Shown piece after piece: positions 1 to 64,000 of a stretch of DNA of 64,000 nucleotides. A model generated the notes under the pieces. That model saw nothing but the letters and a program-made list of their open reading frames with translations, was not told the DNA's origin and searched no databases. The position numbers and the translations under genes were made by a program. Location: the NCBI GenBank assembly GCA_900315455.1, contig OMZE01000006.1, positions 62,001-126,000 of the forward strand, given 5' to 3'. The stretch comes from an uncultured Prevotellaceae bacterium. GTDB lineage: Bacteria > Bacteroidota > Bacteroidia > Bacteroidales > Bacteroidaceae. How positions within the stretch are numbered: the first letter of the stretch is position 1; every line of letters begins with the position of its first letter.

Positions 1-52
1 TAATGATTTTTAAGAATATGTTATCAACTTTACTCATAGGCTCTTGCAGTTT

Positions 53-1486
53 TTATACGATATATACTTCAGGCATCCTAATTTTGAACTCGGGGTCAAT
101 ATTGTGACATTGCTCTTTTACAATACCACGGCGATGAATAGCAGGATTCAGACAATATAGTTCAAACTCTTCTTTATTTACATCTGCAACATATCTCCAA
201 TGAGGGAAAAGAAGTTTCATATATCCAGTTGCTATGCGCTTTATAGCCTTTGAATCACGGACATCTGCTTTCTTTTCAAACTTACACAACTGATCAAATA
301 ACAGTCCATACGTGTTATTTGTACGCATAGTGTGTAATATTTCCGAGAAATATTCAACATTTATAGTCCAGCCTTTAAATATCATACTGCTGTTGATACG
401 AGGCAAAAGCCATCCTTCAATAAAACAATGAAAACGGTCTAGTAAAGCTGATTCACGGAAATTCTCAGGAAGAGAATCAAAATACATTGGTGAAATAGGG
501 CGATGTTGTTCTGTCAATGGTATATTCCCCATAAGCATCAATCCACATTCTGATGTAAATTCATTGTTATCAATAGTGGTTTTCCCACTTTCAAGATATG
601 ACTTTAAAGCAGCTTGGATTTCGGCTGGTTCTTGAAAAACTATGGTTTGTATCTCATCAAATACAGTAAAATCATGATTTTTGATGATACCATTCTGCTG
701 CTTTGCCTTATCATAGAATAGCTTTGCACGGGTCACTTTACCACCGCTGACTAGCCATCCATATTTTGACAAATTACCGAATACATATGATTTTCCTGTT
801 CCTTTGGGTGCTAACTCTATGACGTTTAGTCTCGGTTCTGCAAAAATAAGGAGCCGTGTTATAAACTCTAACTTCTGAGTTTCATTAGCAAAACCATCAG
901 GGTCGTATTCCATGGCTGATAGCAACAAGTCCATCCATTCTGTTGTGGTAAAGTGCTGGCGTGCTTCAGCGAGATATCCGATGTCAACAGAACTATATGG
1001 CTTGAATGGCTTGTAGTCCACCATTTGAACATGGAATTTCTTCCCGTCATTATCAGGAAGCAGACAGAGTTTCACGATACCCCATTTTTCACCATCTACA
1101 AGTTCGCCTTGGTGCTTATTGTATGTAAACTCAGGTATTATTCCCTCACGGAGTTTTATTCCGTAGTCAGGGATTGCAAATTGCTTTTGTCCCTTTACCA
1201 AGTCAATGTAAATTATGAAACGTGCAAGAAGAACAACTTCTTGACCAGATACTATTCTGTCTTTGACTGACCCAGAGTTTGCGGGGATAACCTGATCAAG
1301 AAATTTGGTCAACCCCAATGTATCTATTTCGCCAGTTTGGACATTCAAATAACGTTTTAGCAGGAAGTCCTTGACAAAAGCAGGAAGATTTCGACCTGCA
1401 AATATACTATTGGTTTTCTCAGGATCTTTGTAAATTGACATCTGAGAAAAATACATTCTTATTTTTTCACTTATTTCTGCTTTCAT
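53..1486 (-). CDS. brxL: BREX protein BrxL (short, ATPase part only)
   Basis: Last gene of the BREX operon, 11 bp after pglZ. Seen: an AAA+-like core with Walker A APKGTGKS at residues 226-233 and Walker B-like FTVFDEIQ at 273-280, preceded by about 220 residues of mixed N-terminal domain. The best match by reading is BrxL, the Lon-related ATPase of type 1 and type 4 BREX. Known of the family: type 1 BrxL is about 680 residues and carries a C-terminal Lon-protease-like domain after the ATPase. This protein has only 477 residues and ends about 200 after Walker B, so that domain appears to be absent. Inference: it works as a DNA-binding motor in phage exclusion without a protease-like part. There is no sign of a frameshift at the 3' end; the stop is followed by AT-rich DNA running off the window. 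Confidence 0.82.
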   Translation of the reverse strand: MKAEISEKIRMYFSQMSIYKDPEKTNSIFAGRNLPAFVKDFLLKRYLNVQTGEIDTLGLTKFLDQVIPANSGSVKDRIVSGQEVVLLARFIIYIDLVKGQKQFAIPDYGIKLREGIIPEFTYNKHQGELVDGEKWGIVKLCLLPDNDGKKFHVQMVDYKPFKPYSSVDIGYLAEARQHFTTTEWMDLLLSAMEYDPDGFANETQKLEFITRLLIFAEPRLNVIELAPKGTGKSYVFGNLSKYGWLVSGGKVTRAKLFYDKAKQQNGIIKNHDFTVFDEIQTIVFQEPAEIQAALKSYLESGKTTIDNNEFTSECGLMLMGNIPLTEQHRPISPMYFDSLPENFRESALLDRFHCFIEGWLLPRINSSMIFKGWTINVEYFSEILHTMRTNNTYGLLFDQLCKFEKKADVRDSKAIKRIATGYMKLLFPHWRYVADVNKEEFELYCLNPAIHRRGIVKEQCHNIDPEFKIRMPEVYIV

Positions 1487-1497
1487 TTTTCTATGAA

Positions 1498-3918
1498 TTA
1501 AAAGCCACCAAAGAGATCATCCTCCTTGGCTCCTGTTGTTATGTTGATTCTGAAATCTCTCATGACATTACCTATCACTAGAGACACAATATCACATTTT
1601 TCATTAACTGAAATTGGCTCACTCTCAAATAGGTCTCCTCCAATCTGATGTAAGGCATATCGGATGCCATCATATTCCACGACTGGAATTTCTATAGAAG
1701 GAATGTTTTTGATACGGAACTGGATAACAGGATTTGCCCCATTCAATTCCAATGTCAAAATATCTGCAGACCATTCTGCATCTACAACGTAGCTTGAAAT
1801 GATGAAGATAGGAACCAACACTTCCTCAGGTGTACATCCTCCATGAATACCCTGCCCCTTAGGAACTTTATTGCAAAGAGAATTGTGTCTCAAAGCACAA
1901 ACAGTCTTTCCGTCTTCCAAGCGGAAATAATTGTCATCTTTTGTCCATGTACCGTTTCGTTTCAGAGCGACGCGTCCATGGTGATCAGGCTCAACACCGT
2001 TAAGGCCGAGTCCTTTGCACAACTGAGATAGATAAGTCAATCCATGATCTGAAATAATCGCAATCTTTTTGCCATTATATTTCATAACAATGTCTTCTAT
2101 AATATCTCTCACCAATCTTACTTCCTTGATAATTGTGTTAGGCCATAGATTTGTGGGTTGATGAGCAAGACTGTCCAAATCTCCCATTTTCATTAGCGTC
2201 TCATAATCAGGTAACAGTTTTTGCAAATCTGCTTTGTTTATGTCTGTTTTTGATGGAAGAAGTGCTCTAGCAATTTTGATGTCATTGAGGAAAATGTTCT
2301 GGTCGTTCTTCTCTCTTATAATTTCCTTAATCAAGGGAATCCATTCTATTCCAAGGCCATCCACCCAGTAGAATACCTCGATGTCTCCTCTGCCATGAAG
2401 AAGTGTTCTAGTCGTGCTGAATGATTGGTACCAACTGTCAAAAGACACCTCAGTGCCATTAAGTGATCTGATTTCAGCGTCAATCTCAGCTGTATACAAA
2501 TTTGAAAGCTTAGCCTTTTTGTATTCTTTCATATATGCAGGCAGCCAATCAGGTATGTTCACAGATACGCCAAGAGGTGTGGAGCAATAGTAGTATAAAT
2601 CTGGGTAGAAAGACTTGATTTGGTCAACGCTAATCATTCCTTTGCCCAGCCATGATATGGCAAGTTCTTTTTCCTTGGTCGTAATGCCGGTGCAGTATTT
2701 CAATGCACTAGCAGCGTTGTATTTGCTTGCTATTGCCTGCAATCTACTATTCAAAGTTGATTCCACCCCTTCGCGAAGAACGACATTTCTTTTAGCAGCT
2801 TCTCTAAGGCAGTATTGTCTGATGGACATCTCCGATTCAATCTCTGTCATATCCAATACCATTTGCTCGATTAAGTCATTTCCAGTAAAAGTAGTCGTCT
2901 TGGAGAGAATCCGACAAATAAAACCATCGCCATCTTGGTTTAGTTGATAATACCGAGCCAATAACCAACGTTCATATTGACCAGGATAATCAAACCACAA
3001 CTTTATAAAGGCTTCGTGAGAGTCTATATTCGAGATGGAGAAATAGTTATTAACATACTTGCTGAAACTAAATCCATTACTAATATCAATTTGCGATGCT
3101 AATTCTTGCCATTTATCACCATCACCAAGGGCTTTGGTCATTCCACCAAACTGTAGTTGCAGACCTTTGTTGAGAAACTCATACGCATCATAACACGGAA
3201 CAAAAGAAAAAGCATTATCAGGCTGTGCGTAAATAGCATTGGCGAAAATGGACTTTGATGTACATATGATGTTTGGCGTAACCTGTTTATCGGCATCTTT
3301 CCAGATGTTTAGCCACTCACGTATTGTCCTGACAACGGTATAATGTTTTTCCAATCCCTTTACACCGTAAGTATTACCATTTGTGATAATAAGGCGATAC
3401 GTCAACCCTCTATTTTCTGTTTTCAGCCTCCAGATTGTACTTTGGGTATCCTTTTTGAATGATTCCATCTTTCCCTCCAGGCCAACAATCGGCACATATA
3501 CACGCTGATGTTTCTCTACTGCTTTTGCATTGGCTTCTATTGCCTTTATAGTTTTTAGCAAGGCATCGAAGGTCTTCTTCTCGTCATTTTCATAGAAACG
3601 AGCCAATTCTGAGAATGGTGCGATAACACAGTTTGCACCATCCATCTTCTTGATATGGTGTTTAATGCGCTCTGCCAATTCGGTATGAGTAATCATCAAG
3701 TCTGGATAATCAGGGTCAATCCACTTGTCAACACTTTGTACAATGGAATCCATTTCTTCTTGCACGAAGTCAACAAACAGACTGCAATCTCGGAAGTTAT
3801 CAAATAAAACGAACCTAATGGGATATCTGTTTCGTGTTGAGATATCCAAGCCCGTTTGCTCTATATCGGCTATTACCTGAGCTTTCAGTTCTTCAAAGTT
3901 GATATATTCACTGTACAT
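1498..3918 (-). CDS. pglZ: BREX alkaline-phosphatase-like protein PglZ
   Basis: The C-terminal half shows the PglZ alkaline-phosphatase-superfamily fold: a metal-site segment FYWVDGLGIEW around residue 520 and IAIISDHGLTYL with D624/H625, followed by a DHHGR segment near 645. The N-terminal 500 residues are a helical region usual for PglZ proteins, and 806 residues is a typical length. PglZ is the one protein present in every BREX type, and its metal-dependent hydrolase fold is required for exclusion. The start overlaps the end of brxC by 11 bp, which suggests translational coupling. The gene is AT-rich like the rest of the island. Confidence 0.9.
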   Translation of the reverse strand: MYSEYINFEELKAQVIADIEQTGLDISTRNRYPIRFVLFDNFRDCSLFVDFVQEEMDSIVQSVDKWIDPDYPDLMITHTELAERIKHHIKKMDGANCVIAPFSELARFYENDEKKTFDALLKTIKAIEANAKAVEKHQRVYVPIVGLEGKMESFKKDTQSTIWRLKTENRGLTYRLIITNGNTYGVKGLEKHYTVVRTIREWLNIWKDADKQVTPNIICTSKSIFANAIYAQPDNAFSFVPCYDAYEFLNKGLQLQFGGMTKALGDGDKWQELASQIDISNGFSFSKYVNNYFSISNIDSHEAFIKLWFDYPGQYERWLLARYYQLNQDGDGFICRILSKTTTFTGNDLIEQMVLDMTEIESEMSIRQYCLREAAKRNVVLREGVESTLNSRLQAIASKYNAASALKYCTGITTKEKELAISWLGKGMISVDQIKSFYPDLYYYCSTPLGVSVNIPDWLPAYMKEYKKAKLSNLYTAEIDAEIRSLNGTEVSFDSWYQSFSTTRTLLHGRGDIEVFYWVDGLGIEWIPLIKEIIREKNDQNIFLNDIKIARALLPSKTDINKADLQKLLPDYETLMKMGDLDSLAHQPTNLWPNTIIKEVRLVRDIIEDIVMKYNGKKIAIISDHGLTYLSQLCKGLGLNGVEPDHHGRVALKRNGTWTKDDNYFRLEDGKTVCALRHNSLCNKVPKGQGIHGGCTPEEVLVPIFIISSYVVDAEWSADILTLELNGANPVIQFRIKNIPSIEIPVVEYDGIRYALHQIGGDLFESEPISVNEKCDIVSLVIGNVMRDFRINITTGAKEDDLFGGF

Positions 3919-6900
3919 ATTTCAAAAGGACATCAAGTATATAGCCATCTTCTTTTTCAATGATTTCATTCACGATGTCTTTTAACTCACCTGATGGGAT
4001 CATTTTTACTTTTCCTGCGAGTTCATTTCGTTTGGAAGCAATGTCAATTGTCGACTTTGGTTCATTCGCAAATCCTCCACTGCTTGCATTGCTCCCCCCT
4101 GTATACCCGACTCCGGTGGTCCCGCCATTTGTTGGGCTTCCACTGGTGGTCTGTTGTTGGGAGATACGCCAGTCTTTTAGTTTTTCACGAACTTCAAGTT
4201 CTTTCCATAGCCCCACTTCACCTTCAAGATGTCCGTGAAGATACTCCATTGCTTTAGGAATCTCTATATCTTGAAGGTTGACTATCTCCACGTCTTTCAG
4301 GAAATTGTCGAAACCTTCCTTAAAATTGCCACCGTTTTTCTCAATCAGTAGGTTACCCCATTCTATCTTCTGGTCTTCGTAACCCTTGATTGCACTATTG
4401 AGCAATTGGGGATTCTTCATACTTTCAGGATCACTGACAACCTTGATGATATCATCAATGAGTTGAGACATTTTCTCCGTATTGTATTCACTGGTCGAAT
4501 ATTTTAATGACCACAGAGGATAACCTTTCAATTTTGCATATTCATGTAGAATGGCCCATCGTGCATCTTTCAGTGAACTGATATCTGAATAGCCTTTCAA
4601 CTTTTTCAGTGAGAACATTGCTATTAGATATTTGCATAGCTTGCCAGCTTCCTTGCTCTCAAACATGAAGTTCAGTTTCTGAGAAGTCCTTCCTGATTCC
4701 CATGCCTTGAAAAGTTCTACAACATCATCAATAATGTGCTGTGAGGATCGTTGTTTGCCATTGGTGTCGAAAATCTGATTGATATATTTCCTCATAGCAA
4801 AGGCCACCATAGCCATGGAAGCATAACTTTGGAAGAGTCCGTAAGGTGGTTCTGTTAACCCAATTAGTTTTTCTCCAAGATTAAAGGTTTGGTTCTTATT
4901 GGTATGACGCCCCGAAAGCCATTCATCAACATAATCACACACCTTCTTTAATGGATGTTGGGGATCAACATCTGATTTCCATTGCAGATTATCATCTACA
5001 CTATCCTGCAATAAGAACTCTACATGACGTCCTTGACCGCCACAAGAAGGAGAGGCAAGAATGTCTTGTTTTGTGTTGAATGAAAGAATAGCGTCCACTG
5101 TTGCCTTTACAGATGCCTTCTTCCAGTATGTCACAGAACTTTTAGTTCGAATAATATCCAAGGATTCAGGTCCTGCTTCAAAAATAGATGGAGCAATGGT
5201 CATATTGATGGTAGAAGACAACTTGCTACCTGATATGGTGAGAGTGTCGCCCCTTAGATAAAAAGTCACATTACTTCCCCTCATCCTGGTCGTCCATTCG
5301 GTTATCATGTCGGAGGCATTCTTCGCATAGGTCTTCTGCTGGTTGGCCAGGCCGTGACGTTGAGCACACTGGGCATTTGCTTGATATTCTATGAACCGCT
5401 CATAGTTCTTATCACCAAGATACGCTTCCATCATAACAAATACAGTATTCCTAAATCTGTCTTCCTTGCTGTTGCGCTCTGCGATGTCTTTGAGGTCGAA
5501 CATTTCCGATTGTGTTTTTGCAACCATAATAGCAAGGAATATTTCATAGCCTCTCGCATCACGTTGAGTATTCTCAATTCGGCTAAGGAGAGTATACTCA
5601 TTTCCTTGTTTTGAGAAGAACTGATAACACAAAGGCCTGTTCACCTGTTTGAAACTCTTGTCGAAACTCGATCGAGCTGCGTCTCCGAACTTGACTACTT
5701 GATCTGTATATAGAAAATTGCTCGACACCAATTCTTCTTTTATTTTCTGTATTTCTTCGCCAGGCAGAGCCGTAAACAAAATGGAGTAGTTACCATTGGG
5801 TTGGCGTTGAATGATACTTTTGTCGTTTAGAAAATCAAGAATTTCACTTAATTCTTGTTCAACTTCGGTGCCGACAAACAATGACTCTATATTTGCTGTA
5901 CTTGGAGTCACTGTATCACTATTGGCTATGTTGTTCAGTGCATTTAGAAGCAGAATACCCTTAAAAACCCTCAGATAATTTTCACCAGCTGCTTCTACGG
6001 CAAGGTGGTGGCTATTGTATCTTTCTGTCACCGCTCCAAACCGTGTCGTGTCACTTTCGAAGTATTCCTGAACATAATCCCATAGGAAGTCGCTTGTGAT
6101 TGTTCGCTCATTGGCATAATTGTCTTCGCTATCGAGAAAATCTCTGACGGTGTCACTGGCAAGAAATTCAAATACACTTCGACTGGAGCTGCCAGCCTCT
6201 CGTGCATAGTATGTTGCAAGATTGGCAGTTGAAGGATGCAAGGGGAATAAATTCTTAATATTGTCGATTGTCTCTTCAGTGTTTGCCGACGATTGAGAGA
6301 AAATATTTAGTAAATCATTGTGAAGAGAGAAGAATCTTTCTTTACGAAGTTTGTAAGTGGTGTCATCAACAACCTTGAATTTCTTCGACATAATCTTGAA
6401 CGCCGAAACGGGTTCCATATTATAAATCATGTAGTGATAACGTCCTTTTGTCTTTTCACGTTCATCTTCATTTAGCGTCAAAATAGCCGATGGGTGAGAA
6501 ATAAGGAGAAAATAGCTGTCATTTTCTGGATTCATCATCGCTTCACTGATTCTTTGCAGTTGTACGATGAGACGCTTGGCAATGCTTGAAGTCATGATTT
6601 CTGTGAACTCATCCCAGATGATGAGCATACCGTCAAAGCCCTTTTCTCGTAGCTTTTCTTGTACTTCAAAAATCCATTGTTGGATATTATTACCTTGCAG
6701 ACGAATGTCAATGCCTGCTACACGCTGTGCATTGCGCACTCGTTCGAGAACTTCTGTGTTGCCAGCCATGAGCAATTGTTTCAGCTTCTTCAAGTCGGGA
6801 GCAACGCTACTTAATATTATATTGTTGTCTATGAGCGACTGCCAAATAACTGGCTGTTCTTCGATATGTTGAACAAGTGTGTCAAAATCAGTCTGCACAA

Positions 6901-7351
6901 CAATGTTTATACCTGCAGCATTTAATGCATTTTTAATTTCCTTTTGCAGCTGAAGCGATAAGTCTTCTTCGTGGGCAATACTCTGTTGGCCATACAAGTT
7001 TACAGGGAAAAGACGTTTTTGTAAACGTACATTTAAGATTGAAGAACGTAGCTTTTCGTACTTCTCCTTTTTGTATTCATCCTCAATATATTCTGAGATG
7101 TCATCTAATGGGTCACAAAACAAATGCTTCAAAACTGCTCCTGCATGTGATTTCCCCGTACCATACGTACCTGCAATCCATATAGACTTGTGGCTGTCTG
7201 CATCATTGTTGCGAACAGCCTTAATCATATTATTCAGAATACCATCAAACTGGTCATTGGCTATAAATGTTTTCCATTCTCCAAGACCCTCTTCTTGTAT
7301 GTTGTAAGCAGGTCGCATCGACCTAAGAGTTACTATATCGCTGTATTTCAT
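3908..7351 (-). CDS. brxC: BREX P-loop ATPase BrxC/PglY
   Basis: Large ATPase of 1147 residues. Walker A GTYGTGKS is at residues 61-68, Walker B-like LIIWDEFTE at about 243-251, then a conserved segment near 290 containing FLLISHPSA. A Gly/Ser/Thr-rich linker around residues 1070-1100 precedes a small helical C-terminal domain. Length and motif order match the BrxC/PglY family, the AAA+ ATPase of BREX complexes. It starts 3 bp after the stop of the upstream small gene and overlaps pglZ by 11 bp, so the operon is tightly packed. BrxC is thought to be a core scaffold and motor of the complex; the exact reaction is not established. Confidence 0.9.
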   Translation of the reverse strand: MKYSDIVTLRSMRPAYNIQEEGLGEWKTFIANDQFDGILNNMIKAVRNNDADSHKSIWIAGTYGTGKSHAGAVLKHLFCDPLDDISEYIEDEYKKEKYEKLRSSILNVRLQKRLFPVNLYGQQSIAHEEDLSLQLQKEIKNALNAAGINIVVQTDFDTLVQHIEEQPVIWQSLIDNNIILSSVAPDLKKLKQLLMAGNTEVLERVRNAQRVAGIDIRLQGNNIQQWIFEVQEKLREKGFDGMLIIWDEFTEIMTSSIAKRLIVQLQRISEAMMNPENDSYFLLISHPSAILTLNEDEREKTKGRYHYMIYNMEPVSAFKIMSKKFKVVDDTTYKLRKERFFSLHNDLLNIFSQSSANTEETIDNIKNLFPLHPSTANLATYYAREAGSSSRSVFEFLASDTVRDFLDSEDNYANERTITSDFLWDYVQEYFESDTTRFGAVTERYNSHHLAVEAAGENYLRVFKGILLLNALNNIANSDTVTPSTANIESLFVGTEVEQELSEILDFLNDKSIIQRQPNGNYSILFTALPGEEIQKIKEELVSSNFLYTDQVVKFGDAARSSFDKSFKQVNRPLCYQFFSKQGNEYTLLSRIENTQRDARGYEIFLAIMVAKTQSEMFDLKDIAERNSKEDRFRNTVFVMMEAYLGDKNYERFIEYQANAQCAQRHGLANQQKTYAKNASDMITEWTTRMRGSNVTFYLRGDTLTISGSKLSSTINMTIAPSIFEAGPESLDIIRTKSSVTYWKKASVKATVDAILSFNTKQDILASPSCGGQGRHVEFLLQDSVDDNLQWKSDVDPQHPLKKVCDYVDEWLSGRHTNKNQTFNLGEKLIGLTEPPYGLFQSYASMAMVAFAMRKYINQIFDTNGKQRSSQHIIDDVVELFKAWESGRTSQKLNFMFESKEAGKLCKYLIAMFSLKKLKGYSDISSLKDARWAILHEYAKLKGYPLWSLKYSTSEYNTEKMSQLIDDIIKVVSDPESMKNPQLLNSAIKGYEDQKIEWGNLLIEKNGGNFKEGFDNFLKDVEIVNLQDIEIPKAMEYLHGHLEGEVGLWKELEVREKLKDWRISQQQTTSGSPTNGGTTGVGYTGGSNASSGGFANEPKSTIDIASKRNELAGKVKMIPSGELKDIVNEIIEKEDGYILDVLLKYVQ

Positions 7352-7354
7352 AGG

Positions 7355-7807
7355 TTACTTGTTTTCTGTTTTAAGATAGTGATTTACTATAAGTTCACGA
7401 AATTCAATCCTAACAGATTGGTCTTGTAGCAGATCCCATAATCCATCGTCAAGGTGTGCATACTCAATGTTTTCTTTTAAAAACTTAGGAGAAGGCGTGT
7501 GCCATTTGTGATCTGGAATCTGACCTCCTTTCCATTTTATGTCGTAATAAATCTCTCGAATAGAATGAAAAAACGGTTTGAAATAGGGTGCAGCTTTTCT
7601 ATTCGGCTCATATTGAGCACATAGCTCTTCGTAAATAGCTTTAAGTTTATTCTCATAAGTTATTTTGTTCCCAAGCAAAACACCATCTTCTATACCTTTG
7701 ATAATCGCGAGAAAATATAGTGGTTTGGCATTTGATGGAGCACCAAATGCAATGCCTCTATGAATGGAGAGTAAACCATTCTTATAATATGAGATTTTAA
7801 GATTCAT
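7355..7807 (-). CDS. Small BREX-linked protein, possible sulfur-binding-domain-like
   Basis: About 150 residues between brxP and brxC. I chose the ATG at 7807, 5 bp after the brxP stop; the reading frame extends to an ATG at 7834 that would overlap brxP. Seen: an N-terminal KPLYFLAIIKGIEDG helix, a central PFF segment, then a WHTPSPKF stretch and a C-terminal HLDDGLWDLLQDQ helix ending in ELIVNHYL. This arrangement resembles the N-terminal domain of many HNH endonucleases and the sulfur-binding domain of type IV enzymes that read phosphorothioate DNA. No nuclease motif is present. Inference: a stand-alone DNA-reading subunit serving BrxP. The family assignment is by eye and weak; the gene itself is well supported by its tight fit in the operon. 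Confidence 0.6.
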   Translation of the reverse strand: MNLKISYYKNGLLSIHRGIAFGAPSNAKPLYFLAIIKGIEDGVLLGNKITYENKLKAIYEELCAQYEPNRKAAPYFKPFFHSIREIYYDIKWKGGQIPDHKWHTPSPKFLKENIEYAHLDDGLWDLLQDQSVRIEFRELIVNHYLKTENK

Positions 7808-7812
7808 ATTAT

Positions 7813-10314
7813 TTATATAAGCGCTTCTAAACAAGATGTGGAATTCAAATCTTCTCTTAGCGTGATGCTATCAAGCCCCATAGCTAATTCTGCAATCAAT
7901 ACACGGTTATTTGCTGAATTCAAAGCCTTCAAGGTGTTAATGAATACTTGCTTGCTAATTCCAAGAACCCGAAAAGGACCACTTTTACATTCTTCATTAT
8001 AGAAATCAGATACTCTTAGTGAGTGAACTCCTTTATTTTCTGCATATTTATATAGACTATATGCTAATCCTATTTTTGTCATCTCTTCATACCCACCACG
8101 TATATAATTCTTTCCATCTGTTTTTTTGCTCCAATTTAGCGTATCTCCAATTGGCGAATAATCAAAGGTTTGGATAAGTGCAGCAACTGCATTTGTGACT
8201 GTTTTCCCTTTTGATGAATAGCCTTGTTCGTTTATCATCCCTTCCAAGATCTTTCGGTCAAATTCTTGTCCAATCTTTATGTTATTAGCAAACCAATTGA
8301 CAATAAAAGAATGGTAAGACAAATTAGTAAGAATTAATTCCCAAGTTAAACTAGTATCGTCGATATAAATTTGTTGGAGCAATTCTCCAAAACGTGTTAG
8401 TTTGTTCTTGGCATCATTTATTTCGGCATCCTTGAGCCATGCCTTAAACCCATCCACTTGGGCGGTTCCAAGAGAATTGCTCTGCCAAAAATATTCGGGG
8501 TCTACTAGATACTCTTGTAGCCATTCTTCTCTAAAGCCAAAGGTCTTATAACCTTGGATTTTTGTTTCTTCGTTATTGTTCATATTTTTAATCATTCTAA
8601 TGCAATCTGCCGAAATACAACCCAAATCGTGTGAATTTAGACACTTTAGGCAATGAATACACTTTGTTCTGTCAATATATACATTCGGTAAAATGGATAA
8701 AGCACCTGATGGACAATCTACTTCACAAACCTCGCAATGGACACAATAAGCACTTTTATATACTACACGTCTTAACAAAAAACTTAATTGTGCAGAAGCA
8801 TTTTCAACAACGAAAGTGTACAGGTTCTTTTCTTTTTCGTATTTGACATAAAATTCAAACACATTGTCAGCATATTTTAAGGATCCTTTATCCATATTGG
8901 AATTACGTTCTACTGTATATTCACATAATGCTGGTAACCATTCATAGATTGGATGAAGTGGATTTTTTACTAATGCTGTAAAGGAATTATTAGCGTCTGA
9001 AAACGAAACAGCGGTCTTCACCAAATCAGTATTTCCTATAGCCTTAATCTTCCATCGTCTTTCCTTAATAAACTCATCTACTTTTCCAATTCTGCTATTT
9101 TTTGACCATAATACAAGTCTATCTGTAAATGGTTTAAGTTCAGAACTATAACACTTTGAAGCAATCATGTCATCCCATGCCGTGGAAAATGGGCAAATTA
9201 AACACCCGACACGAGCTTTCCCATATCGGTATGCCTGATTAATGGGAAGACCATATTTGAAAAGATAAATGAATATTTCAACAGAATTCCAATATATAAT
9301 TGGGTGAGCGTTTACTATAGTAGTATGTTTCCCTTTCCCAATTCTTAAATACGCACCTCGCTTAACACTCTCCTCTGCGCGGACACCATCAAAAGTAAGA
9401 ACCTTGGCTTGTTTATTACTGCCATCAATCTTTAATCCTCTATATAGTGGGGCTGTTTTCATTATAGAACAGCACCATCTATGTGTGTCGCTTGGAGTTC
9501 CGATTTTATCCCAATAACTCAGTACGTTGTCATGATTATGTGCTACAGAGAATCTCAAATCAGGATACAGCTCTTTATAATGCTTTTGAACTTCCTCATA
9601 GAGACTCAATGAAGGGGGCAGCTCATAGCCTGTATCGCTATAGATTACTTCGAATTCGGTGCTAGGGATAGCACGAGTGCATAAATCAAGAACAACCTGG
9701 CTATCCTTTCCGCCTGAGAAGGAGGCCAAGAATTTATCTATCTTAGTAGTTTGATAGATTTTGCGACCTTGCTTCTCGGCTTCTTCAAATGGTACAATGT
9801 CAAAAGAGTCACAATCCTCTTTGATGATAGCCATTTTCGTCTTCGACTTTTTTTCCACCTTGGCGGCCAAAGCTTCATAGTCGAGTTGGTTAGCAGCAAC
9901 ATTTTGGACACTCTTTCGTGCTCCTGCATATTGGATAAAGGTCTCATGAATAAATTCAATGGCTTCACTTTCAAGCAAGAACATATATTCCTTACATCGT
10001 TCCAACATCTTTTTGACGTTGACAGGTTTCAGCCTTAAGGCCTCCATTCCTGGCTGAAATACAACCGTCGCTTCATCGTAGATATTGGCCCCCTTAGCTT
10101 CAAAAACTAGTTCTCCACGATACCAATATTGTTTGTTGATAGCCCATAGCAATGGGTCCTTACAGTGAGGGTATTTCCATCCTAGTTCATTCAACTTCAA
10201 CAAGTCGAGTTCTTCCCAGAACACAGGCCGAGGAGAGTAGCCTAGCGTACCCTCAACAATGCGTGAGTGCAAAAGCACTCCGCCAGTCTCTTTGTCCCAG
10301 GTTATTTTATACAT
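7813..10314 (-). CDS. brxP: BREX type 4 PAPS-reductase-like protein BrxP
   Basis: First gene of the BREX operon, 833 residues. Domains in order: a unique N-terminal 190 residues; a PP-loop/PAPS-reductase domain with SGGKDS at 200-205, a CC pair at 281-282 and GCLICPF at 370-376; a 2x[4Fe-4S] ferredoxin segment with CxxCxxCxxxC at 524-534 and a second set from C552 to C566; then a helical C-terminal domain from about residue 590 that resembles DUF4007. PP-loop plus iron-sulfur architecture is shared with DndC/SspD, which activate sulfur for DNA phosphorothioation. BrxP marks BREX type 4, which lacks the PglX methylase. Inference: this protein chemically marks host DNA, possibly with sulfur. 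A -7 element lies 29 bp upstream. Confidence 0.85.
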   Translation of the reverse strand: MYKITWDKETGGVLLHSRIVEGTLGYSPRPVFWEELDLLKLNELGWKYPHCKDPLLWAINKQYWYRGELVFEAKGANIYDEATVVFQPGMEALRLKPVNVKKMLERCKEYMFLLESEAIEFIHETFIQYAGARKSVQNVAANQLDYEALAAKVEKKSKTKMAIIKEDCDSFDIVPFEEAEKQGRKIYQTTKIDKFLASFSGGKDSQVVLDLCTRAIPSTEFEVIYSDTGYELPPSLSLYEEVQKHYKELYPDLRFSVAHNHDNVLSYWDKIGTPSDTHRWCCSIMKTAPLYRGLKIDGSNKQAKVLTFDGVRAEESVKRGAYLRIGKGKHTTIVNAHPIIYWNSVEIFIYLFKYGLPINQAYRYGKARVGCLICPFSTAWDDMIASKCYSSELKPFTDRLVLWSKNSRIGKVDEFIKERRWKIKAIGNTDLVKTAVSFSDANNSFTALVKNPLHPIYEWLPALCEYTVERNSNMDKGSLKYADNVFEFYVKYEKEKNLYTFVVENASAQLSFLLRRVVYKSAYCVHCEVCEVDCPSGALSILPNVYIDRTKCIHCLKCLNSHDLGCISADCIRMIKNMNNNEETKIQGYKTFGFREEWLQEYLVDPEYFWQSNSLGTAQVDGFKAWLKDAEINDAKNKLTRFGELLQQIYIDDTSLTWELILTNLSYHSFIVNWFANNIKIGQEFDRKILEGMINEQGYSSKGKTVTNAVAALIQTFDYSPIGDTLNWSKKTDGKNYIRGGYEEMTKIGLAYSLYKYAENKGVHSLRVSDFYNEECKSGPFRVLGISKQVFINTLKALNSANNRVLIAELAMGLDSITLREDLNSTSCLEALI

Positions 10315-10342
10315 ATTTCATTTTCATTATATAAAATCAGTG

Positions 10343-10350
10343 CAAAGATA
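10343..10350 (-). promoter_or_regulatory. -7 promoter element of the BREX operon
   Basis: Minus-strand TATCTTTG matches the Bacteroidetes -7 consensus TAnnTTTG and lies 29 bp before the brxP start, leaving a short leader. A TTTTGG tract lies upstream, but its spacing is shorter than the usual 19-21 bp, so the -33 box is unclear. Confidence 0.5.
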
Positions 10351-10381
10351 ATCACAAGCTGTCCCAAAACGTGGTACATGC

Positions 10382-10690
10382 TTAAACTTTTTCGTCTTCT
10401 TTTTCATGAAGAGCTTCCAAACGTACAAGTTCATTAACGTCAACATCTAAACACCTAGCTATCTCAAAAAGATTCTCCAGGTTTGGTTGGGCATTGTTGG
10501 TACACCATTTGGATACTGTAGCAGGATCCTTGCCTAGCTGCTCAGCTAACCACTTGTTTGTTCGTCTCTTTTCTGCAAGTACTACTTTAAGGCGGTTTAA
10601 GTCTTTCTTCACTTTTCTGATTGTTGATTTAGGTGGTACAAAAGTACTATTTTTCTTCCAAATAGTAGTCTTTGCCGGAGAAATAATCAT
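10382..10690 (-). CDS. XRE-family helix-turn-helix regulator
   Basis: Small DNA-binding protein with a Cro/C1-type HTH: segment NKWLAEQLGKDPATVSKW is the recognition unit, followed by QPNLENLFEIARCLDVDVNEL. It lies immediately upstream of brxP on the same strand and probably regulates the BREX operon or itself. Start: the frame begins at an ATG at 10690 (102 residues), but the homologous part starts at residue 27, exactly at a GTG (10612-10610) giving a 76-residue protein, the usual size for this kind of Bacteroidetes regulator. A TACTTTTG element just upstream of that GTG fits a promoter for the short form. I give the long limits and consider the short start about as likely. Confidence 0.8.
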   Translation of the reverse strand: MIISPAKTTIWKKNSTFVPPKSTIRKVKKDLNRLKVVLAEKRRTNKWLAEQLGKDPATVSKWCTNNAQPNLENLFEIARCLDVDVNELVRLEALHEKEDEKV

Positions 10691-11072
10691 ACTTCTCGCA
10701 AAAAAAACTACTTTTTGGTCAATTTTTATTTTAGAGAGATAGTAAAGGGGATTAAGAATTTGTGCAAAGTAGGCTCTCTGTATATTTTAAAACCAATGTC
10801 AATTTAGCGGTTCAATATGGCGGGATACAAAGGTTAAATAGTATTTTTTCATAATAATACTTCGAAATGAGTGGATTTTTCAGTTTTTATGCATATCTTT
10901 GCTACGCCATTGATGATTTTCTAATTTCTTACAGCACAAGATTGGCAAATAATCTGATATGGCAAAAAATTCCGGGTCGTTAGGCTTTGCTGCTTGGCTT
11001 ATCAATTTATTTAGTAGCTATAGCTAACAATGTATACTAACCAATGTGCTGTATAATTTAGATTGAATAATT
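10691..11072. promoter_or_regulatory. Divergent intergenic region between XRE regulator and SIR2 gene
   Basis: 382 bp of AT-rich DNA without a credible ORF. Repeated ACTACT/AGTAGT-type motifs with flanking T or A runs occur at about 10633-10715, in and just upstream of the XRE gene, and may be its operator. A plus-strand TATCTTTG -7 element lies at 10894-10901, giving a leader of about 165 nt to the SIR2 gene, and a perfect 12-bp palindrome (TAGCTATAGCTA) lies at 11015-11026. Confidence 0.45.
10894..10901 (+). promoter_or_regulatory. -7 promoter element for the SIR2-STAND gene
   Basis: TATCTTTG, the same octamer that precedes the BREX operon and the sce7726 operon. The upstream region is T-rich without a clean TTTG at 19-21 bp. 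Confidence 0.4.
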
Positions 11073-13505
11073 ATGACATTAGATGAAGGTATTAAAATTA
11101 TACTTGATGGAGAAGCTGTTCTTTTTGTTGGTTCAGGCTTTTCGATAGGTGCAACGAAGTCTGATAATACCCAATTCCAAACAGCAGCACCTTTAGCTCA
11201 CAAATTGTTAAAGACATGCGGTTATGAAGATGACGACCTAGTGGATGATTTAGGACAAGCTTCTGAAATATTTCAAGAAGAAAAAAGTGAACATGAATTG
11301 GTAAATTATTTGATTAGAGAATTTACAGCCATTGATGTAACAGATAGTCAAAAATTGATTTCCTCACTTCCTTGGCAACGTATTTATACGACTAATTATG
11401 ATAACATAGTTGAGTTAGCGGGGGTTCAAAATAAAAAAAAATATCTCAGTCCAGTGTTATCTGATAACCCCAAAGACTACATTGGCAAAGACAATCTTTG
11501 TATTCACCTTAATGGTAAGGTGGACAGGCTTAGTATAGATAAACTTAATGGGGAGTTCAAGTTAACAAACCGTAGCTATTTGACTGATGATTTTTTAGAG
11601 AGTAACTGGATAACGCTTTTTCGAACAGATTTAAGAACGGCAAAGGCTATATTTTTTTTAGGTTATAGCATGAAATATGACCTTGATCTACAGCGAACTG
11701 TTTATGAAGGTAATGTTCGTGACAAGGCTTTTTTTATATTGCGTTCTGGTGAAAAGAAAGTAAACATTAGGTACATAGAAAAATATGGCAAACCATTTGA
11801 TATCGGAATAGATAACTTTTCAAGCAAAATAGAAACAATTAAAAAGCTTTACCATCCTATAGTAAAACTTAACTATCCTTATCTTTGTTTCGATAAATTA
11901 TCAAAGCCCAAAAATCCTAAAGATATTCTTGACAGGGATGTTTTTGAACTATTTTATAATGGCTGGCTACAACTCGATAAACTCTATTATTCATTGCTTT
12001 CTTCAGATTATCATTATTGCATTTATCGCACCAAGCTTGATGAAACTATTAAGTTGATAGAGGAGGGCGAAAAAAAATTCTTGATTCATTCTGATTTAGG
12101 AAATGGAAAAACTGTTTTTGTAAGTTCGTTAGAAAATTTGCTTTGTGAAAAAGGTTATTCCGTTTTTCACTTCAGAAAATATAAAAGCACATTTGAGAGG
12201 GAAATAGAACAGATCTGTAAGTCACATGATAAAGTTGTTGTTGTTGTTGAGGATTATGTTGGCAATATTGAGCTTTTAAAAAGCTTCTCTTTAACTTATA
12301 CTGATCAAATAGTAATAATGTCAGAAAGAACTGCCACTAACGAAGCCAATTACTATACACTATCTGAGCTTTTCGGTGAGTTTATTCATATCGATGTAAA
12401 TCTTTTAGATGCTGACGAGATTAGCAACTTAGTGGGTTTGTTGGATTATTATGGTTTGTGGCATGAACTTGCTTCTAAACGTACCGAGAATAAGGAAAAA
12501 TTCATCCGAGTTACTTGTAAATGCAAAATAAGTAATGTTGTTCTTAAATTGCTCAATTCTCTAAACATACAAAATCGTTTTAATTGTGTTATTGATAAAA
12601 TTAGAAATAGAAAGACTTACTATGATGCTATATTGTTTATTTTGATTGCTCACATTTCAAAGATTAATCTTGATATGGACGAGTTGTCAACTGCTATAGG
12701 TACATCAAAGTTAAATACGCCATCTTTTAAAAAGGATCCTTCTGTAAGGGAATTCATTGATTTTGAAAATGGGGAAATAAAAAATAAATCTGCCATAGTT
12801 TCTGGATTCATATTAAGTCAAATGCTAGATAGTTATGTGGTTGTAGAAGTTATGCTTAGAATATTTAAACAGCTCGCAAATCAGAAGAGTGACCGTGCAT
12901 CTCGCCGAATTCTAAGAAAAATGATGACATTCACAAACGTTCAACACATTCTAAACAGAAAAGATCCAAATTATTCAAGTAGTTTAATATATTTGTATGA
13001 GAACCTAGGTAAAATTGACTTTTGTAGACATAATCCTCATTATTGGCTGCAATATGCAATTGTAATGCTGTCACAATATAATTATCCTCAAGCTAATGCA
13101 TATTTTGAAAATGCATATGCCTATGCCAAGAATATAGAGGATTTTGATACATATCAGATAGACAATCATCATGCTCGTTTTATCCTCGAAAATGAATATC
13201 AATATGGTTCCAATGACACTTGTATGGAAGCTTTTGAACAAGCTCATGCAATTCTGATGGATCCTAGACATAAATATGAAGTTAGGCATTACCCTTTTAG
13301 GGTGGCTCAAAATTATTATCCATTTTACGAGAAATTCTATAAGAATATGAAGGATGGCGAAAAGACGAAATTCATTAATGCATGTAAAGAGATGTTGGAT
13401 CGTATATCATGGTATGAGTCAACAACATCAAATATCCATAGAGATGTAAAAAGTACAAGCAATAGTTTAAAGATTATTTTGAATGAAATAGGGGATAAGG
13501 GATAA
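11073..13505 (+). CDS. SIR2-domain STAND-type NTPase (antiphage, Avs5-like)
   Basis: 810 residues in three parts. Residues 1-260 are a SIR2-like NAD-binding domain: GSGFS at 20-24, TTNYD at 106-110, a likely catalytic His at 145 in IHLNGKVD, and FFLGYSMKYD near 195-203. Residues 310-560 are a P-loop NTPase with Walker A-like HSDLGNGKT at 339-347 and Walker B-like VVVVVEDY at about 388-394. The remaining C-terminal 250 residues are helical and TPR-like, and probably act as sensor. SIR2-STAND fusions are known antiphage proteins (AVAST type 5 and relatives) that consume NAD+ on detecting a phage component. The gene stands alone, transcribed away from BREX. Assignment to Avs5 itself rather than another SIR2-NTPase group is uncertain. 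Confidence 0.83.
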   Translation: MTLDEGIKIILDGEAVLFVGSGFSIGATKSDNTQFQTAAPLAHKLLKTCGYEDDDLVDDLGQASEIFQEEKSEHELVNYLIREFTAIDVTDSQKLISSLPWQRIYTTNYDNIVELAGVQNKKKYLSPVLSDNPKDYIGKDNLCIHLNGKVDRLSIDKLNGEFKLTNRSYLTDDFLESNWITLFRTDLRTAKAIFFLGYSMKYDLDLQRTVYEGNVRDKAFFILRSGEKKVNIRYIEKYGKPFDIGIDNFSSKIETIKKLYHPIVKLNYPYLCFDKLSKPKNPKDILDRDVFELFYNGWLQLDKLYYSLLSSDYHYCIYRTKLDETIKLIEEGEKKFLIHSDLGNGKTVFVSSLENLLCEKGYSVFHFRKYKSTFEREIEQICKSHDKVVVVVEDYVGNIELLKSFSLTYTDQIVIMSERTATNEANYYTLSELFGEFIHIDVNLLDADEISNLVGLLDYYGLWHELASKRTENKEKFIRVTCKCKISNVVLKLLNSLNIQNRFNCVIDKIRNRKTYYDAILFILIAHISKINLDMDELSTAIGTSKLNTPSFKKDPSVREFIDFENGEIKNKSAIVSGFILSQMLDSYVVVEVMLRIFKQLANQKSDRASRRILRKMMTFTNVQHILNRKDPNYSSSLIYLYENLGKIDFCRHNPHYWLQYAIVMLSQYNYPQANAYFENAYAYAKNIEDFDTYQIDNHHARFILENEYQYGSNDTCMEAFEQAHAILMDPRHKYEVRHYPFRVAQNYYPFYEKFYKNMKDGEKTKFINACKEMLDRISWYESTTSNIHRDVKSTSNSLKIILNEIGDKG

Positions 13506-13590
13506 ATTTATAATCAACCAATGATGAATAGCAACCCAATAGTAAATGTGTGAAAGTATGTGTAAAAATCATAATAAAATAAACATTCAA

Positions 13591-13611
13591 CAAAGATAAC
13601 TAGTATCTTTG
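13591..13611 (+). promoter_or_regulatory. Dyad overlapping the promoter of the sce7726-sce7725-RES operon
   Basis: A perfect inverted repeat with 8-bp arms, CAAAGATA and TATCTTTG, separated by ACTAG. The right arm is itself a -7 element (TAnnTTTG), 25 bp before the ATG at 13637. It could be a repressor operator over the promoter or two back-to-back -7 elements. Confidence 0.55.
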
Positions 13612-13636
13612 CGAAAGTAAAAAAACAATAGGAAGA

Positions 13637-14506
13637 ATGAAATGCTCAAATACAGTTGAAAATATTGCGATTCGGGGACTATCTTCGATATTCTCCAGAA
13701 ATGCTTTTAATCAACTTCTTGAGCATAATGATTCTTCGTATATGGTAAAATTAGTTCAATATTATGGTTTTTCTGACTTTCTTGATTTATCAACTTCAGC
13801 ATTTCTAAAAAAAATATATGCTTTGTTGATTAAAAACTATCGTTGTGAATATGTTTATAAAAACGAATTACTCAATGATTTTATTCTAAAAAAATATGGT
13901 ACGAAAAATACCATTGTATTTAACGAATTTAAAGTAGGAAGATCTATCGCAGATATAGCACTTTTCAATGGTGAAAGCAAAGCTTTTGAGATTAAATCCG
14001 ATTTGGATTCTTCTGCCCGTCTATTCAGTCAGATGTTTGATTATACTCGATTATTTCAGAAATGTTATATTGTAGTTCCTGAAGAAAGGGTTGATGAATA
14101 TTTGAATAGTGTTGGAGAAAACGTAGGAGTCATAGTTCTCAAACGCGTGAAGAGACATCTAGAAATGGAAGAAATACAAGAGGCTGCTTCCAATGATTAT
14201 ATAGATCCATCTTTAGTGATGGGATGCTTAAGAACCAATGAATATAAACATCTGGTCAAAACATATTTTGACAAATTGCCACATGTGTCCGATTTTGATA
14301 TGTTCGATGAATGTAGCAAGATGGTTAAGGCAATTCCTTGTCAAGATTTGCATCGATTGTTTTTGAAAGAAATTGAGTCAAGAAAGAACTCATATTCTAA
14401 TATTCGTTTTGTTCAAAAAGAATTAAGCCAAATTTGTTTAAGTATGAATTTGAGTATTAAAAATATAACTTTGTTAAACCAGAGGTTACAGGCCTCGCTT
14501 ATATAA
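13637..14506 (+). CDS. sce7726-family protein, PD-(D/E)XK-like
   Basis: 289 residues. Recognised as the sce7726 family, which usually sits directly before an sce7725 gene. The central part reads as a PD-(D/E)XK-like core: VGRSIADIALFN with D106, then KAFEIKSDLDS with E118-x-K120, followed by a helix containing RLFSQMFDY and the strand CYIVVP. This is the layout of many restriction-endonuclease-like folds. The C-terminal 100 residues are helical. First gene of a three-gene operon, 8 bp before the next ATG. Function unknown; the context and fold suggest nucleic-acid processing in defence. Confidence 0.72.
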   Translation: MKCSNTVENIAIRGLSSIFSRNAFNQLLEHNDSSYMVKLVQYYGFSDFLDLSTSAFLKKIYALLIKNYRCEYVYKNELLNDFILKKYGTKNTIVFNEFKVGRSIADIALFNGESKAFEIKSDLDSSARLFSQMFDYTRLFQKCYIVVPEERVDEYLNSVGENVGVIVLKRVKRHLEMEEIQEAASNDYIDPSLVMGCLRTNEYKHLVKTYFDKLPHVSDFDMFDECSKMVKAIPCQDLHRLFLKEIESRKNSYSNIRFVQKELSQICLSMNLSIKNITLLNQRLQASLI

Positions 14507-14514
14507 TTTTGACT

Positions 14515-15459
14515 ATGTATTATCCATATCTTAGAGGAAAACAATTTGAGTTGAAAGCATTACGTGAGCTTGCTCAAGAAGCCCCGAACAATAAGTATTT
14601 ATGCCCTATTATAGAACCAGTAAAAACTAGTTTTAACACATTGAATACCGCCATTAACGAAATGAAGAATGGTCATATGGCTTTTGCTCTTGTGCTTAAT
14701 CCCAAAGAGGGTGATTTTGCAATTAATGAAACTGATGTGTTAGAAAACGTACAAGAAGAACTTGATGGTGCAGGTTGGATGCCCGCATTGATATACAAAC
14801 GCAATTCATTGACACTCAAAAACATTATTGATGCCAATGGGCTTGAAAATGTTTGTGTAATATTTAAGGAAGGGGTTGATTTTGAACAAGATAGCGAATT
14901 GGAAACCTTTCTTAATATGGATAAAATTTCTACTGTTGTTGCATCAAATGCTGATACAAGAGCATCGAAACGTAAATTGCAAAGTTTGGGTAAGGCCATT
15001 ATTCGCCTTGATGAGAATTTCCATGAACAGAAGCGCAACGTGGATTATATTAACTTACCTGAAGAGCAATTCACAGAGGAACCATTCTATTTTAAAGAGG
15101 ATAAATTTGCAGGCTTTTCTGATTATACCACACTCCCGAAGAATTTTGCTGAAGGTGGAATGCTTCCATACGCAATTGCTATTCATTTTACATTTAAGCC
15201 TCAGCAGGAAATGGTTTATATTCGTCATTTTGTTTCAGATTCTAATTTAGATCAATCAAACATTCAAGGTAAATTTGCAGAGGCTGGTAGAAAAGCCGTG
15301 GCCTTCTTTAATAATCATCCTGACTATTTCCGTTCTTCTGCTATTACTGAACTAGAAAACTATATTTGTGACGGTAAATACCCAGGTCTCGGCGTGTTGA
15401 AGAAATTGTCTATCAAACATCATTTACAGCTTATATCTAATATTTTGGGTGAATTATGA
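14515..15459 (+). CDS. sce7725-family (beta-protein-like) protein
   Basis: 314 residues starting MYYPYLRGKQFELKAL, the hallmark N-terminus of the sce7725 / phage beta-protein-like family, followed by CPIIEPVK. The reading frame opens earlier with a TTG at 14509, but the ATG at 14515 fits the family start. The fold is expected to be TIM-barrel-like. Its last bases overlap the next gene as ATGA (15456-15459), so the two are translationally coupled. Biochemical role unknown; members occur in phages and in defence-rich islands. Confidence 0.72.
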   Translation: MYYPYLRGKQFELKALRELAQEAPNNKYLCPIIEPVKTSFNTLNTAINEMKNGHMAFALVLNPKEGDFAINETDVLENVQEELDGAGWMPALIYKRNSLTLKNIIDANGLENVCVIFKEGVDFEQDSELETFLNMDKISTVVASNADTRASKRKLQSLGKAIIRLDENFHEQKRNVDYINLPEEQFTEEPFYFKEDKFAGFSDYTTLPKNFAEGGMLPYAIAIHFTFKPQQEMVYIRHFVSDSNLDQSNIQGKFAEAGRKAVAFFNNHPDYFRSSAITELENYICDGKYPGLGVLKKLSIKHHLQLISNILGEL

Positions 15460-16463
15460 GAATATGTTCCGAATGCTTTTTTGACGAAGAGATACAGAAT
15501 TATATCTCGTCAACAGGAGTAAAAGGAGTTTGTGATGTTTTAAAGAAAGATGCTTTGGTAATTGAATTAGAGGATCTTTCAGATTTTTTCTATGACGTAA
15601 TCAATGTGTTCAAGATCGAGGCTTCAAGTAAGAACACCATAGTTGATTATCTTCAAAAAGATTGGAACTTATTTAGAGACAAAAAGGTTGCAGAGAAGAT
15701 TATTAATGAATGCGTTTCGATGTTGGGTTCAACTTTGGATATTAAACATGTTGTATATTTAGACGTTATTTCAAACTACGTAAGTATTTGGGAAAGGTTG
15801 AAACATGATCTCCAGTTCAAGAGTAGATTCTTGATCAATCTGAATACATACAACCCTACAGACCCTTATCTTAAAGACTGTATTAAAGCAGATGTTATTA
15901 TTCCAACAGGAACCATTATGTATCGTGCAAGAGTTCTGCCTGATAAAGTCTCATATTATAAAAAAGATGATTTGGGATGTCCTCCTCCTAAAATAGTTTC
16001 AAATGGTAGGGCTAATCCTATAGGAATTCCATATCTTTATCTTTGTGATAATAAGGGTACGACTTATTATGAGGTGCGAGCAAGATATAAGGATAGAGTG
16101 ACTGTGGGCGATTTCAGAATAAATAGGAATCTAAAAATTGTATCACTTTCATCTTTGTCAAGTCTGTATTTGGCATCTCATTCTGGTGATTTTGTAAAAG
16201 AATTAAAGCATAAGTTATTACTTCACAAAATTGCCGAAGATATGACCAAACCATTGAGTCGTTATGATACTGAGCTTGAATACGTTCCAACCCAGTTTAT
16301 TTGTGAACTATGTAAGATAAATGGGGCTGATGGTATTTCGTTTAAGAGTTCTTTGGATGGTAAAGGAACAAACTATGTGCTTTTTTCGGCCAATGATAAG
16401 ACCGTGGCGGAGTGCATTAAGGTAAATACTGTTACCATAGAACATGTAGAGATAAAACCATAA
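15456..16463 (+). CDS. RES-domain protein (putative NAD+-degrading effector)
   Basis: 335 residues. Residues 1-150 are a helical region beginning with a CxxC pair (C4, C7), resembling the HEPN/RES N-terminal domains. Residues 150-320 carry a RES domain: TIMYRARV with R157/R159, the conserved GRANPIGIPYLYLC at about 184-197, and TTYYEVRAR with E206. RES toxins such as MbcT break down NAD+ by phosphorolysis. Third gene of the operon, coupled to sce7725 by ATGA. No separate Xre-type antitoxin is adjacent, unlike classic RES-Xre modules, so sce7725/sce7726 may hold it in check or trigger it. That regulatory idea is inference. Confidence 0.77.
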   Translation: MRICSECFFDEEIQNYISSTGVKGVCDVLKKDALVIELEDLSDFFYDVINVFKIEASSKNTIVDYLQKDWNLFRDKKVAEKIINECVSMLGSTLDIKHVVYLDVISNYVSIWERLKHDLQFKSRFLINLNTYNPTDPYLKDCIKADVIIPTGTIMYRARVLPDKVSYYKKDDLGCPPPKIVSNGRANPIGIPYLYLCDNKGTTYYEVRARYKDRVTVGDFRINRNLKIVSLSSLSSLYLASHSGDFVKELKHKLLLHKIAEDMTKPLSRYDTELEYVPTQFICELCKINGADGISFKSSLDGKGTNYVLFSANDKTVAECIKVNTVTIEHVEIKP

Positions 16464-16513
16464 CATAAGGATGTCTTTGACATACATTCTTCCTTTTTTA
16501 AGAAGATGTTATG

Positions 16514-17815
16514 CTACAGCATATTGAATTTACTCATAGAAACAGCCTTGATATCATCGGCGATGTCGATGTATGGCTTCATCGCCTTGTAGTCGCTGTG
16601 ACCGGTCCACTTCATCACCACCTGGGCAGGGATGCCGAGTGACAGGGCGTTGCAGATGAAGGTGCGGCGACCGACGTGCGAGGCCAGCAACTCGTGCTTG
16701 GGATGCACCTCTTCCTTTCTCTCGTTGCCGATGTAATAGGTTTGCTTAATAGGCTCATCGATGCCAGCAAGTTTGCCCAACTCTTTCAGGTAGGTGTTCA
16801 TCTTTTGGTTGCTGATGACGGGTAGGGCCTTGTCGTCCTCAAAATGTATGTCTTCATATTTCTCTAATATGGCCCGGCTATGATCATTCAACTCAATGAC
16901 CAGATAGTCATGGGTCTTGATAGTGGTAATCTCTATTTGTCCATCTTTGATGTCGCTTTTGCGAAGATTATACACGTCGCTGTACCTAAGACCAGTGAAA
17001 CAACAGAATAAGAAAACGTCCCTCACGCGCTCAAGATAGTTCTTCGTCTCGGGTATTTCCAAATCTCGGATTCTTTGCAACTCATCTCTTGTGAGGAAGA
17101 TGATTTTCTGCTCGCTTGACTTCAATTTGGGTCTGAATTTCTCAAACGTATTGTCGTTATAGATGCCATTGTTGTAACACCAGCGGAGGAACCAGCGCAG
17201 TAATTTCATGTTCTTCTCCACCGTGATGTTCCTGTGGTTCGTCTTCCGCATATACTCTGTGAATCCGAGGATGCCTTTTTCGGTGAACGTTTCAAACGAC
17301 ACACGTTTGTTGAATGCCAGAAGATGGTTTTTCAATACACTGAAACGGGCGTATGTGGCATCAGTCCATTCGTTGGCAGTGCCACATGTCCTGATGAATT
17401 CGTCGTATGCATTCCAAAAGATCTTGCTTGGCGAGGGACCTTTGGCCTTTTCTTCCTTTTCGGGCTCAATCTTCCTTTTGAGTTGTTTCTGGAAGACTTC
17501 TTTCAATTCTTCTACTGAAGGCATGGTTTCTGTATATTCAAAATCCTTGAAAGCGGCCTGAATAGCGTTCTCCTGCTTGGACAATTCCATATTGATGTCA
17601 GATGCTGTTTGCAGGGACTTGTTCATACAATTGCGCTTGACACGTTGCGCCTTGTCATCCCACTTGTCAAGGTCGATTTTGTAGCCAGTGGAAAGCTTGA
17701 TTCGGGTGGAACCGAAAGAAACGCGCATGAAAATGGGCACGTTTTCCATGATGAGGATACCGTTCTTTTTCCTTCGTTCGGGTGAAAAAACTATGCTTCG
17801 TTTGATTGTTGCCAT
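16514..17815 (-). CDS. Tyrosine recombinase / integrase of the island
   Basis: Bacteroidetes-type phage integrase with arm-binding N-terminus, SAM-like core-binding domain and catalytic domain. Catalytic residues seen: Arg in TGLRYSD (about residue 275), His-x-x-Arg in SHVGRRTF (about 381), His in WTGHSD, and the nucleophile Tyr in AMKPYID near 415. I chose the ATG at 17815 (MATIKRS) because homologues start there; the frame extends to 17842. The gene ends near the sce7726 operon and its start faces the putative attachment site 155 bp away, the usual arrangement of an integrase at an island end. Confidence 0.92.
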   Translation of the reverse strand: MATIKRSIVFSPERRKKNGILIMENVPIFMRVSFGSTRIKLSTGYKIDLDKWDDKAQRVKRNCMNKSLQTASDINMELSKQENAIQAAFKDFEYTETMPSVEELKEVFQKQLKRKIEPEKEEKAKGPSPSKIFWNAYDEFIRTCGTANEWTDATYARFSVLKNHLLAFNKRVSFETFTEKGILGFTEYMRKTNHRNITVEKNMKLLRWFLRWCYNNGIYNDNTFEKFRPKLKSSEQKIIFLTRDELQRIRDLEIPETKNYLERVRDVFLFCCFTGLRYSDVYNLRKSDIKDGQIEITTIKTHDYLVIELNDHSRAILEKYEDIHFEDDKALPVISNQKMNTYLKELGKLAGIDEPIKQTYYIGNERKEEVHPKHELLASHVGRRTFICNALSLGIPAQVVMKWTGHSDYKAMKPYIDIADDIKAVSMSKFNML

Positions 17816-17970
17816 AATGGTGTATTTAGAATTTACACCCAAAATTACACCCGAAAAATGGAATAATCAAATGTTTTTGGATAAATCTCATTGGTGTTAT
17901 GAATATTTAACTAATTGATAATGAGTATATAATAAACTCTATTAAACTCAGTTGATATATAGGTTAAATA

Positions 17971-17986
17971 TCCGCCAGCTCCACAA
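17971..17986 (+). other. Putative attachment site: duplicated tmRNA (ssrA) 3' end
   Basis: TCCGCCAGCTCCACAA is almost identical to the 3' end of bacterial tmRNA genes (CCCGCCAGCTCCACCA), and no tmRNA body precedes it. It sits between the integrase and an orphan terminator, so it is best read as the short att copy at the far end of an element integrated at ssrA. The intact tmRNA would then be left of this window. Confidence 0.65.
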
Positions 17987-17999
17987 CCCAACAATTTAT

Positions 18000-18032
18000 A
18001 AAGCCGCTAATCCTCAATGGGTTAGCGGCTTT
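18000..18032 (+). terminator. Rho-independent terminator, probably originally of ssrA
   Basis: 11-bp perfect stem (AAAGCCGCTAA / TTAGCGGCTTT) with an 11-nt loop, flanked by A and T runs, hence usable in both directions. It lies 14 bp after the tmRNA-like tail and 3 bp before the minus-strand stop at 18035, which it may also serve. Confidence 0.75.
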
Positions 18033-18034
18033 AA

Positions 18035-19363
18035 TTATACCTGCATCCCCAAGAAATAGGGATCCTTGTCATCCTTCGCCATTTGCTGCTCTTTCTCCAC
18101 ATAGTCATGCCATAAGGCGTCCAACTGTTTGGCCATGGCATCACCGAGGATTACTCCAGAATGGCCTTCCTCCCAGTTGAACTCGGGTATGGCCTTGCCC
18201 AGGTCATCTGTCGTCAGCAACAGCAACGCCTTTTCGGGGTGAATCATATGACTCAGTCCCATCCTCACGTAATACACCCTGCGGCCCTTTCCACTCCAGT
18301 CTTCATCGGGGTAGGGCATGCCGATGATGGTGCCCCGCATCACCACGCCATGCTTCCCTTTTCCGGTGCGAATCATGTAGAACTTGTCACCCCAATGAAC
18401 TTTCTGGTAGTCCCAGATGCTCCATTCGTAGTAGAAAAAGTCGTCTGCGAAATCATCCATCGCCTCCTCAAACTCGCACAACTTGTAGTTGCTGATGTCT
18501 GTGTTCCACCGCATGATGAAAGTCTTGCGGAAATTCTCCCTAACGATGCCCTCCGCCTTGTCGAACAACTCGTTCCAACGCGCTTCATCCATCTTGTACA
18601 GAAGGGCTTGTGCGGCATCCATCTTTCTGAACTCACCCTCTCCCTCCATCAACTGGCAGAAATCCTCGAATCTCACCATCTTGCAAGTATTCTCCTTCAT
18701 CATGCCCACATATTGACATACACCAATGAAGACGTCGTCCGAATTGTCCACCACCTTGATGCTGCTGAGTTCCTCCTCGTCTGTGACGTGGCGTTTTTCT
18801 TCCGTCACATCCTTTGTTTCCAGTCTGGTCCATTGCAAGGCGATGAAATCCCTGAAGGCTGCTGATACACCATCCTTCTTCCTGTCATCGACATGGTATG
18901 TTGTTGGTAGGAGATAGAAGTCGCGGTTCACACCAGCCAGCATCATCCTTTCGCCTTTGCTGAGGATGTCTTCCATGTTGCTGCAACGCAGGTTCCATTG
19001 TTCCTCAGCATCGCAATCCGTCAGTATTGCCGATTTCTCCTCCTCGTCTGTGATTCTTGCCGTGCGATGCACCTTTGTCACAGCATGCAGGAAAGCATAG
19101 CACAGGCGCACGTCCCACTCGGAAGCGAGCCAAGGCAATTCCACGATGATGGTCTCGCCAACATAAAACTTGATGTTGACACCTTGGGTGGAAACATCTT
19201 CCGCTGTCATCGTGAATGACTCCACCTCGTCGTCTGTAGGGGTGACCTGCCGTTCTATGAAATGCAACTTGTCGGCAAGGTCTTTAGCAAACCGCTTTGT
19301 TTGTTCAACGACCTTGTGCTCATTGAACTTACGGATTCCCTTTATCGTATATTTGTAGGCCAT
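18035..19363 (-). CDS. Unknown protein with C-terminal EVE/PUA-like domain
   Basis: 442 residues, last gene of the WYL-helicase operon. The N-terminal 280 residues are not recognised. Residues about 283-435 form a compact domain: RWNTDIS, WSIWDYQKVHWGDKFYM, then GVVMRGTI, PYPDEDWSGKGR and FNWEEGHSG. The same domain ends the helicase encoded two genes upstream. The WGDKFYM..G.V..G pattern resembles EVE/PUA-like domains, which bind modified bases or RNA; that is by eye. The start lies 2 bp after the stop of a small ORF, so translation is likely coupled. Inference: DNA- or RNA-reading partner of the helicase-nuclease. Confidence 0.6.
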   Translation of the reverse strand: MAYKYTIKGIRKFNEHKVVEQTKRFAKDLADKLHFIERQVTPTDDEVESFTMTAEDVSTQGVNIKFYVGETIIVELPWLASEWDVRLCYAFLHAVTKVHRTARITDEEEKSAILTDCDAEEQWNLRCSNMEDILSKGERMMLAGVNRDFYLLPTTYHVDDRKKDGVSAAFRDFIALQWTRLETKDVTEEKRHVTDEEELSSIKVVDNSDDVFIGVCQYVGMMKENTCKMVRFEDFCQLMEGEGEFRKMDAAQALLYKMDEARWNELFDKAEGIVRENFRKTFIMRWNTDISNYKLCEFEEAMDDFADDFFYYEWSIWDYQKVHWGDKFYMIRTGKGKHGVVMRGTIIGMPYPDEDWSGKGRRVYYVRMGLSHMIHPEKALLLLTTDDLGKAIPEFNWEEGHSGVILGDAMAKQLDALWHDYVEKEQQMAKDDKDPYFLGMQV

Positions 19364-19365
19364 GT

Positions 19366-19587
19366 TTACATATTATCACAATCCCATTCTGCCAATTCGT
19401 CATCTGTTTCCTTGGGATAGCCATAATTGGCTTTCAGTTCCTCCTCGGAGAAAGACTGCTTGAATTTATCGCCCAGCAGCAAGACAATCATATCGTCAAT
19501 CTTCTCATTGTTGCGTTTCAATGGCTCGATACACGACCCTCTGACGGCCAGGACACACAGGTATACACCGACTGTGCCCTCCATCAA
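19366..19587 (-). CDS. Small hypothetical protein
   Basis: Up to 73 residues in the gap between the helicase gene and the EVE-like gene; its TAA lies 2 bp before the next ATG, which supports it being translated. No signal peptide or known motif; the C-terminal half is acidic (KETDDELAEWDCDNM). An internal start at IDDM... would leave about 40 residues. Function not recognised. Confidence 0.45.
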   Translation of the reverse strand: MMEGTVGVYLCVLAVRGSCIEPLKRNNEKIDDMIVLLLGDKFKQSFSEEELKANYGYPKETDDELAEWDCDNM

Positions 19588-19684
19588 ACCATCAAAATGC
19601 GAGATGATTTTCTCTGTGTCTCTGTATCTCTGTGTTGTATATATATGGAAGCGTCCGACGATTCGCTATAGGCAAATCGTGGAT

Positions 19685-22600
19685 TCACCCCATTTCATCC
19701 CACAATTCATCCAGTTTCTCCACATCCTCCTGGGATAGTAGTTGGCCGGAGTGTCCGCGCCGCCAGTCGATGTTGGGAAGTGCCTTTTCCAGGGCGTCGA
19801 TGTCGACGGGTGGTTTTTGGTCGGGTGATACGCAGTCGTAGCATCCCATTTCCATATAGTAACGCTGCTTGCCACGTCCGGCCCAGTCGTCACCTGGGTA
19901 TGGGTCGCTGGTGAACACGCCGCGGAATACGAGTCCTGCATGCTCATCGCCTGTTCTTAACATGTAGAATCTATCGCCTTGATGCGCCTCCTCCCACTCA
20001 TACACGCTCCAGTTGAACCCGAACCCGTTTGGACATTGCGTGGTGGCATCCCGGTAATCCTCGAGGCGGAAACTGCTGATGGTCGGGTTCCAACGCAGCA
20101 GGTAAGTCTTGGGCATATGTCCGGAAGCCGCTTGAGGCGATGCCTCTGGGGCTATTTCCACATCGAAATGTAGGGTCCACACACAGGCATCTCCATTGGC
20201 ATCTGGCACAAGTTCCCCATTGTCCTTGATGACATAGCGCTGCTTCACTGTCGCCTTATGCCCAATGATGCGAAGCACAAGTTCACGTCCTGCGTTGACC
20301 AAAACGGCATACTCCAGACCCTTCTTCATCATGTAGGGGAACATTCCGTTGTTCCAGAAATAACAGGAGTAGTAATAGGATGGCATCTCGTCGCAGACAA
20401 GGAGGAGATGTCCTTTGAAGTTCTCCAATAGGCTGTCGTAGGAGTCCTGATCGACATCCACGCTGACGACATGCTTCTCACCCTTATAGAACGCATTGAA
20501 CTCCCTCGTAGTCACGCTCAGCGCGAAACTGTTCGTCTCATTCGTAATGGGGTCGTTCTCTTCTTCATCGCTTTCATCACTGTCATCTAAGCCGTCGGGC
20601 AAAACATTCTCTATGCCCATACCTTCAGCCATAGCCCTGCCTATCTCGCACAGAATACCGCTCACGGGATAGTAGATGAAGCGCTTGATGACCTTCTCTC
20701 CTGCTTCCTCCAATGCGTCGGTGTATGCGTCAAGTTGTCCGGCATACCAACCGGCGTAGTGCTCGGACGTCGGGTCTGTCACCTCCTCTATCTTTGGGAA
20801 TGTCTTGAAGTCAATCAGCACATCACCCTTTGGAGTCTGATATACATAGTCGATACTGCCGACGACGATGCTTCCGTTCTCCTGCAAACTGCGAAATGGA
20901 CGCTCATGGTAAATCGCTATTGGTTCTCCGAATTCTTGATGGAGGAAAGTTTGCAGGTTGTTCCATGCACAGATGATTTCATCCGCATTCGGCAACACGT
21001 CATCCATGCCATGCGAACGGATTAGTTGTTCCACCTCTGGTTTATCCAAATGCTCGATTGCTGCATACACGTTGTGAATACAGTTGCCCACCTCAGAGTA
21101 ATTGCGGCCATGCATTTTGCCGGAATTGATTTTAATGAATTGCTCACTTCGGTAAACGACATTCACATGGTCTGCTTTGCTTTTCAGTCCACTCGGGGCA
21201 ACTGTTCTCGGAGCAGCGTCTGAAGGTGTGTCTGAATGATAGTCAAGTTTCCGATATTGCTTTGTTTTGACAACCGTTTCCGTCTCCTCTTCCTCTGGAT
21301 GCTCGGCTTTCACCACCTCAAACTGCACACCGATGCCCAGCACGTCACCGCTGCCGATATTGCCGGCGGAAATGAGGCCGGACCGTTTGAGCCAGTCCAG
21401 TTCCTTCTTGGCGAGCCATGGCACGAGCACCAACACCTCTGCTGCACGTGTCATGCCGACATACAGCAGCCGTGCGCTTTCCTCCAGACAATGCTTTCGC
21501 AGTTTTTCGTAATGCTCCGATGCGAACAGCAACTGGGCTATGGGATCAGGAACATTTTTCAAGTTGCCGAAAATCCATGGCAGCAAGCGGATGCTCATCT
21601 GAGGATGGAGATTGTCAGCAGAGGGAACACAGGGATGGAAATGGTGGATGCCATACAGTTCACGCCTCAGAATATCCATAGGTTCCAACGTCTCGTCCAT
21701 GAGAAGGAACACATATTTCCACTCCAGTCCCTTGGCCCCATGATACGTCAGCAACTGCACACCGTTACCTGAAATGGGCAGTTTGACATCGTTCTCGCTG
21801 AGGAAGGCCACGAATCCGGAAGGAGTTGCAGGCTGTGACAGTTCGCTGCTGCGGTCCTCGTATTGTTTGGCTGCTGCGATAAGCGCCTTGACATCGGTCA
21901 TGGATTCCTCTATCGGCATGGGCCACCTCTCCATGACATTCTTCACGTCAAGTTCCACGGCAAGAGTTTCCATCAGTGCGCCGATTCCCTGATACATCAC
22001 ACTTGGGCGCAGAGCGTTCACCCTGCTGATCATATCCGTATGGCCAAGCCAGGGCTTCCGCTCTTCCTTGGGCGTGCTGTTATATTCCAGTTTGGAATCA
22101 ATGATGGCACCAACTCCCATGTTGTCCTGGGTGAGGTAGGCAATTTCTGCCTTAGCCAAGTCATCCTGGGGATTCACTGTGAGCGTTGTGAGAGCCAACA
22201 TCAGTTGGCAGGCCTTGCTCTCCTTGTCCAACGAAGTCTCACGGTCGCAGGGGATGCCAAGATTTGACAGTTCTACCTGCACATCATCAAGGTCAAAGCC
22301 CGCCCTGCCAAGAACAGCAATGTCCGAAAAAGCAACATTTTCCGTTTCAATGACGCTCTTGATATACTGCGCCACATCCTCCACACTCAGTTTGGGTGAC
22401 CTGGAACTTCTCTTTTTGGTGATATTCAGATAGCGCAAGGGGTTCTTTGCTCGGTCTGCCAGAGGGGTCTTGAATTTCTCAGGATGGAGTTTCATGGCAG
22501 ACTCCAGAGGCACTTGCTTTTCTGTGTCATCACCGAATACCGGGCGGAAAATCTCCATAAAAGCCTTGTTGCAGGCATCCACCAGAGCGGGCACGCTTCT

Positions 22601-23842
22601 CCAACTCTCTCCCAATGTCTTCGAATGGCATCCCGCTTCACCTTCACTTTTAGCAATGAGATCCGCCACTGCCTTGGTAAGTGCCGTATCGCTGGCACGG
22701 AACCCGTAGATGGCTTGTTTGGTGTCACCCACCCAATAACTCTTCTCGACCACATCGGCAAGAGTCATGAATATCTTCACCTGTATGGGAGAACAGTCCT
22801 GGAACTCATCCACGAACAAGTGGGTGTAGGTGCGGCCTATTTCCGCTGCCACTTCCTTATCTTGAAGGAGTTTGTGCATGTAATGCTCAATGTCGCAGAA
22901 GTCAACGATTCGTTTGTTGAGTTTGTACTGCGTATATTGCTCGTTCCATTCCTTTGCCAAACGGAAGATGGTCTGGATGTATTCCTCCTGCAAGTCATAC
23001 ACCTCCTGGCTGCGCCACAGGTCGGCAGCCTTCTGCTTGGCTTCTTCGAGGATGGGAATGGGTACGGCATTCTTTGGAAGGGCAGGTGCGCCGCCTAAGA
23101 TTCTCGCAAACTCCGCATACCACTCGATGTCTTCCATGTAACGGCTGTGCTTCTTAAGGGCATCAATATTTTCAAGGGTCGTGTTTTTCTTGCCAGACTC
23201 CTTGCATCCTTCCACTTCTGTATGCAGCGCTTCCAGAATGGCAACTCGCTCTCTTGTCTCAAGATGAATGTGTGTGCCGTTGCAGAGCATTCTCAGCACG
23301 CCGAGTGACTCCTCGATACTGTCAGAATAGTCCGTGATGTCAAAACTGATGCTCTTTTCCACGATGTCCTTCAGGTGTCTTTTCCAGAAGTTGTCATCGG
23401 GATTGTAGTCCCCGTCTGTGATGTTGAAGGCCTTTCGGAACCTGGTGAAGAAATGCAGGTCGTCATCTGTAGGGATGTTGGCTATGCTCTGGTTGATGTA
23501 CGTTGCCTTGGCACTGTCGTCCATCACGCCCTGCTTGGGCGAGAGTCCGATGGTGTACCAGTATTTCTTTATCAGGGAAGAAGCCACGCTGTCGATGGTG
23601 CCCATCAAGGCATGGTCCAGCCGTGAAGCCTCGTCATACTTGCCTATCTTGTACAACTCTGCCTTTGCCTTCTCCTTAAACTCGTTGGCGGCCTTTACTG
23701 TGAAGGTGGTCAGGATGACCTGTTCTGGCTCCACATGTTCAGGGTCATTCTTGTCCTTGGCGACCAGTTCTGCCAACTTTGTGGTCAACGTATAGGTCTT
23801 GCCACTTCCGGCTCCTGCGCTGATATATGTTACGTTCTTCAT
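19685..23842 (-). CDS. UvrD/AddA-like helicase-nuclease with C-terminal EVE-like domain
   Basis: 1385 residues. Superfamily 1 helicase with Walker A AGAGSGKT at 9-16, later motifs LLTYHGAKGLEW near 695-705 and LLYVGMTRAAE near 790-800. A RecB-family PD-(D/E)XK nuclease follows: GSIDYVY near 993-999 and VLIDFKTF near 1006-1013. After an unrecognised region (about 1100-1240) comes an extra domain (about 1243-1385) with RWNPTIS, GDRFYMLRTG, GLVFRGVF, YPGDDWAGRG and RRGHSG, closely matching the C-terminus of the 18035-19363 protein. Ordinary AddA ends after the nuclease. It starts 6 bp after the nuclease gene upstream. Inference: an AddAB-derived, operon-specific machine that senses modified or foreign DNA. 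Confidence 0.82.
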   Translation of the reverse strand: MKNVTYISAGAGSGKTYTLTTKLAELVAKDKNDPEHVEPEQVILTTFTVKAANEFKEKAKAELYKIGKYDEASRLDHALMGTIDSVASSLIKKYWYTIGLSPKQGVMDDSAKATYINQSIANIPTDDDLHFFTRFRKAFNITDGDYNPDDNFWKRHLKDIVEKSISFDITDYSDSIEESLGVLRMLCNGTHIHLETRERVAILEALHTEVEGCKESGKKNTTLENIDALKKHSRYMEDIEWYAEFARILGGAPALPKNAVPIPILEEAKQKAADLWRSQEVYDLQEEYIQTIFRLAKEWNEQYTQYKLNKRIVDFCDIEHYMHKLLQDKEVAAEIGRTYTHLFVDEFQDCSPIQVKIFMTLADVVEKSYWVGDTKQAIYGFRASDTALTKAVADLIAKSEGEAGCHSKTLGESWRSVPALVDACNKAFMEIFRPVFGDDTEKQVPLESAMKLHPEKFKTPLADRAKNPLRYLNITKKRSSRSPKLSVEDVAQYIKSVIETENVAFSDIAVLGRAGFDLDDVQVELSNLGIPCDRETSLDKESKACQLMLALTTLTVNPQDDLAKAEIAYLTQDNMGVGAIIDSKLEYNSTPKEERKPWLGHTDMISRVNALRPSVMYQGIGALMETLAVELDVKNVMERWPMPIEESMTDVKALIAAAKQYEDRSSELSQPATPSGFVAFLSENDVKLPISGNGVQLLTYHGAKGLEWKYVFLLMDETLEPMDILRRELYGIHHFHPCVPSADNLHPQMSIRLLPWIFGNLKNVPDPIAQLLFASEHYEKLRKHCLEESARLLYVGMTRAAEVLVLVPWLAKKELDWLKRSGLISAGNIGSGDVLGIGVQFEVVKAEHPEEEETETVVKTKQYRKLDYHSDTPSDAAPRTVAPSGLKSKADHVNVVYRSEQFIKINSGKMHGRNYSEVGNCIHNVYAAIEHLDKPEVEQLIRSHGMDDVLPNADEIICAWNNLQTFLHQEFGEPIAIYHERPFRSLQENGSIVVGSIDYVYQTPKGDVLIDFKTFPKIEEVTDPTSEHYAGWYAGQLDAYTDALEEAGEKVIKRFIYYPVSGILCEIGRAMAEGMGIENVLPDGLDDSDESDEEENDPITNETNSFALSVTTREFNAFYKGEKHVVSVDVDQDSYDSLLENFKGHLLLVCDEMPSYYYSCYFWNNGMFPYMMKKGLEYAVLVNAGRELVLRIIGHKATVKQRYVIKDNGELVPDANGDACVWTLHFDVEIAPEASPQAASGHMPKTYLLRWNPTISSFRLEDYRDATTQCPNGFGFNWSVYEWEEAHQGDRFYMLRTGDEHAGLVFRGVFTSDPYPGDDWAGRGKQRYYMEMGCYDCVSPDQKPPVDIDALEKALPNIDWRRGHSGQLLSQEDVEKLDELWDEMG

Positions 23843-23848
23843 GTTGGC

Positions 23849-26626
23849 TTAATCTTTTAGGTGTGAATAACTGCTGAAACCATAAATCTCCTTGATCTCA
23901 TCATTGCCATATTGAGGTTTTAACGGGAAAAGGTTATGTGATTCCGTATCGTTGAAATAGTCAAGCGCAGTCAACGGCGCTCCCTCACCCATCTCAATTT
24001 TTCCCGACATGATTTCCTCACGGCGGTATCGATATGAGGCGACAATCTTGCTGATGATGTCGTCCTCGCACCCTTCATTCACGTTGACCTGGTAGGCCCA
24101 GTAACTATTGAAATGCGCTGTGCTGTATAGGCGGCCGCGTGGCATCAGGAAGTATGCCGTCGGCAACACCTTGTCATCAGTCAACTCACTCAACAGTTCA
24201 GCGTAGATGGCCAACTGCGAGGAGCGGTTCTTCTGCAACAGTCCCTGATAATAACTCTTTGCACTTGTCCATTTGAAGTCGAAGATGACGTGCTGGCCAT
24301 TTTCCCGAGTCAGCACCATGTCGGCGAAGCCGTGCATGGCCGGGGTCTCATCGTCAGGAACGCCCAACGTGTTGCCGTCAAGTTGCATCTCACAGGCTAC
24401 CACTTGCAGGTTGTCCTTCTCTATAATATCGATAAGGTGGTCTATGCATTCTCGCAGTTGTTCGAACAGTTGTCTGCGCTCGATAGCATTTTCCTGAAGC
24501 AGCAGGATGGCTCCCTTTGTTTCTATCACCTTGTCGAACACGCTTTTGTAGTTGGCTTCCACCCTCTGTTTAATGGCTGGGGCAAGGCCACTTTTCATGT
24601 CTCCTGGTATATAGAAAAGGTGTTGAATGACAGCGTGTGCCACATTGCCTTTCGTCATGGCGATGTTGCTTAGGTCGCTCTGTCCATTGTCGCTGATGTA
24701 TGCGATGTTCTCCAAAGTATAGTCAATGGGGTTCTGCATCAATTTGTCGATAGAGGTGGGACTTTCGTGCTTTTCCCATTTTATCAAGTCGGTCCTGTTG
24801 ATTTCCGTGTACAATCCATTGGAACCGCTGATGGCGTTATTGGTCAGGGCCGGAACGGGAACATAGTTATCCTCATTGATTCGTGGGGTGTCGGTCAGTT
24901 TCTTATGGTTCCTCACCTGCTGCTCGATGCGCACCATCATTGGGTGCTTGTTCACAATGGTGCCACCGACATTCTCTACTGTAATCAGCGTCAGTTGCTT
25001 CTGGCAGAAAAGCAGCGGAAGGAGCAATGTCTGTTGCTGCACCCTGCGCACATCATCTGCATCCCACAATCTGAGATGGTCTTTTAAGACACTTCGCTCA
25101 GTTGGCGTGAGGAAATCCGTGGCCGGCAACATCGGTTCAAAGTCATACAGACCACCCCACAGAACCTTGTCTGCCTTGGCTGCCACCTGACCTGGGGAAG
25201 AAACGGTGAAGCGCGACGCTGCCTGTGCCCTGTATTGCACAAACTCCGAAGGCTCATACAAGCAAGCCATGTGCTTTTCTATCTCACTGTATGCCACCTG
25301 GGCTGTCGGCTGTAGGTCATCCGTCAGGTTCTTCAATGTCTCGCAAAGTTCCGAGAGACGGGTGAGTTGAGGGATGCGAATGTCTTCAGGGTTCTCCTGC
25401 GCAATAATGGCCGAGCGTTGTCTGCTCCATCCCCCCAGTTCTGTCAGGAAGGTATGCAGTCTCTGAGCAGTCAAGGATGTGTTATCCTCAAAGTCTGGCA
25501 GGAAGACAGAGGCTTTGAACTGCCGTGCATCCCGTTCCTTGCTGTCTATCGGCTGTCCCTTCTCTGCTTCCATTTTGCCCTCTTTCCATTCCTTTACCAA
25601 CTGATAGCAGTCGCCCTTGTCCTCTTCCTTGGTCTCAGGCAGCCAGCCACCAGTCCGTGCCAGTCGTTCGGCAAGTTGGTATCTGAAACCGGCGGGTAGT
25701 GGATGTATGGGCGCATAAAGCCATTGCAGCAAGGCACCGATATTCAGTGGGCGGGCCAGCATGGCCACACCAGTGAAGAACAACTGGATAATCTGGGGCG
25801 CACTGTTCGCTACCGACGAGCCAGTCACCGATTTGCCCATCATGTGCAGGAAGTTGTCTGTAAGTTTGGCATCTGGCTTGATGCTAACGTCAAAGGTGTC
25901 GTCATCCATCATGGCCAGATATTCCTCTGCCTCCATGTCATCCTTGAAACTCCATATTCTCACCGAGTCATCATTGGGGTCGAGTTCCGTCATGTCCGCT
26001 TTCTCCGATGTCAGCAACGACTTTAACTTGGCGAGGTTGTCGCTTCCCTCTATCGCTGGTGTGGTGATACGCTCTACCTTTGCTCCGTCGGCCTGTGCAA
26101 GAAGGAATATTTCTTTAATGGCGGGATGCAGCAGGTTCACGTCAAATGGCATCAAGAAGGTCACGTCCTTCATGATTCCTTTCTTCTGTTTTAGTCGTTC
26201 AATGACTGCCCTCTGACGGATGCTCATATCGGGATAGTCTTTCTCTGCAAAGATTTGCTCCACGCCCTGTAGGACTTTTAGCCTACGGCTTGATGCCGGA
26301 CTGTCCTTGGTCCAACCACAAACGGCAAGTGCGTCACGCCACTTCAGCATTTCCCTGCTGGTGGCCAGGGGTGACACCGTATAACTCCCATACAACTGAT
26401 TGTCCGTGTCATCTGCATGGCTTTTCATGTAGTCACGCACACACTTGTAGTAGTCAACCAGTCTGTCTGTCTCTGACATCGTGACTGAATGCAGGCCAAG
26501 GCGCAGTTCCATGAAATCCAGCAAATTCCTGGTGTCTGTCACCTGTACATCCATCATCAGCGGCTCCTCTTTCAGGCCCAGATAGGCATTGCCGCCTTTA
26601 TAGTCAAAACTGAAGAATACTCTCAT
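23849..26626 (-). CDS. AddB-like PD-(D/E)XK nuclease
   Basis: 925 residues. The first 600 residues look like an inactivated helicase scaffold as in AddB/RexB: no Walker A was found. The C-terminal region holds a RecB-type nuclease: HGFADMVLTRENG (D near 768) and VIFDFKWTSAKSYY (D-x-K near 780), then QLAIYAELL, the usual Q-x3-Y helix. No cysteines suited to an AddB-style Fe-S cluster were identified around the nuclease. It is the partner of the downstream helicase-nuclease (6-bp gap). A -7 element and a large inverted repeat lie upstream. Confidence 0.75.
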   Translation of the reverse strand: MRVFFSFDYKGGNAYLGLKEEPLMMDVQVTDTRNLLDFMELRLGLHSVTMSETDRLVDYYKCVRDYMKSHADDTDNQLYGSYTVSPLATSREMLKWRDALAVCGWTKDSPASSRRLKVLQGVEQIFAEKDYPDMSIRQRAVIERLKQKKGIMKDVTFLMPFDVNLLHPAIKEIFLLAQADGAKVERITTPAIEGSDNLAKLKSLLTSEKADMTELDPNDDSVRIWSFKDDMEAEEYLAMMDDDTFDVSIKPDAKLTDNFLHMMGKSVTGSSVANSAPQIIQLFFTGVAMLARPLNIGALLQWLYAPIHPLPAGFRYQLAERLARTGGWLPETKEEDKGDCYQLVKEWKEGKMEAEKGQPIDSKERDARQFKASVFLPDFEDNTSLTAQRLHTFLTELGGWSRQRSAIIAQENPEDIRIPQLTRLSELCETLKNLTDDLQPTAQVAYSEIEKHMACLYEPSEFVQYRAQAASRFTVSSPGQVAAKADKVLWGGLYDFEPMLPATDFLTPTERSVLKDHLRLWDADDVRRVQQQTLLLPLLFCQKQLTLITVENVGGTIVNKHPMMVRIEQQVRNHKKLTDTPRINEDNYVPVPALTNNAISGSNGLYTEINRTDLIKWEKHESPTSIDKLMQNPIDYTLENIAYISDNGQSDLSNIAMTKGNVAHAVIQHLFYIPGDMKSGLAPAIKQRVEANYKSVFDKVIETKGAILLLQENAIERRQLFEQLRECIDHLIDIIEKDNLQVVACEMQLDGNTLGVPDDETPAMHGFADMVLTRENGQHVIFDFKWTSAKSYYQGLLQKNRSSQLAIYAELLSELTDDKVLPTAYFLMPRGRLYSTAHFNSYWAYQVNVNEGCEDDIISKIVASYRYRREEIMSGKIEMGEGAPLTALDYFNDTESHNLFPLKPQYGNDEIKEIYGFSSYSHLKD

Positions 26627-26655
26627 TATCGATAATATTAAATTTCAAACGATTG

Positions 26656-26663
26656 CAAAGGTA
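26656..26663 (-). promoter_or_regulatory. -7 element before the helicase-nuclease operon
   Basis: Minus-strand TACCTTTG fits TAnnTTTG and lies 30 bp before the AddB-like start. The -33 region is not clean. Confidence 0.4.
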
Positions 26664-26693
26664 AATTGTTGTTGTCTCATTTCGTGGGACAAG

Positions 26694-26739
26694 TAAGGAA
26701 AAAGTTTGAAAAAACCATGTTTTCTCAAACTTTTCCTTA
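26694..26739. promoter_or_regulatory. Long inverted repeat between WYL gene and nuclease gene
   Basis: Arms of 16 and 15 bases (TAAGGAAAAAGTTTGA and TCAAACTTTTCCTTA) with one unpaired base, separated by 15 nt. It lies 31-76 bp upstream of the -7 element of the nuclease operon and 50 bp after the WYL stop. It could be the WYL operator or a terminator of the WYL gene; the lack of a GC-rich stem favours the operator reading. Confidence 0.5.
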
Positions 26740-26790
26740 TTATCCTCCACAAAAAAATACAATCTTCATGCGGCCAATACCGCAAACAAT

Positions 26791-27726
26791 TCATTCCGCC
26801 TCATACATGGCCGCTGCTTCCTGGTGCATGTCATGAATCTCATCAGCCAGCCATTGAGGTTGAAGCACCTTGATCAGATTGCCACGACTCAACAAATGCC
26901 CGCTGAAATCGATTGTCGGACGCAGGTAAAACTCAAAATCGGCGAAGTTTTCTCCCCGGCCTATCTCATACTGACTCTTGTGAATGGGCAAATCCCTCAG
27001 ATAAAACCGCTCATAACCGTATGCCCTTATGACAATACGCTCCGGCCTGGTATCATCACCCACAAGCACACCGTAGCATTCGTTGAAATACTCTTGTGCA
27101 TCAAAGTCAGGGTCAATCCTGAACTTGACATCGGTCAGTTCCATGTTGAGGATTCGGTCAAAAGAGAACACCCCGAAGTAGTCTGCCTCGGGCTTCTCCT
27201 CTGTAGCGTCACGGTGGAAATGGCCCAGGATATACCATCGTTGCTTGAAGAGTTTCAGGCAATATGGCTCAAAGTTCAGGTGATTGGGGCTGTCTGTGCC
27301 GTATTTCCTGTAATCCACGGCTATTCTCACGCTTTTCTTCATGGCGTCGATGACCATCCCCAGATACCCATCTTCTGCGGGTACCGACTGGAGCAGGATT
27401 CTGTTTTGCAGCGACAGGCTCTCGCTGATGACGTTGTTGACCGAAAGAGTCGACAGTATCCAGTTCTGCACACTGTCATCCCGTAGCACTTCGTCGTTGC
27501 CGATGTAATACTTGTATCCATTCTGGCGGTCGCACTCGATATAGATGCCAAACATGTCTTGAATGGCATCCTTGTGGCGGTTGAAGGTAGAACGGGCCAG
27601 TTCCACCCCTTCGCTCATATCGCTTCGAAGCCACTTCTCCTGGATTTCCGCAAACGTAATCATACCTGCCTTGTGAATGGTGTCCACAAGCCAAATGTAT
27701 TCCTTGAATTTAGTCGCTGTTTTCAT
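26791..27726 (-). CDS. WYL-domain transcriptional regulator
   Basis: 311 residues: N-terminal winged helix (residues 8-75, SEGVELARSTFNRHKDAI as recognition region), then a WYL domain with KQRWYILGHFHR (W164-Y165-I166-L167) and a C-terminal WCX-like extension. WYL proteins sense nucleic-acid ligands and commonly control defence operons. It is the first gene of the minus-strand set that continues into the AddB-like, AddA-like and EVE-like genes, and is separated from them by 164 bp containing the inverted repeat. Inference: it represses the operon until DNA damage or infection. Confidence 0.85.
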   Translation of the reverse strand: MKTATKFKEYIWLVDTIHKAGMITFAEIQEKWLRSDMSEGVELARSTFNRHKDAIQDMFGIYIECDRQNGYKYYIGNDEVLRDDSVQNWILSTLSVNNVISESLSLQNRILLQSVPAEDGYLGMVIDAMKKSVRIAVDYRKYGTDSPNHLNFEPYCLKLFKQRWYILGHFHRDATEEKPEADYFGVFSFDRILNMELTDVKFRIDPDFDAQEYFNECYGVLVGDDTRPERIVIRAYGYERFYLRDLPIHKSQYEIGRGENFADFEFYLRPTIDFSGHLLSRGNLIKVLQPQWLADEIHDMHQEAAAMYEAE

Positions 27727-27759
27727 TACTTGTCACTTTTTTTCGACCCTTGGGCAGGG

Positions 27760-28320
27760 TTATCTGTGCTGTTTGGGATGGAGCCTCTTGTCCATCTTGA
27801 ACTCGTTGCGCAGTTCCTTGATAATCGACTTCGTGATATAAGCCTCTGCCTGGCGCTTGCCGCTGGGAAAGATAAACTGCAGGCGCTTGCCACCAAGAGG
27901 CTTTTTCTTCACCACGCAGGTAGAGGTAGATGTGCCGCCGAGACGTTCGCCGCCTGTTACCGCGCGCCCCTGAAACTCCCTGGTCGTCTCCACGTCTTCG
28001 TCCATGAGGTCAATCATGGCTTCGATGGTGGCAAATGCCTCGTCGGAGGTGGCTCCAAGAAAGATGCAACCCTCCTTGATGTCGTCGAATGCTGCATCGG
28101 TGATGTCATCACGTATGAGTCCCAGAAGATGCGTCACCCTGCCGAGGCTCAGGTAGTAGCCGAAGGTGTTTTCGTCGTCCTTGTACGAGAAGATGGTGTA
28201 TTCGGCGTGGTCTTGCTCCGACTCGGCTATTTCCATTCTCATGCCTACAGGGATGTTCTGTGCTTGTATGTCTGCCATGGCCATCATGGCGGCTATGGCC
28301 ATCAAAAATATCTTTTTCAT
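27760..28320 (-). CDS. Secreted hypothetical protein
   Basis: 186 residues with a clear Sec signal peptide (MKKIFLMAIAAMMAMADIQA, cleavage after AQA or similar). The mature part is small and acidic in its first half, basic toward the end (KKKPLGGKRLQFIFPSGKRQ). No catalytic motif seen. It stands alone, 33 bp upstream of the WYL gene on the same strand. Base composition is like the chromosome, so it probably marks the start of core DNA. Confidence 0.65.
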   Translation of the reverse strand: MKKIFLMAIAAMMAMADIQAQNIPVGMRMEIAESEQDHAEYTIFSYKDDENTFGYYLSLGRVTHLLGLIRDDITDAAFDDIKEGCIFLGATSDEAFATIEAMIDLMDEDVETTREFQGRAVTGGERLGGTSTSTCVVKKKPLGGKRLQFIFPSGKRQAEAYITKSIIKELRNEFKMDKRLHPKQHR

Positions 28321-28666
28321 CTTTTTCTAGTTTATGTGGTTATTGTTATGTTGTTGCATTTGCAAAACTACGAAAATCTAACAAATATTCTTAATTTTGT
28401 TGTTAAAAAAATGTAAAGCATGCGAGAAACCGAAATTGGCGTATGGCGATGAAGCAAGAGTGGCTTTCTGTGGAGGGCAAAGTGAGTGAAGAATGCAAAA
28501 AAACACATGTTTGTTTTGCAGGGTGATGGTTTTTCCCTAATTTTGCACAACAAATAGTCAGACGCCTCTTTTTTCGCAAGCAAAGGAGATGATGGTCATT
28601 TCCTTCTGTAAGTGGAGCGAATACGACCGTTTGACGGTGAGTTATGCAAATAAACTTGATTCAGAT
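28321..28666. promoter_or_regulatory. Intergenic region before metY
   Basis: 346 bp between a minus-strand secreted protein gene and metY. It holds the metY promoter (28515-28545) and a leader of about 115 nt. I looked for a SAM-type riboswitch because of the gene's pathway and could not build one convincingly. Confidence 0.4.
28515..28545 (+). promoter_or_regulatory. Promoter of metY
   Basis: TTTG at 28515-28518, 19-bp spacer, TAATTTTG at 28538-28545: a full match to the Bacteroidetes housekeeping promoter. Confidence 0.7.
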
Positions 28667-29950
28667 ATGAAAAAGAAACTGAGAATGGCTTCACTCTGCA
28701 TCCACGCAGGTTACAAGCCCAAGAACGGAGAACCCATCGAGTTGCCTATCATCCAGAGTACCACTTTCAAGTACGACGACTCCGATGAGATGGCACAACT
28801 CTTCGACCTGAAAAAAGAAGGTTATTTCTATACACGCCTTCAGAATCCCACCAACGACGCCGTGGCAGCCAAAATAGCCGCCCTTGAGGGAGGCGTGGGC
28901 TGCGTGCTCACCTCAAGCGGACAGGCCGCCAACTTCTACGCCCTGTTCAATATCTGCGAGGCGGGCGACCATGTCGTTACCTCCAACGAGATTTACGGAG
29001 GCACATTCAATCTCTTCGGTGTCACGCTGAAGAAACTCGGCATCGAGTGCACTTTCGTCTCACCCGAGGCCAGCGAGGAAGAGATACAGCAGGCGTTCCG
29101 CCCCAACACCAAGGCTTTGTTCGGAGAGACCATCTCCAACCCTGGATGTGCTGTCCTCGACATCGAGAAATTCGCGCGCATCGCCCACCGCAATGGTGTG
29201 CCGCTCATTATCGACAATACCTTCGCCACACCCATCAACTGCCGGCCCTTTGAATGGGGAGCCGATATCGTGACGCACTCCACCACCAAATATATGGACG
29301 GTCTTGCCACACAGGTGGGAGGCGCAGTAGTAGACAGAGGCAACTTCGACTGGATGGCTCATGCCGAGAAATTCCCCGGACTCACCACGCCAGATGAGTC
29401 GTATCACGGACTCACCTATGTCAAGGCATTCGGCAAGATGGGCTACACCACCAAACTCGTGGCACAACTCATGCGCGACCTCGGCAGCATACCGGCACCG
29501 CAGAATGCCTTCCTCCTCAACATGGGTCTGCAGACCCTGCACCTGAGGATGCAGCGCCACTGCGCCAATGCTCAGCGTGTGGCAGAGTTCCTCAATGATG
29601 ACACGCGAGTGGCATGGGTGCACTACTGTGGACTGCCAGGCGACCGTTATTATGCCAACGGCCAGAAATACCTGCCCAATGGCTCCTGCGGCGTCATCGC
29701 CTTCGGACTGAAAGGCGACCGCGAGACCGCCATACAGTTCATGGACTCTCTCGAGATGATCAATATCGTGACCCATGTGGCCGATGCCCGCACCTGTGTG
29801 CTCCATCCCGCCAGTCACACCCACCGCCAACTCTCCGACGAACAACTGCTAGAGGCAGGCGTGGCACCCGACCTCATCCGTCTCTCAGTGGGCATCGAAG
29901 ACGTAGACGACATCCTCGACGACATCCGCCAGGCATTGGATAAAATCTAA
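28667..29950 (+). CDS. metY: O-acetylhomoserine sulfhydrylase (aminocarboxypropyltransferase)
   Basis: PLP enzyme of the Cys/Met metabolism family, making homocysteine from O-acetylhomoserine and sulfide. 427 residues from the ATG at 28667 (MKKKLRMASLCIHAGY); an upstream in-frame ATG at 28589 would add residues unlike the family. Seen: TTFKYDDSDEMAQLF, the phosphate-binding SSGQAA segment, NTFATPINCRPFEWGADIV, and the PLP lysine K208 in HSTTKYMDG. The LKKEGYFYTRLQNPTNDAVAAK segment and an insertion around residue 250 are typical of MetY rather than MetB/MetC. Monocistronic, with its own promoter. Confidence 0.92.
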   Translation: MKKKLRMASLCIHAGYKPKNGEPIELPIIQSTTFKYDDSDEMAQLFDLKKEGYFYTRLQNPTNDAVAAKIAALEGGVGCVLTSSGQAANFYALFNICEAGDHVVTSNEIYGGTFNLFGVTLKKLGIECTFVSPEASEEEIQQAFRPNTKALFGETISNPGCAVLDIEKFARIAHRNGVPLIIDNTFATPINCRPFEWGADIVTHSTTKYMDGLATQVGGAVVDRGNFDWMAHAEKFPGLTTPDESYHGLTYVKAFGKMGYTTKLVAQLMRDLGSIPAPQNAFLLNMGLQTLHLRMQRHCANAQRVAEFLNDDTRVAWVHYCGLPGDRYYANGQKYLPNGSCGVIAFGLKGDRETAIQFMDSLEMINIVTHVADARTCVLHPASHTHRQLSDEQLLEAGVAPDLIRLSVGIEDVDDILDDIRQALDKI

Positions 29951-29989
29951 AAACAGAAATCCGTCATCTCTACTAATCACTTCATTACA

Positions 29990-30583
29990 ATGAAAATACG
30001 ACTTTCCTCCTTGTCCATCCTCGTCATGGTTTTTGCTTTCGCCACTACGTCGATGGCACAAAACACCCAGCAGTCGAAAGACAGGGTGGCCGAAATCCGC
30101 AGAATCTACAATGAGGCGCAGGCCAACGCGAAGCGCTCTGCCGACAATATGGTCAGCGTCACCCAGCGCGAGAAGTCTGATGGTCACACCTCCATCGTCA
30201 CACAAGACTTCTTCTATACCGTGGGCATTGTAGAGGGACCTGAAATCCCCTATTACAAACTCAACCTCCTCCGTCGCACCGTCAAGGGAACCATAGATAC
30301 CTATGAGGAGTTCCTCTTCGATGATGAAGAGTCGCTCGTTTTCTATTTCTATTCCGGTGAGGAAGAGAAAGGGGTGAAAGTGGAGACACGATGGTATGCT
30401 GGGGCTGCTGATGACGGCACAGCCCTCACTGTCAAGAAATTCACCGATACTAAGACCAACAAGGACGTGACCAGCCGCTATGCCGACCGGCTCGGCATGC
30501 CTTGGGACGAAGGGTTTATGCATCGTTATGCCAACGACATGCAGGAGGCCTTCAACCACATCACCCTTCGCGGTTGGGATTAG
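29990..30583 (+). CDS. Secreted hypothetical protein
   Basis: 197 residues with a Sec signal peptide ending around TTSMAQ. The mature part begins with a helical segment (DRVAEIRRIYNEAQANAKRSAD), then beta-rich sequence with KLNLLRRTVKG and EEFLFDDEESLVFYF. No enzyme motif. It follows metY by 39 bp and lies 95 bp before a secreted hydrolase on the same strand. Likely an envelope protein of Bacteroidales; family not recognised. Confidence 0.65.
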   Translation: MKIRLSSLSILVMVFAFATTSMAQNTQQSKDRVAEIRRIYNEAQANAKRSADNMVSVTQREKSDGHTSIVTQDFFYTVGIVEGPEIPYYKLNLLRRTVKGTIDTYEEFLFDDEESLVFYFYSGEEEKGVKVETRWYAGAADDGTALTVKKFTDTKTNKDVTSRYADRLGMPWDEGFMHRYANDMQEAFNHITLRGWD

Positions 30584-30678
30584 AAATTCAGGTTTATTCG
30601 CTTTCGCTCAACTCACTTTATCATCCCTTGTCAAACTCATTGGTGGGAATAAATGGTATCCACCTAAACGCTATTCTT

Positions 30679-31908
30679 ATGAGAAAAATCCTCTTCCTCC
30701 TTGCCCTCCTTCCTCTGTCTGTCCATGCCCAGGAGTTGAATGGTCCATGGAAAGGGAAGTTGGTGGCAGGCTTGCAGACGCTCACGGTGGTGCTGCATAT
30801 CGACCAAGACACCAAGACCGTGTCACTTGATGTCCTTGAACAAGGGGCCGACAATCTGCCCATGGAGGTGAAATGGCTCTCTGCCGACTCCATTCATGCC
30901 GTCATCAAGGCCGCCAACATCAGTTATTCGGGAAAACTTGTCGATGGAAAGTTGAAGGGCACTTTTTGGCAGGGAATGGGATTCCAACTCGACTTCGAGC
31001 CAGGAGAGGTGGCTTTCAACCGTCCACAGGAACCACAACCTCCTTTCCCCTACACGACAGAAGAGGTGACCTTTGTCAACTCTGCCGCCAATGTCACTTT
31101 GGTTGGCACACTCACTTATCCTGTGGGCTATAAGAAGAAAAAATGTCCGGTGGTGCTCATGGTGACCGGCAGCGGGGCGCAAAACCGCGACGAGGAGTTG
31201 TTCAAGCACAAGCCCTTCCTCCTGCTCGCCGACTGGCTTGCCCGTCATGGCATTGCCAGTCTGCGCTACGACGACCGTGGCACGGCCGCCTCGACAGGTG
31301 TCTTTGCCGATGCCACCACCGCCGACTTCGCCGAGGATGCGCGCGCAGGAATCCAGTATCTGAGAAGCCTGAAGAAATTCCGACAGGTGGGCATCATGGG
31401 GCATAGCGAGGGGGGCGCCATCGCTTTCATGCTTGGCAGCGAAGGGGTGTTGGATTTCATTGTCAGTCTGGCGGGGCCTGCCGGTCGCATCGACACGATG
31501 ATGGTTCATCAACTCAACCTAGTAGGCCGCTCACAGGGTATGACCTCCGACATGGTGAAGACAACGGAAGCCACCCGCAATTACCTGAAGAAGAGTTCCG
31601 GTGGCAAGTGGATGGACTATTTCATCGATATGGATTTGACTCCTTACGTGCAGAAGACCCTATGCCCGGTGTTGGCCTTAGGTGCAGAGAACGACCTCAA
31701 TGTGCCGCCCTTGTTCAACACCCCGGCGTTGGAGAGCAACCTGCCCAAGAACAAGCACAACCTCATCAAGGTCTATCCCGGTCTGAGCCATTTGTTCCAG
31801 CACAATCCCACGGGCAGTCTCACTCTGAGTTTCGGCATCGAGGAAACCATCGCTCCCGAGGTGCTCAACGACATCTCCAACTGGATCCTCTCCGTGACGA
31901 AACGATAA
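30679..31908 (+). CDS. Secreted alpha/beta hydrolase
   Basis: 409 residues from the ATG at 30679, where a signal peptide begins (MRKILFLLALLPLSVHAQ); the reading frame upstream of it overlaps the previous gene and is not coding. Residues 20-140 form a beta-rich N-terminal domain, then an alpha/beta hydrolase fold: oxyanion region MVTGSGAQNRDE, SLRYDDRGTAAS, nucleophile S243 in IMGHSEGGAIAF, an acidic residue in ALGAENDLNVPP and His in YPGLSHLFQ. Resembles Bacteroidetes dipeptidyl-peptidase/esterase-like hydrolases. Substrate unknown; periplasmic or extracellular. Confidence 0.82.
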   Translation: MRKILFLLALLPLSVHAQELNGPWKGKLVAGLQTLTVVLHIDQDTKTVSLDVLEQGADNLPMEVKWLSADSIHAVIKAANISYSGKLVDGKLKGTFWQGMGFQLDFEPGEVAFNRPQEPQPPFPYTTEEVTFVNSAANVTLVGTLTYPVGYKKKKCPVVLMVTGSGAQNRDEELFKHKPFLLLADWLARHGIASLRYDDRGTAASTGVFADATTADFAEDARAGIQYLRSLKKFRQVGIMGHSEGGAIAFMLGSEGVLDFIVSLAGPAGRIDTMMVHQLNLVGRSQGMTSDMVKTTEATRNYLKKSSGGKWMDYFIDMDLTPYVQKTLCPVLALGAENDLNVPPLFNTPALESNLPKNKHNLIKVYPGLSHLFQHNPTGSLTLSFGIEETIAPEVLNDISNWILSVTKR

Positions 31909-32208
31909 GTATTTTTTTATTGAAAATTGAAGATTGAAGATAGACTTTTGTACGTGTATCTTGTATGACGTTATCATTGAGTCTTTTTGATGGGATAGTT
32001 GAGTGACCATGCCGCCGCGGCTTAGGTCACTCATTTCACCACCCGTTTTTTTCCATCCTGTATGTACACGCCCTTGGCGGGTGCGTAGCGCAACTGTCGG
32101 CCTTGGAGGTCGTAGAGGCGAGGGGCTTTGGGGGATTTATTATTGGTATAGATGCCGCAGATAATTTTCAATTTTCAATTTTCAATCTTCAATCGGCCGA
32201 AGGCAGGC
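31909..32208. repeat. Intergenic region with inverted TTCAAT repeats flanking a gene fragment
   Basis: The two ends carry AT-rich repeats in opposite orientation (31919-31941 reads TTGAAAATTGAAGATTGAAG; 32161-32193 reads as runs of TTTTCAATTTTCAATCTTCAAT). Between them lies a gene 3' fragment described separately. The same repeat family recurs at 43.98 and 44.87 kb. Confidence 0.55.
32031..32155 (-). pseudogene. 3' fragment of a secreted protein (C-terminal sorting-domain-like)
   Basis: In the minus frame ending with TGA at 32031-32033 the DNA reads NNKSPKAPRLYDLQGRQLR, then YAPAKGVYIQDGKKRVVK. This is the characteristic end of many large secreted Prevotella proteins (LYDLQGR ... GVYIxxGKKxVVK). 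No start or upstream domain remains: it is preceded by AT-rich repeats and the peptidase gene. A relic of a lost gene or a moved tail. Confidence 0.6.
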
Positions 32209-34305
32209 TTATTTCATCCCCAGGTGATACATGATGAAGCCATAGATGTCGGCCTGTTCTTCCAGCACCTTCGCCATGGGCTTGCCGCCACCATGGCCTG
32301 CCTTCGAGTCGATGCGGATGAGCACAGGGTTGTTGCCAGTCTGGCAAGCCTGCAGTGTTGCGGCAAACTTGAACGAGTGGGCTGGCACCACGCGGTCGTC
32401 GTGGTCGGCAGTGGTGACGAGGGTGGCAGGGTAGGCCGTCCCCGGACGCAGGTTGTGGAGCGGTGAGTAGCCCAGCAGATATTCGAACATCTCACGGCTG
32501 TCTTCGCTCGTGCCATAGTCGGGAGCCCAGTTCCATCCGATGGTGAACTTATGGTAGCGCAGCATGTCCATCACACCTACCTGAGGTATCGCCACGGCGA
32601 AGAGGTCGGGACGCTGCGTCATGCAAGCGCCCACCAGCAGACCACCGTTGGAACCACCTTGTATCGCCACTTTCCCCGCATTGGTGTAACCTTGTGCGAT
32701 GAGCCATTCGGTGGCGGCGATGAAGTCGTCGAACACGTTCTGCTTCCTCATCTTCGTGCCGGCGAGGTGCCATTCCTCACCATACTCGTTGCCGCCCCTG
32801 AGGTTCACCATCACATAGATGCCGCCCTTTTCGAGGAAGGGGATGCGCATGGCAGAGAACGACGGGGTGAGGCCGATGTTGAACCCGCCGTAGCCATATA
32901 CCAGCGTGGGGTTCTTACCGTTGCGCTTCAGACCCTTCTTATAGGTGAGGAACATGGGCACGCGAGTGCCGTCCTTGCTGGTGAAGAACACCTGCTCGCT
33001 CACGAAGTCGCTGGTGCGGAACCCCACCTTCGGCGCATAGTAGAGCGTGCTCTGGTCGGTGGCGATGTCGTAGCGGTAGATGGTGCCGGGCACGGTGAAA
33101 GAACTGAACGAATAGAAGCACTCCTTGCGGTCTTTCTTCCCGCTGAAACCAGCACTGCCTACCGAAGGCAGGCGTATCTCACGCAACAGTTTGCCGTCAA
33201 GGGTGTGGAGATAGGCATGTGTCGACGCATCCTGCGTATAGGTCACCAGGAGGTGGTTGTCGATGATGTCGGCCGACTCCACCACACCCTCGCCCTCTGC
33301 CACGATGGTGCGCCAGTGGTCAATGCCGGGGTTGTGCAGGTCGGCAGCCACAATCTTACCCTTCGGCGCATCGTAGTTGGTCTGCAAGTACATGGTGTCG
33401 CCGATGTTCTCCACGAAGTCATATTGGTAGTCCATGTCGGATGTCATCTGGATAAACTGGGAGTTTTGGCGGCGCAAGTCTCTCACAAACAGGTTGTTGC
33501 CCGACCCTGCGCCACTCTCGTAGAGCACCATGATGGTCTCTTCCTCGTTCACCCCCACGCCATAGAACCGCTTGGGGTAGGCAGGGTTCATGTAGAACAG
33601 TTCATCGTCTGCCTGCGGCGTGCCGATGCGGTGGTAGTAGATTTTGTGACACTCGTTCACCGCCGACAGTTCATTGCCCTCCACAGGGTCGTAGGCACTG
33701 TAGTAGAACCCGTCGCCATGCCAGGCGGCACCACTGAACTTCACCCAGAGGATATGGTCGTCGAGTTGCTGGCCCGTGGCGGCATCGAGCACATAAATCT
33801 CCTGCCAGTCGGAACCGCTGCGCGAGATGCTGTAGGCCACGTATTTGCCATTGTGTGAGAACGTCACGCTCTGCAGCGCCACCGTGCCGTCGCTGCTCAA
33901 CTTGTTGGGGTCGAGAAACACGCGAGGTGTGCCGCCCAATTCGTCCATCACATACATCACGCTCTGGTTCTGCAGACCGTCGTTCTTGTAGAAATACCAT
34001 TTTCCATGCTTCTCAAATGGGATGCCCGACCGCTCGTAGTTCGCCACCTGCTTGAGCCGTTCGAGCAGCCGCTTGCGCTGCGGTATGCGGTTCAGATAGG
34101 CGTTGGTGACGGCATTCTCCGCCTCCACCCACTGGGCGGTCTGTGCGCTGGTGTCGTTTTCGAGCCAACGGTAGGGGTCGGCCACCTTGGTGCCGAAATA
34201 CTCGTCTACGGTGTTGTCGCGCGCTGTGGCGGGATAGTTGATGTGCTGTGCTGGCATAACGGTTGCTGATGTAGCCATGGCTATGGTAAGAATAGTTTTT
34301 TTCAT
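32209..34305 (-). CDS. Prolyl oligopeptidase (family S9A)
   Basis: 698 residues with a signal peptide (MKKTILTIAMATSATVMPAQ). N-terminal seven-bladed beta-propeller domain beginning DPYRWLEN, then an alpha/beta hydrolase catalytic domain. Catalytic Ser552 lies in IQGGSNGGLLVG; the Asp is in TADHDDRVVP and the His in DSKAGHGGG. It cleaves short proline-containing peptides, here probably in the periplasm. A likely promoter lies at 34343-34373. Length and motifs fit the family completely. Confidence 0.95.
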   Translation of the reverse strand: MKKTILTIAMATSATVMPAQHINYPATARDNTVDEYFGTKVADPYRWLENDTSAQTAQWVEAENAVTNAYLNRIPQRKRLLERLKQVANYERSGIPFEKHGKWYFYKNDGLQNQSVMYVMDELGGTPRVFLDPNKLSSDGTVALQSVTFSHNGKYVAYSISRSGSDWQEIYVLDAATGQQLDDHILWVKFSGAAWHGDGFYYSAYDPVEGNELSAVNECHKIYYHRIGTPQADDELFYMNPAYPKRFYGVGVNEEETIMVLYESGAGSGNNLFVRDLRRQNSQFIQMTSDMDYQYDFVENIGDTMYLQTNYDAPKGKIVAADLHNPGIDHWRTIVAEGEGVVESADIIDNHLLVTYTQDASTHAYLHTLDGKLLREIRLPSVGSAGFSGKKDRKECFYSFSSFTVPGTIYRYDIATDQSTLYYAPKVGFRTSDFVSEQVFFTSKDGTRVPMFLTYKKGLKRNGKNPTLVYGYGGFNIGLTPSFSAMRIPFLEKGGIYVMVNLRGGNEYGEEWHLAGTKMRKQNVFDDFIAATEWLIAQGYTNAGKVAIQGGSNGGLLVGACMTQRPDLFAVAIPQVGVMDMLRYHKFTIGWNWAPDYGTSEDSREMFEYLLGYSPLHNLRPGTAYPATLVTTADHDDRVVPAHSFKFAATLQACQTGNNPVLIRIDSKAGHGGGKPMAKVLEEQADIYGFIMYHLGMK

Positions 34306-34342
34306 GATGGATGAATAATGGTTCTGGTGGTTGTTGATGGGG

Positions 34343-34373
34343 CGAAGTTAGTGAATAATATCCAAACGACAAA
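34343..34373 (-). promoter_or_regulatory. Probable promoter of the prolyl oligopeptidase gene
   Basis: On the minus strand TTTG (34373-34370), a 19-bp spacer and TAACTTCG (34350-34343), one base off the -7 consensus TAnnTTTG. Confidence 0.5.
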
Positions 34374-34386
34374 CTGAAAAGGCTAT

Positions 34387-35508
34387 TTATTGGTCACTTT
34401 TCCCGGCATTTATCATGCGGATGGCAACCGGTGAGGGTGTGGCTGTGATGTCGGCCGTGTGGACGTCACGCTGAACACCGTCGATGTTGAATTGTAGGGT
34501 AGCACCGTCGGGGCGGACGTCGATGGTGACAGGAGCACCCATGACCAGCGGCAGATTCACGTCGCCATGCCCACCGGGGAATCCGCAAAGCACAGGGATG
34601 TTGTATTTTTCCAGTATCATGTGCAGCATGGCTTCCACACTCGTGTAAGTGAACTCTGTGCCGCAGTCGGTGAACTCGCCGAGGATGATTCCCTTGCACC
34701 GTTCGAGCACACCGTTCATCTGCAGAATGCGCATCTGGCGGTCGATGTTATGCATCGACTCTTCCACCTCCTCGATGAAGAGAATGAGGTCTTTGCCCTT
34801 TGTGGCATCAGCCTGTGAACCGAGGTTGGGCACAAATGTGCAGAGGTTGCCGCCTACCAGCACACCGCTGGCTTTTCCCGTGATGTTTTCTTGATGTGCC
34901 GGCAGCAGATAGCGCGGCACGCTGCCCATCAGCAGGTCGCGGAGCAGGGTGCTCGACCCGTCGGTGCCTCCGTTGGCCAGAAACGAACTCATGGTGCCCT
35001 GTATGCTCATTACCCCGGCACGACTCATCAAGCCATGCAGTGTGGTGATATCGCTGAAGCCCACGAGCCATTTTGGCGATGCCTTGAGTTCTGACAATGT
35101 CAGCAGGTCGATCAGTTGGATGGAGCCATATCCGCCACGGTTGCAGATGATGGCCTTGACGGAAGGGTCGCTGAGTGCCCAGCGGATGTCGCTGATGCGC
35201 TCGCTCACTGTGCCCGCATATTGCCCGTCGACTTTCTTTCCCACGTTAGGGCCTACCACCGGCACCAGTCCCCAGCCCCGCAGCACTTCGGCCGTCTTCT
35301 CCACGTTCTCCATCGGCGTGAAGTAGGATGGCGAAATGAGTGCCACCTTGTCGCCTGCCTTCAGAAATTCGGGCTGCATGCATTGGATTACTATTGCCGA
35401 ATTCTGATTCGGCTTTACATCGTCATCATCGTTGTTGCACGAACTCAGTATGGTCATACCCGAGCAGGCAAGGATGAGAGCATGTATCAATTCTTTAGTA
35501 TGTTTCAT
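34387..35508 (-). CDS. LD-carboxypeptidase-like lipoprotein (peptidase S66)
   Basis: 373 residues. Lipobox around LSSC followed by NNDDDDV, suggesting a surface-exposed lipoprotein. The S66 fold is seen: GDKVALISPS, AIICNRGGYGSIQL, nucleophile Ser in WLVGFSDITTLHG, Glu in LFIEEVEESMHNIDRQ, and His in GFPGGHGDVNLPL. LdcA enzymes trim the terminal D-Ala from muropeptide tetrapeptides in wall recycling; most are cytoplasmic, so a lipoprotein form is notable and may act on external muropeptides or peptide antibiotics. A TAACTTTG element at 35557-35550 is a likely -7 box. Confidence 0.85.
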   Translation of the reverse strand: MKHTKELIHALILACSGMTILSSCNNDDDDVKPNQNSAIVIQCMQPEFLKAGDKVALISPSYFTPMENVEKTAEVLRGWGLVPVVGPNVGKKVDGQYAGTVSERISDIRWALSDPSVKAIICNRGGYGSIQLIDLLTLSELKASPKWLVGFSDITTLHGLMSRAGVMSIQGTMSSFLANGGTDGSSTLLRDLLMGSVPRYLLPAHQENITGKASGVLVGGNLCTFVPNLGSQADATKGKDLILFIEEVEESMHNIDRQMRILQMNGVLERCKGIILGEFTDCGTEFTYTSVEAMLHMILEKYNIPVLCGFPGGHGDVNLPLVMGAPVTIDVRPDGATLQFNIDGVQRDVHTADITATPSPVAIRMINAGKSDQ

Positions 35509-35619
35509 ATTGCTTGTTGGTTTTTATTCAGAGGCTTTTGTTTTCCATGCAAAGTTACGCTTTTTCCTCCTGTTTTTTGGTCGGTGTCCTGCATTTTTCA
35601 GTATATAATATCTACAATA

Positions 35620-35652
35620 CACGGCAGCCATGTACAAAGTGTGGCTGCCGTG
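35620..35652 (-). terminator. Hairpin after the phosphatase gene
   Basis: 11-bp perfect stem (CACGGCAGCCA / TGGCTGCCGTG) with an 11-nt loop, 12 bp after the phosphatase stop. The downstream T tract is weak. Confidence 0.55.
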
Positions 35653-35664
35653 CCTTGTAGGTTA

Positions 35665-36843
35665 TTATTGTTTTGAGCCGGTGAGAGCCCTGACCAGTGC
35701 ATCGATTTGCTGTTGGCTCATGCCGTGAGATAGCAGATAGTGGGAGAATGCTTTTGCGTAGTCTACGCCGGGCAGTTGTGCCTCGTTGTCGACACCGGCA
35801 TAATACATCAGGCACGTGTTGAGTCTCAGCGACACCAATGTGTTGCACAGGTCGCGGTTTTCTACAGGGGTAATCAGATAATAGTTGGCATAGGTAACCA
35901 GGTAGTCGGCCACAATCTCGTCGTATGTTGCTCCGCACAATCCCTCAAGCAGCGCACACACATACCCAGTGCGGTCTTTTCCCTCCATGCAATGCACGAC
36001 ATAAGGCGCCGGGTGCGCCGGGAGTTGCTTCAGCGCCTCTATCAGTCGGTTGTTGTAGTCGTCGGCCGTAGGGTCTGCCTTCAGCGGGCACAGTATGACG
36101 TTGCCTTCGTTGTATAGTTGATGGCTGTAGGGAGGCATGTCGTAGGTGGACATCTTCTCCTTGGTGTCGGCGAGGTTGAGCACCGTCCTTACCTTTTCCT
36201 GTTGCAGATACTCCGATACATAGTAGGCCCGTTCGATGTCGTTGCAGAACGGCGACGAACTGCGGTGGAGTATGCCGCTTGCTATTTTTCCGGCGCTTAC
36301 GGCACGTGCATTGGCAAATGCTGCATCCGAAATGGAATAATTGTCGCGGTCATTGGTGTATTTCATGCTCATGGCCTGTTGCACGTCGAGCCTGCCGCCC
36401 TTTTCCTTCATCCTGACGACGACGTCATGCCCCTCGAGTCCGGTAAGTTCTTTGGGCACTCCGATGTTGTTGGCCGTGAAGCAGATACTGGGATAGGTGG
36501 GGTAGGCCACGCACAGGTATTCTCCGTTGCGGGTGTAGAAGCCATCGTAGTAGGGCATGATGATTTCTTTGTCGCCGATGGTGATGCTGATGACGTCGCC
36601 GAGTTGGAATCCCGCTTTCGCCAAGTCTGTTTCCGTGAAATCCAACATGGCAGCACCGAACTCGTTGTAGGATGAAATCTTGCCTTTCAGCATCGGCTCG
36701 TTGTTGGTGTCGCCGTTGTCATCGTTGGAGCAAGCGGTCGTCAAGGTAAGTAAACTAACAAGGACAAATGGGATGGCTGTCCTCCAGCCGCTCAGTAATA
36801 GTGCTGAGGGGCATAACTGTTTTAATAGAAATTTTTTCATCAC
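35665..36843 (-). CDS. Tyrosine-phosphatase-family lipoprotein
   Basis: 392 residues. Hydrophobic N-terminus with lipobox LTTAC followed by SNDDNGD, indicating a lipoprotein probably displayed outside. Residues about 40-150 form a beta-rich domain. The C-terminal half is a tyrosine-phosphatase domain of the Y_phosphatase3 type with the P-loop HCMEGKDRTG, nucleophile C285, and an upstream HRSSSPFCN segment usual for this group. It could act on host or own phosphorylated molecules at the cell surface. An ATG one codon further in is equally possible as start. Confidence 0.85.
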   Translation of the reverse strand: MMKKFLLKQLCPSALLLSGWRTAIPFVLVSLLTLTTACSNDDNGDTNNEPMLKGKISSYNEFGAAMLDFTETDLAKAGFQLGDVISITIGDKEIIMPYYDGFYTRNGEYLCVAYPTYPSICFTANNIGVPKELTGLEGHDVVVRMKEKGGRLDVQQAMSMKYTNDRDNYSISDAAFANARAVSAGKIASGILHRSSSPFCNDIERAYYVSEYLQQEKVRTVLNLADTKEKMSTYDMPPYSHQLYNEGNVILCPLKADPTADDYNNRLIEALKQLPAHPAPYVVHCMEGKDRTGYVCALLEGLCGATYDEIVADYLVTYANYYLITPVENRDLCNTLVSLRLNTCLMYYAGVDNEAQLPGVDYAKAFSHYLLSHGMSQQQIDALVRALTGSKQ

Positions 36844-36945
36844 TGATGAGTTTTATGATGTTTTTTGAGAACACATTCTCGTTATTATTCACTATTTTTG
36901 TGCCGTAATATATACACTGAGGCATTTTTTAGACATTTATATCAC

Positions 36946-37578
36946 ATGCAGAACATGTATAAGGAGATAGACATCAGCACCTGGAACAGAAGGGAACTCT
37001 ATGAGCATTTTGCCCGCCTGAAATTCCCACACTATAATGTGGCTGCCTATATTGATGTGACTAGACTGCTGGAATACAAAAGAGAACACCGGCTGTCGTT
37101 CTACCTTTCGCTCATCTATCTTGTAACCAAGAGTCTCAACCAGATCGAGAACTTCCATTACCGGATGAAGGACGGGCGGGTGGTGGCGTATGACACCATC
37201 CACACCAATTTCACCCATAAGAAGCCCGAGGAGACCATATTCCGCTATCATACCGCCCCATTCCAGGGCACACTGCAGGAATATGTGGCTGCCACCACTG
37301 CTGCCATCTCCCGTCAGGAAACGCTGTTCGGCGGTCTTGGCGACATTCCCAACGTGGCTTATTGTTCGTGTGTCCCCAGTCTTGACGCTACCGCCATGAG
37401 CAACCCCGGCATGGAAAATCCCGAAGATGCCATTCCACGTATCAACTGGGGGAAATATGTGGAGCGCGACGGGCGCTGGATGCTGAACATCACCCTTACT
37501 CCGAACCACCGTTTCATCGACGGCTATCATATCGGTCTGTTCTTTCAGATTCTACAGGAGGAAATCAACCGGCTGTAG
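36946..37578 (+). CDS. Chloramphenicol-acetyltransferase-family protein
   Basis: About 210 residues from the ATG at 36946 (another at 36955, just before YKEIDISTWNR, is equally good). The CAT fold is clear from IDISTWNRRELYEHF and the C-terminal active site NHRFIDGYHIG. The catalytic His is kept (H188), while the preceding residue is Asn instead of the usual His. True CATs for drug resistance usually keep HH; many chromosomal CAT-like proteins of Bacteroidetes do not confer resistance. A TATTTTTG -7 box lies at 36893-36900. Substrate unknown. Confidence 0.82.
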   Translation: MQNMYKEIDISTWNRRELYEHFARLKFPHYNVAAYIDVTRLLEYKREHRLSFYLSLIYLVTKSLNQIENFHYRMKDGRVVAYDTIHTNFTHKKPEETIFRYHTAPFQGTLQEYVAATTAAISRQETLFGGLGDIPNVAYCSCVPSLDATAMSNPGMENPEDAIPRINWGKYVERDGRWMLNITLTPNHRFIDGYHIGLFFQILQEEINRL

Positions 37579-37882
37579 AGTGCCGTGGATGATTTGTTTT
37601 GTTGTTTTTTCTCTTTTTCCTTTCGACGATGTAAAGGTAGCATGCGTTCTGAGTCCAAAACAAATTTTTGGATGAGTTTGGGTTGAAAAGTATCGGACAA
37701 AAGCGGAAAAAATGTACAAATAGGCGAAATGCGGAAAAAAAATGTCGCAAATAGGGCATTTTTATTTGGCGTTCCGCCCACTTATTCGTAAATTTGCGGA
37801 TTGAATAAAAGAGCAAGAAGGAAAGGGAACCTTTGACTTCCCTTTTACTCCCCCTTCCATTCCCTTCAAAATTGGAAATGTA
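37579..37882 (+). promoter_or_regulatory. Intergenic region with the ftsB/divIC promoter
   Basis: 304 bp. It holds one clear site: TTTG at 37765-37768, a 20-bp spacer and TAAATTTG at 37789-37796, a full Bacteroidetes promoter, giving a leader of about 80 nt. Nothing else recognised. Confidence 0.65.
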
Positions 37883-38218
37883 ATGAACATTGGAAAAAAC
37901 ATATTGCGGTTTCTCGACCGTTTCAAGTATATCATCGTCGGCGTGCTCGGCGTGGTGATGCTCACTGTAGTTGGCGAGAACAGCCTTCTGCAGCGCTATC
38001 GCTACTCCCAGCAGATTGGTGAACTGGAAGAAGAGATTGACAAGCAGCAGACCCGTTTCGTAAGAGACTCGCTGCGACTGAGTGAGTTGGAGCGCAACCC
38101 CGATGCCATCCGCAAGATTGCCCGGGAGCGCTATTTCATGAAAGCATACGACGAAGACATTTTCGTGCTGAGCGACGACCTGGAAGAAGAGGAGGAGGCC
38201 CATGCGACAACTCAGTAA
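37883..38218 (+). CDS. Septum formation initiator FtsB/DivIC-like protein
   Basis: 111 residues: short cytoplasmic N-terminus, one membrane segment (YIIVGVLGVVMLTVVG), a periplasmic coiled coil (QQIGELEEEIDKQQTRFVRD) and the conserved NPDAIRKIARERYFM motif of the FtsB/DivIC family. It links FtsL and FtsQ in the divisome. The acidic tail is typical of Bacteroidetes members. It overlaps the next gene by 17 bp. Confidence 0.9.
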   Translation: MNIGKNILRFLDRFKYIIVGVLGVVMLTVVGENSLLQRYRYSQQIGELEEEIDKQQTRFVRDSLRLSELERNPDAIRKIARERYFMKAYDEDIFVLSDDLEEEEEAHATTQ

Positions 38219-38624
38219 ATGGCAGACCGCAATCTATGTCATCGGTGCCATACTCATGGCCACTGGTGCCGGGTGCTGTGCCTTCCTGTGGCATCCCAAG
38301 TTTTTCTCGTGGGTATTCCTCGCAGGAGCCATCCTCTTTGTTGCCATGCAGTCGCAGCAACGCTACGACGGCTCCAACGTGAGTGTGCGCAGGTTGCGCA
38401 AGATTATGCTTTTCTCCAGTGCCTGCTTCATCATCGCAGGGGTGCTGATGGTCGACACCTACCATCTTTTCCTCATGCGTTTCATGTCGCGAATCACCTA
38501 TGTCACCTATTTCTACAACAAGTGGGTGATGCTGCTCCTGGTGGGGGCCATCCTGCAGGTCTATTCCACCCATAGGATAGCCAACGAGTTGGAGAAAGAT
38601 ATTAAAAAAGGTAAAAGTGAGTGA
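38202..38624 (+). CDS. Small integral membrane protein
   Basis: 140 residues with four predicted membrane segments (around residues 10-28, 32-48, 66-86 and 103-120) and a basic C-terminus. It overlaps the divIC gene by 17 bp, and Bacteroidales genomes commonly keep this gene directly after divIC. Function unknown. Confidence 0.75.
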   Translation: MRQLSKWQTAIYVIGAILMATGAGCCAFLWHPKFFSWVFLAGAILFVAMQSQQRYDGSNVSVRRLRKIMLFSSACFIIAGVLMVDTYHLFLMRFMSRITYVTYFYNKWVMLLLVGAILQVYSTHRIANELEKDIKKGKSE

Positions 38625-38710
38625 CTTTACCTATAAATAATATGAAAATTTTTCCTCACTTCGATTATACATCGTATTTTTGTGTGCCAAAATCACCTGG
38701 CAACCTAATT

Positions 38711-39547
38711 ATGACTAAATATTATTATTCCTTCTTTGCAGTGCTCTCCATATTGGTTTCTGCCTCTTCGTGCATGAAATCATATAATATCGAAGGCTCT
38801 TCCGACATCTCCAGCCTCGATAGCAGGATGTTGTATCTCTCTACTTTTGGCGACAACGAACTCAAACAACTCGACTCCACCGAGGTGGTGCATGGGAAAT
38901 TCGGGTTCACCGGCACAACCGACTCCGTGCGTATGGCTTTCCTTACGTTCGGCAATGTAGGCCGACTGCCCATCATGCTCGAGAGTGGCGACATCATTGT
39001 GAAGGTGAACAACAAGAAGAAAGAGTGGGGAGGCACACCCCTCAACGACAAACTCTACCAGTTTGTTAGGACACTCGACAGCCTCACGGCGGAAATCAAT
39101 GAACTCGACCACGAGCACGCACGGGCTTTCATGGACGGTGAAGACATGATAGAGGTAGAGTCGCGCCTCTCACAGATAGGGCAGCGCATCAGCATCAGCA
39201 TGGACTCGCTCGTCACCACATCCATCAGCGAGAATTTCGACAATGCGCTCGGTCCGGGGTTGTTCATGCTCTACACCCTCGGAACCACCCCCGATATGTC
39301 GCCATGGGTGTTGGACCTGATGAGCAAGGCCTCCGACTTCTTCAAGAACGACCCCTATGTGAGGGAATATATCAGCAGGGCGCAATATTTGCAGAACCTG
39401 AACAACGGTCTTGAGGCACCGCCCGCCGATGCCGCACAGGCCATCACCACACCGCCACCAACCACCGTGCCGCCACCAACGGCACCCACACCCGCCGACT
39501 TGGCCAAGCCTGCCGTGGCCGACACCATGGCTACCGCTACACCATAA
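38711..39547 (+). CDS. DUF4369-type lipoprotein
   Basis: 278 residues from the ATG at 38711, where the signal peptide starts (MTKYYYSFFAVLSILVSASSC); the frame upstream is not credible. Lipobox SASSC. Residues 25-130 read as the DUF4369 domain found at the N-terminus of Bacteroidetes thiol-disulfide lipoproteins (LDSTEVVHGKFGFTG, PIMLESGDIIV), but no thioredoxin CxxC follows. The tail is rich in Pro, Thr and Ala. A TATTTTTG -7 box at 38675-38682 precedes it. Confidence 0.75.
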   Translation: MTKYYYSFFAVLSILVSASSCMKSYNIEGSSDISSLDSRMLYLSTFGDNELKQLDSTEVVHGKFGFTGTTDSVRMAFLTFGNVGRLPIMLESGDIIVKVNNKKKEWGGTPLNDKLYQFVRTLDSLTAEINELDHEHARAFMDGEDMIEVESRLSQIGQRISISMDSLVTTSISENFDNALGPGLFMLYTLGTTPDMSPWVLDLMSKASDFFKNDPYVREYISRAQYLQNLNNGLEAPPADAAQAITTPPPTTVPPPTAPTPADLAKPAVADTMATATP

Positions 39548-39560
39548 CACCCGTCAGCAA

Positions 39561-40904
39561 ATGAGAACACTTATCTCGAATGCGACAATCGTCAACGAGG
39601 GAGTGTCTGTGACAGGACATATCGTCATCGATGGCGATACCCTCAGCCAGGTTTCCTTCGACAGCGACACGCCCCATGGCTCCTATGACCGACGCATAGA
39701 CGCCATGGGGTGCGTCGTCATGCCAGGAGTCATCGACACCCATGTGCATTTCAGGGAACCCGGACTCACCCAGAAGGCCGACATCGCGAGCGAGAGCAGG
39801 GCTGCCGCCTTTGGCGGTGTCACCACCTTCTTCGACATGCCCAATACCGTGCCGCAGACGGTGACCCTTGAGGCTCTCGACGAGAAAAACCACCTCGCCG
39901 CCGTGAAAAGCCATGTCAACTACGCTTTCTTCTTCGGTGCTACCAACGACAATACCGCGCTGCTCGACAGGCTCGACCCACACCTTGTGCCCGGCATCAA
40001 GTTGTTCATGGGATCGTCCACCGGCAATATGCTCGTCGACAGCGACGAGGCTCTGCGCCGGCTGTTCGCGCAAGCCACCCTGCCTATCATGGCGCATTGC
40101 GAGGACACGGCGCTGATCAACGGTGCCATGGCCGATATCATGTCGCGCTATGGCGACGACCCATCCGTGACATTCCACCCTCAGGTGCGATCCGCCGAGG
40201 CCTGCTATGCCTCTACGTCACATGCCGTGGCACTGGCAAGGGAGTATGGGGCAAGGCTGCATGTGGCCCATGTCTCCACCCAGCGTGAACTGGAACTCTT
40301 CGAACCTTACGACGGTAATGGCGCATTGCCGCTGGTTACCGCCGAGGCGGTCATCGCCCATCTCCTCTTCACCGATGCCGACTACGCCACTCTTGGCACA
40401 CGCATAAAGTGCAACCCTGCCGTGAAGACTGCCGCCGACCGCGACGCCTTGCGCCATGCCCTCTCCGATGGCACTGTCCTCACCGTGGCCACCGACCATG
40501 CTCCCCACCGCATCTCAGACAAGGAGGGGGGCTGCCGTCGTGCGGCCTCGGGCATGCCCATGGTGCAGTTCTCACTGCCCGCCATGCTCGGTCTCGTCGA
40601 CGAGGGCATCCTGTCGCTCCCACGCCTTGTGCAACTGATGTGCCACAACCCCGCCATCCTTTTCGGCGTGAGCAAGCGGGGATTCCTCAGGCAGGGCTAC
40701 AAGGCCGACTTGGTGGTGGTGCGCCCGCATGTAGCATGGACCGTCACCCCTTCTGTCATACAGAGCAAGTGTGGGTGGAGCCCGCTCGAAGGACGGTGCT
40801 TCGACTGGCGTGTGGAGCATACGTTCTGCAATGGGCATCATGTGCTCGACGACGGACGTTTCGACGACACCAGCCGGGGCGAACAAGTGTTATTCCGTTG
40901 CTGA
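39561..40904 (+). CDS. pyrC: Dihydroorotase
   Basis: 447 residues from the ATG at 39561. Class I type dihydroorotase: metal-binding DTHVHFREPGLTQK, DMPNTVPQT, AHCED, HVSTQRELELF, and the catalytic ATDHAPH with the following KEGG segment. It closes carbamoyl-aspartate to dihydroorotate in pyrimidine synthesis. The long extension upstream in frame is antisense-like low-complexity sequence and was left out. Its TGA overlaps the ATG of the next gene. Confidence 0.93.
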   Translation: MRTLISNATIVNEGVSVTGHIVIDGDTLSQVSFDSDTPHGSYDRRIDAMGCVVMPGVIDTHVHFREPGLTQKADIASESRAAAFGGVTTFFDMPNTVPQTVTLEALDEKNHLAAVKSHVNYAFFFGATNDNTALLDRLDPHLVPGIKLFMGSSTGNMLVDSDEALRRLFAQATLPIMAHCEDTALINGAMADIMSRYGDDPSVTFHPQVRSAEACYASTSHAVALAREYGARLHVAHVSTQRELELFEPYDGNGALPLVTAEAVIAHLLFTDADYATLGTRIKCNPAVKTAADRDALRHALSDGTVLTVATDHAPHRISDKEGGCRRAASGMPMVQFSLPAMLGLVDEGILSLPRLVQLMCHNPAILFGVSKRGFLRQGYKADLVVVRPHVAWTVTPSVIQSKCGWSPLEGRCFDWRVEHTFCNGHHVLDDGRFDDTSRGEQVLFRC

Positions 40905-41725
40905 TGGCCATGAGAAAAGTTCTGTCGTATGCCATTCACGAGGTGGAGCCGTATATCAACTGGCTCTATTTCTATCACGCATGGCAGATGGGGAAGAAGA
41001 CCGAAGAGGGACGAAAGGAACTGCACGACGACGCTCTCGCCATGCTCCGCGACTTCGACAGACACTACACCACACATGCCGTGGTGGGCATCTATGAGGC
41101 CAACAGCGAGGGCGACGATATCATCGCTGGTGGTGAGCGGATACCCATGTTGCGACAGCAGACACCCGACCCCGTTACAGGAGCCTGCCTCTCGCTCGCC
41201 GACTTCGTGAGACCCGCCAGTGCCGGTGTAGCCGACAGGGTAGGGGTCTTTGCCGCCACTGTCGACACGATGATGGAAAACTGCCATGGCGATGACCCCT
41301 ATGGGCGAATGCTCGCGCAGACTCTTGCCGACAGGTTGGCAGAGGCGACTGCAGAGAAGATGCACCAGGAGGTGCGCACACGCCTATGGGGGTATGCCCC
41401 CGATGAGCAACTTTCTGTTGACGAGTTGCATGCTGAGGCTTTCCAAGGCATAAGGCCGGCAGTGGGTTATCCCTCGTTGCCCGATACCAGCATCAATTTC
41501 GTCATCGACAAACTGCTCCACATCGGGGAGATAGGCATACGCCTCACTGAGCATGGGGCCATGCGTCCCCACGCGTCGGTCTCCGGACTGATGCTCGCCC
41601 ATCCCGAAGCACGCTATTTCAGTATAGGGAAGATAGGCGACGACCAGTTGCGCGACTATGCCCGGCGTCGTGGCTTGCCCCTGCCACTGGCGAGGAAGTT
41701 TCTCTCCACAAGTTTAATGCGATAA
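40904..41725 (+). CDS. Stand-alone B12-dependent methionine synthase activation domain
   Basis: 273 residues. The sequence matches the C-terminal activation domain of MetH: LADFVRP, MHQEVRTRLWGYAPDE, the AdoMet-binding RPAVGYPSLPD, and SGLMLAHPEARYFSIGKI near the end. In full-length MetH this domain provides AdoMet for reductive reactivation of cobalamin; here it stands alone without the homocysteine-, folate- and B12-binding modules. Start: the ATG at 40904 overlaps the pyrC stop as TGATG. It probably serves a MetH encoded elsewhere. The frame upstream inside pyrC is spurious. Confidence 0.85.
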   Translation: MAMRKVLSYAIHEVEPYINWLYFYHAWQMGKKTEEGRKELHDDALAMLRDFDRHYTTHAVVGIYEANSEGDDIIAGGERIPMLRQQTPDPVTGACLSLADFVRPASAGVADRVGVFAATVDTMMENCHGDDPYGRMLAQTLADRLAEATAEKMHQEVRTRLWGYAPDEQLSVDELHAEAFQGIRPAVGYPSLPDTSINFVIDKLLHIGEIGIRLTEHGAMRPHASVSGLMLAHPEARYFSIGKIGDDQLRDYARRRGLPLPLARKFLSTSLMR

Positions 41726-41739
41726 AAAAACAACATATC

Positions 41740-42942
41740 ATGATAGCAAGGTTTTGGCCGCTGTTCTTTCTTCTCATCCTCTTGCCCGACTATTTCCTCT
41801 ATAGGCGGTATGTGTGTCGTTACACCGAGTCGGTGGCACTAAAGGTGGCATGGTGGATACCCACCGTCGTCCTCGTCGTATATACCATCATCCTGTTTTT
41901 CTCCACCAATTTCGTGCCCGAGAACCAGCGGTGGATAAATTTCTACCTCCTCGTGCTCGGCGTCTTCACGCTGCCCAAAGTGATGCTCGCCATCGTGGTG
42001 TGGATAGCCGACTGGATGAAGAGGAAACGCAGGTGGCGGCACCACTTCGGCATGACCACAGGCGTGGCAATGGGGTTGCTGGCGGCGTGGCCTACGGCAT
42101 TCGGCGCGTTTGCCGGATTCCAGCAGTTTGATGTCAACAGCGTCGACTGCTATTTCTCCGACCTCCCTGAGGCTTTCGATGGCTACCGTATCGCGCTCTT
42201 CTCCGACGCCCATGTGGGAAGTTATACCTCTGGCGATGAAAAGGTGCTCGAGGCGGCTGTCGACTCGCTGTTGGCCATGAAAGCCGATGCCATCTTCTTC
42301 CTCGGCGACATACAGAACGTCGGCCCCTGGGAGTTGAGGGAGAAACTGCCGATACTCGGCAGGCTGAAAGCCCCCGATGGGGTGTTCTCCATCCTCGGCA
42401 ACCACGACTACTCCACTTATATAGGAGGCGACCCACGCCGCAAGTTGGCATACGAGAAGCAGACTGTGCAGTTGGAGCGTGAAATGGGATGGCACCTATT
42501 GCTGAACGACAACTATGTGCTGCGACATGGCAACGACAGTATCTACTTCTGTGGCATGGAGGACAACGAGAAGGTGAACACCGACCACGGCTACGGACGG
42601 ATAGAGCAGGCTGTTGAGGGAGTGGGCAAAGGACAGTTTGCCATTCTCCTGGCACATAACCCGAAGGTGTGGCGACGGAAAGCCCTGCCAGAGAGCAACG
42701 TGCAGTTGACCCTCAGCGGACATACTCATGGCGGACAGGTGAGCCTCTTTGGCTTTTCCACCACCTCGTTGTTCTATGACGAGGACAAGGGACTCTACCA
42801 GGAGGGCGACCGGCAACTTTTCGTCACCAAGGGTCTGGGTGCGCTCATCCCCCTGCGCTTCAACGTCAATGGCGAGGTGGTGCTCCTCACACTGCATCGG
42901 AAGACCTCGCCACAGCAGCAGAGTTCGTATAACGAGAAATAA
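41740..42942 (+). CDS. Membrane metallophosphoesterase
   Basis: 400 residues. The N-terminal 130 residues contain about four membrane segments; the rest is a calcineurin-like phosphoesterase with ALFSDAHVGS, FLGDIQNV, ILGNHDY, AHNP and SGHTHGGQ, all metal-site motifs in order. It resembles YkuE/YaeI-type phosphoesterases linked to lipid or nucleotide head groups. 14 bp after the upstream gene and 14 bp before the acyltransferase gene, so probably cotranscribed. Substrate unknown. Confidence 0.88.
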   Translation: MIARFWPLFFLLILLPDYFLYRRYVCRYTESVALKVAWWIPTVVLVVYTIILFFSTNFVPENQRWINFYLLVLGVFTLPKVMLAIVVWIADWMKRKRRWRHHFGMTTGVAMGLLAAWPTAFGAFAGFQQFDVNSVDCYFSDLPEAFDGYRIALFSDAHVGSYTSGDEKVLEAAVDSLLAMKADAIFFLGDIQNVGPWELREKLPILGRLKAPDGVFSILGNHDYSTYIGGDPRRKLAYEKQTVQLEREMGWHLLLNDNYVLRHGNDSIYFCGMEDNEKVNTDHGYGRIEQAVEGVGKGQFAILLAHNPKVWRRKALPESNVQLTLSGHTHGGQVSLFGFSTTSLFYDEDKGLYQEGDRQLFVTKGLGALIPLRFNVNGEVVLLTLHRKTSPQQQSSYNEK

Positions 42943-42956
42943 TACCATCACTTATC

Positions 42957-43715
42957 ATGAAATACATCTATCGCATCTATCAGTTGTTTGTCGCCATACC
43001 ATTGCTCTTGGTGTGGACCATCATCATCGCCCTGATGGTCATCGTGGGGTGTGCCGTAGGAAACGGTCATTTCTGGGGATATTACCCCGGACGGTGGTGG
43101 GGAAAAGCCATCATCAGGCTCTTGCTCCTGCCAGTGAAGGTGGAGGGACGCGAGAAACTGGAGAAAAACAAGTCGTATGTCTTCGTGGCCAACCATCAGG
43201 GGGCATTCGACATCTTTCTCATCTACGGCTTCCTGGGACGCAACTTCAAGTGGATGATGAAACACCAGATACTGAAAATACCGTTTGTGGGACAGGCATG
43301 CAAGGCCTCGCGCCAAATCATCATCGACAAGCGGGGACCAAAGCGCATCAAGGACTCATACGACAAGGCAAGAGAGGTGCTCAAGGACGGCATTTCACTC
43401 GTCGTGTTCCCCGAGGGGGCACGTTCGTTTACCGGACACATGGGGAAGTTTACACGAGGGGCGTTCATGCTTGCCGACGAACTGCAGTTGCCTGTGGTGC
43501 CACTCACCATCAATGGCTCCTTCAATGTGTTGCCGCGCACCAACGACTGGCATTTCGTCGACTGGCACCCGCTGAGTCTCACCATCCATCAGCCGCTCTA
43601 CCCCGTAGGACAAGGCACCACAAACATCACCACCACGCTCAACGACAGTTATGAGGCAGTGATGTCGGGCTTGGTGCCTGAATACCAAGGCTTTCAGGAG
43701 AACCCTGACCAGTGA
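42957..43715 (+). CDS. 1-acyl-sn-glycerol-3-phosphate acyltransferase (PlsC-like)
   Basis: 252 residues with an N-terminal membrane helix (LLLVWTIIIALMVIVG) and acyltransferase motifs NHQGAFD (about residue 78) and FPEGARS (about 150), then PVVPLTINGS. It adds the second acyl chain in phospholipid synthesis at the inner membrane. It follows the phosphoesterase gene by 14 bp. Confidence 0.9.
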   Translation: MKYIYRIYQLFVAIPLLLVWTIIIALMVIVGCAVGNGHFWGYYPGRWWGKAIIRLLLLPVKVEGREKLEKNKSYVFVANHQGAFDIFLIYGFLGRNFKWMMKHQILKIPFVGQACKASRQIIIDKRGPKRIKDSYDKAREVLKDGISLVVFPEGARSFTGHMGKFTRGAFMLADELQLPVVPLTINGSFNVLPRTNDWHFVDWHPLSLTIHQPLYPVGQGTTNITTTLNDSYEAVMSGLVPEYQGFQENPDQ

Positions 43716-44114
43716 AATGGACAGCGAGTGCGAACTGGGTGTTCGGGCGGATTTGCAATCCGCACGGACTGAGTATAAGCATTTTCAATGCGATTTTTCG
43801 GATTAAAATTGGCTTTGACTTCCGCTTCGCACGTCGATTTTCAATTCCCTTCGGCCGCCGACCGTTGGTTCCTAATACTCACTGCGTCGGGATAATCCCG
43901 ACGAACATCCCTTCGTTTATAGATTCGCTGAAGAGTTACGAGGCGGTCGTATAGCATCCTTAATTCTTCCAGAGAAAAATAATTTTCAATCTTCAATCTT
44001 CAATTTTCAATAATAATCTTCAATTTTCAATTTTCAATCTTCAATTTTCAATAATAATATGTATATTTGCCCCTTGAAACGGTTGTCATTGAAAAAGAAA
44101 CTAACACTCCTATC
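43716..44114. repeat. Intergenic palindrome cluster and TTCAAT tandem repeats
   Basis: 399 bp. The first 190 bp holds several short perfect hairpins in a row: CGAAC/GTTCG, CGGATT-TGC-AATCCG, GCATT-TTC-AATGC and GTCGGGA-TAA-TCCCGAC. From 43980 to 44058 comes an AT-rich direct repeat of TTTTCAATCTTCAA units interrupted by AATAAT. A TATATTTG -7 box at 44062-44069 follows and serves the glycosyltransferase. The 80-codon frame across the first part was rejected. Confidence 0.6.
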
Positions 44115-44870
44115 ATGAACCAGTCAGACAGTATCGTTATCATACCTACTTATAACGAAAAAGAGAATATCGAGAAAATCATCCGCGCCGTCTTCGGCCT
44201 GGAGAAATGTTTCCATATCCTGGTCATCGACGACGGAAGTCCAGACGGCACCGCCGCCATCGTACACAGACTCATGGAAAGTGAGTTTGCCGACAGGCTC
44301 TTCATCCTCGAGAGAGAAGGGAAACTCGGACTTGGCACCGCCTACATCATGGGGTTCAAATGGGCGCTGGAGCATGACTACTGCTACGTCTTCGAGATGG
44401 ATGCCGACTTCAGTCACGATCCCAACGACCTGCCACGGCTCTATGCTGCCTGCCACGACGAGGGCTACGACCTTGCCATCGGTTCACGCTACGTGAGTGG
44501 AGTGAATGTGGTGAACTGGCCCATCGGACGGGTGCTCATGAGTTATTTCGCGTCGAAATACGTCAGGCTGGTCACAGGGTTCAAGATTCACGACACCACA
44601 GCCGGTTTCAAGTGCTACAAGCGGCGCGTGCTCGAAACCATCGAACTCGACAAGATTCGCTTCAAGGGTTATGGGTTCCAGATAGAGATGAAGTTCACCG
44701 CCTACAAGATAGGGTTCCGCATCAAGGAGGTGCCCGTGGTATTTGTCAACAGGCGCGAGGGGGTGAGCAAGATGAGTGGCGGCATCTTCGGCGAGGCTTT
44801 CTTCGGCGTGATGCGACTGCGGCTCGACGGCTGGTTCCGCAAATACCCACCCATGCCAAAAGAAGATTGA
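44115..44870 (+). CDS. Family 2 glycosyltransferase, polyprenol-phosphate mannosyltransferase-like
   Basis: 251 residues from the ATG at 44115. GT-A fold of the dolichol-phosphate mannose synthase group: IIPTYNEKENIE, VIDDGSPDGTA, GLGTAYIMGFKWAL, FEMDADFSHDP, AIGSRYVSG, and the TTAGFKCYKR, FQIEMKF and FVNRREGVSKMS segments. It transfers a sugar, likely mannose or glucose, from a nucleotide donor to a polyprenyl phosphate for envelope glycans or O-glycosylation. No membrane anchors are present at the C-terminus, as in the short form of the family. Confidence 0.88.
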   Translation: MNQSDSIVIIPTYNEKENIEKIIRAVFGLEKCFHILVIDDGSPDGTAAIVHRLMESEFADRLFILEREGKLGLGTAYIMGFKWALEHDYCYVFEMDADFSHDPNDLPRLYAACHDEGYDLAIGSRYVSGVNVVNWPIGRVLMSYFASKYVRLVTGFKIHDTTAGFKCYKRRVLETIELDKIRFKGYGFQIEMKFTAYKIGFRIKEVPVVFVNRREGVSKMSGGIFGEAFFGVMRLRLDGWFRKYPPMPKED

Positions 44871-44977
44871 AAATTACCCGGGCTTCGCCCGATTGAAGAT
44901 TGAAAATTGAAGATTGCCGTAAAGCGAGGCATCATTTTCAATCTTCAATCTTCAATTTTCAATAATTAACTATTTTC
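44871..44977. repeat. Inverted TTCAAT repeat between glycosyltransferase and mfd
   Basis: GATTGAAGATTGAAAATTG-type sequence at 44890-44916 is followed after about 20 bp by TTTTCAATCTTCAATCTTCA at 44935-44962 in opposite orientation, giving a long AT-rich stem. It contains also a small CGGGC-TTC-GCCCG hairpin at 44879-44891. Confidence 0.6.
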
Positions 44978-47900
44978 ATGAAGATTCAAGAACTACAACA
45001 ATACTTCGGTGCCGCGCCCCAGTGTGCGGCATTGGCCAAACTGTTGGGCAAAACCGATGAGGGCACCATACACCTCAAGGGACTGACGGGGTCGGCAGCG
45101 TCATTGCTCTTCGCCGCGCTCGACACTCGCATCCACACCACCATGCTCTTCATCCTGAAGGATGCCGACACGGCGGGCTATTTCTACCATGACCTCACGC
45201 AAGTGATGGGGCAGGAGGGGGTGCTCTTTTTCCCCTCCTCTTTCAAGCGCGCGGTGAAATACGGTCAGCGGCAGGCTGCCAACGAGATATTGCGCACCGA
45301 GGTGCTCACACGGCTCTCCACGGTGGCCAATGGGGAAGGGAAGGCAGAGCAGTCTACATACGTCGTCACCAGTCCGGAGGCGCTCAGCGAACTCGTGGTG
45401 ACGAAGAGCCGGCTCGACGAGCGCACCATTCCACTGCAGGTAGGACAGACCTACGATGTGGGAGAGTTGACGAGGCGGTTGCGCGACCTGGGCTTCGAGA
45501 TGCACGACTATGTGTATGAGCCGGGGCAGTTCAGCCAGCGCGGAAGCATTATCGATATCTACTCCTTCAGCAATGAATACCCTTTCCGTGTCGACTTCTT
45601 CGGCGACGAGATAGACACTATCCGTACTTTCGATATCCAGACGCAACTCTCAAGGGAGATGAAGCAGCATGTGGAGATTGTGCCTGAGATAGTGGGGGGG
45701 GAGAAGATGCCCTTCCCCGACTTCCTGCCCGATGATGCCGTCATGGTGGTCGACGACCTCGACTATGTGCTGCAGACCATCGGACGCATCTACGACGAGG
45801 GATTCTCTGCACAGGCCATGGCAGAACGTCTCGAAGGAGCCGACGAGCGGCAACGCGACGAAATCATGCGCGAGATGCGGAAGGAAAACCAACTCGTGAG
45901 CGAGCGGCAGTTTGCCAAGGCTGCCGAACGGTTCAGGACCATCGAACTGGGTGCGCGGCCCCACACCACTCCCACTGCCACCCTTGCCTTCGATATGTCG
46001 CCGCAGCCCATCTTCCACAAGAACTTCACCCTGCTGCGCCAGACCCTCGACGACTATATCCTGAAGGGCTATAAGGTGTTCATGCTCTCCGACAGCACCA
46101 AACAGATACAGCGCCTCCACGACATCCTCTCGGCAAACGACGGGGAGGGCGCGGAGTTGCCACCCGTTGCCTTCACACCTGTCGACAAGACCCTCCACGA
46201 AGGATTTGCCGACAACGAACGGCGGGTGTGCTGCTTCACCGACCATCAGGTCTTCGACCGTTTCCACAAATACAACCTGCGCTCTGATGCCGCTAGGGCG
46301 GGAAAGATGGCGCTCACCATGAAGGAACTGCAGGAGATGGAGCCGGGCGACTATGTGGTGCACGTCGACTTCGGCATAGGGAAGTTTGGCGGATTGGTGC
46401 GCGTGCCTACAAAAGACAGTTACCAGGAGATGATACGCATCATCTACCAGAGGGGCGACATGGTCGACGTGTCTATCCATTCGCTCTACAAGATATCGAA
46501 ATACCGCAGGGCCGACAGCGGCGAACCGCCACGGTTGAGCACGCTGGGCACCGGGGCGTGGGAACGGATGAAGGAGCGCACGAAGAAGCGTATCAAGGAC
46601 ATCGCCCGCGACCTCATCAAACTCTACGCAAAGCGCCGCCACATGAAGGGCTTCGCCTTCAGTCCCGATACCTACATGCAGCATGAACTGGAGGGAAGTT
46701 TCCTCTATGAGGATACCCCCGACCAACTGAAAGCCACCAACGATGTGAAGGCCGACATGGAGAGTCAGCGCCCCATGGACCGCCTGGTGTGCGGCGACGT
46801 GGGCTTCGGCAAGACAGAGGTGGCTGTACGTGCCGCCTTCAAGGCTGCTGCCGACAGCAAGCAGGTGGCGGTGCTCGTACCTACTACCGTGCTCGCCTTC
46901 CAGCATTTCCAGACGTTCACCGAGCGACTGGCCAACCTGCCGGTGAAGGTGGAGTATCTCTCTCGTGCACGGACAGCAAAACAGACGCGCGAGATTCTCG
47001 CCCAACTCAAGGAGGGACGCATCGATATCCTCATCGGCACGCATAAGATACTGGGGAAGAACGTGGAATGGAAGGACCTCGGACTGCTCATCATCGACGA
47101 GGAACAGAAGTTCGGCGTGTCGACGAAGGAGAAACTGCGCACGATGAAAGCCAATGTCGACACGCTCACCATGTCGGCAACTCCCATTCCGCGCACACTG
47201 CAGTTCTCGCTCATGGGTGCGCGCGACATGAGCATCATCCGCACTCCGCCGCCCAACCGCTATCCCATCTATACCGAACTCACCACTTATTGCCATGAGG
47301 TGATAGCCGATGCGGTGAATTTCGAGATGAGCCGCAACGGACAGGTATATATCGTGAGCAGTCGCATCTCGTCGCTCCAGGAGATAGCACACCTCATAGA
47401 GAAATACGTGCCCGACGCACGCATCGCCATCGGACATGGACAGATGAAACCCGAGGAACTGGAGAAAATCATCATGGGATTCATCAACTACGACTACGAC
47501 GTGCTTATCTCTACCACCATCGTGGAGAACGGCATCGACATCCCCAATGCCAACACCATCCTCATCAACGATGCACACCGCTTCGGACTTTCCGACATCC
47601 ACCAGATGCGCGGAAGGGTGGGGCGGTCGAACAAAAAGGCGTTCTGCTATCTCATGGCGCCGCCAAAGGCTTTCCTGCCTGCTGATGCGAGGAAGAGACT
47701 CGAGGCGGTGGAGAGTTTCTCGGAACTGGGAAGCGGCTTCAACCTTGCCATGCAAGACCTCGACCTGCGTGGTGCGGGCAACCTGCTCGGGGCAGAGCAG
47801 AGCGGGTTTATGGAAGACCTGGGATATGAGACCTACCAGAAAATCCTCAACCAGGCCATCACCGAACTGAAGAATGAGGAGTTTGGTGAACTCTATGAGG

Positions 47901-48412
47901 AGGAGATAGCCAACGGCAGGGAGGTGAGCGGAGATGAGTTCGTGGAGGACTGTTCGCTGGAGAGCGACCTCGAGATGTATTTCCCCGACAACTACGTGCC
48001 GGGAAGCAGCGAGCGTATGCTCCTCTACCGCGAACTCGACAATATCGTGAGCGACAGCGAACTGGAGGCTTATCAGAAACGCCTCGAAGACCGGTTTGGC
48101 AAGATACCGCGCGAGGGCATGGAACTGATGCAGGTGGTGCCGCTGCGACAACTCGGCAAGCAGTTAGGCTGTGAGAAAATCATTCTCAAGCAGGGCAACA
48201 TGCAGATGCGCTTCGTGAGCAATACCGACAGCCCGTTCTATCGCAGTGCGGCGTTCTCAAAGGTGCTACGGTTTGTCAACAATCACCTCCGTCGTTGCAG
48301 ACTCAATGAGGCGTATGGGCGCAACTCGCTCAATATCAGCAGGGTGGAGACGGTAGGTGAGGCGGTGTTCCTCCTTCGAGAGATGATCAACGAGACTGTG
48401 CTCACCGATTAA
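44978..48412 (+). CDS. mfd: Transcription-repair coupling factor Mfd
   Basis: 1144 residues. N-terminal UvrB-like region (LKGLTGSAASLLFAA onward), RNA-polymerase-interacting domain around residues 455-520 (DYVVHVDFGIGKFGGL), then an SF2 translocase with Walker A GDVGFGKTE near 604-612, DEEQ at 707-710, and SATPIPRTLQ, GRVGRSNK motifs. The C-terminal domain ends with LRFVNNHLRRCRL. It releases stalled RNA polymerase and recruits UvrA. Full length and intact. Confidence 0.96.
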   Translation: MKIQELQQYFGAAPQCAALAKLLGKTDEGTIHLKGLTGSAASLLFAALDTRIHTTMLFILKDADTAGYFYHDLTQVMGQEGVLFFPSSFKRAVKYGQRQAANEILRTEVLTRLSTVANGEGKAEQSTYVVTSPEALSELVVTKSRLDERTIPLQVGQTYDVGELTRRLRDLGFEMHDYVYEPGQFSQRGSIIDIYSFSNEYPFRVDFFGDEIDTIRTFDIQTQLSREMKQHVEIVPEIVGGEKMPFPDFLPDDAVMVVDDLDYVLQTIGRIYDEGFSAQAMAERLEGADERQRDEIMREMRKENQLVSERQFAKAAERFRTIELGARPHTTPTATLAFDMSPQPIFHKNFTLLRQTLDDYILKGYKVFMLSDSTKQIQRLHDILSANDGEGAELPPVAFTPVDKTLHEGFADNERRVCCFTDHQVFDRFHKYNLRSDAARAGKMALTMKELQEMEPGDYVVHVDFGIGKFGGLVRVPTKDSYQEMIRIIYQRGDMVDVSIHSLYKISKYRRADSGEPPRLSTLGTGAWERMKERTKKRIKDIARDLIKLYAKRRHMKGFAFSPDTYMQHELEGSFLYEDTPDQLKATNDVKADMESQRPMDRLVCGDVGFGKTEVAVRAAFKAAADSKQVAVLVPTTVLAFQHFQTFTERLANLPVKVEYLSRARTAKQTREILAQLKEGRIDILIGTHKILGKNVEWKDLGLLIIDEEQKFGVSTKEKLRTMKANVDTLTMSATPIPRTLQFSLMGARDMSIIRTPPPNRYPIYTELTTYCHEVIADAVNFEMSRNGQVYIVSSRISSLQEIAHLIEKYVPDARIAIGHGQMKPEELEKIIMGFINYDYDVLISTTIVENGIDIPNANTILINDAHRFGLSDIHQMRGRVGRSNKKAFCYLMAPPKAFLPADARKRLEAVESFSELGSGFNLAMQDLDLRGAGNLLGAEQSGFMEDLGYETYQKILNQAITELKNEEFGELYEEEIANGREVSGDEFVEDCSLESDLEMYFPDNYVPGSSERMLLYRELDNIVSDSELEAYQKRLEDRFGKIPREGMELMQVVPLRQLGKQLGCEKIILKQGNMQMRFVSNTDSPFYRSAAFSKVLRFVNNHLRRCRLNEAYGRNSLNISRVETVGEAVFLLREMINETVLTD

Positions 48413-48425
48413 ATCTTCAGCCTGC

Positions 48426-49862
48426 ATGACCATTCTCCTCACCATCTTCGGCTATTTTTTCCTGTTGCTTGTCATCAGTAGGCTGACATCAGGGAAGACC
48501 GACAACGACACGTTCTACCGGGGAAACCGACAGTCACCATGGTATATGGTGGCATTCGGCATGATAGGGGCGTCGATATCGGGCGTCACCTTCGTCAGCG
48601 TGCCTGGCATGGTGATGGGTATCGACATGACATATATGCAGACGTGCCTGGGCTTCATCCTTGGCTATGCTGCCGTGGCGTTTGTGCTCCTGCCCGTCTT
48701 CTACCGCCACAACCTCACCACCATCTATTCTTATCTGCAGCCACGGCTCGGCACACGCTCCTATACCACGGGGGCGTCGTTTTTCATTCTCTCGAAGATG
48801 ACGGGGGCGGCTGCGCGGTTTTATGTGGTGTGCATCATCCTGCAGCGCTTCGTGCTCGACAACTACGGGGTGCCCTTCCCCCTTACCATCGTCCTGATGG
48901 TGGTGCTGATATGGCTCTACACCCGCCGCAGCGGTATCAAGACGCTGGTATGGACCGACACGCTGCAGACCCTGTGTATGTTTGCCGCGCTGGTGTTCAT
49001 CATCCTCCAGGTGGTCGGTGCATTGGGGTGGACGCCTATGGAGGCGGTGAGGCAGGTGGCTGCCGACTCCCATAGCCGTATCTTTGTCTTCGACGACCCG
49101 ATGTCGCGTCAGTATTTCTGGAAACAGTTTCTCAGTGGTATCTTCATCGTCGTGGTGATGACGGGACTCGACCAGGACATGATGCAGAAAAACCTCACGT
49201 GCAAATCGTTGCGTGAGGCGCAGAAAGACATGTGCTCGTATGGATTCGCCTTCGTACCAGCTAACCTGCTCTTCCTTGCTTTGGGTGTGCTGCTCGTACA
49301 CTATGCCGGGATACAGGGCGTGGCACTGCCCGAGGCGGGCGACGACCTCTTGCCGATGTTTGCCGCCACAGGTCAACTGGGACAGACGGTGGTGGTGCTC
49401 TTCACCATCGGCATTGTGGCGGCGGCGTTCTCGAGTGCCGACTCTGCCCTTACCGCCCTCACTACAAGTTGTTGCGTGGATATTGTGAAACGGCCCGATG
49501 ACGAGCGCCTGCGGCGCAAGGTGCATATCCTCATGGCGGTGCTCTTCGTGGCTTTCGTGATGTTCTTCCGATGGGTCGACTCGCCCAGTGTCATCGATGC
49601 CATCTACACGATGTGTTCCTATACCTATGGTCCGCTACTGGGGCTCTTCGCTTTCTCGCTCTTTACCAAACGGCCTGTGGCCGACCGCATCGTTCCTTTC
49701 ATTGCCGTGGCATCACCCCTTATCTGCTTCGCCGCCGATGTGCTCACCAAGACCTACACCAACTACCGTTTCGGCTATGAACTCCTCATGCTCAACGGCG
49801 CCCTCACCTTTATGGGGTTGTATTGTTCTGGCATAAAAAAAATTAAATCCGCTAATTCATGA
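48426..49862 (+). CDS. Sodium:solute symporter
   Basis: 478 residues with about 13 membrane segments. The SSS family shows in FYRGNRQSPWYMVAFGMIGASISGVTFVSVPG near the N-terminus, a sodium-site region around helices 1-2, and AAAFSSADSALTALTTS in helix 8. Substrate cannot be told (sugars, sialic acid, amino acids or others). It follows mfd by 13 bp, and ends at the border of the AT-rich restriction cassette. Confidence 0.9.
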   Translation: MTILLTIFGYFFLLLVISRLTSGKTDNDTFYRGNRQSPWYMVAFGMIGASISGVTFVSVPGMVMGIDMTYMQTCLGFILGYAAVAFVLLPVFYRHNLTTIYSYLQPRLGTRSYTTGASFFILSKMTGAAARFYVVCIILQRFVLDNYGVPFPLTIVLMVVLIWLYTRRSGIKTLVWTDTLQTLCMFAALVFIILQVVGALGWTPMEAVRQVAADSHSRIFVFDDPMSRQYFWKQFLSGIFIVVVMTGLDQDMMQKNLTCKSLREAQKDMCSYGFAFVPANLLFLALGVLLVHYAGIQGVALPEAGDDLLPMFAATGQLGQTVVVLFTIGIVAAAFSSADSALTALTTSCCVDIVKRPDDERLRRKVHILMAVLFVAFVMFFRWVDSPSVIDAIYTMCSYTYGPLLGLFAFSLFTKRPVADRIVPFIAVASPLICFAADVLTKTYTNYRFGYELLMLNGALTFMGLYCSGIKKIKSANS

Positions 49863-49873
49863 ATTTTTTTCAT

Positions 49874-49881
49874 TAATTTTG
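49874..49881 (+). promoter_or_regulatory. -7 element of the restriction-modification cassette
   Basis: TAATTTTG, 62 bp before the endonuclease ATG and right after the symporter stop; probably the cassette's own promoter. Confidence 0.45.
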
Positions 49882-49942
49882 CATCATCAAGCCAACAGGT
49901 TATAATACCACCTACATATAATTTAATAAACCATAATTCGTT

Positions 49943-50686
49943 ATGAGGAACTATAATCTTGACTTTATCTCCGACGACGCCATTTTTAATCATGTAAAAT
50001 CAACAGTACAGCAATATCGTCGTAGTATAAACCTTTCGGAGTTCAACAAAAACATTATTGACCCAATCAAACTCACGTTCGACTCTAAAATCTATGGACA
50101 AACAATTCGTCAGACCATAGAATCTGAATGTATACGTCAGATAGATAAGTCTAACAATAATTGTATCGGCTATTTCCATCAGAACTTGTTCAAATATGCG
50201 GGTAATGGATGGGAAGTTCCCGCTAATGGGGATAAAGGAGGTTTTGATGTACTCAACGAAAGCCAACATATTTTTGTGGAAATGAAGAACAAGCACAACA
50301 CGATGAATTCGGCCAGTTCACAGAAGACATATATAAAGATGCAAGGGAAAATTCTTGAAGATGATAAAGCCACATGCATGTTGGTTGAAATTATCGCAAA
50401 GAAATCCCAGAATATAAAATGGACAATAAAAGTTGATGGTAACTCACGTTCGCATAAGCAGATACGACGTGTTTCCATAGACCAGTTTTATGATATTGTG
50501 TTTGGAAAAAAAGACGCATTCTTCAGACTATGTAAGGTCTTGCCTGTAATTCTGGATGATGTAATTGCTGAGGATGAATCAGCGAAATTGAAGAATACTG
50601 TTTACGATGAACTGGACAAGACTGACTTTTATAAGAGTTTGTATTTGCTCGCTTTCAAAACATATGAAGGATTCGATAATTTTTAA
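49943..50686 (+). CDS. Eco47II-family type II restriction endonuclease
   Basis: 247 residues. The RE_Eco47II family pattern is clear: NIIDPIKLTFDSKIYG, then DKSNNNCIGYFHQNLFKY and a PD-(D/E)XK-like site with D102 in GGFDVLNES and E113-x-K115 in FVEMKNK. Eco47II and Sau96I-type relatives cut GGNCC, so that specificity is the best guess. The gene is 2 bp upstream of its methyltransferase on the same strand. AT-rich compared with the genes on either side, indicating recent arrival. Confidence 0.88.
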   Translation: MRNYNLDFISDDAIFNHVKSTVQQYRRSINLSEFNKNIIDPIKLTFDSKIYGQTIRQTIESECIRQIDKSNNNCIGYFHQNLFKYAGNGWEVPANGDKGGFDVLNESQHIFVEMKNKHNTMNSASSQKTYIKMQGKILEDDKATCMLVEIIAKKSQNIKWTIKVDGNSRSHKQIRRVSIDQFYDIVFGKKDAFFRLCKVLPVILDDVIAEDESAKLKNTVYDELDKTDFYKSLYLLAFKTYEGFDNF

Positions 50687-50688
50687 AG

Positions 50689-52434
50689 ATGACCACATTT
50701 CTTTCTGCAACTAATTTGGCTGACCTTACAGGCACTTCACTGGCTACCACTCAAAAATGGGGTGAAAGTGGTATGTATCCTTATCATAAGAATGATAAGG
50801 GAAAAAAAGGTTTCTATATGGAGGAATTATTGGATATAGAACCTGTCAGAATGATGCTTGAAACTCATTGGGATGAAGAGTTTTATGTTTCTCCACTACG
50901 AGATTATACTTCTGTTGAGTTATTTGCAGGAGCAGGAGGGTTGGCTTTAGGAATGCATATGGCAGGTTTCCGTCATATCCTACTCAACGAAATCGATTCG
51001 ATGGCTTGTCAAACGCTTCGCAAGAATCATCCCGAATGGAATGTCTTGGAGGGAGATATTCATCAAATTGACTTTACTCCATTATATGGAAAGGTCGATT
51101 TCCTGTCAGGCGGATTTCCATGTCAGGCTTTTTCTTATGCAGGGAAAAAAGGAGGCTTGAACGATACACGCGGAACTCTGTTTTTTGAATTGGCACGGGC
51201 AGTAAAGGAAATTCAGCCTAAAGTATTCTTGGGTGAGAACGTGAAAGGATTGCTTTCCCATGATAATGGAAAAACACTTTCAATCATTAAAAACGCAATT
51301 ACTGAATTAGGATATACATTGGTTGAACCACGAGTCTTAAAGGCTATTATGTATCAGGTTCCCCAAAAGAGAGAGCGCCTGATTCTCATAGCCATACGGA
51401 ATGACATAGCACAAAAAGTGAAGTTCAAGTGGCCTGATCCATATAAACGTGTAATGACGTTACGTGATGCATTTTTTAAAGGTGAATTGTTTGGACAAGA
51501 TGTTCCCGTTTCTGATGGACAGACCTATCCAGCCAAGAAGGCACGAGTAATGGCAATGGTGCCTGAGGGTGGAGATTGGCGTGATTTGCCTATCGAAGAG
51601 CAGAAAGAGTATATGGGGGGAAGTTTCTATTTAGGAGGTGGAAAAACTGGGATGGCTCGCCGATTATCAATGGATGAGCCTTCCTTGACACTAACATGTG
51701 CTCCTGCCCAGAAGCAAACAGAAAGATGCCATCCGTTAGAGACTCGTCCGTTGACAGTTCGTGAATATGCACGAATTCAGACTTTTCCAGACGACTGGAG
51801 TTTTGTAGGGAATTTGGCAGATCAATATAAGCAAATAGGAAATGCTGTTCCTGTCAATCTCGCCTACGCAATAGGTAGGTCACTTATCCGATTGTTTAAT
51901 GATTTGGATGCACAAGAACCAGAGGAAAGTCAGTATGAAGAAGGGAATCAAATCGCTCATGGTATGATTCCACCAGACTTATTTGCGATTGATATGTTTG
52001 ATGTAAAAAATGATTTTCCTGATGGTATAGTCAGTAACTATTTTGTTGAAAAGAGAATCGTTGATAAAAGCAAATTGGATGATTCGAAAAATGTCTTGGT
52101 CAGTTTAGTGACCAATGAAAATATGTCCTTTTTTAGTCAGCAAAATGCAAGGCTTTATTATACAGGAAAGAAATTCCCATCAACCGTAAAACTGAATAAA
52201 CTGTATTATTTCATGCCATATATCAAAGGCAAGGGCATTCGTGATTTGTATATTATTAAAGTAGCACGTGTGGGAACCAAAAATGAAGTCACCCAAAAAT
52301 GCGGAGAGGATGATTTCCGCTTGGTTTTTGAAATTGCTTTTGTTACTCAACTCTTTGAGGACTATAAACCATACAAGTTGAAAATATGGCATAGTTATAC
52401 AGATACGAATTTGAGAGCTATTTTATCGATATGA
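50689..52434 (+). CDS. C5-cytosine DNA methyltransferase with N-terminal HTH and C-terminal extension
   Basis: 581 residues. Residues 1-60 look like a MerR-type winged helix (LADLTGTSLATTQKWGESG). The m5C methylase follows: motif I ELFAGAGGLALG, motif IV GGFPCQAFS with catalytic C145, motif VI GENVKG, motif VIII QVPQKRERLI, a variable target region around 290-345, and motifs IX-X RPLTVREYARIQ and QIGNAVPVNLA. Residues 405-581 are an unrecognised extension, possibly PUA-like (YYFMPYIKGKGIRDLYIIKVARVG). It protects GGNCC-type sites from the partner nuclease. The HTH may let it regulate the cassette. Confidence 0.9.
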   Translation: MTTFLSATNLADLTGTSLATTQKWGESGMYPYHKNDKGKKGFYMEELLDIEPVRMMLETHWDEEFYVSPLRDYTSVELFAGAGGLALGMHMAGFRHILLNEIDSMACQTLRKNHPEWNVLEGDIHQIDFTPLYGKVDFLSGGFPCQAFSYAGKKGGLNDTRGTLFFELARAVKEIQPKVFLGENVKGLLSHDNGKTLSIIKNAITELGYTLVEPRVLKAIMYQVPQKRERLILIAIRNDIAQKVKFKWPDPYKRVMTLRDAFFKGELFGQDVPVSDGQTYPAKKARVMAMVPEGGDWRDLPIEEQKEYMGGSFYLGGGKTGMARRLSMDEPSLTLTCAPAQKQTERCHPLETRPLTVREYARIQTFPDDWSFVGNLADQYKQIGNAVPVNLAYAIGRSLIRLFNDLDAQEPEESQYEEGNQIAHGMIPPDLFAIDMFDVKNDFPDGIVSNYFVEKRIVDKSKLDDSKNVLVSLVTNENMSFFSQQNARLYYTGKKFPSTVKLNKLYYFMPYIKGKGIRDLYIIKVARVGTKNEVTQKCGEDDFRLVFEIAFVTQLFEDYKPYKLKIWHSYTDTNLRAILSI

Positions 52435-52435
52435 T

Positions 52436-52501
52436 ATGGTCGTTATTTCATTTGAAACTATAGATGACTATGTCGTAGAAAGATTGACTCCGTTTTTATA
52501 A
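52436..52501 (+). pseudogene. Short ORF after the methyltransferase, possible gene remnant
   Basis: An ATG 1 bp after the methylase stop opens a 21-codon frame (MVVISFETIDDYVVERLTPFL). A second AT-rich mini-frame lies at 52541-52600. The spacing is that of a third operon gene whose body has been lost. Not recognised. Confidence 0.25.
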
Positions 52502-52643
52502 CGCGCAATGACTATTGCGGTATAACTTTGCTACGTTTAAAATGATAGATGATTTAGGAACGGCTCGTATTTTTAGCGATGAGTTTCAGAGAGGTATTTG
52601 AAAATGGTTGATACTTGGAATTCAACTTGTCAGACAATAAAAC

Positions 52644-52674
52644 AGAGAAGGCCCGTCACAGACGGGTCTTCTCT
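52644..52674 (-). terminator. Terminator of the receptor operon
   Basis: 13-bp stem with one wobble pair (AGAGAAGGCCCGT / ACGGGTCTTCTCT) and a 5-nt loop, followed on the minus strand by TGTTTTATT. The stem overlaps the last codons and stop of the receptor gene. Confidence 0.7.
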
Positions 52675-55202
52675 TCGTTTCCGGCACCAGTGCCCTTGTA
52701 TTTCGAGCGGGTGGCGTTGAAATTGTAGTTTAGGGTCAACCCCACACATTGCGTATAGGTGTAGAGATTCTGAATTGTATGGCCGATGGCATAGTAAGTG
52801 GTCACTTCCGTCCTGCCGGTGCGGAAGATGTCGTTGGCATACAGCGTACCTGTCAGTCGTCCTTGCAGGAAACTCTTTTGCAGCCGGGCATTCACCGCGA
52901 AGTTGCTGCCCCGATACATGAACCCCCAGTGGTTGCTGCCTGAATAACTGACTTGCAGCAAGGCTTTCGTCGTCTCTCCAAAGACGAACCAGGATTTCAG
53001 GTCGCAACTGAATTCTGGTTTGTTCAGTTTCTTCGGCGCACCATATTTCTCGGTGTCGAACATCTGCTGATAGTAGTGCAGCGTGGCAGAGGGTTGCCAG
53101 AAGCCAAACTTCGGCGAAGCCACGAGGGTGGCATAGACACGGTCCTGATGGTCGAAGTTGTCGGGCTGGAAAATGCCTATCTCTTTCTCCTCGTCATACA
53201 CATTGCCTACATGGGTGAAGAAGTCGTTCTCACGGGTGAAGCCAGCCATGAAGTTGAGCCACGAATAGGTGAGATTGAAGTCGATGCTCTGACGAGTCGA
53301 GGGGCGCAGCAGCGGATTACCACCTTCGTAAAGCATACGGCTGTCGTAAATCACGATAGAACTCAACATGTTGTAAGGTGGTCGGGTGATGCGCTTGCCA
53401 TAGCTCAGTTGCGCACTCCACTTACCCTTTTGCCAAGCCGCAGAGAGGTTGGGGAACCAGTCGTTATAGGTGCGGCTGGGCTCTGGCTGCCAGACGCCGA
53501 AAGAACTGTAATCCGTCGATACATGCTCATAGCGCAGGCCTGCATTCAGATGCCACTGTCCCAGTTGCAACTCGTATTGGGCGAAGCCGGCAATGTTCTT
53601 CTCGTCCATCTCGTTGTCGGCTGAGGGTATGATTTCCTCGTCGTTATGGTTGCGTCCATGACTCTCCGTACTTGTCACCTCTGAGCCACCACTCAGTATT
53701 CCTTTCCAGATGGGATAGGTCAGCACCAACTTGCCTGCCACCATCCGTCGGTCTTCATTGCTCTGGGTGGTGATGGTTCGGTCGCCCAATTCCTTACTTG
53801 TCTCATCTCCGAAGATATGGTCTTCCGATTCACGGCGCAGCAATGTGGCATTCAGGTCGATGCCTAATTTCCCCACCTTGCCCACATAGTAAGCATTCAG
53901 TTCCCAAACGGGCTTATCTTTTTCGTCGATATCCGTTTTCAGATTCACGTCGCCATAAAAGGCCCCGTTCTTCAGATAGTTTTGCCTCATCTCTGTGAAG
54001 AAACGGTTATGAAGCAAATGCTGCGACGAGAAACTCAGTCCTACGGAATGGTCGACGTTGAAATCATAACTCACTCCCGTTTTGTACTGAAGGGACGTCC
54101 ATATGCTTCTTACCGGTAGGTCCACATTGATATTGAACACATCCTTGCTGATATGCAACTCTTGGTCGAGGTCCTGGTCGTTGCTGTAATTACCATTGTC
54201 AAGTGCCACGTTGGCGAAAGCCTCCAGTCCTCCTGTGCGGTACTTCACAGTCAGGTCGTCGTAGTTGCTCAACTTGTTGTTCTGCTTTGTATCAATATAC
54301 GCCATCACACTCAGTCCGTCGCCCTGTGTCTTGAGCGTCTTGATGCGGATGACGGCATCCACCTCGGCGTTGTATTGTGCCCCGGGGGCGGTGATGATGT
54401 CTACGCTCTTGATGTCGACAGACTTCAACTGCTTCAGTTCGCTGGCGTTGTTCACCTTCTTGTTGTTGATGTAAATCTCCGGCTCCCCTTTGGACAGCAC
54501 CTCGAACTTGCCATCGCGCCCCTGCACCATGGGCATCATCGAGAGCACGTCGTCGGCGGTGCCGATGTCGTGGAGGATGGAGTGCTGCACCTCGACGGTC
54601 ATGCCGCCCGAGGTCATCTTGTATTGCGGGACCTCGCCCTTGACGGTGACCCCTTGCATCAAATACGAATCTGGGTGCATGGCGATGGTGCCGAGACGCC
54701 CCACCGTTGCGTTCCTTGTCACGGTCTTATAGCCTACATAGGTGAGTTTGACGATGAGTTGCTGCGGTTGGCATGGTACGACGAAGTCGCCGTTCTCATT
54801 GCTCACGCCCCCGGTGATGAAGGCGGAGTCTTTCGGTGCGAGGAGCGACACGTTGACGTAGGGCAGTGGCTTTCCGTGCTCGTCGACGACGTGTCCTGTC
54901 AACTTGGTGTCAGCCTTTTGCAGGCATTCCACGTAAATGTCCTTGTCCTCAGAGGTCACACGCATGGGATAGAAGCCTACCACCTGTCTGACGGCATCCC
55001 TGACAGAGGCGTTTCTCAACGAAGTGGTGACGGTGAAGTCTTCCAGTTCATCGAAGATGAAATTGATCTTGTAACTGCTTTGAGCATTGTCAATCCAGAT
55101 GAGTGCCTCGGAGAGAGAGGTGTTTCTGAAATCGTGTGTGAGTTGCTGTGCCCCGGCCGTCGAAGCGACAAGGCACATGATGATGATATAAAGATGTCTC
55201 AT
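52656..55202 (-). CDS. Outer-membrane beta-barrel receptor with STN and carboxypeptidase-like domains
   Basis: 848 residues. Signal peptide (ending STAGAQ), an STN domain (residues 20-90, FRNTSLSEALIWI) that relays signals to anti-sigma factors, a carboxypeptidase-regulatory-like domain (95-170, LTGHVVDEHGKPLPYVNVSL), a plug-like domain (about 200-290, containing PEIYINNKKV and VDIITAPGAQYNAE) and a 22-strand-type barrel of the OMP_b-brl_3 group ending in Leu-rich basic residues rather than an aromatic. It follows the anti-sigma gene by 9 bp. Ligand unknown. Confidence 0.85.
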   Translation of the reverse strand: MRHLYIIIMCLVASTAGAQQLTHDFRNTSLSEALIWIDNAQSSYKINFIFDELEDFTVTTSLRNASVRDAVRQVVGFYPMRVTSEDKDIYVECLQKADTKLTGHVVDEHGKPLPYVNVSLLAPKDSAFITGGVSNENGDFVVPCQPQQLIVKLTYVGYKTVTRNATVGRLGTIAMHPDSYLMQGVTVKGEVPQYKMTSGGMTVEVQHSILHDIGTADDVLSMMPMVQGRDGKFEVLSKGEPEIYINNKKVNNASELKQLKSVDIKSVDIITAPGAQYNAEVDAVIRIKTLKTQGDGLSVMAYIDTKQNNKLSNYDDLTVKYRTGGLEAFANVALDNGNYSNDQDLDQELHISKDVFNINVDLPVRSIWTSLQYKTGVSYDFNVDHSVGLSFSSQHLLHNRFFTEMRQNYLKNGAFYGDVNLKTDIDEKDKPVWELNAYYVGKVGKLGIDLNATLLRRESEDHIFGDETSKELGDRTITTQSNEDRRMVAGKLVLTYPIWKGILSGGSEVTSTESHGRNHNDEEIIPSADNEMDEKNIAGFAQYELQLGQWHLNAGLRYEHVSTDYSSFGVWQPEPSRTYNDWFPNLSAAWQKGKWSAQLSYGKRITRPPYNMLSSIVIYDSRMLYEGGNPLLRPSTRQSIDFNLTYSWLNFMAGFTRENDFFTHVGNVYDEEKEIGIFQPDNFDHQDRVYATLVASPKFGFWQPSATLHYYQQMFDTEKYGAPKKLNKPEFSCDLKSWFVFGETTKALLQVSYSGSNHWGFMYRGSNFAVNARLQKSFLQGRLTGTLYANDIFRTGRTEVTTYYAIGHTIQNLYTYTQCVGLTLNYNFNATRSKYKGTGAGNEEKTRL

Positions 55203-55211
55203 GATGATGTC

Positions 55212-55805
55212 CTATTCGATGGTGATGGTTTCTCCGGAAAGCGTGAGGTGCACTTTCTCGAAATGGTTGATGCGGTTGAGGATGTCTTGGATGGAATCAT
55301 TGGCCTCCCATTTCAGGTAGAATCGCAGGGTGCGTTTGGCCTCGTTCTTGAACACCACCTTCACGTCGTAGTCACGGCTGAGTTGCTGCATGATTTGTTG
55401 CAGTTCCACGTTGTTGAACTGCTGGTCCTGCCTGATGGAGTCAATCTTCTCCGCAATCGGAGCCACGTGGTATTCGGTCTCTTGTCGTTCCATCTCCTGC
55501 ACCTCTTTTTGTTGGGGTGCAATGGCCGGTGTATGCTCTTTCACGTCGTTGGCTCTTCTGAAATGCTGGATGGCAGCGTAGGTGATGCCAGAGAGTGCAG
55601 CCACGGTGATGATGACGGCTGCCCATCGCATCATCGGGTTTTGGCGACGGCGACGCTGCCGTTGTGCCTTGAATTGTTGCCACTCCTCCTCCACATCGGG
55701 GACGGGGATGGAGGTCTCGTCGAGCATCTGGTCGAGTTGCTCGTCGGTGTATTGCTCTGGGTGGAGCAGCATGCGGATTCGGTCTTTGTTCTTCATACTT
55801 CTCAT
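55212..55805 (-). CDS. Membrane anti-sigma factor, DUF4974-type
   Basis: 197 residues: cytoplasmic N-terminus with a basic run (QRQRRRRQN), one membrane segment (WAAVIITVAALSGITYAAI), a linker and a C-terminal DUF4974-like domain (LQQIMQQLSRDYDVKVVF, DSIQDILNRINHF). The central FecR domain usual in this family is missing, so the protein is short. The start ATG at 55805 overlaps the sigma stop as ATGA. It should hold the sigma factor inactive until the receptor's STN domain signals. Confidence 0.82.
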   Translation of the reverse strand: MRSMKNKDRIRMLLHPEQYTDEQLDQMLDETSIPVPDVEEEWQQFKAQRQRRRRQNPMMRWAAVIITVAALSGITYAAIQHFRRANDVKEHTPAIAPQQKEVQEMERQETEYHVAPIAEKIDSIRQDQQFNNVELQQIMQQLSRDYDVKVVFKNEAKRTLRFYLKWEANDSIQDILNRINHFEKVHLTLSGETITIE

Positions 55806-56302
55806 TGGTTGAATTGTTGACGCAGTTTCCTCAGTCCTTGCACGATGTGTTTGTTGACGGCAGAGAGGCTGATGCCGAGGGTGTGTGAGATGTCTTTGTA
55901 GGACTTCTCGTCGTCGAAGCGCATGCGGATGACGCGTCCTGTCTGCGGTGAGAGCCTTTCGTCGATGTAGTGTTGCACCATCGTTGTCAGTTCTTCGTCA
56001 GACTTGTCCTGCCATGTCTCCGTATTGTCCTCTGCGGGTTGCGTCGTGAGTTGCGACGTGGTTTCCAGTTGTCTTTGCCGTTGTGCAATGATGTTGAGGC
56101 AGCGGTTTCTGACGCAGGTGAGCAGGAACGCCCGTTGCGACTCCTCACGTAGAGCGACGCTGCCGTCCCAAAGGCGTGCAAATACGTCTTGTACGGCGTC
56201 CTTGGCCTCGTCGTCGTCACCCAGCAGGATGTGGGCTGCCCTGTACATCCTGCCGTATTCCGAATGGAAAAGTCGTTCAAACTGTCGTTCTCTGTCTTGC
56301 AT
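55802..56302 (-). CDS. ECF RNA polymerase sigma factor
   Basis: 166 residues with sigma region 2 (FHSEYGRMYRAAHILLGDDDEAKDAVQDVFARLW) and region 4 (YKDISHTLGISLSAVNKHIVQGLRKLR). Bacteroidetes-type ECF sigma of the FecI-like group. First gene of the sigma/anti-sigma/receptor operon, coupled to the anti-sigma gene by ATGA. Probably drives its own operon or surface-nutrient genes. Confidence 0.92.
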   Translation of the reverse strand: MQDRERQFERLFHSEYGRMYRAAHILLGDDDEAKDAVQDVFARLWDGSVALREESQRAFLLTCVRNRCLNIIAQRQRQLETTSQLTTQPAEDNTETWQDKSDEELTTMVQHYIDERLSPQTGRVIRMRFDDEKSYKDISHTLGISLSAVNKHIVQGLRKLRQQFNQ

Positions 56303-56585
56303 CTTTTGTTCGCTGTTTTATCCTATATACAGCCGAGTATGAAGAATCATTACCCCTAAAAAGCATTTTTTTGGGAAGAATGCCCAAATGTCATGCATAT
56401 TTTTTTGAAAAATTGTGGCTTATGATATCGTCGCACCATACTTATGTCCATTTCATTGTATGCTACAAGCCACATTTTATAGATAGGTTGAGATGAAAAC
56501 AAAGCGAACACGAATCTCAAATCATACGAAAAAAATCGGTAGATTCGATAGATTCGTGTTCGTTGGAAAAAACTCAAATACGTGC

Positions 56586-57527
56586 TTACACCCCCCTAAG
56601 GAAGCGGTCGGCTTCGATGGCGGCCTTGCAGCCGCTGGCAGCGGCGGTGATGGCCTGGCGGTAGTGCGGGTCGGCCACGTCGCCGGCAGCGAAGACACCG
56701 GGAAGTTTGGTGCGTGGCGTGCCGTCGATGGTGAGGATGTAGCCCGTCTCGTCGGTGTCGAGCCAGGGCTTGAAGATGTCGGAGTTGGGCTTGTGGCCAA
56801 TGGCGAGGAAGAAACCGTCGATGGGCAGGTCGTAACGCTCCTCGTCGGGTTCACCAAGGCGTTTCACCACATGGGCGCCCTCCACGCCGTCGGTGCCGTA
56901 GAGTCCCACGGTGTTGTGCTCGAAGAGAATCTCGATGTTCTCTGTTTCCTGCACCCGGCGCTGCATCACGTCGGAGGCACGGAGGAAGGGCTTGCGCACA
57001 ATCATATAGACTTTCTTCGCCAAGCCAGCGAGATAGAGGGCCTCCTCGCAGGCGGTGTCGCCACCGCCCACCACAGCCACAATGCGCTTGCGGTAGAAGA
57101 AGCCGTCGCAGGTGGCACAGGCAGAAACACCCTGTCCGCTGTATTTCTTCTCATCGTCGAGACCGAGGTATTTGGCAGATGCTCCCGTGGCGATAATCAC
57201 CGTGTCGGCGGCAATCTCCACGCCGCTGTCGGTGGTGAGGACATAGGGACGCTCACTCAGGTCAGCCTTCACGATTTCTCCGTCGCGGATGTCGGTGCCC
57301 AGACGCTCTGCCTGTGAGCGCAGGTCGAGCATCATCTGGTTGCCGTCCACGCCCTCAGGATAGCCGGGGAAGTTCTCCACCACAGTGGTCTGCGTGAGTT
57401 GGCCACCGGTGAGCATGCCACAGTATTCCACGGGCTGCAGGTTGGCGCGCGAGGCGTAGATGGCTGCTGTATAGCCCGCAGGTCCGCTGCCGATGATAAG
57501 GCATTTTACGTGCTCTCTCTCTGCCAT
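56586..57527 (-). CDS. trxB: Thioredoxin reductase
   Basis: 313 residues. FAD-binding GSGPAGYTAAIYASRANL near the N-terminus, redox pair C137-A-T-C140, NADPH-binding GGGDTACEEA, and GVFAAGDVADPHYRQAITAA at the end. It reduces thioredoxin with NADPH. It follows the glutathione peroxidase gene by 6 bp on the same strand, making an antioxidant operon. Confidence 0.95.
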   Translation of the reverse strand: MAEREHVKCLIIGSGPAGYTAAIYASRANLQPVEYCGMLTGGQLTQTTVVENFPGYPEGVDGNQMMLDLRSQAERLGTDIRDGEIVKADLSERPYVLTTDSGVEIAADTVIIATGASAKYLGLDDEKKYSGQGVSACATCDGFFYRKRIVAVVGGGDTACEEALYLAGLAKKVYMIVRKPFLRASDVMQRRVQETENIEILFEHNTVGLYGTDGVEGAHVVKRLGEPDEERYDLPIDGFFLAIGHKPNSDIFKPWLDTDETGYILTIDGTPRTKLPGVFAAGDVADPHYRQAITAAASGCKAAIEADRFLRGV

Positions 57528-57533
57528 GGCGGT

Positions 57534-58082
57534 TTACAATAGGTCGATGATTTGTTTCTCTATCACTTCAATCTTCTCCGTTGGCTCGAAACGGGCCACC
57601 ACCATGCCTTTCTTGTTGATGAGGAACTTGGTGAAGTTCCACTTGATGTCGGGACTGTCTTTATAGTTGGGGTCGGCCTTGCTCAGCATGTCGTCGAGGA
57701 TATGGGCGATGGGGTGCTCCATGTCCCAGCCGGCGAAACCCTTCTGCTCCTTGAGATACTTGAACAGGGGGTCGGCATCATCGCCATTGACTTTCACTTT
57801 CTTGAAACGGGGGAATTCCGTGCCGTAGTTCAGTTTGCAGAAATTATGAATAGACTCGTCGGTACCGGGAGCCTGCTGGCCAAACTGGTTGCAAGGGAAG
57901 TCGAGAATGGTGAACCCTTGGGCATGGTGCTTCTCATAGAGTTTCTCCAACTCCTCGTACTGAGGGGTGAATCCGCACTTGGTGGCGGTGTTGACGATAA
58001 GTATCACCTCGTTGGCATACTCCTTCAGCGACACGGTGCCACCTTTCCTGTCTTTTACAGTGAAATCGTAAATTGTTCTCAT
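57534..58082 (-). CDS. Glutathione-peroxidase-family thiol peroxidase
   Basis: 182 residues. Peroxidatic Cys36 in NTATKCGFTPQY, the active-site Gln in FPCNQFGQQAPG and Trp in KWNFTKFL. A Cys, not selenocysteine, enzyme; such bacterial members generally use thioredoxin rather than glutathione, which fits the trxB gene just downstream. A full promoter lies at 58181-58211. Confidence 0.93.
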   Translation of the reverse strand: MRTIYDFTVKDRKGGTVSLKEYANEVILIVNTATKCGFTPQYEELEKLYEKHHAQGFTILDFPCNQFGQQAPGTDESIHNFCKLNYGTEFPRFKKVKVNGDDADPLFKYLKEQKGFAGWDMEHPIAHILDDMLSKADPNYKDSPDIKWNFTKFLINKKGMVVARFEPTEKIEVIEKQIIDLL

Positions 58083-58180
58083 TTTGCTTGTATTGTATTG
58101 ATAAGGGTAAAATCGTTGTTGATTTGTTTCCTGGAAGCCGAATTATCCATTTTACTCACGGAATATCATCCGATTTGTCG

Positions 58181-58211
58181 CAAATTTACACAAAAACGGA
58201 ATGAATGCAAA
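58181..58211 (-). promoter_or_regulatory. Promoter of gpx-trxB
   Basis: Minus strand: TTTG (58211-58208), 19-bp spacer, TAAATTTG (58188-58181). Full match to the Bacteroidetes promoter. Confidence 0.7.
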
Positions 58212-58431
58212 ATTTTTAATGTCTATTTTTGATTTTGTTTGATTTTTTATGTTTTCATGATGATTTTCCGCTGAAGCTCTATTGGGCCCGGCGAGGAAGA
58301 TATCAGCGGCAGCCAGAAAGGTCTCCCCGTGAAATTCAGAACCAATGCTTTCTCCTACATTAATAATATTGGGATAATATTGAATTCCTACTTACAATTA
58401 GGGAAAACCCTATTCAAAAAGGGGGGAAACA

Positions 58432-58463
58432 TTTGTGAATGTTTAAAAAATGCCTTATTTTTG
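58432..58463 (+). promoter_or_regulatory. Promoter of the first small lipoprotein gene
   Basis: TTTG at 58432-58435, 20-bp spacer, TATTTTTG at 58456-58463; start codon 33 bp downstream. Confidence 0.7.
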
Positions 58464-58496
58464 CGGTAGAAACAGAAACCATAAAACTTTACGGAT

Positions 58497-59105
58497 ATGA
58501 AAAAGTGGATTTACAACATCGGATGGGTCATGATGGCCTTCGTCACGCTCTCACTCACCAGTTGCGACGACGACGCAGATATCGCCCGCACTCTTGAGGG
58601 CACCTGGGAGGGCAACATGTATGCTTCTACCTACTATAACAACCGTTATTATGACGCAACGTATAGTCAGGTGTGCTTCCTCCGCGATCCTTATACCTAT
58701 TCTTCGGGTACTGGATACTGGGTAGACTACTACGACAATAACTACTGGGGCAACTACAATTATGTGGCGAGCCACATCGAGTTCACGGTGAACAACAGAG
58801 TCATCACCATCTACTTCGTGGAAGACCGGACGAGTGTCTCCATCTACGACTACTCGCTCTCCGACAGTTACTTCTCGGGGTATATCGAACTCAGAAACGG
58901 TGAGCGCCGTCACTTCCAACTGAGGCATATCACTTCGCCCAACTGGGGAGGTTATGACCGCTGGGGATATAGTTATTACGATGGTGGCTACTATTACAGC
59001 AACGAGAACGCGCTGCGCTTCTCCGACGATGATGACGCCAAGGTCGGCAATACCAAGGCTCAGGCTCCTGAGGCTCCGGTACGTGTCTTCCGCGACAAAG
59101 AATAA
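58497..59105 (+). CDS. Small lipoprotein, lipocalin-like
   Basis: 202 residues. Lipobox LTSC followed by DDDADI, suggesting surface exposure. The mature part starts with LEGTWEGNMY, resembling Bacteroidetes lipocalin-like domains, and is very rich in Tyr, Asn, Asp and Trp (YYDNNYWGNYNY). The protein after this is similar in start and plan, so the two look like paralogues. Function unknown. Confidence 0.75.
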   Translation: MKKWIYNIGWVMMAFVTLSLTSCDDDADIARTLEGTWEGNMYASTYYNNRYYDATYSQVCFLRDPYTYSSGTGYWVDYYDNNYWGNYNYVASHIEFTVNNRVITIYFVEDRTSVSIYDYSLSDSYFSGYIELRNGERRHFQLRHITSPNWGGYDRWGYSYYDGGYYYSNENALRFSDDDDAKVGNTKAQAPEAPVRVFRDKE

Positions 59106-59119
59106 AGCCAAGGCCACAC

Positions 59120-59149
59120 GCGGGCAGCATACACGCTAAGGCTGCCCGC
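59120..59149 (+). terminator. Terminator-like hairpin between the two lipoprotein genes
   Basis: 9-bp GC-rich stem (GCGGGCAGC / GCTGCCCGC) with a 12-nt loop, 14 bp after the stop. No T run follows, so termination may be weak. Confidence 0.5.
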
Positions 59150-59257
59150 CGGCCAAAGGCCCACTACCATACAAAGACTTGGGGACTGGTAACAGTCGCT
59201 CTGGCTTACATCACATACCTTAGAATATTGTTGAACTTTCTTTAAATCGCAAATAAA

Positions 59258-59818
59258 ATGAAAAAACTTGCTAACCTCCTTTCATGGGCTATGATGGCTG
59301 TCATGGCCGTCGCCCTCACCAGTTGCGAAGATGATTACTGGTATTATGACGAGCCGCCAATTCCATGGCATGGTGACTACTATAGAGACGCTTATGTGCC
59401 CGAAGAAGACAACAGCGACTATCTCATCTCGATGGCCAGTGTGCTCAGAGGTCAGTGGGAGGGCACTATCAAGACCGAGTATGTGGACGACTACGGACAG
59501 ACCCAGCGTGGAACCTACGGCGCTGACTTCCAGTTCGACCAGTATAAGGCCAATACCATCAACGGTCGCGGACGCGAAATCGACTATGCCGGCGAGGAAG
59601 AAATCTACAATATGCGCTTCAGTTGGTATATCGACGAAAAGACCGAGGATATCTACATGAAGTTTGACGACGGACGCGAGATGCTGGTCACCTCGTTCCA
59701 CCTCGACGACAACTCGTTCTACGGCACGATGGAGAGTGTCGACGGACTGGAGGTGGATGAGTTTACCCTCACGCGCTACACCTTCTCCAACAAGGGCCTC
59801 GTCTTCGACGTGGAGTAA
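59258..59818 (+). CDS. Small lipoprotein, paralogue of the preceding one
   Basis: 186 residues. Lipobox ALTSC followed by EDDYWYYDEPP. The mature part contains VLRGQWEGTIKTEYVDDYGQ and SWYIDEKTEDIYMKFDDG, the same short beta-rich plan (L.G.WEG) as the gene upstream, with a similar signal peptide. Acidic and aromatic-rich. Function unknown; possibly surface-displayed. Confidence 0.75.
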   Translation: MKKLANLLSWAMMAVMAVALTSCEDDYWYYDEPPIPWHGDYYRDAYVPEEDNSDYLISMASVLRGQWEGTIKTEYVDDYGQTQRGTYGADFQFDQYKANTINGRGREIDYAGEEEIYNMRFSWYIDEKTEDIYMKFDDGREMLVTSFHLDDNSFYGTMESVDGLEVDEFTLTRYTFSNKGLVFDVE

Positions 59819-59849
59819 CCGCCCTCGGCCGATTGAAGAATCAAAAAAA

Positions 59850-59880
59850 TCCCCTCTCACGCAAAATGTGTGGGAGGGGA
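59850..59880. terminator. Bidirectional terminator
   Basis: 11-bp stem (TCCCCTCTCAC / GTGGGAGGGGA, one mismatch) flanked by an A run on the left and TATTTTTT on the right. It sits between converging genes ending at 59818 and 59930. Confidence 0.8.
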
Positions 59881-59929
59881 TATTTTTTGATACCAGATTG
59901 GATTCCATTTCCTATCGGCAGCCGACCGC

Positions 59930-62032
59930 TTAATTCACGTCACGGAATTGTTTCAGCACATCACATTTGCTCACATACCGTGGCATCGTGGCACTGCTCT
60001 GCTGCACATAGGTGTTGAGGGCAGCGAGGGCATTAAACTGTCTTGCGTCGCGACGAGGGATATAGACGTATTGGTCGGTGTTGAAGTCGAAGTCGATGTC
60101 GCACCACGGCTCTTGCGGGATGAAGGCGAGGGCGTAGAGACTGTTGAGTTTTAGGGTGGCATCATTGCTCAACTTACTTTCCTGCAGGTAGTTGATGGCT
60201 TCCTGCACGAAGTCGGGACGGCCCACGCGGGCAGAGTCGACAGTGCTGTGTCCGTAGGCGGTAAGCCACCAGCAGTCGCCCCAGTAAGAGGCCTGGTAGT
60301 AGCGCTTCGCCAGGTCGTAGGCAACCTGTGGACGGGTCTGGTCGTTGGCAAGAGTGAATTGCTCAAGCAGTTGGTTGATTTCGCGGCAGAAGTCGGCACG
60401 CTTGTTCTTGGTCACCTTGGCCTCGTTTGGCCCCTCCTCATACTCCTTCTGGCGCTCTATCCAGCGGGCCTTGGTGTAGTCGCGGTTGGCGAAATACCAA
60501 CTGATGTTCAGTGTCTCGTAGAAGTTGGTAGGCACCTTGTCGAAGAAGGTGAGTGCCTTGGCAAATTTGCCCTCCTCGAGGTATTTCGTTCCGATGAGGT
60601 CGTTGAAGAAGTTGTCGTCGAGTTTGAACCCCTTCTTCGCATAGTTGAACAAGGGGTCGTTGCTGGTTTGGCGGATACTCCCATAAGCACTTTCCAGCCT
60701 GTCGGCGAGCATCTCGTTGAGGTGCATGAAGAGTTCGGTGCTGTAGTTGGGATTCCATGAAGAGAAGTCGCCTCTCGACTGACGGAACATGGTCTCGTTT
60801 TCTGCCATGTAGACGAGCAGGATAGCCATGTCGGTGCGGCCGCTTTGATGGTAGCGTGGCGCGAGGTTGCTGAACACGAGACGGTCGAGCACATCGACGT
60901 AGTGGTAGTCGAAGTCGTTGAATCCTGCCGTGGTGCCTTCACCATCCTTGATTCTGCCTTCGAGCCATTGCAGTTCGTTGGTCATCCATTGGCTGAACTG
61001 ACTGTCGAGGTTGGCACTTTTGCCTGCCACCACCATGCGGATGGCACGGGCATTGTCTTTCATGCGCTGGGTGCCGTTGGCATCCACAGCCTGGTTGAGG
61101 GTGGTCATGGCATCGTCGTACATACCGAAGAGGTATTGTATCTCGCCGATGGCGGCAAGCCACAGGGCGGGTGTCGTGGTCTTCTTCGTGTCGACCACCT
61201 CACGGGCGTAGGTGATGAAGTTCATTGCCTCGTTGCGGAGGATGATGCGTGAGTCAATCCAGTCGGCAGCATCCTTGTCGCCGCCGTTGTCGATGGTCTC
61301 CTGGGTGTTGTTCACGAAGTCCTGCACGAGGAAGTTGATGGCGGTCGACTGTGGGTTCTCTGCCATGATGGCCTTGATGCCTGCCAGGTTGCGGTGCTTG
61401 CGCATCGCCCATTTGATGCTCACCATGTCGCCTTGCTCGGCGTAGATGTTGCAGGCCTCCGTGCGCTGTCCCATGTGGAGCAGTGCACCGGCGTAGATGT
61501 TGCGGGCCATGTCGCGGTAGACGCTCTCGGGCAACTTGCTGGCTTTCTGTTTCCAGAGGTTGATATTCTGGGTGTGGTTGCCGAGCACCATGTTGGCGCG
61601 CATGGCGAGGAGTGTCCACTGTGGTTTCAGGCGTGTGCCCTTGTAGGCATTGTATTTGGTAATCATGCCATTGAGGTCGCGCTTCCGCTGTGCCAGTTCC
61701 TCTTTCGTGGGATAACTCCATGTCTCCCTCAACTGGTCGCAGATGGCGATGTAGGTGTTGAGGCTGTTGAGGTAACTCACCATCTCGTTGTCGCCTTTCT
61801 TCTTGGCGATGTTGAGCAGTTCTTCCTCATTCCAGTGGTATTGGTCTACCTTGCCGTTGGAATAGGTTTTCCAGAACTGGTTCATCCGGCTGGTGAACGC
61901 ATCGTTGTCCATGAGGTTGCGATGGATGACGCTGAAAAGATAGGAGTTGTGGTTGTTGAACTCTCCTCCGCATGCCCAGGCTTGTGTGCACAGGGCAATG
62001 AGCGTAAGGCTAATGGCTAAAAATCTCTTCAT
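59930..62032 (-). CDS. Secreted protein of unknown function
   Basis: 700 residues. Signal peptide MKRFLAISLTLIALCTQAWA followed by CGGEFNN; the Cys makes it possibly a lipoprotein. The mature protein is largely helical and repetitive in style (tetratricopeptide-like stretches such as ALLHMGQRTEACNIYAEQGD, MYDDAMTTLNQAVDANG and YLEEGKFAKALTFFDKVP). Start chosen at the signal peptide; it overlaps the upstream gene by 23 bp, so the two are probably cotranscribed. No catalytic motif recognised. Confidence 0.7.
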   Translation of the reverse strand: MKRFLAISLTLIALCTQAWACGGEFNNHNSYLFSVIHRNLMDNDAFTSRMNQFWKTYSNGKVDQYHWNEEELLNIAKKKGDNEMVSYLNSLNTYIAICDQLRETWSYPTKEELAQRKRDLNGMITKYNAYKGTRLKPQWTLLAMRANMVLGNHTQNINLWKQKASKLPESVYRDMARNIYAGALLHMGQRTEACNIYAEQGDMVSIKWAMRKHRNLAGIKAIMAENPQSTAINFLVQDFVNNTQETIDNGGDKDAADWIDSRIILRNEAMNFITYAREVVDTKKTTTPALWLAAIGEIQYLFGMYDDAMTTLNQAVDANGTQRMKDNARAIRMVVAGKSANLDSQFSQWMTNELQWLEGRIKDGEGTTAGFNDFDYHYVDVLDRLVFSNLAPRYHQSGRTDMAILLVYMAENETMFRQSRGDFSSWNPNYSTELFMHLNEMLADRLESAYGSIRQTSNDPLFNYAKKGFKLDDNFFNDLIGTKYLEEGKFAKALTFFDKVPTNFYETLNISWYFANRDYTKARWIERQKEYEEGPNEAKVTKNKRADFCREINQLLEQFTLANDQTRPQVAYDLAKRYYQASYWGDCWWLTAYGHSTVDSARVGRPDFVQEAINYLQESKLSNDATLKLNSLYALAFIPQEPWCDIDFDFNTDQYVYIPRRDARQFNALAALNTYVQQSSATMPRYVSKCDVLKQFRDVN

Positions 62033-62951
62033 AGTGGTATTGGTTAAATCGTTGTATGTTGTTCTTGCTCATATCGAAGATGATGACTTCGTTGTTGGCA
62101 TCGGGCCGCAGGTGGCTCACCGCCTCTTTCACGGTCTTCACCGTCTTGGGCAGTGCCTCGCGCCGGAGAATGGTGTCGCCGGGCAACTGGGGCAGGTCGT
62201 CGTCGCCGTGCATGATGCCCACGAGGTGGTTGCCTCGCACGAGCAGTTGCCATTCAAACACGGGGTAGGCGGTGGAGAGTGGCAGACTGTAGTCAGCGAT
62301 GTGGCGCAGATAGGGCTTCACGGCATCTTCTTCTAGAATGGGGTTGTGGTCGAGGTCGGCCACGTCGCCAGTATTATACATCATCAGCACGCCATGGTCG
62401 GCGGGTGGTGCCTCGTCGGCGAGTTGGTGCAGTCGTATGGTGACGGAGAGGTTGATGTTTTTCTTATGGGCACTGTCGCGCAGGCGCTCGAGGAAGGCGA
62501 AGTAGGCCTTCCGGGTGCGGGCGGTCCAGTCGCAGTCGATTTGTATCTCATGCACACCGGTCACGTCGTGGGTCTCGCACATCTGAAGCACGCGTCCCAG
62601 CAACTTTTGGTCGAGGTCGCTGGTGTAGTGGTGGAAACAGTCGTTGACAATGAATACGGTGGGTATCACCTCCACCCCCTTGGGGATGGGCGAGGCAAAA
62701 CGCACGGTGGCATTGGGCATGGCCTCGTCGTTGGTCATCACCACGTCGAAGAAGCGCAGGTAGATACGCTCCACTTGGTGCTGTTCGAGGAACTGCAGTT
62801 GGGTGGTATCGGTTTCGAAGGTGGTACTCCAGTAGTAGGCCGAGTGCTTGGTCTCGGTGGCTTGCTGTCTGTCGTGGCAGGCTGTCAGCAGGACCAGCCC
62901 CCAAAGGAGATATATGAAACGTATGATAGGTGTCCTGTACAGGAGTCGCAT
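62010..62951 (-). CDS. Lipoprotein, TIM-barrel-like (DUF3142-like)
   Basis: 313 residues with a hydrophobic N-terminus and lipobox LLTAC (LLWGLVLLTACHDRQQ). Strand-rich pattern with VERIYLRFFDVVM, VIPTVFIVNDCF, VHEIQIDCDWTARTRKAYFAFLERLR and VLMMYNTGDV, resembling glycoside-hydrolase-like TIM barrels of the DUF3142 type. The conserved IDCDWT segment is a likely active-site strand. It overlaps the downstream 700-residue gene by 23 bp. Substrate unknown. Confidence 0.68.
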   Translation of the reverse strand: MRLLYRTPIIRFIYLLWGLVLLTACHDRQQATETKHSAYYWSTTFETDTTQLQFLEQHQVERIYLRFFDVVMTNDEAMPNATVRFASPIPKGVEVIPTVFIVNDCFHHYTSDLDQKLLGRVLQMCETHDVTGVHEIQIDCDWTARTRKAYFAFLERLRDSAHKKNINLSVTIRLHQLADEAPPADHGVLMMYNTGDVADLDHNPILEEDAVKPYLRHIADYSLPLSTAYPVFEWQLLVRGNHLVGIMHGDDDLPQLPGDTILRREALPKTVKTVKEAVSHLRPDANNEVIIFDMSKNNIQRFNQYHYEEIFSH

Positions 62952-63048
62952 GTTCGTTGTCGCTTGTTGTCAATGTGCGGCAAAAATACGCATTTTATTG
63001 ATAACGTAATACGTTTTTTGAAGTTTTTTACGCATAAAATAAAACAAA

Positions 63049-63083
63049 GCGGAGATACAAAGAAAAAAACTCTGTATCTCCGC
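63049..63083 (-). terminator. Terminator of the nuclease gene
   Basis: 11-bp perfect stem (GCGGAGATACA / TGTATCTCCGC) with a 13-nt loop, followed on the minus strand by TTTGTTTTATTTTA. Confidence 0.8.
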
Positions 63084-63110
63084 GTCTCTATGTTGAGTTT
63101 GTAGGTGATA

Positions 63111-64000
63111 TCACCGCAGGCCCCACGACGAGGGATAGACGATTTTCTCTGTCGCCTCCTCCACGTCGTCGGGCAGGTTGCAGAAGAAATCGATGCCGGT
63201 GAGGCGCTCCAGTTGGTCGATGCTCACCACGAAGTCCATGAGGTTGTCGTTGGTGTGGTCGGTCTCAAAGTGTTGTGTCCAAAGTCCTATGGCCTTGTAG
63301 CCTTGGCTGTTCTTGCAGAGCACGGCCATGAAGAAATATTTGGGCACGATGAGCCCTTTGTTCGTCGTGCGGAGGATGTTCTGTGGGTCGTCGATGGTGC
63401 CGCCCTTACAGATGTATAAGGTGTCGCGGAAACTGTTTTGGTTCCATGTGCGGCTCACGATACTTTCCATCTTCTGCCACAGACCCGCGTTGAACACGTT
63501 GCGCTGGGGCTGCATGTTGGTGAGGTAGAACGTCTGGTAGTTGGCTTTCGACGAGTTCAGCCTGTCGTAGGAGGGACAGATGTGGCCATGGTCGTAGCCC
63601 GACCCGTAGAAGGGGTCGCTGCTGAAATAGTAGGCAGAAGGCAGGTCGGGGTCGTTGGGATACTGGGGATTGCCCTCATAGCGCGACACGTTCTTCGGAC
63701 TGTTACCTTTGTGCAGGGTATAGCAGGTCCATCGTTGCGATTTCTTCAGGCAGTCCCATTCTACCATGAAGTTCACATCGTTGTCATCGGCGTAGTGTAC
63801 GAGCACGAGATTGTCGTCGGTGCCTTTTATGCGGGGCACCTCGAGCCGTGCGTATTCCTTCCGCGTGGTGGGATTGGCATTGATGTTCTTCGTGGTTTTC
63901 TCGCGCTCAGTGGGCACGAGGTCGTCGTCGTCGCCACCACCGCACGACACAAGTGAGGTGAAGGCTGTCAGGATGACGAGAAGGGGTAGGGTGGGGTGTT
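63111..64000 (-). CDS. DNA/RNA non-specific endonuclease lipoprotein (5' end outside window)
   Basis: Partial gene; the frame stays open to the right edge. Upstream of the GTG at 63950 the frame reads a hydrophobic stretch (LPLLVILTAFTSLVS) ending in a Cys followed by GGGDDDDL, i.e. a lipobox with an acidic export signal, so the true start is beyond 64000. The NUC1-type domain is shown by GYDHGHICPSYDR and NMQPQRNVFNAGLWQ (catalytic His and metal-site Asn). It degrades DNA or RNA outside the cell or in the periplasm, for nutrition or biofilm DNA. Confidence 0.88.
   Translation of the reverse strand, partial: HPTLPLLVILTAFTSLVSCGGGDDDDLVPTEREKTTKNINANPTTRKEYARLEVPRIKGTDDNLVLVHYADDNDVNFMVEWDCLKKSQRWTCYTLHKGNSPKNVSRYEGNPQYPNDPDLPSAYYFSSDPFYGSGYDHGHICPSYDRLNSSKANYQTFYLTNMQPQRNVFNAGLWQKMESIVSRTWNQNSFRDTLYICKGGTIDDPQNILRTTNKGLIVPKYFFMAVLCKNSQGYKAIGLWTQHFETDHTNDNLMDFVVSIDQLERLTGIDFFCNLPDDVEEATEKIVYPSSWGLR

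Follow-up and report, generated by a model that had tools for sequence, protein, structure and literature searches.

The window analysed here, 64,000 nucleotides of contig OMZE01000006.1 from an uncultured Prevotellaceae bacterium, carries an AddAB-like helicase-nuclease whose helicase subunit ends in an additional C-terminal tail, and it raises the question of whether such an enzyme serves housekeeping repair or defence. A sequence-only reading of four open reading frames, all of which we find at the coordinates in Table 1, had proposed a WYL-controlled, AddAB-derived defence machine with a duplicated EVE/PUA-like domain. It had also placed the four genes in one operon, which holds firmly for AddB* and AddA*, spaced by 6 bp, and not for P0001, which comes after AddA* across a gap of 321 bp and is not clearly in the same transcript as addBA, or for the WYL gene, which lies upstream of AddB* across 164 bp; promoter- and terminator-like sites, in the scan that also gave a stem at 26698-26736, were not above their counts in shuffled sequences.

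Table 1. Features of the window, in order of position.
Feature	Position	Strand	Basis or remark
BREX genes BrxL, PglZ, BrxC, unmatched 150-aa ORF, BrxP	53..10314	-	PADLOC models
Second candidate operator copy	10359..10379	-	about 45 bp before BrxP; degenerate pattern, one mismatch
Tyrosine recombinase between BREX island and operon	16514..17842	-	Pfam Phage_integrase 2.9e-12
P0001, 442 aa, N-terminal domain + EVE-like domain	18035..19363	-	
EVE-like domain of P0001, residues about 279-425	18089..18529	-	52/139 identical to AddA* tail
P0002 = AddA*, UvrD-type helicase + RecB-type nuclease + two-domain tail, 1385 aa	19685..23842	-	
EVE-like domain of AddA*, residues about 1244-1385	19688..20113	-	predicted structure, profile chain
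Pre-EVE domain of AddA*, residues about 1105-1243	20114..20530	-	conserved with EVE in stand-alone proteins
P0003 = AddB*, AddB-like partner, 925 aa	23849..26626	-	conserved RecB-type nuclease motif set
RecB-type nuclease of AddB*, residues about 660-808 of P0003			
21-bp palindrome TTGTCCCACGAAATGAGACAA, candidate WYL operator	26672..26692	-	about 45 bp before AddB*
P0004, WYL-domain regulator, 311 aa	26791..27726	-	Pfam WYL

The sequence-only reading had suggested that this operon is not the housekeeping repair enzyme, and we likewise rejected a housekeeping addAB identity, given that the assembly holds a second, ordinary pair, adjacent addB and addA genes of 991 and 1098 aa on contig C57. 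The assembly (4.76 Mb in 93 contigs) has 8% contamination, so genes on other contigs may come from another organism. A full-length match to P0002 was found only in its own genome among 60 genomes (its own and 59 relatives), many of which have an AddA-like frame of about 1050-1100 aa. Relatives of P0003 occur in 30/398 genomes of the same genus (15/175 of the better assemblies), and AddA* directly follows AddB* in 28 of these 30 neighbourhoods, including two with broken frames (L093, L094), while the remaining two stop at a contig end. The operon is thus neither the sole addAB of its genome nor a constant feature of relatives, in which it is patchy, and its repeated C-terminal domains are, as set out below, both related to each other and EVE-like.

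Conserved catalytic motifs are found in both subunits. P0002 combines UvrD helicase motifs with a RecB-type nuclease, as AddA does (Pfam UvrD-helicase 5e-42 and UvrD_C 6.4e-18; PDDEXK_1, at 0.0011, falls below the cut-off), and its helicase motifs and nuclease residues are conserved across 27 AddA* proteins, in the rows having them. P0003 matches nothing in Pfam over the cut-off; despite this, the AddB-like nuclease of the sequence-only reading is borne out by a RecB-type motif set, as in AddB, whose residues are conserved across 29 AddB* proteins (gapped rows left uncounted), with D769, D783, K785, Q804 and Y808 invariant in 28/28 rows having them, and plasmid relatives of P0003 are annotated as PD-(D/E)XK nucleases. 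The housekeeping AddB (at 976/979/985), like three plasmid relatives, retains the motif C-x2-C-x5-C, which we take to be the Fe-S cluster cysteines of AddB and which is absent from the window's AddB*; a Walker A motif is absent from the window's AddB* and from the housekeeping AddB as well. An AddB* profile search recovers the plasmid relatives at E 6e-38 or better and finds no match in the single housekeeping AddB sequence compared. Two adjacent genes, a UvrD-type motor with nuclease and a nuclease in the second subunit are shared with AddAB/RecBCD, whereas the status of an accessory second copy, the EVE tail, the missing cysteines and the lack of detectable profile similarity of AddB* to that one housekeeping AddB set the pair apart; on sequence grounds we describe it as AddAB-like, without assigning it to AddAB itself. 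It also resembles Gabija, in which a nuclease and a UvrD-like helicase act in defence, and GajB models match P0002 because the UvrD core is shared. Unlike Gabija, it has no GajA among the ORFs scanned: the matches listed for P0001, P0003 and P0004 and for ten ORFs within 53-16463 include no GajA model, nor was one among the best 25 of the 50 matches to P0002.

The recurrence of one domain at the C termini of P0002 and P0001 was confirmed by a 139-residue match (52/139 identical, 37%; E 2e-32) with a local alignment score of 297 against a highest score of 59 in 1000 shuffles, and the motifs earlier named as shared landmarks are present in both. A third copy is found on contig C68 of this assembly (L013), where a protein of 306 aa (6647-7567) matches P0002 from ~1105 to ~1383 with 44% identity over 284 aa; since this match begins at ~1105, the helicase tail comprises two domains, a pre-EVE domain, across which structure model confidence is low, and the EVE-like domain. 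The unit shared with the stand-alone protein is thus larger than the domain of ~140 residues first described.

An EVE-like identity of the repeated domain is supported by fold prediction and an indirect profile chain. The C-terminal domain of AddA* adopts an EVE fold in the predicted structure (VIA-align comparison over Foldseek's top 1000 matches), with YTH domains, readers of methyladenine, among the next fold matches. The window's EVE-like domains have no match in Pfam, and direct profile comparison with ordinary EVE proteins was not significant (3.8%), so that the alignment of Y1315 with a conserved Y of those proteins belongs to a non-significant alignment; a profile chain via HNH-type relatives connects them (1e-27, then 88.5%), and these HNH-fused relatives themselves match Pfam EVE, one of them (L108) at the cut-off. 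The EVE model found no match in the window's own genome at 1e-5. Relatives occur in other fusions as well: in L127, pre-domain and EVE are joined to a different PDDEXK nuclease, and a further match lies inside an AAA ATPase adjoining a restriction endonuclease on a Sinorhizobium plasmid.

Coupling of a predicted EVE fold to conserved nuclease residues joins a putative base-reader domain to a nuclease, as in type IV restriction. In this the pair is like McrBC and GmrSD, in which a motor or nuclease is guided by a base-reading domain (here predicted) and both of which adjoin EVE-bearing relatives, and unlike them in its motor family and its nuclease. It is likewise comparable to the EVE-HNH endonucleases VcaM4I, TspA15I and CmeDI, in which an EVE-fold domain is joined to a nuclease (PMC7897488, in the part available) and to which the HNH-fused relatives correspond, except that the nuclease here is a two-subunit AddAB-type helicase-nuclease and the EVE-like domain is C-terminal, divergent and exchangeable. 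Fusions that include EVE-PD(D/E)XK and EVE-HNH are described in the available text of PMC7641849, which also mentions that some EVE systems have UvrD-Cas4-like genes nearby; its main text names neither AddA nor RecB, and the accessible part of PMC12839542 contains no AddA, AddAB or RecB. Among the matches listed, open-licence literature titles held no EVE-tailed AddAB, and our claim of novelty is limited to that scope.

Defence genes lie near several of these loci. Besides BREX, the low-G+C side of the window encodes a ThsA-like SIR2 protein and a Cll-like protein; a search for attachment-site repeats of the BREX island returned two 16-bp matches. Elsewhere, AddBA adjoins BrxC and PglX (L080) or lies near AbiLi/AbiLii-like and AbiH-like genes (L081), type I restriction genes (L092) or a PDC-S57-like gene (L076), and several loci (e.g. 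L073, L074, L077, L079) have no neighbours recognisable by eye as defence genes; the loci scanned were chosen by eye, and their neighbours are given as raw occurrences. The stand-alone pre-domain and EVE protein of L013 adjoins PglX and Zorya genes. Among 14 same-genus EVE loci (L143-L156), neighbours were scanned for five, placing the EVE protein beside an EcoRI-type methylase with GmrSD-HNH (L145, L150), a type ISP methylase with GmrSD (L149) and McrBC (L151), and, in L154, a related EVE protein beside WYL and UvrD helicase genes.

We give about an even chance to the reading that AddB*-AddA* is an accessory, horizontally spread helicase-nuclease of AddAB type acting in defence and not in housekeeping repair, in which the EVE domain would read a modified base and P0004 would act as a repressor. 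By analogy with VcaM4I, the EVE domain may bind a modified base in invading DNA, and binding would then recruit the complex, or license it, for unwinding and degradation of that DNA; the modified base would be the counterpart of Chi in ordinary AddAB, but would signal destruction. If this is true, a helicase-nuclease of the recombination type has become a DNA shredder guided by modification. It is unlikely, in our judgement, that the EVE tail instead recognises a host modification, such as adenine methylation introduced by BREX or by an accompanying methylase, and holds the nuclease back on self DNA while unmarked DNA is degraded: modification genes do adjoin EVE loci (BREX in the window, L080 and L013; methylases in L145, L150 and L149), and the YTH domains among the fold matches read methyladenine, but the McrBC and GmrSD neighbours and the HNH fusions point to modification-dependent cutting, and many EVE-tailed AddA* loci (e.g. 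L073, L074) have no methylase in the stretch seen.

The tail is far less constant than the enzyme that bears it. Twenty of the 27 AddA* proteins have no tail, which means that the AddA* core can work without an EVE tail; three end in the pre-domain and EVE (window, L071, L074), one is cut within the pre-domain by a contig end (L072), and three carry instead the architecture of P0001, its N-terminal type of domain followed by EVE (L073, L080, L081). Well-supported branches of the AddA* tree, in which some branches are long and deep joins unsure, force at least four changes of the tail-less state. A tail is present in the window and absent from L077 (82% identical), the sister loci L073 and L074 have different tails, and in L078, the sister of the tailed L081, a separate 138-aa EVE ORF lies ~700 bp downstream. 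Judged from these sequences, the distribution is the pattern of an exchangeable module, putatively one of specificity, and natural swaps between 80%-alike enzymes would, if that is true, provide ready-made specificity variants. The same observations bear on a quite improbable alternative, a back-up repair or anti-subversion nuclease that works when a phage inhibits the housekeeping enzyme and in which EVE only modulates end binding. Complete helicase and nuclease motifs and the many tail-less enzymes are compatible with it, as is the proposal that Gabija acts on RecBCD-antagonising phages (preprint, PMC12407980, in the part available); rapid tail exchange would, however, be out of character for a repair enzyme, an ordinary addAB pair is already present in the genome, and the window's AddB* has lost its C-x2-C-x5-C motif.

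Under the defence reading, P0001 would serve this complex as a reader or adaptor in its own right. Its named relatives belong to assemblies of rumen Prevotella, Prevotellaceae and Bacteroidaceae, and on this basis we regard the host as Prevotella-like. P0001-type genes adjoin AddAB* in 3/12 loci seen (window, L076, L080), those of L015 and L034-L041 not being beside AddAB* (L034 = L196, L035 = L194, L037 = L195 and L038 = L193, each counted once). In genome sets compiled from match listings, close AddAB* was present in 5/8 genomes with a P0001-type protein against 13/398 overall (Fisher p 8e-7), a co-occurrence that drops to 2/5 (p 0.004) without four assemblies that are >5% contaminated; for EVE outside AddA* against close AddAB*, the corresponding values were 8/13 (p 7e-5) and, with contaminated assemblies left out, 4/9 (p 0.02). 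We rejected P0001 as a fixed partner of AddAB* as a rule. The four genes are no fixed unit, because most AddA* proteins lack an EVE tail and P0001-type genes adjoin AddAB* in so few loci; what a survey of their co-occurrence upholds is an accessory pair that is patchy and, in several loci, near defence genes.

AddBA-like pairs are also plasmid-borne, in Lysinibacillus, Bosea and Methylocystis, with neighbours annotated as AbiE genes (Bosea) and a SIR2 protein (Methylocystis) and with no match to EVE in the three plasmid AddA proteins examined. That the pair serves an integrated element or plasmid, in its maintenance, transfer or competition, and not the host, is highly improbable: these plasmids, one distant match of P0003 in a phage record (27% over 60% of P0003) and the integrase just downstream of P0001 would fit it, but the G+C content of the operon (about 50%) is like that of the chromosome side and unlike that of the integrase-side low-G+C island, and viral contigs scanned for a virus-borne system, which we rejected, held no relatives.

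Regulation by a WYL protein, the remaining part of the sequence-only reading, gains support from a conserved palindrome. P0004 has a WYL domain over the Pfam cut-off (1.4e-8; 35.0 bits against 21.8) and a WCX match just under it (22.7 bits against 23.9), the domains of the BrxR/CapW type; its residues 1-110 have no clear match in Pfam. The close group comprises 13 loci, two of which (L071, L077) are cut at the place of the WYL gene; that gene is directly upstream of AddB* in 8/11 assessable loci (window, L073-L076, L078, L079, L100) and not in L072, L080 and L081. The palindrome TTGTCCCACGAWWTGAGACAA is common to the WYL-AddB* gaps (8/8, with <=2 deviations), a candidate operator as in the BrxR/CapW type. 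Its strict pattern matches once in the window against 0.03 expected and misses the site at 10359..10379. In L080 (genome G293), the WYL gene is ~20 kb off and the palindrome still lies ~50 bp before the AddB* match. By eye, similar sites precede P0001 homologues in 5/10 cases (L035, L036, L076, L080, L015), with none in the window (321-bp gap), L034, L037, L038 and L040; in L034 and L040 similar sites lie ahead of the WYL gene. An 18-pair stem at 26698-26736 was set aside, as it is not conserved in other WYL-AddB* gaps.

With the degenerate pattern (<=1 mismatch), the window's own genome has 10 sites and no control match, and about 4/10 precede clear defence or restriction genes. Besides those ahead of AddB* and BrxP, the ten sites include one 152 bp ahead of two GmrSD genes in tandem, one ahead of a 352-aa ORF and, after it, a Helicase_II-like gene, one with an HD-domain gene (L258), one with a gene similar by eye (L257; the neighbour labels of L257 and L199 were assigned by eye) and one (L259) with a weak match to DdmD a gene further along; PADLOC gave no match for L253, and neither Pfam nor PADLOC gave one for L256. 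Of twelve sites from three other genomes plus G201 (L260-L271), L264 is followed by a restriction-type HNH gene and L262 by a DUF6794 gene, and most are without a label. A WYL gene directly before a defence-like operon with an adjoining palindrome is as reported for BrxR and CapW (PMC9122588, PMC9122589 and PMC9122601, in the parts available); unlike there, the candidate site is also found ahead of unlinked genes, which suggests a wider WYL regulon. P0004 may bind the palindrome and hold addBA in check until infection or DNA damage, and the BREX and GmrSD genes that carry this site may well be under the same control. More speculatively, single-stranded DNA from the nuclease might be bound by the WYL domain and provide feedback; the available text of PMC11804915 and PMC12340889 reports binding of single-stranded DNA by the WYL domains of PafBC and DriD. 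Only tentatively do we extend the defence reading to a modification-gated, processive restriction machine in which EVE replaces Chi recognition, P0001 is a detachable reader and P0004 is the master of a one-palindrome defence regulon (AddAB*, BREX, tandem GmrSD and others). The palindrome raises the question of whether several unlinked defence systems answer to a single WYL protein in Prevotella of the rumen and gut.

Across 299 genomes, of which 81 have sites, counts were 49 against 3 for the control in the 10 genomes with a WYL protein >=75% identical, 46 against 6 in the 37 with one 47-69% identical and 68 against 36 in the remaining 252, the identity classes having been chosen after the list was seen. 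One genome (G167) with a WYL protein 75% identical has no site, and sites occur in 48/252 genomes without a WYL homologue of >=47% identity; a paralogous WYL protein could be the user of candidate sites instead of P0004. At least 25 of the 52 listed WYL genes (>=47% identity) have a site within 250 bp, and 13/25 of those sites lie 20-24 bp beyond the point where the WYL match ends.

The low-G+C island that immediately adjoins the operon of the accessory AddAB-type helicase-nuclease (AddAB*) encodes the BREX components BrxL, PglZ, BrxC and BrxP. It also contains genes for an integrase, for a SIR2 protein similar to ThsA and for a protein similar to Cll. Its BREX operon carries the candidate WYL operator, and the spacing from site to start codon is nearly equal for this operon and for AddB* (P0003). 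Genes for DUF6794 proteins recur either close to homologues of P0001, the separate EVE-like protein, or downstream of the palindromic site (L037 8949-9248; L262 3972-4817, where the palindrome precedes the gene).

Location of the island, the candidate operator and the third EVE protein
Feature	Position	Remark
Low-G+C island (about 30-41%)	window 53-17842	immediately adjoins the operon
Candidate WYL operator of the BREX operon	window 10359-10379	same site as before AddB*
Locus of the third EVE protein (L013)	own assembly, C68:70000-85000	

At L013, a single gene run comprises PglX, an ORF that by eye resembles AlbA, the gene of the third EVE protein, one for a PEGA protein, and ZorA, ZorB and ZorC; Zorya and BREX parts are adjacent to each other. 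An internal match to the EVE-like domain (27% identity) lies in an AAA ATPase of Sinorhizobium plasmid pK101b (L189 6299-9534), which adjoins a restriction endonuclease in a McrBC-like arrangement. Copies of the domain are short or interrupted at L195 9012-9257 and in L017, which suggests that the EVE module undergoes decay and turnover.

A distant AddAB* group (loci L082, L085, L086, L088, L090, L091 and L093-L098), without EVE tail or WYL regulator, is housed in a recurrent cluster whose neighbours resemble, by eye, sirtuin, macrodomain, ADP-ribosylglycohydrolase, primase and sigma-factor genes. The faecal phage record MT835507.1, which lacks annotation, encodes at 23931-26348 (H11) a protein distantly similar to AddB* (27% identity over 60% of P0003).
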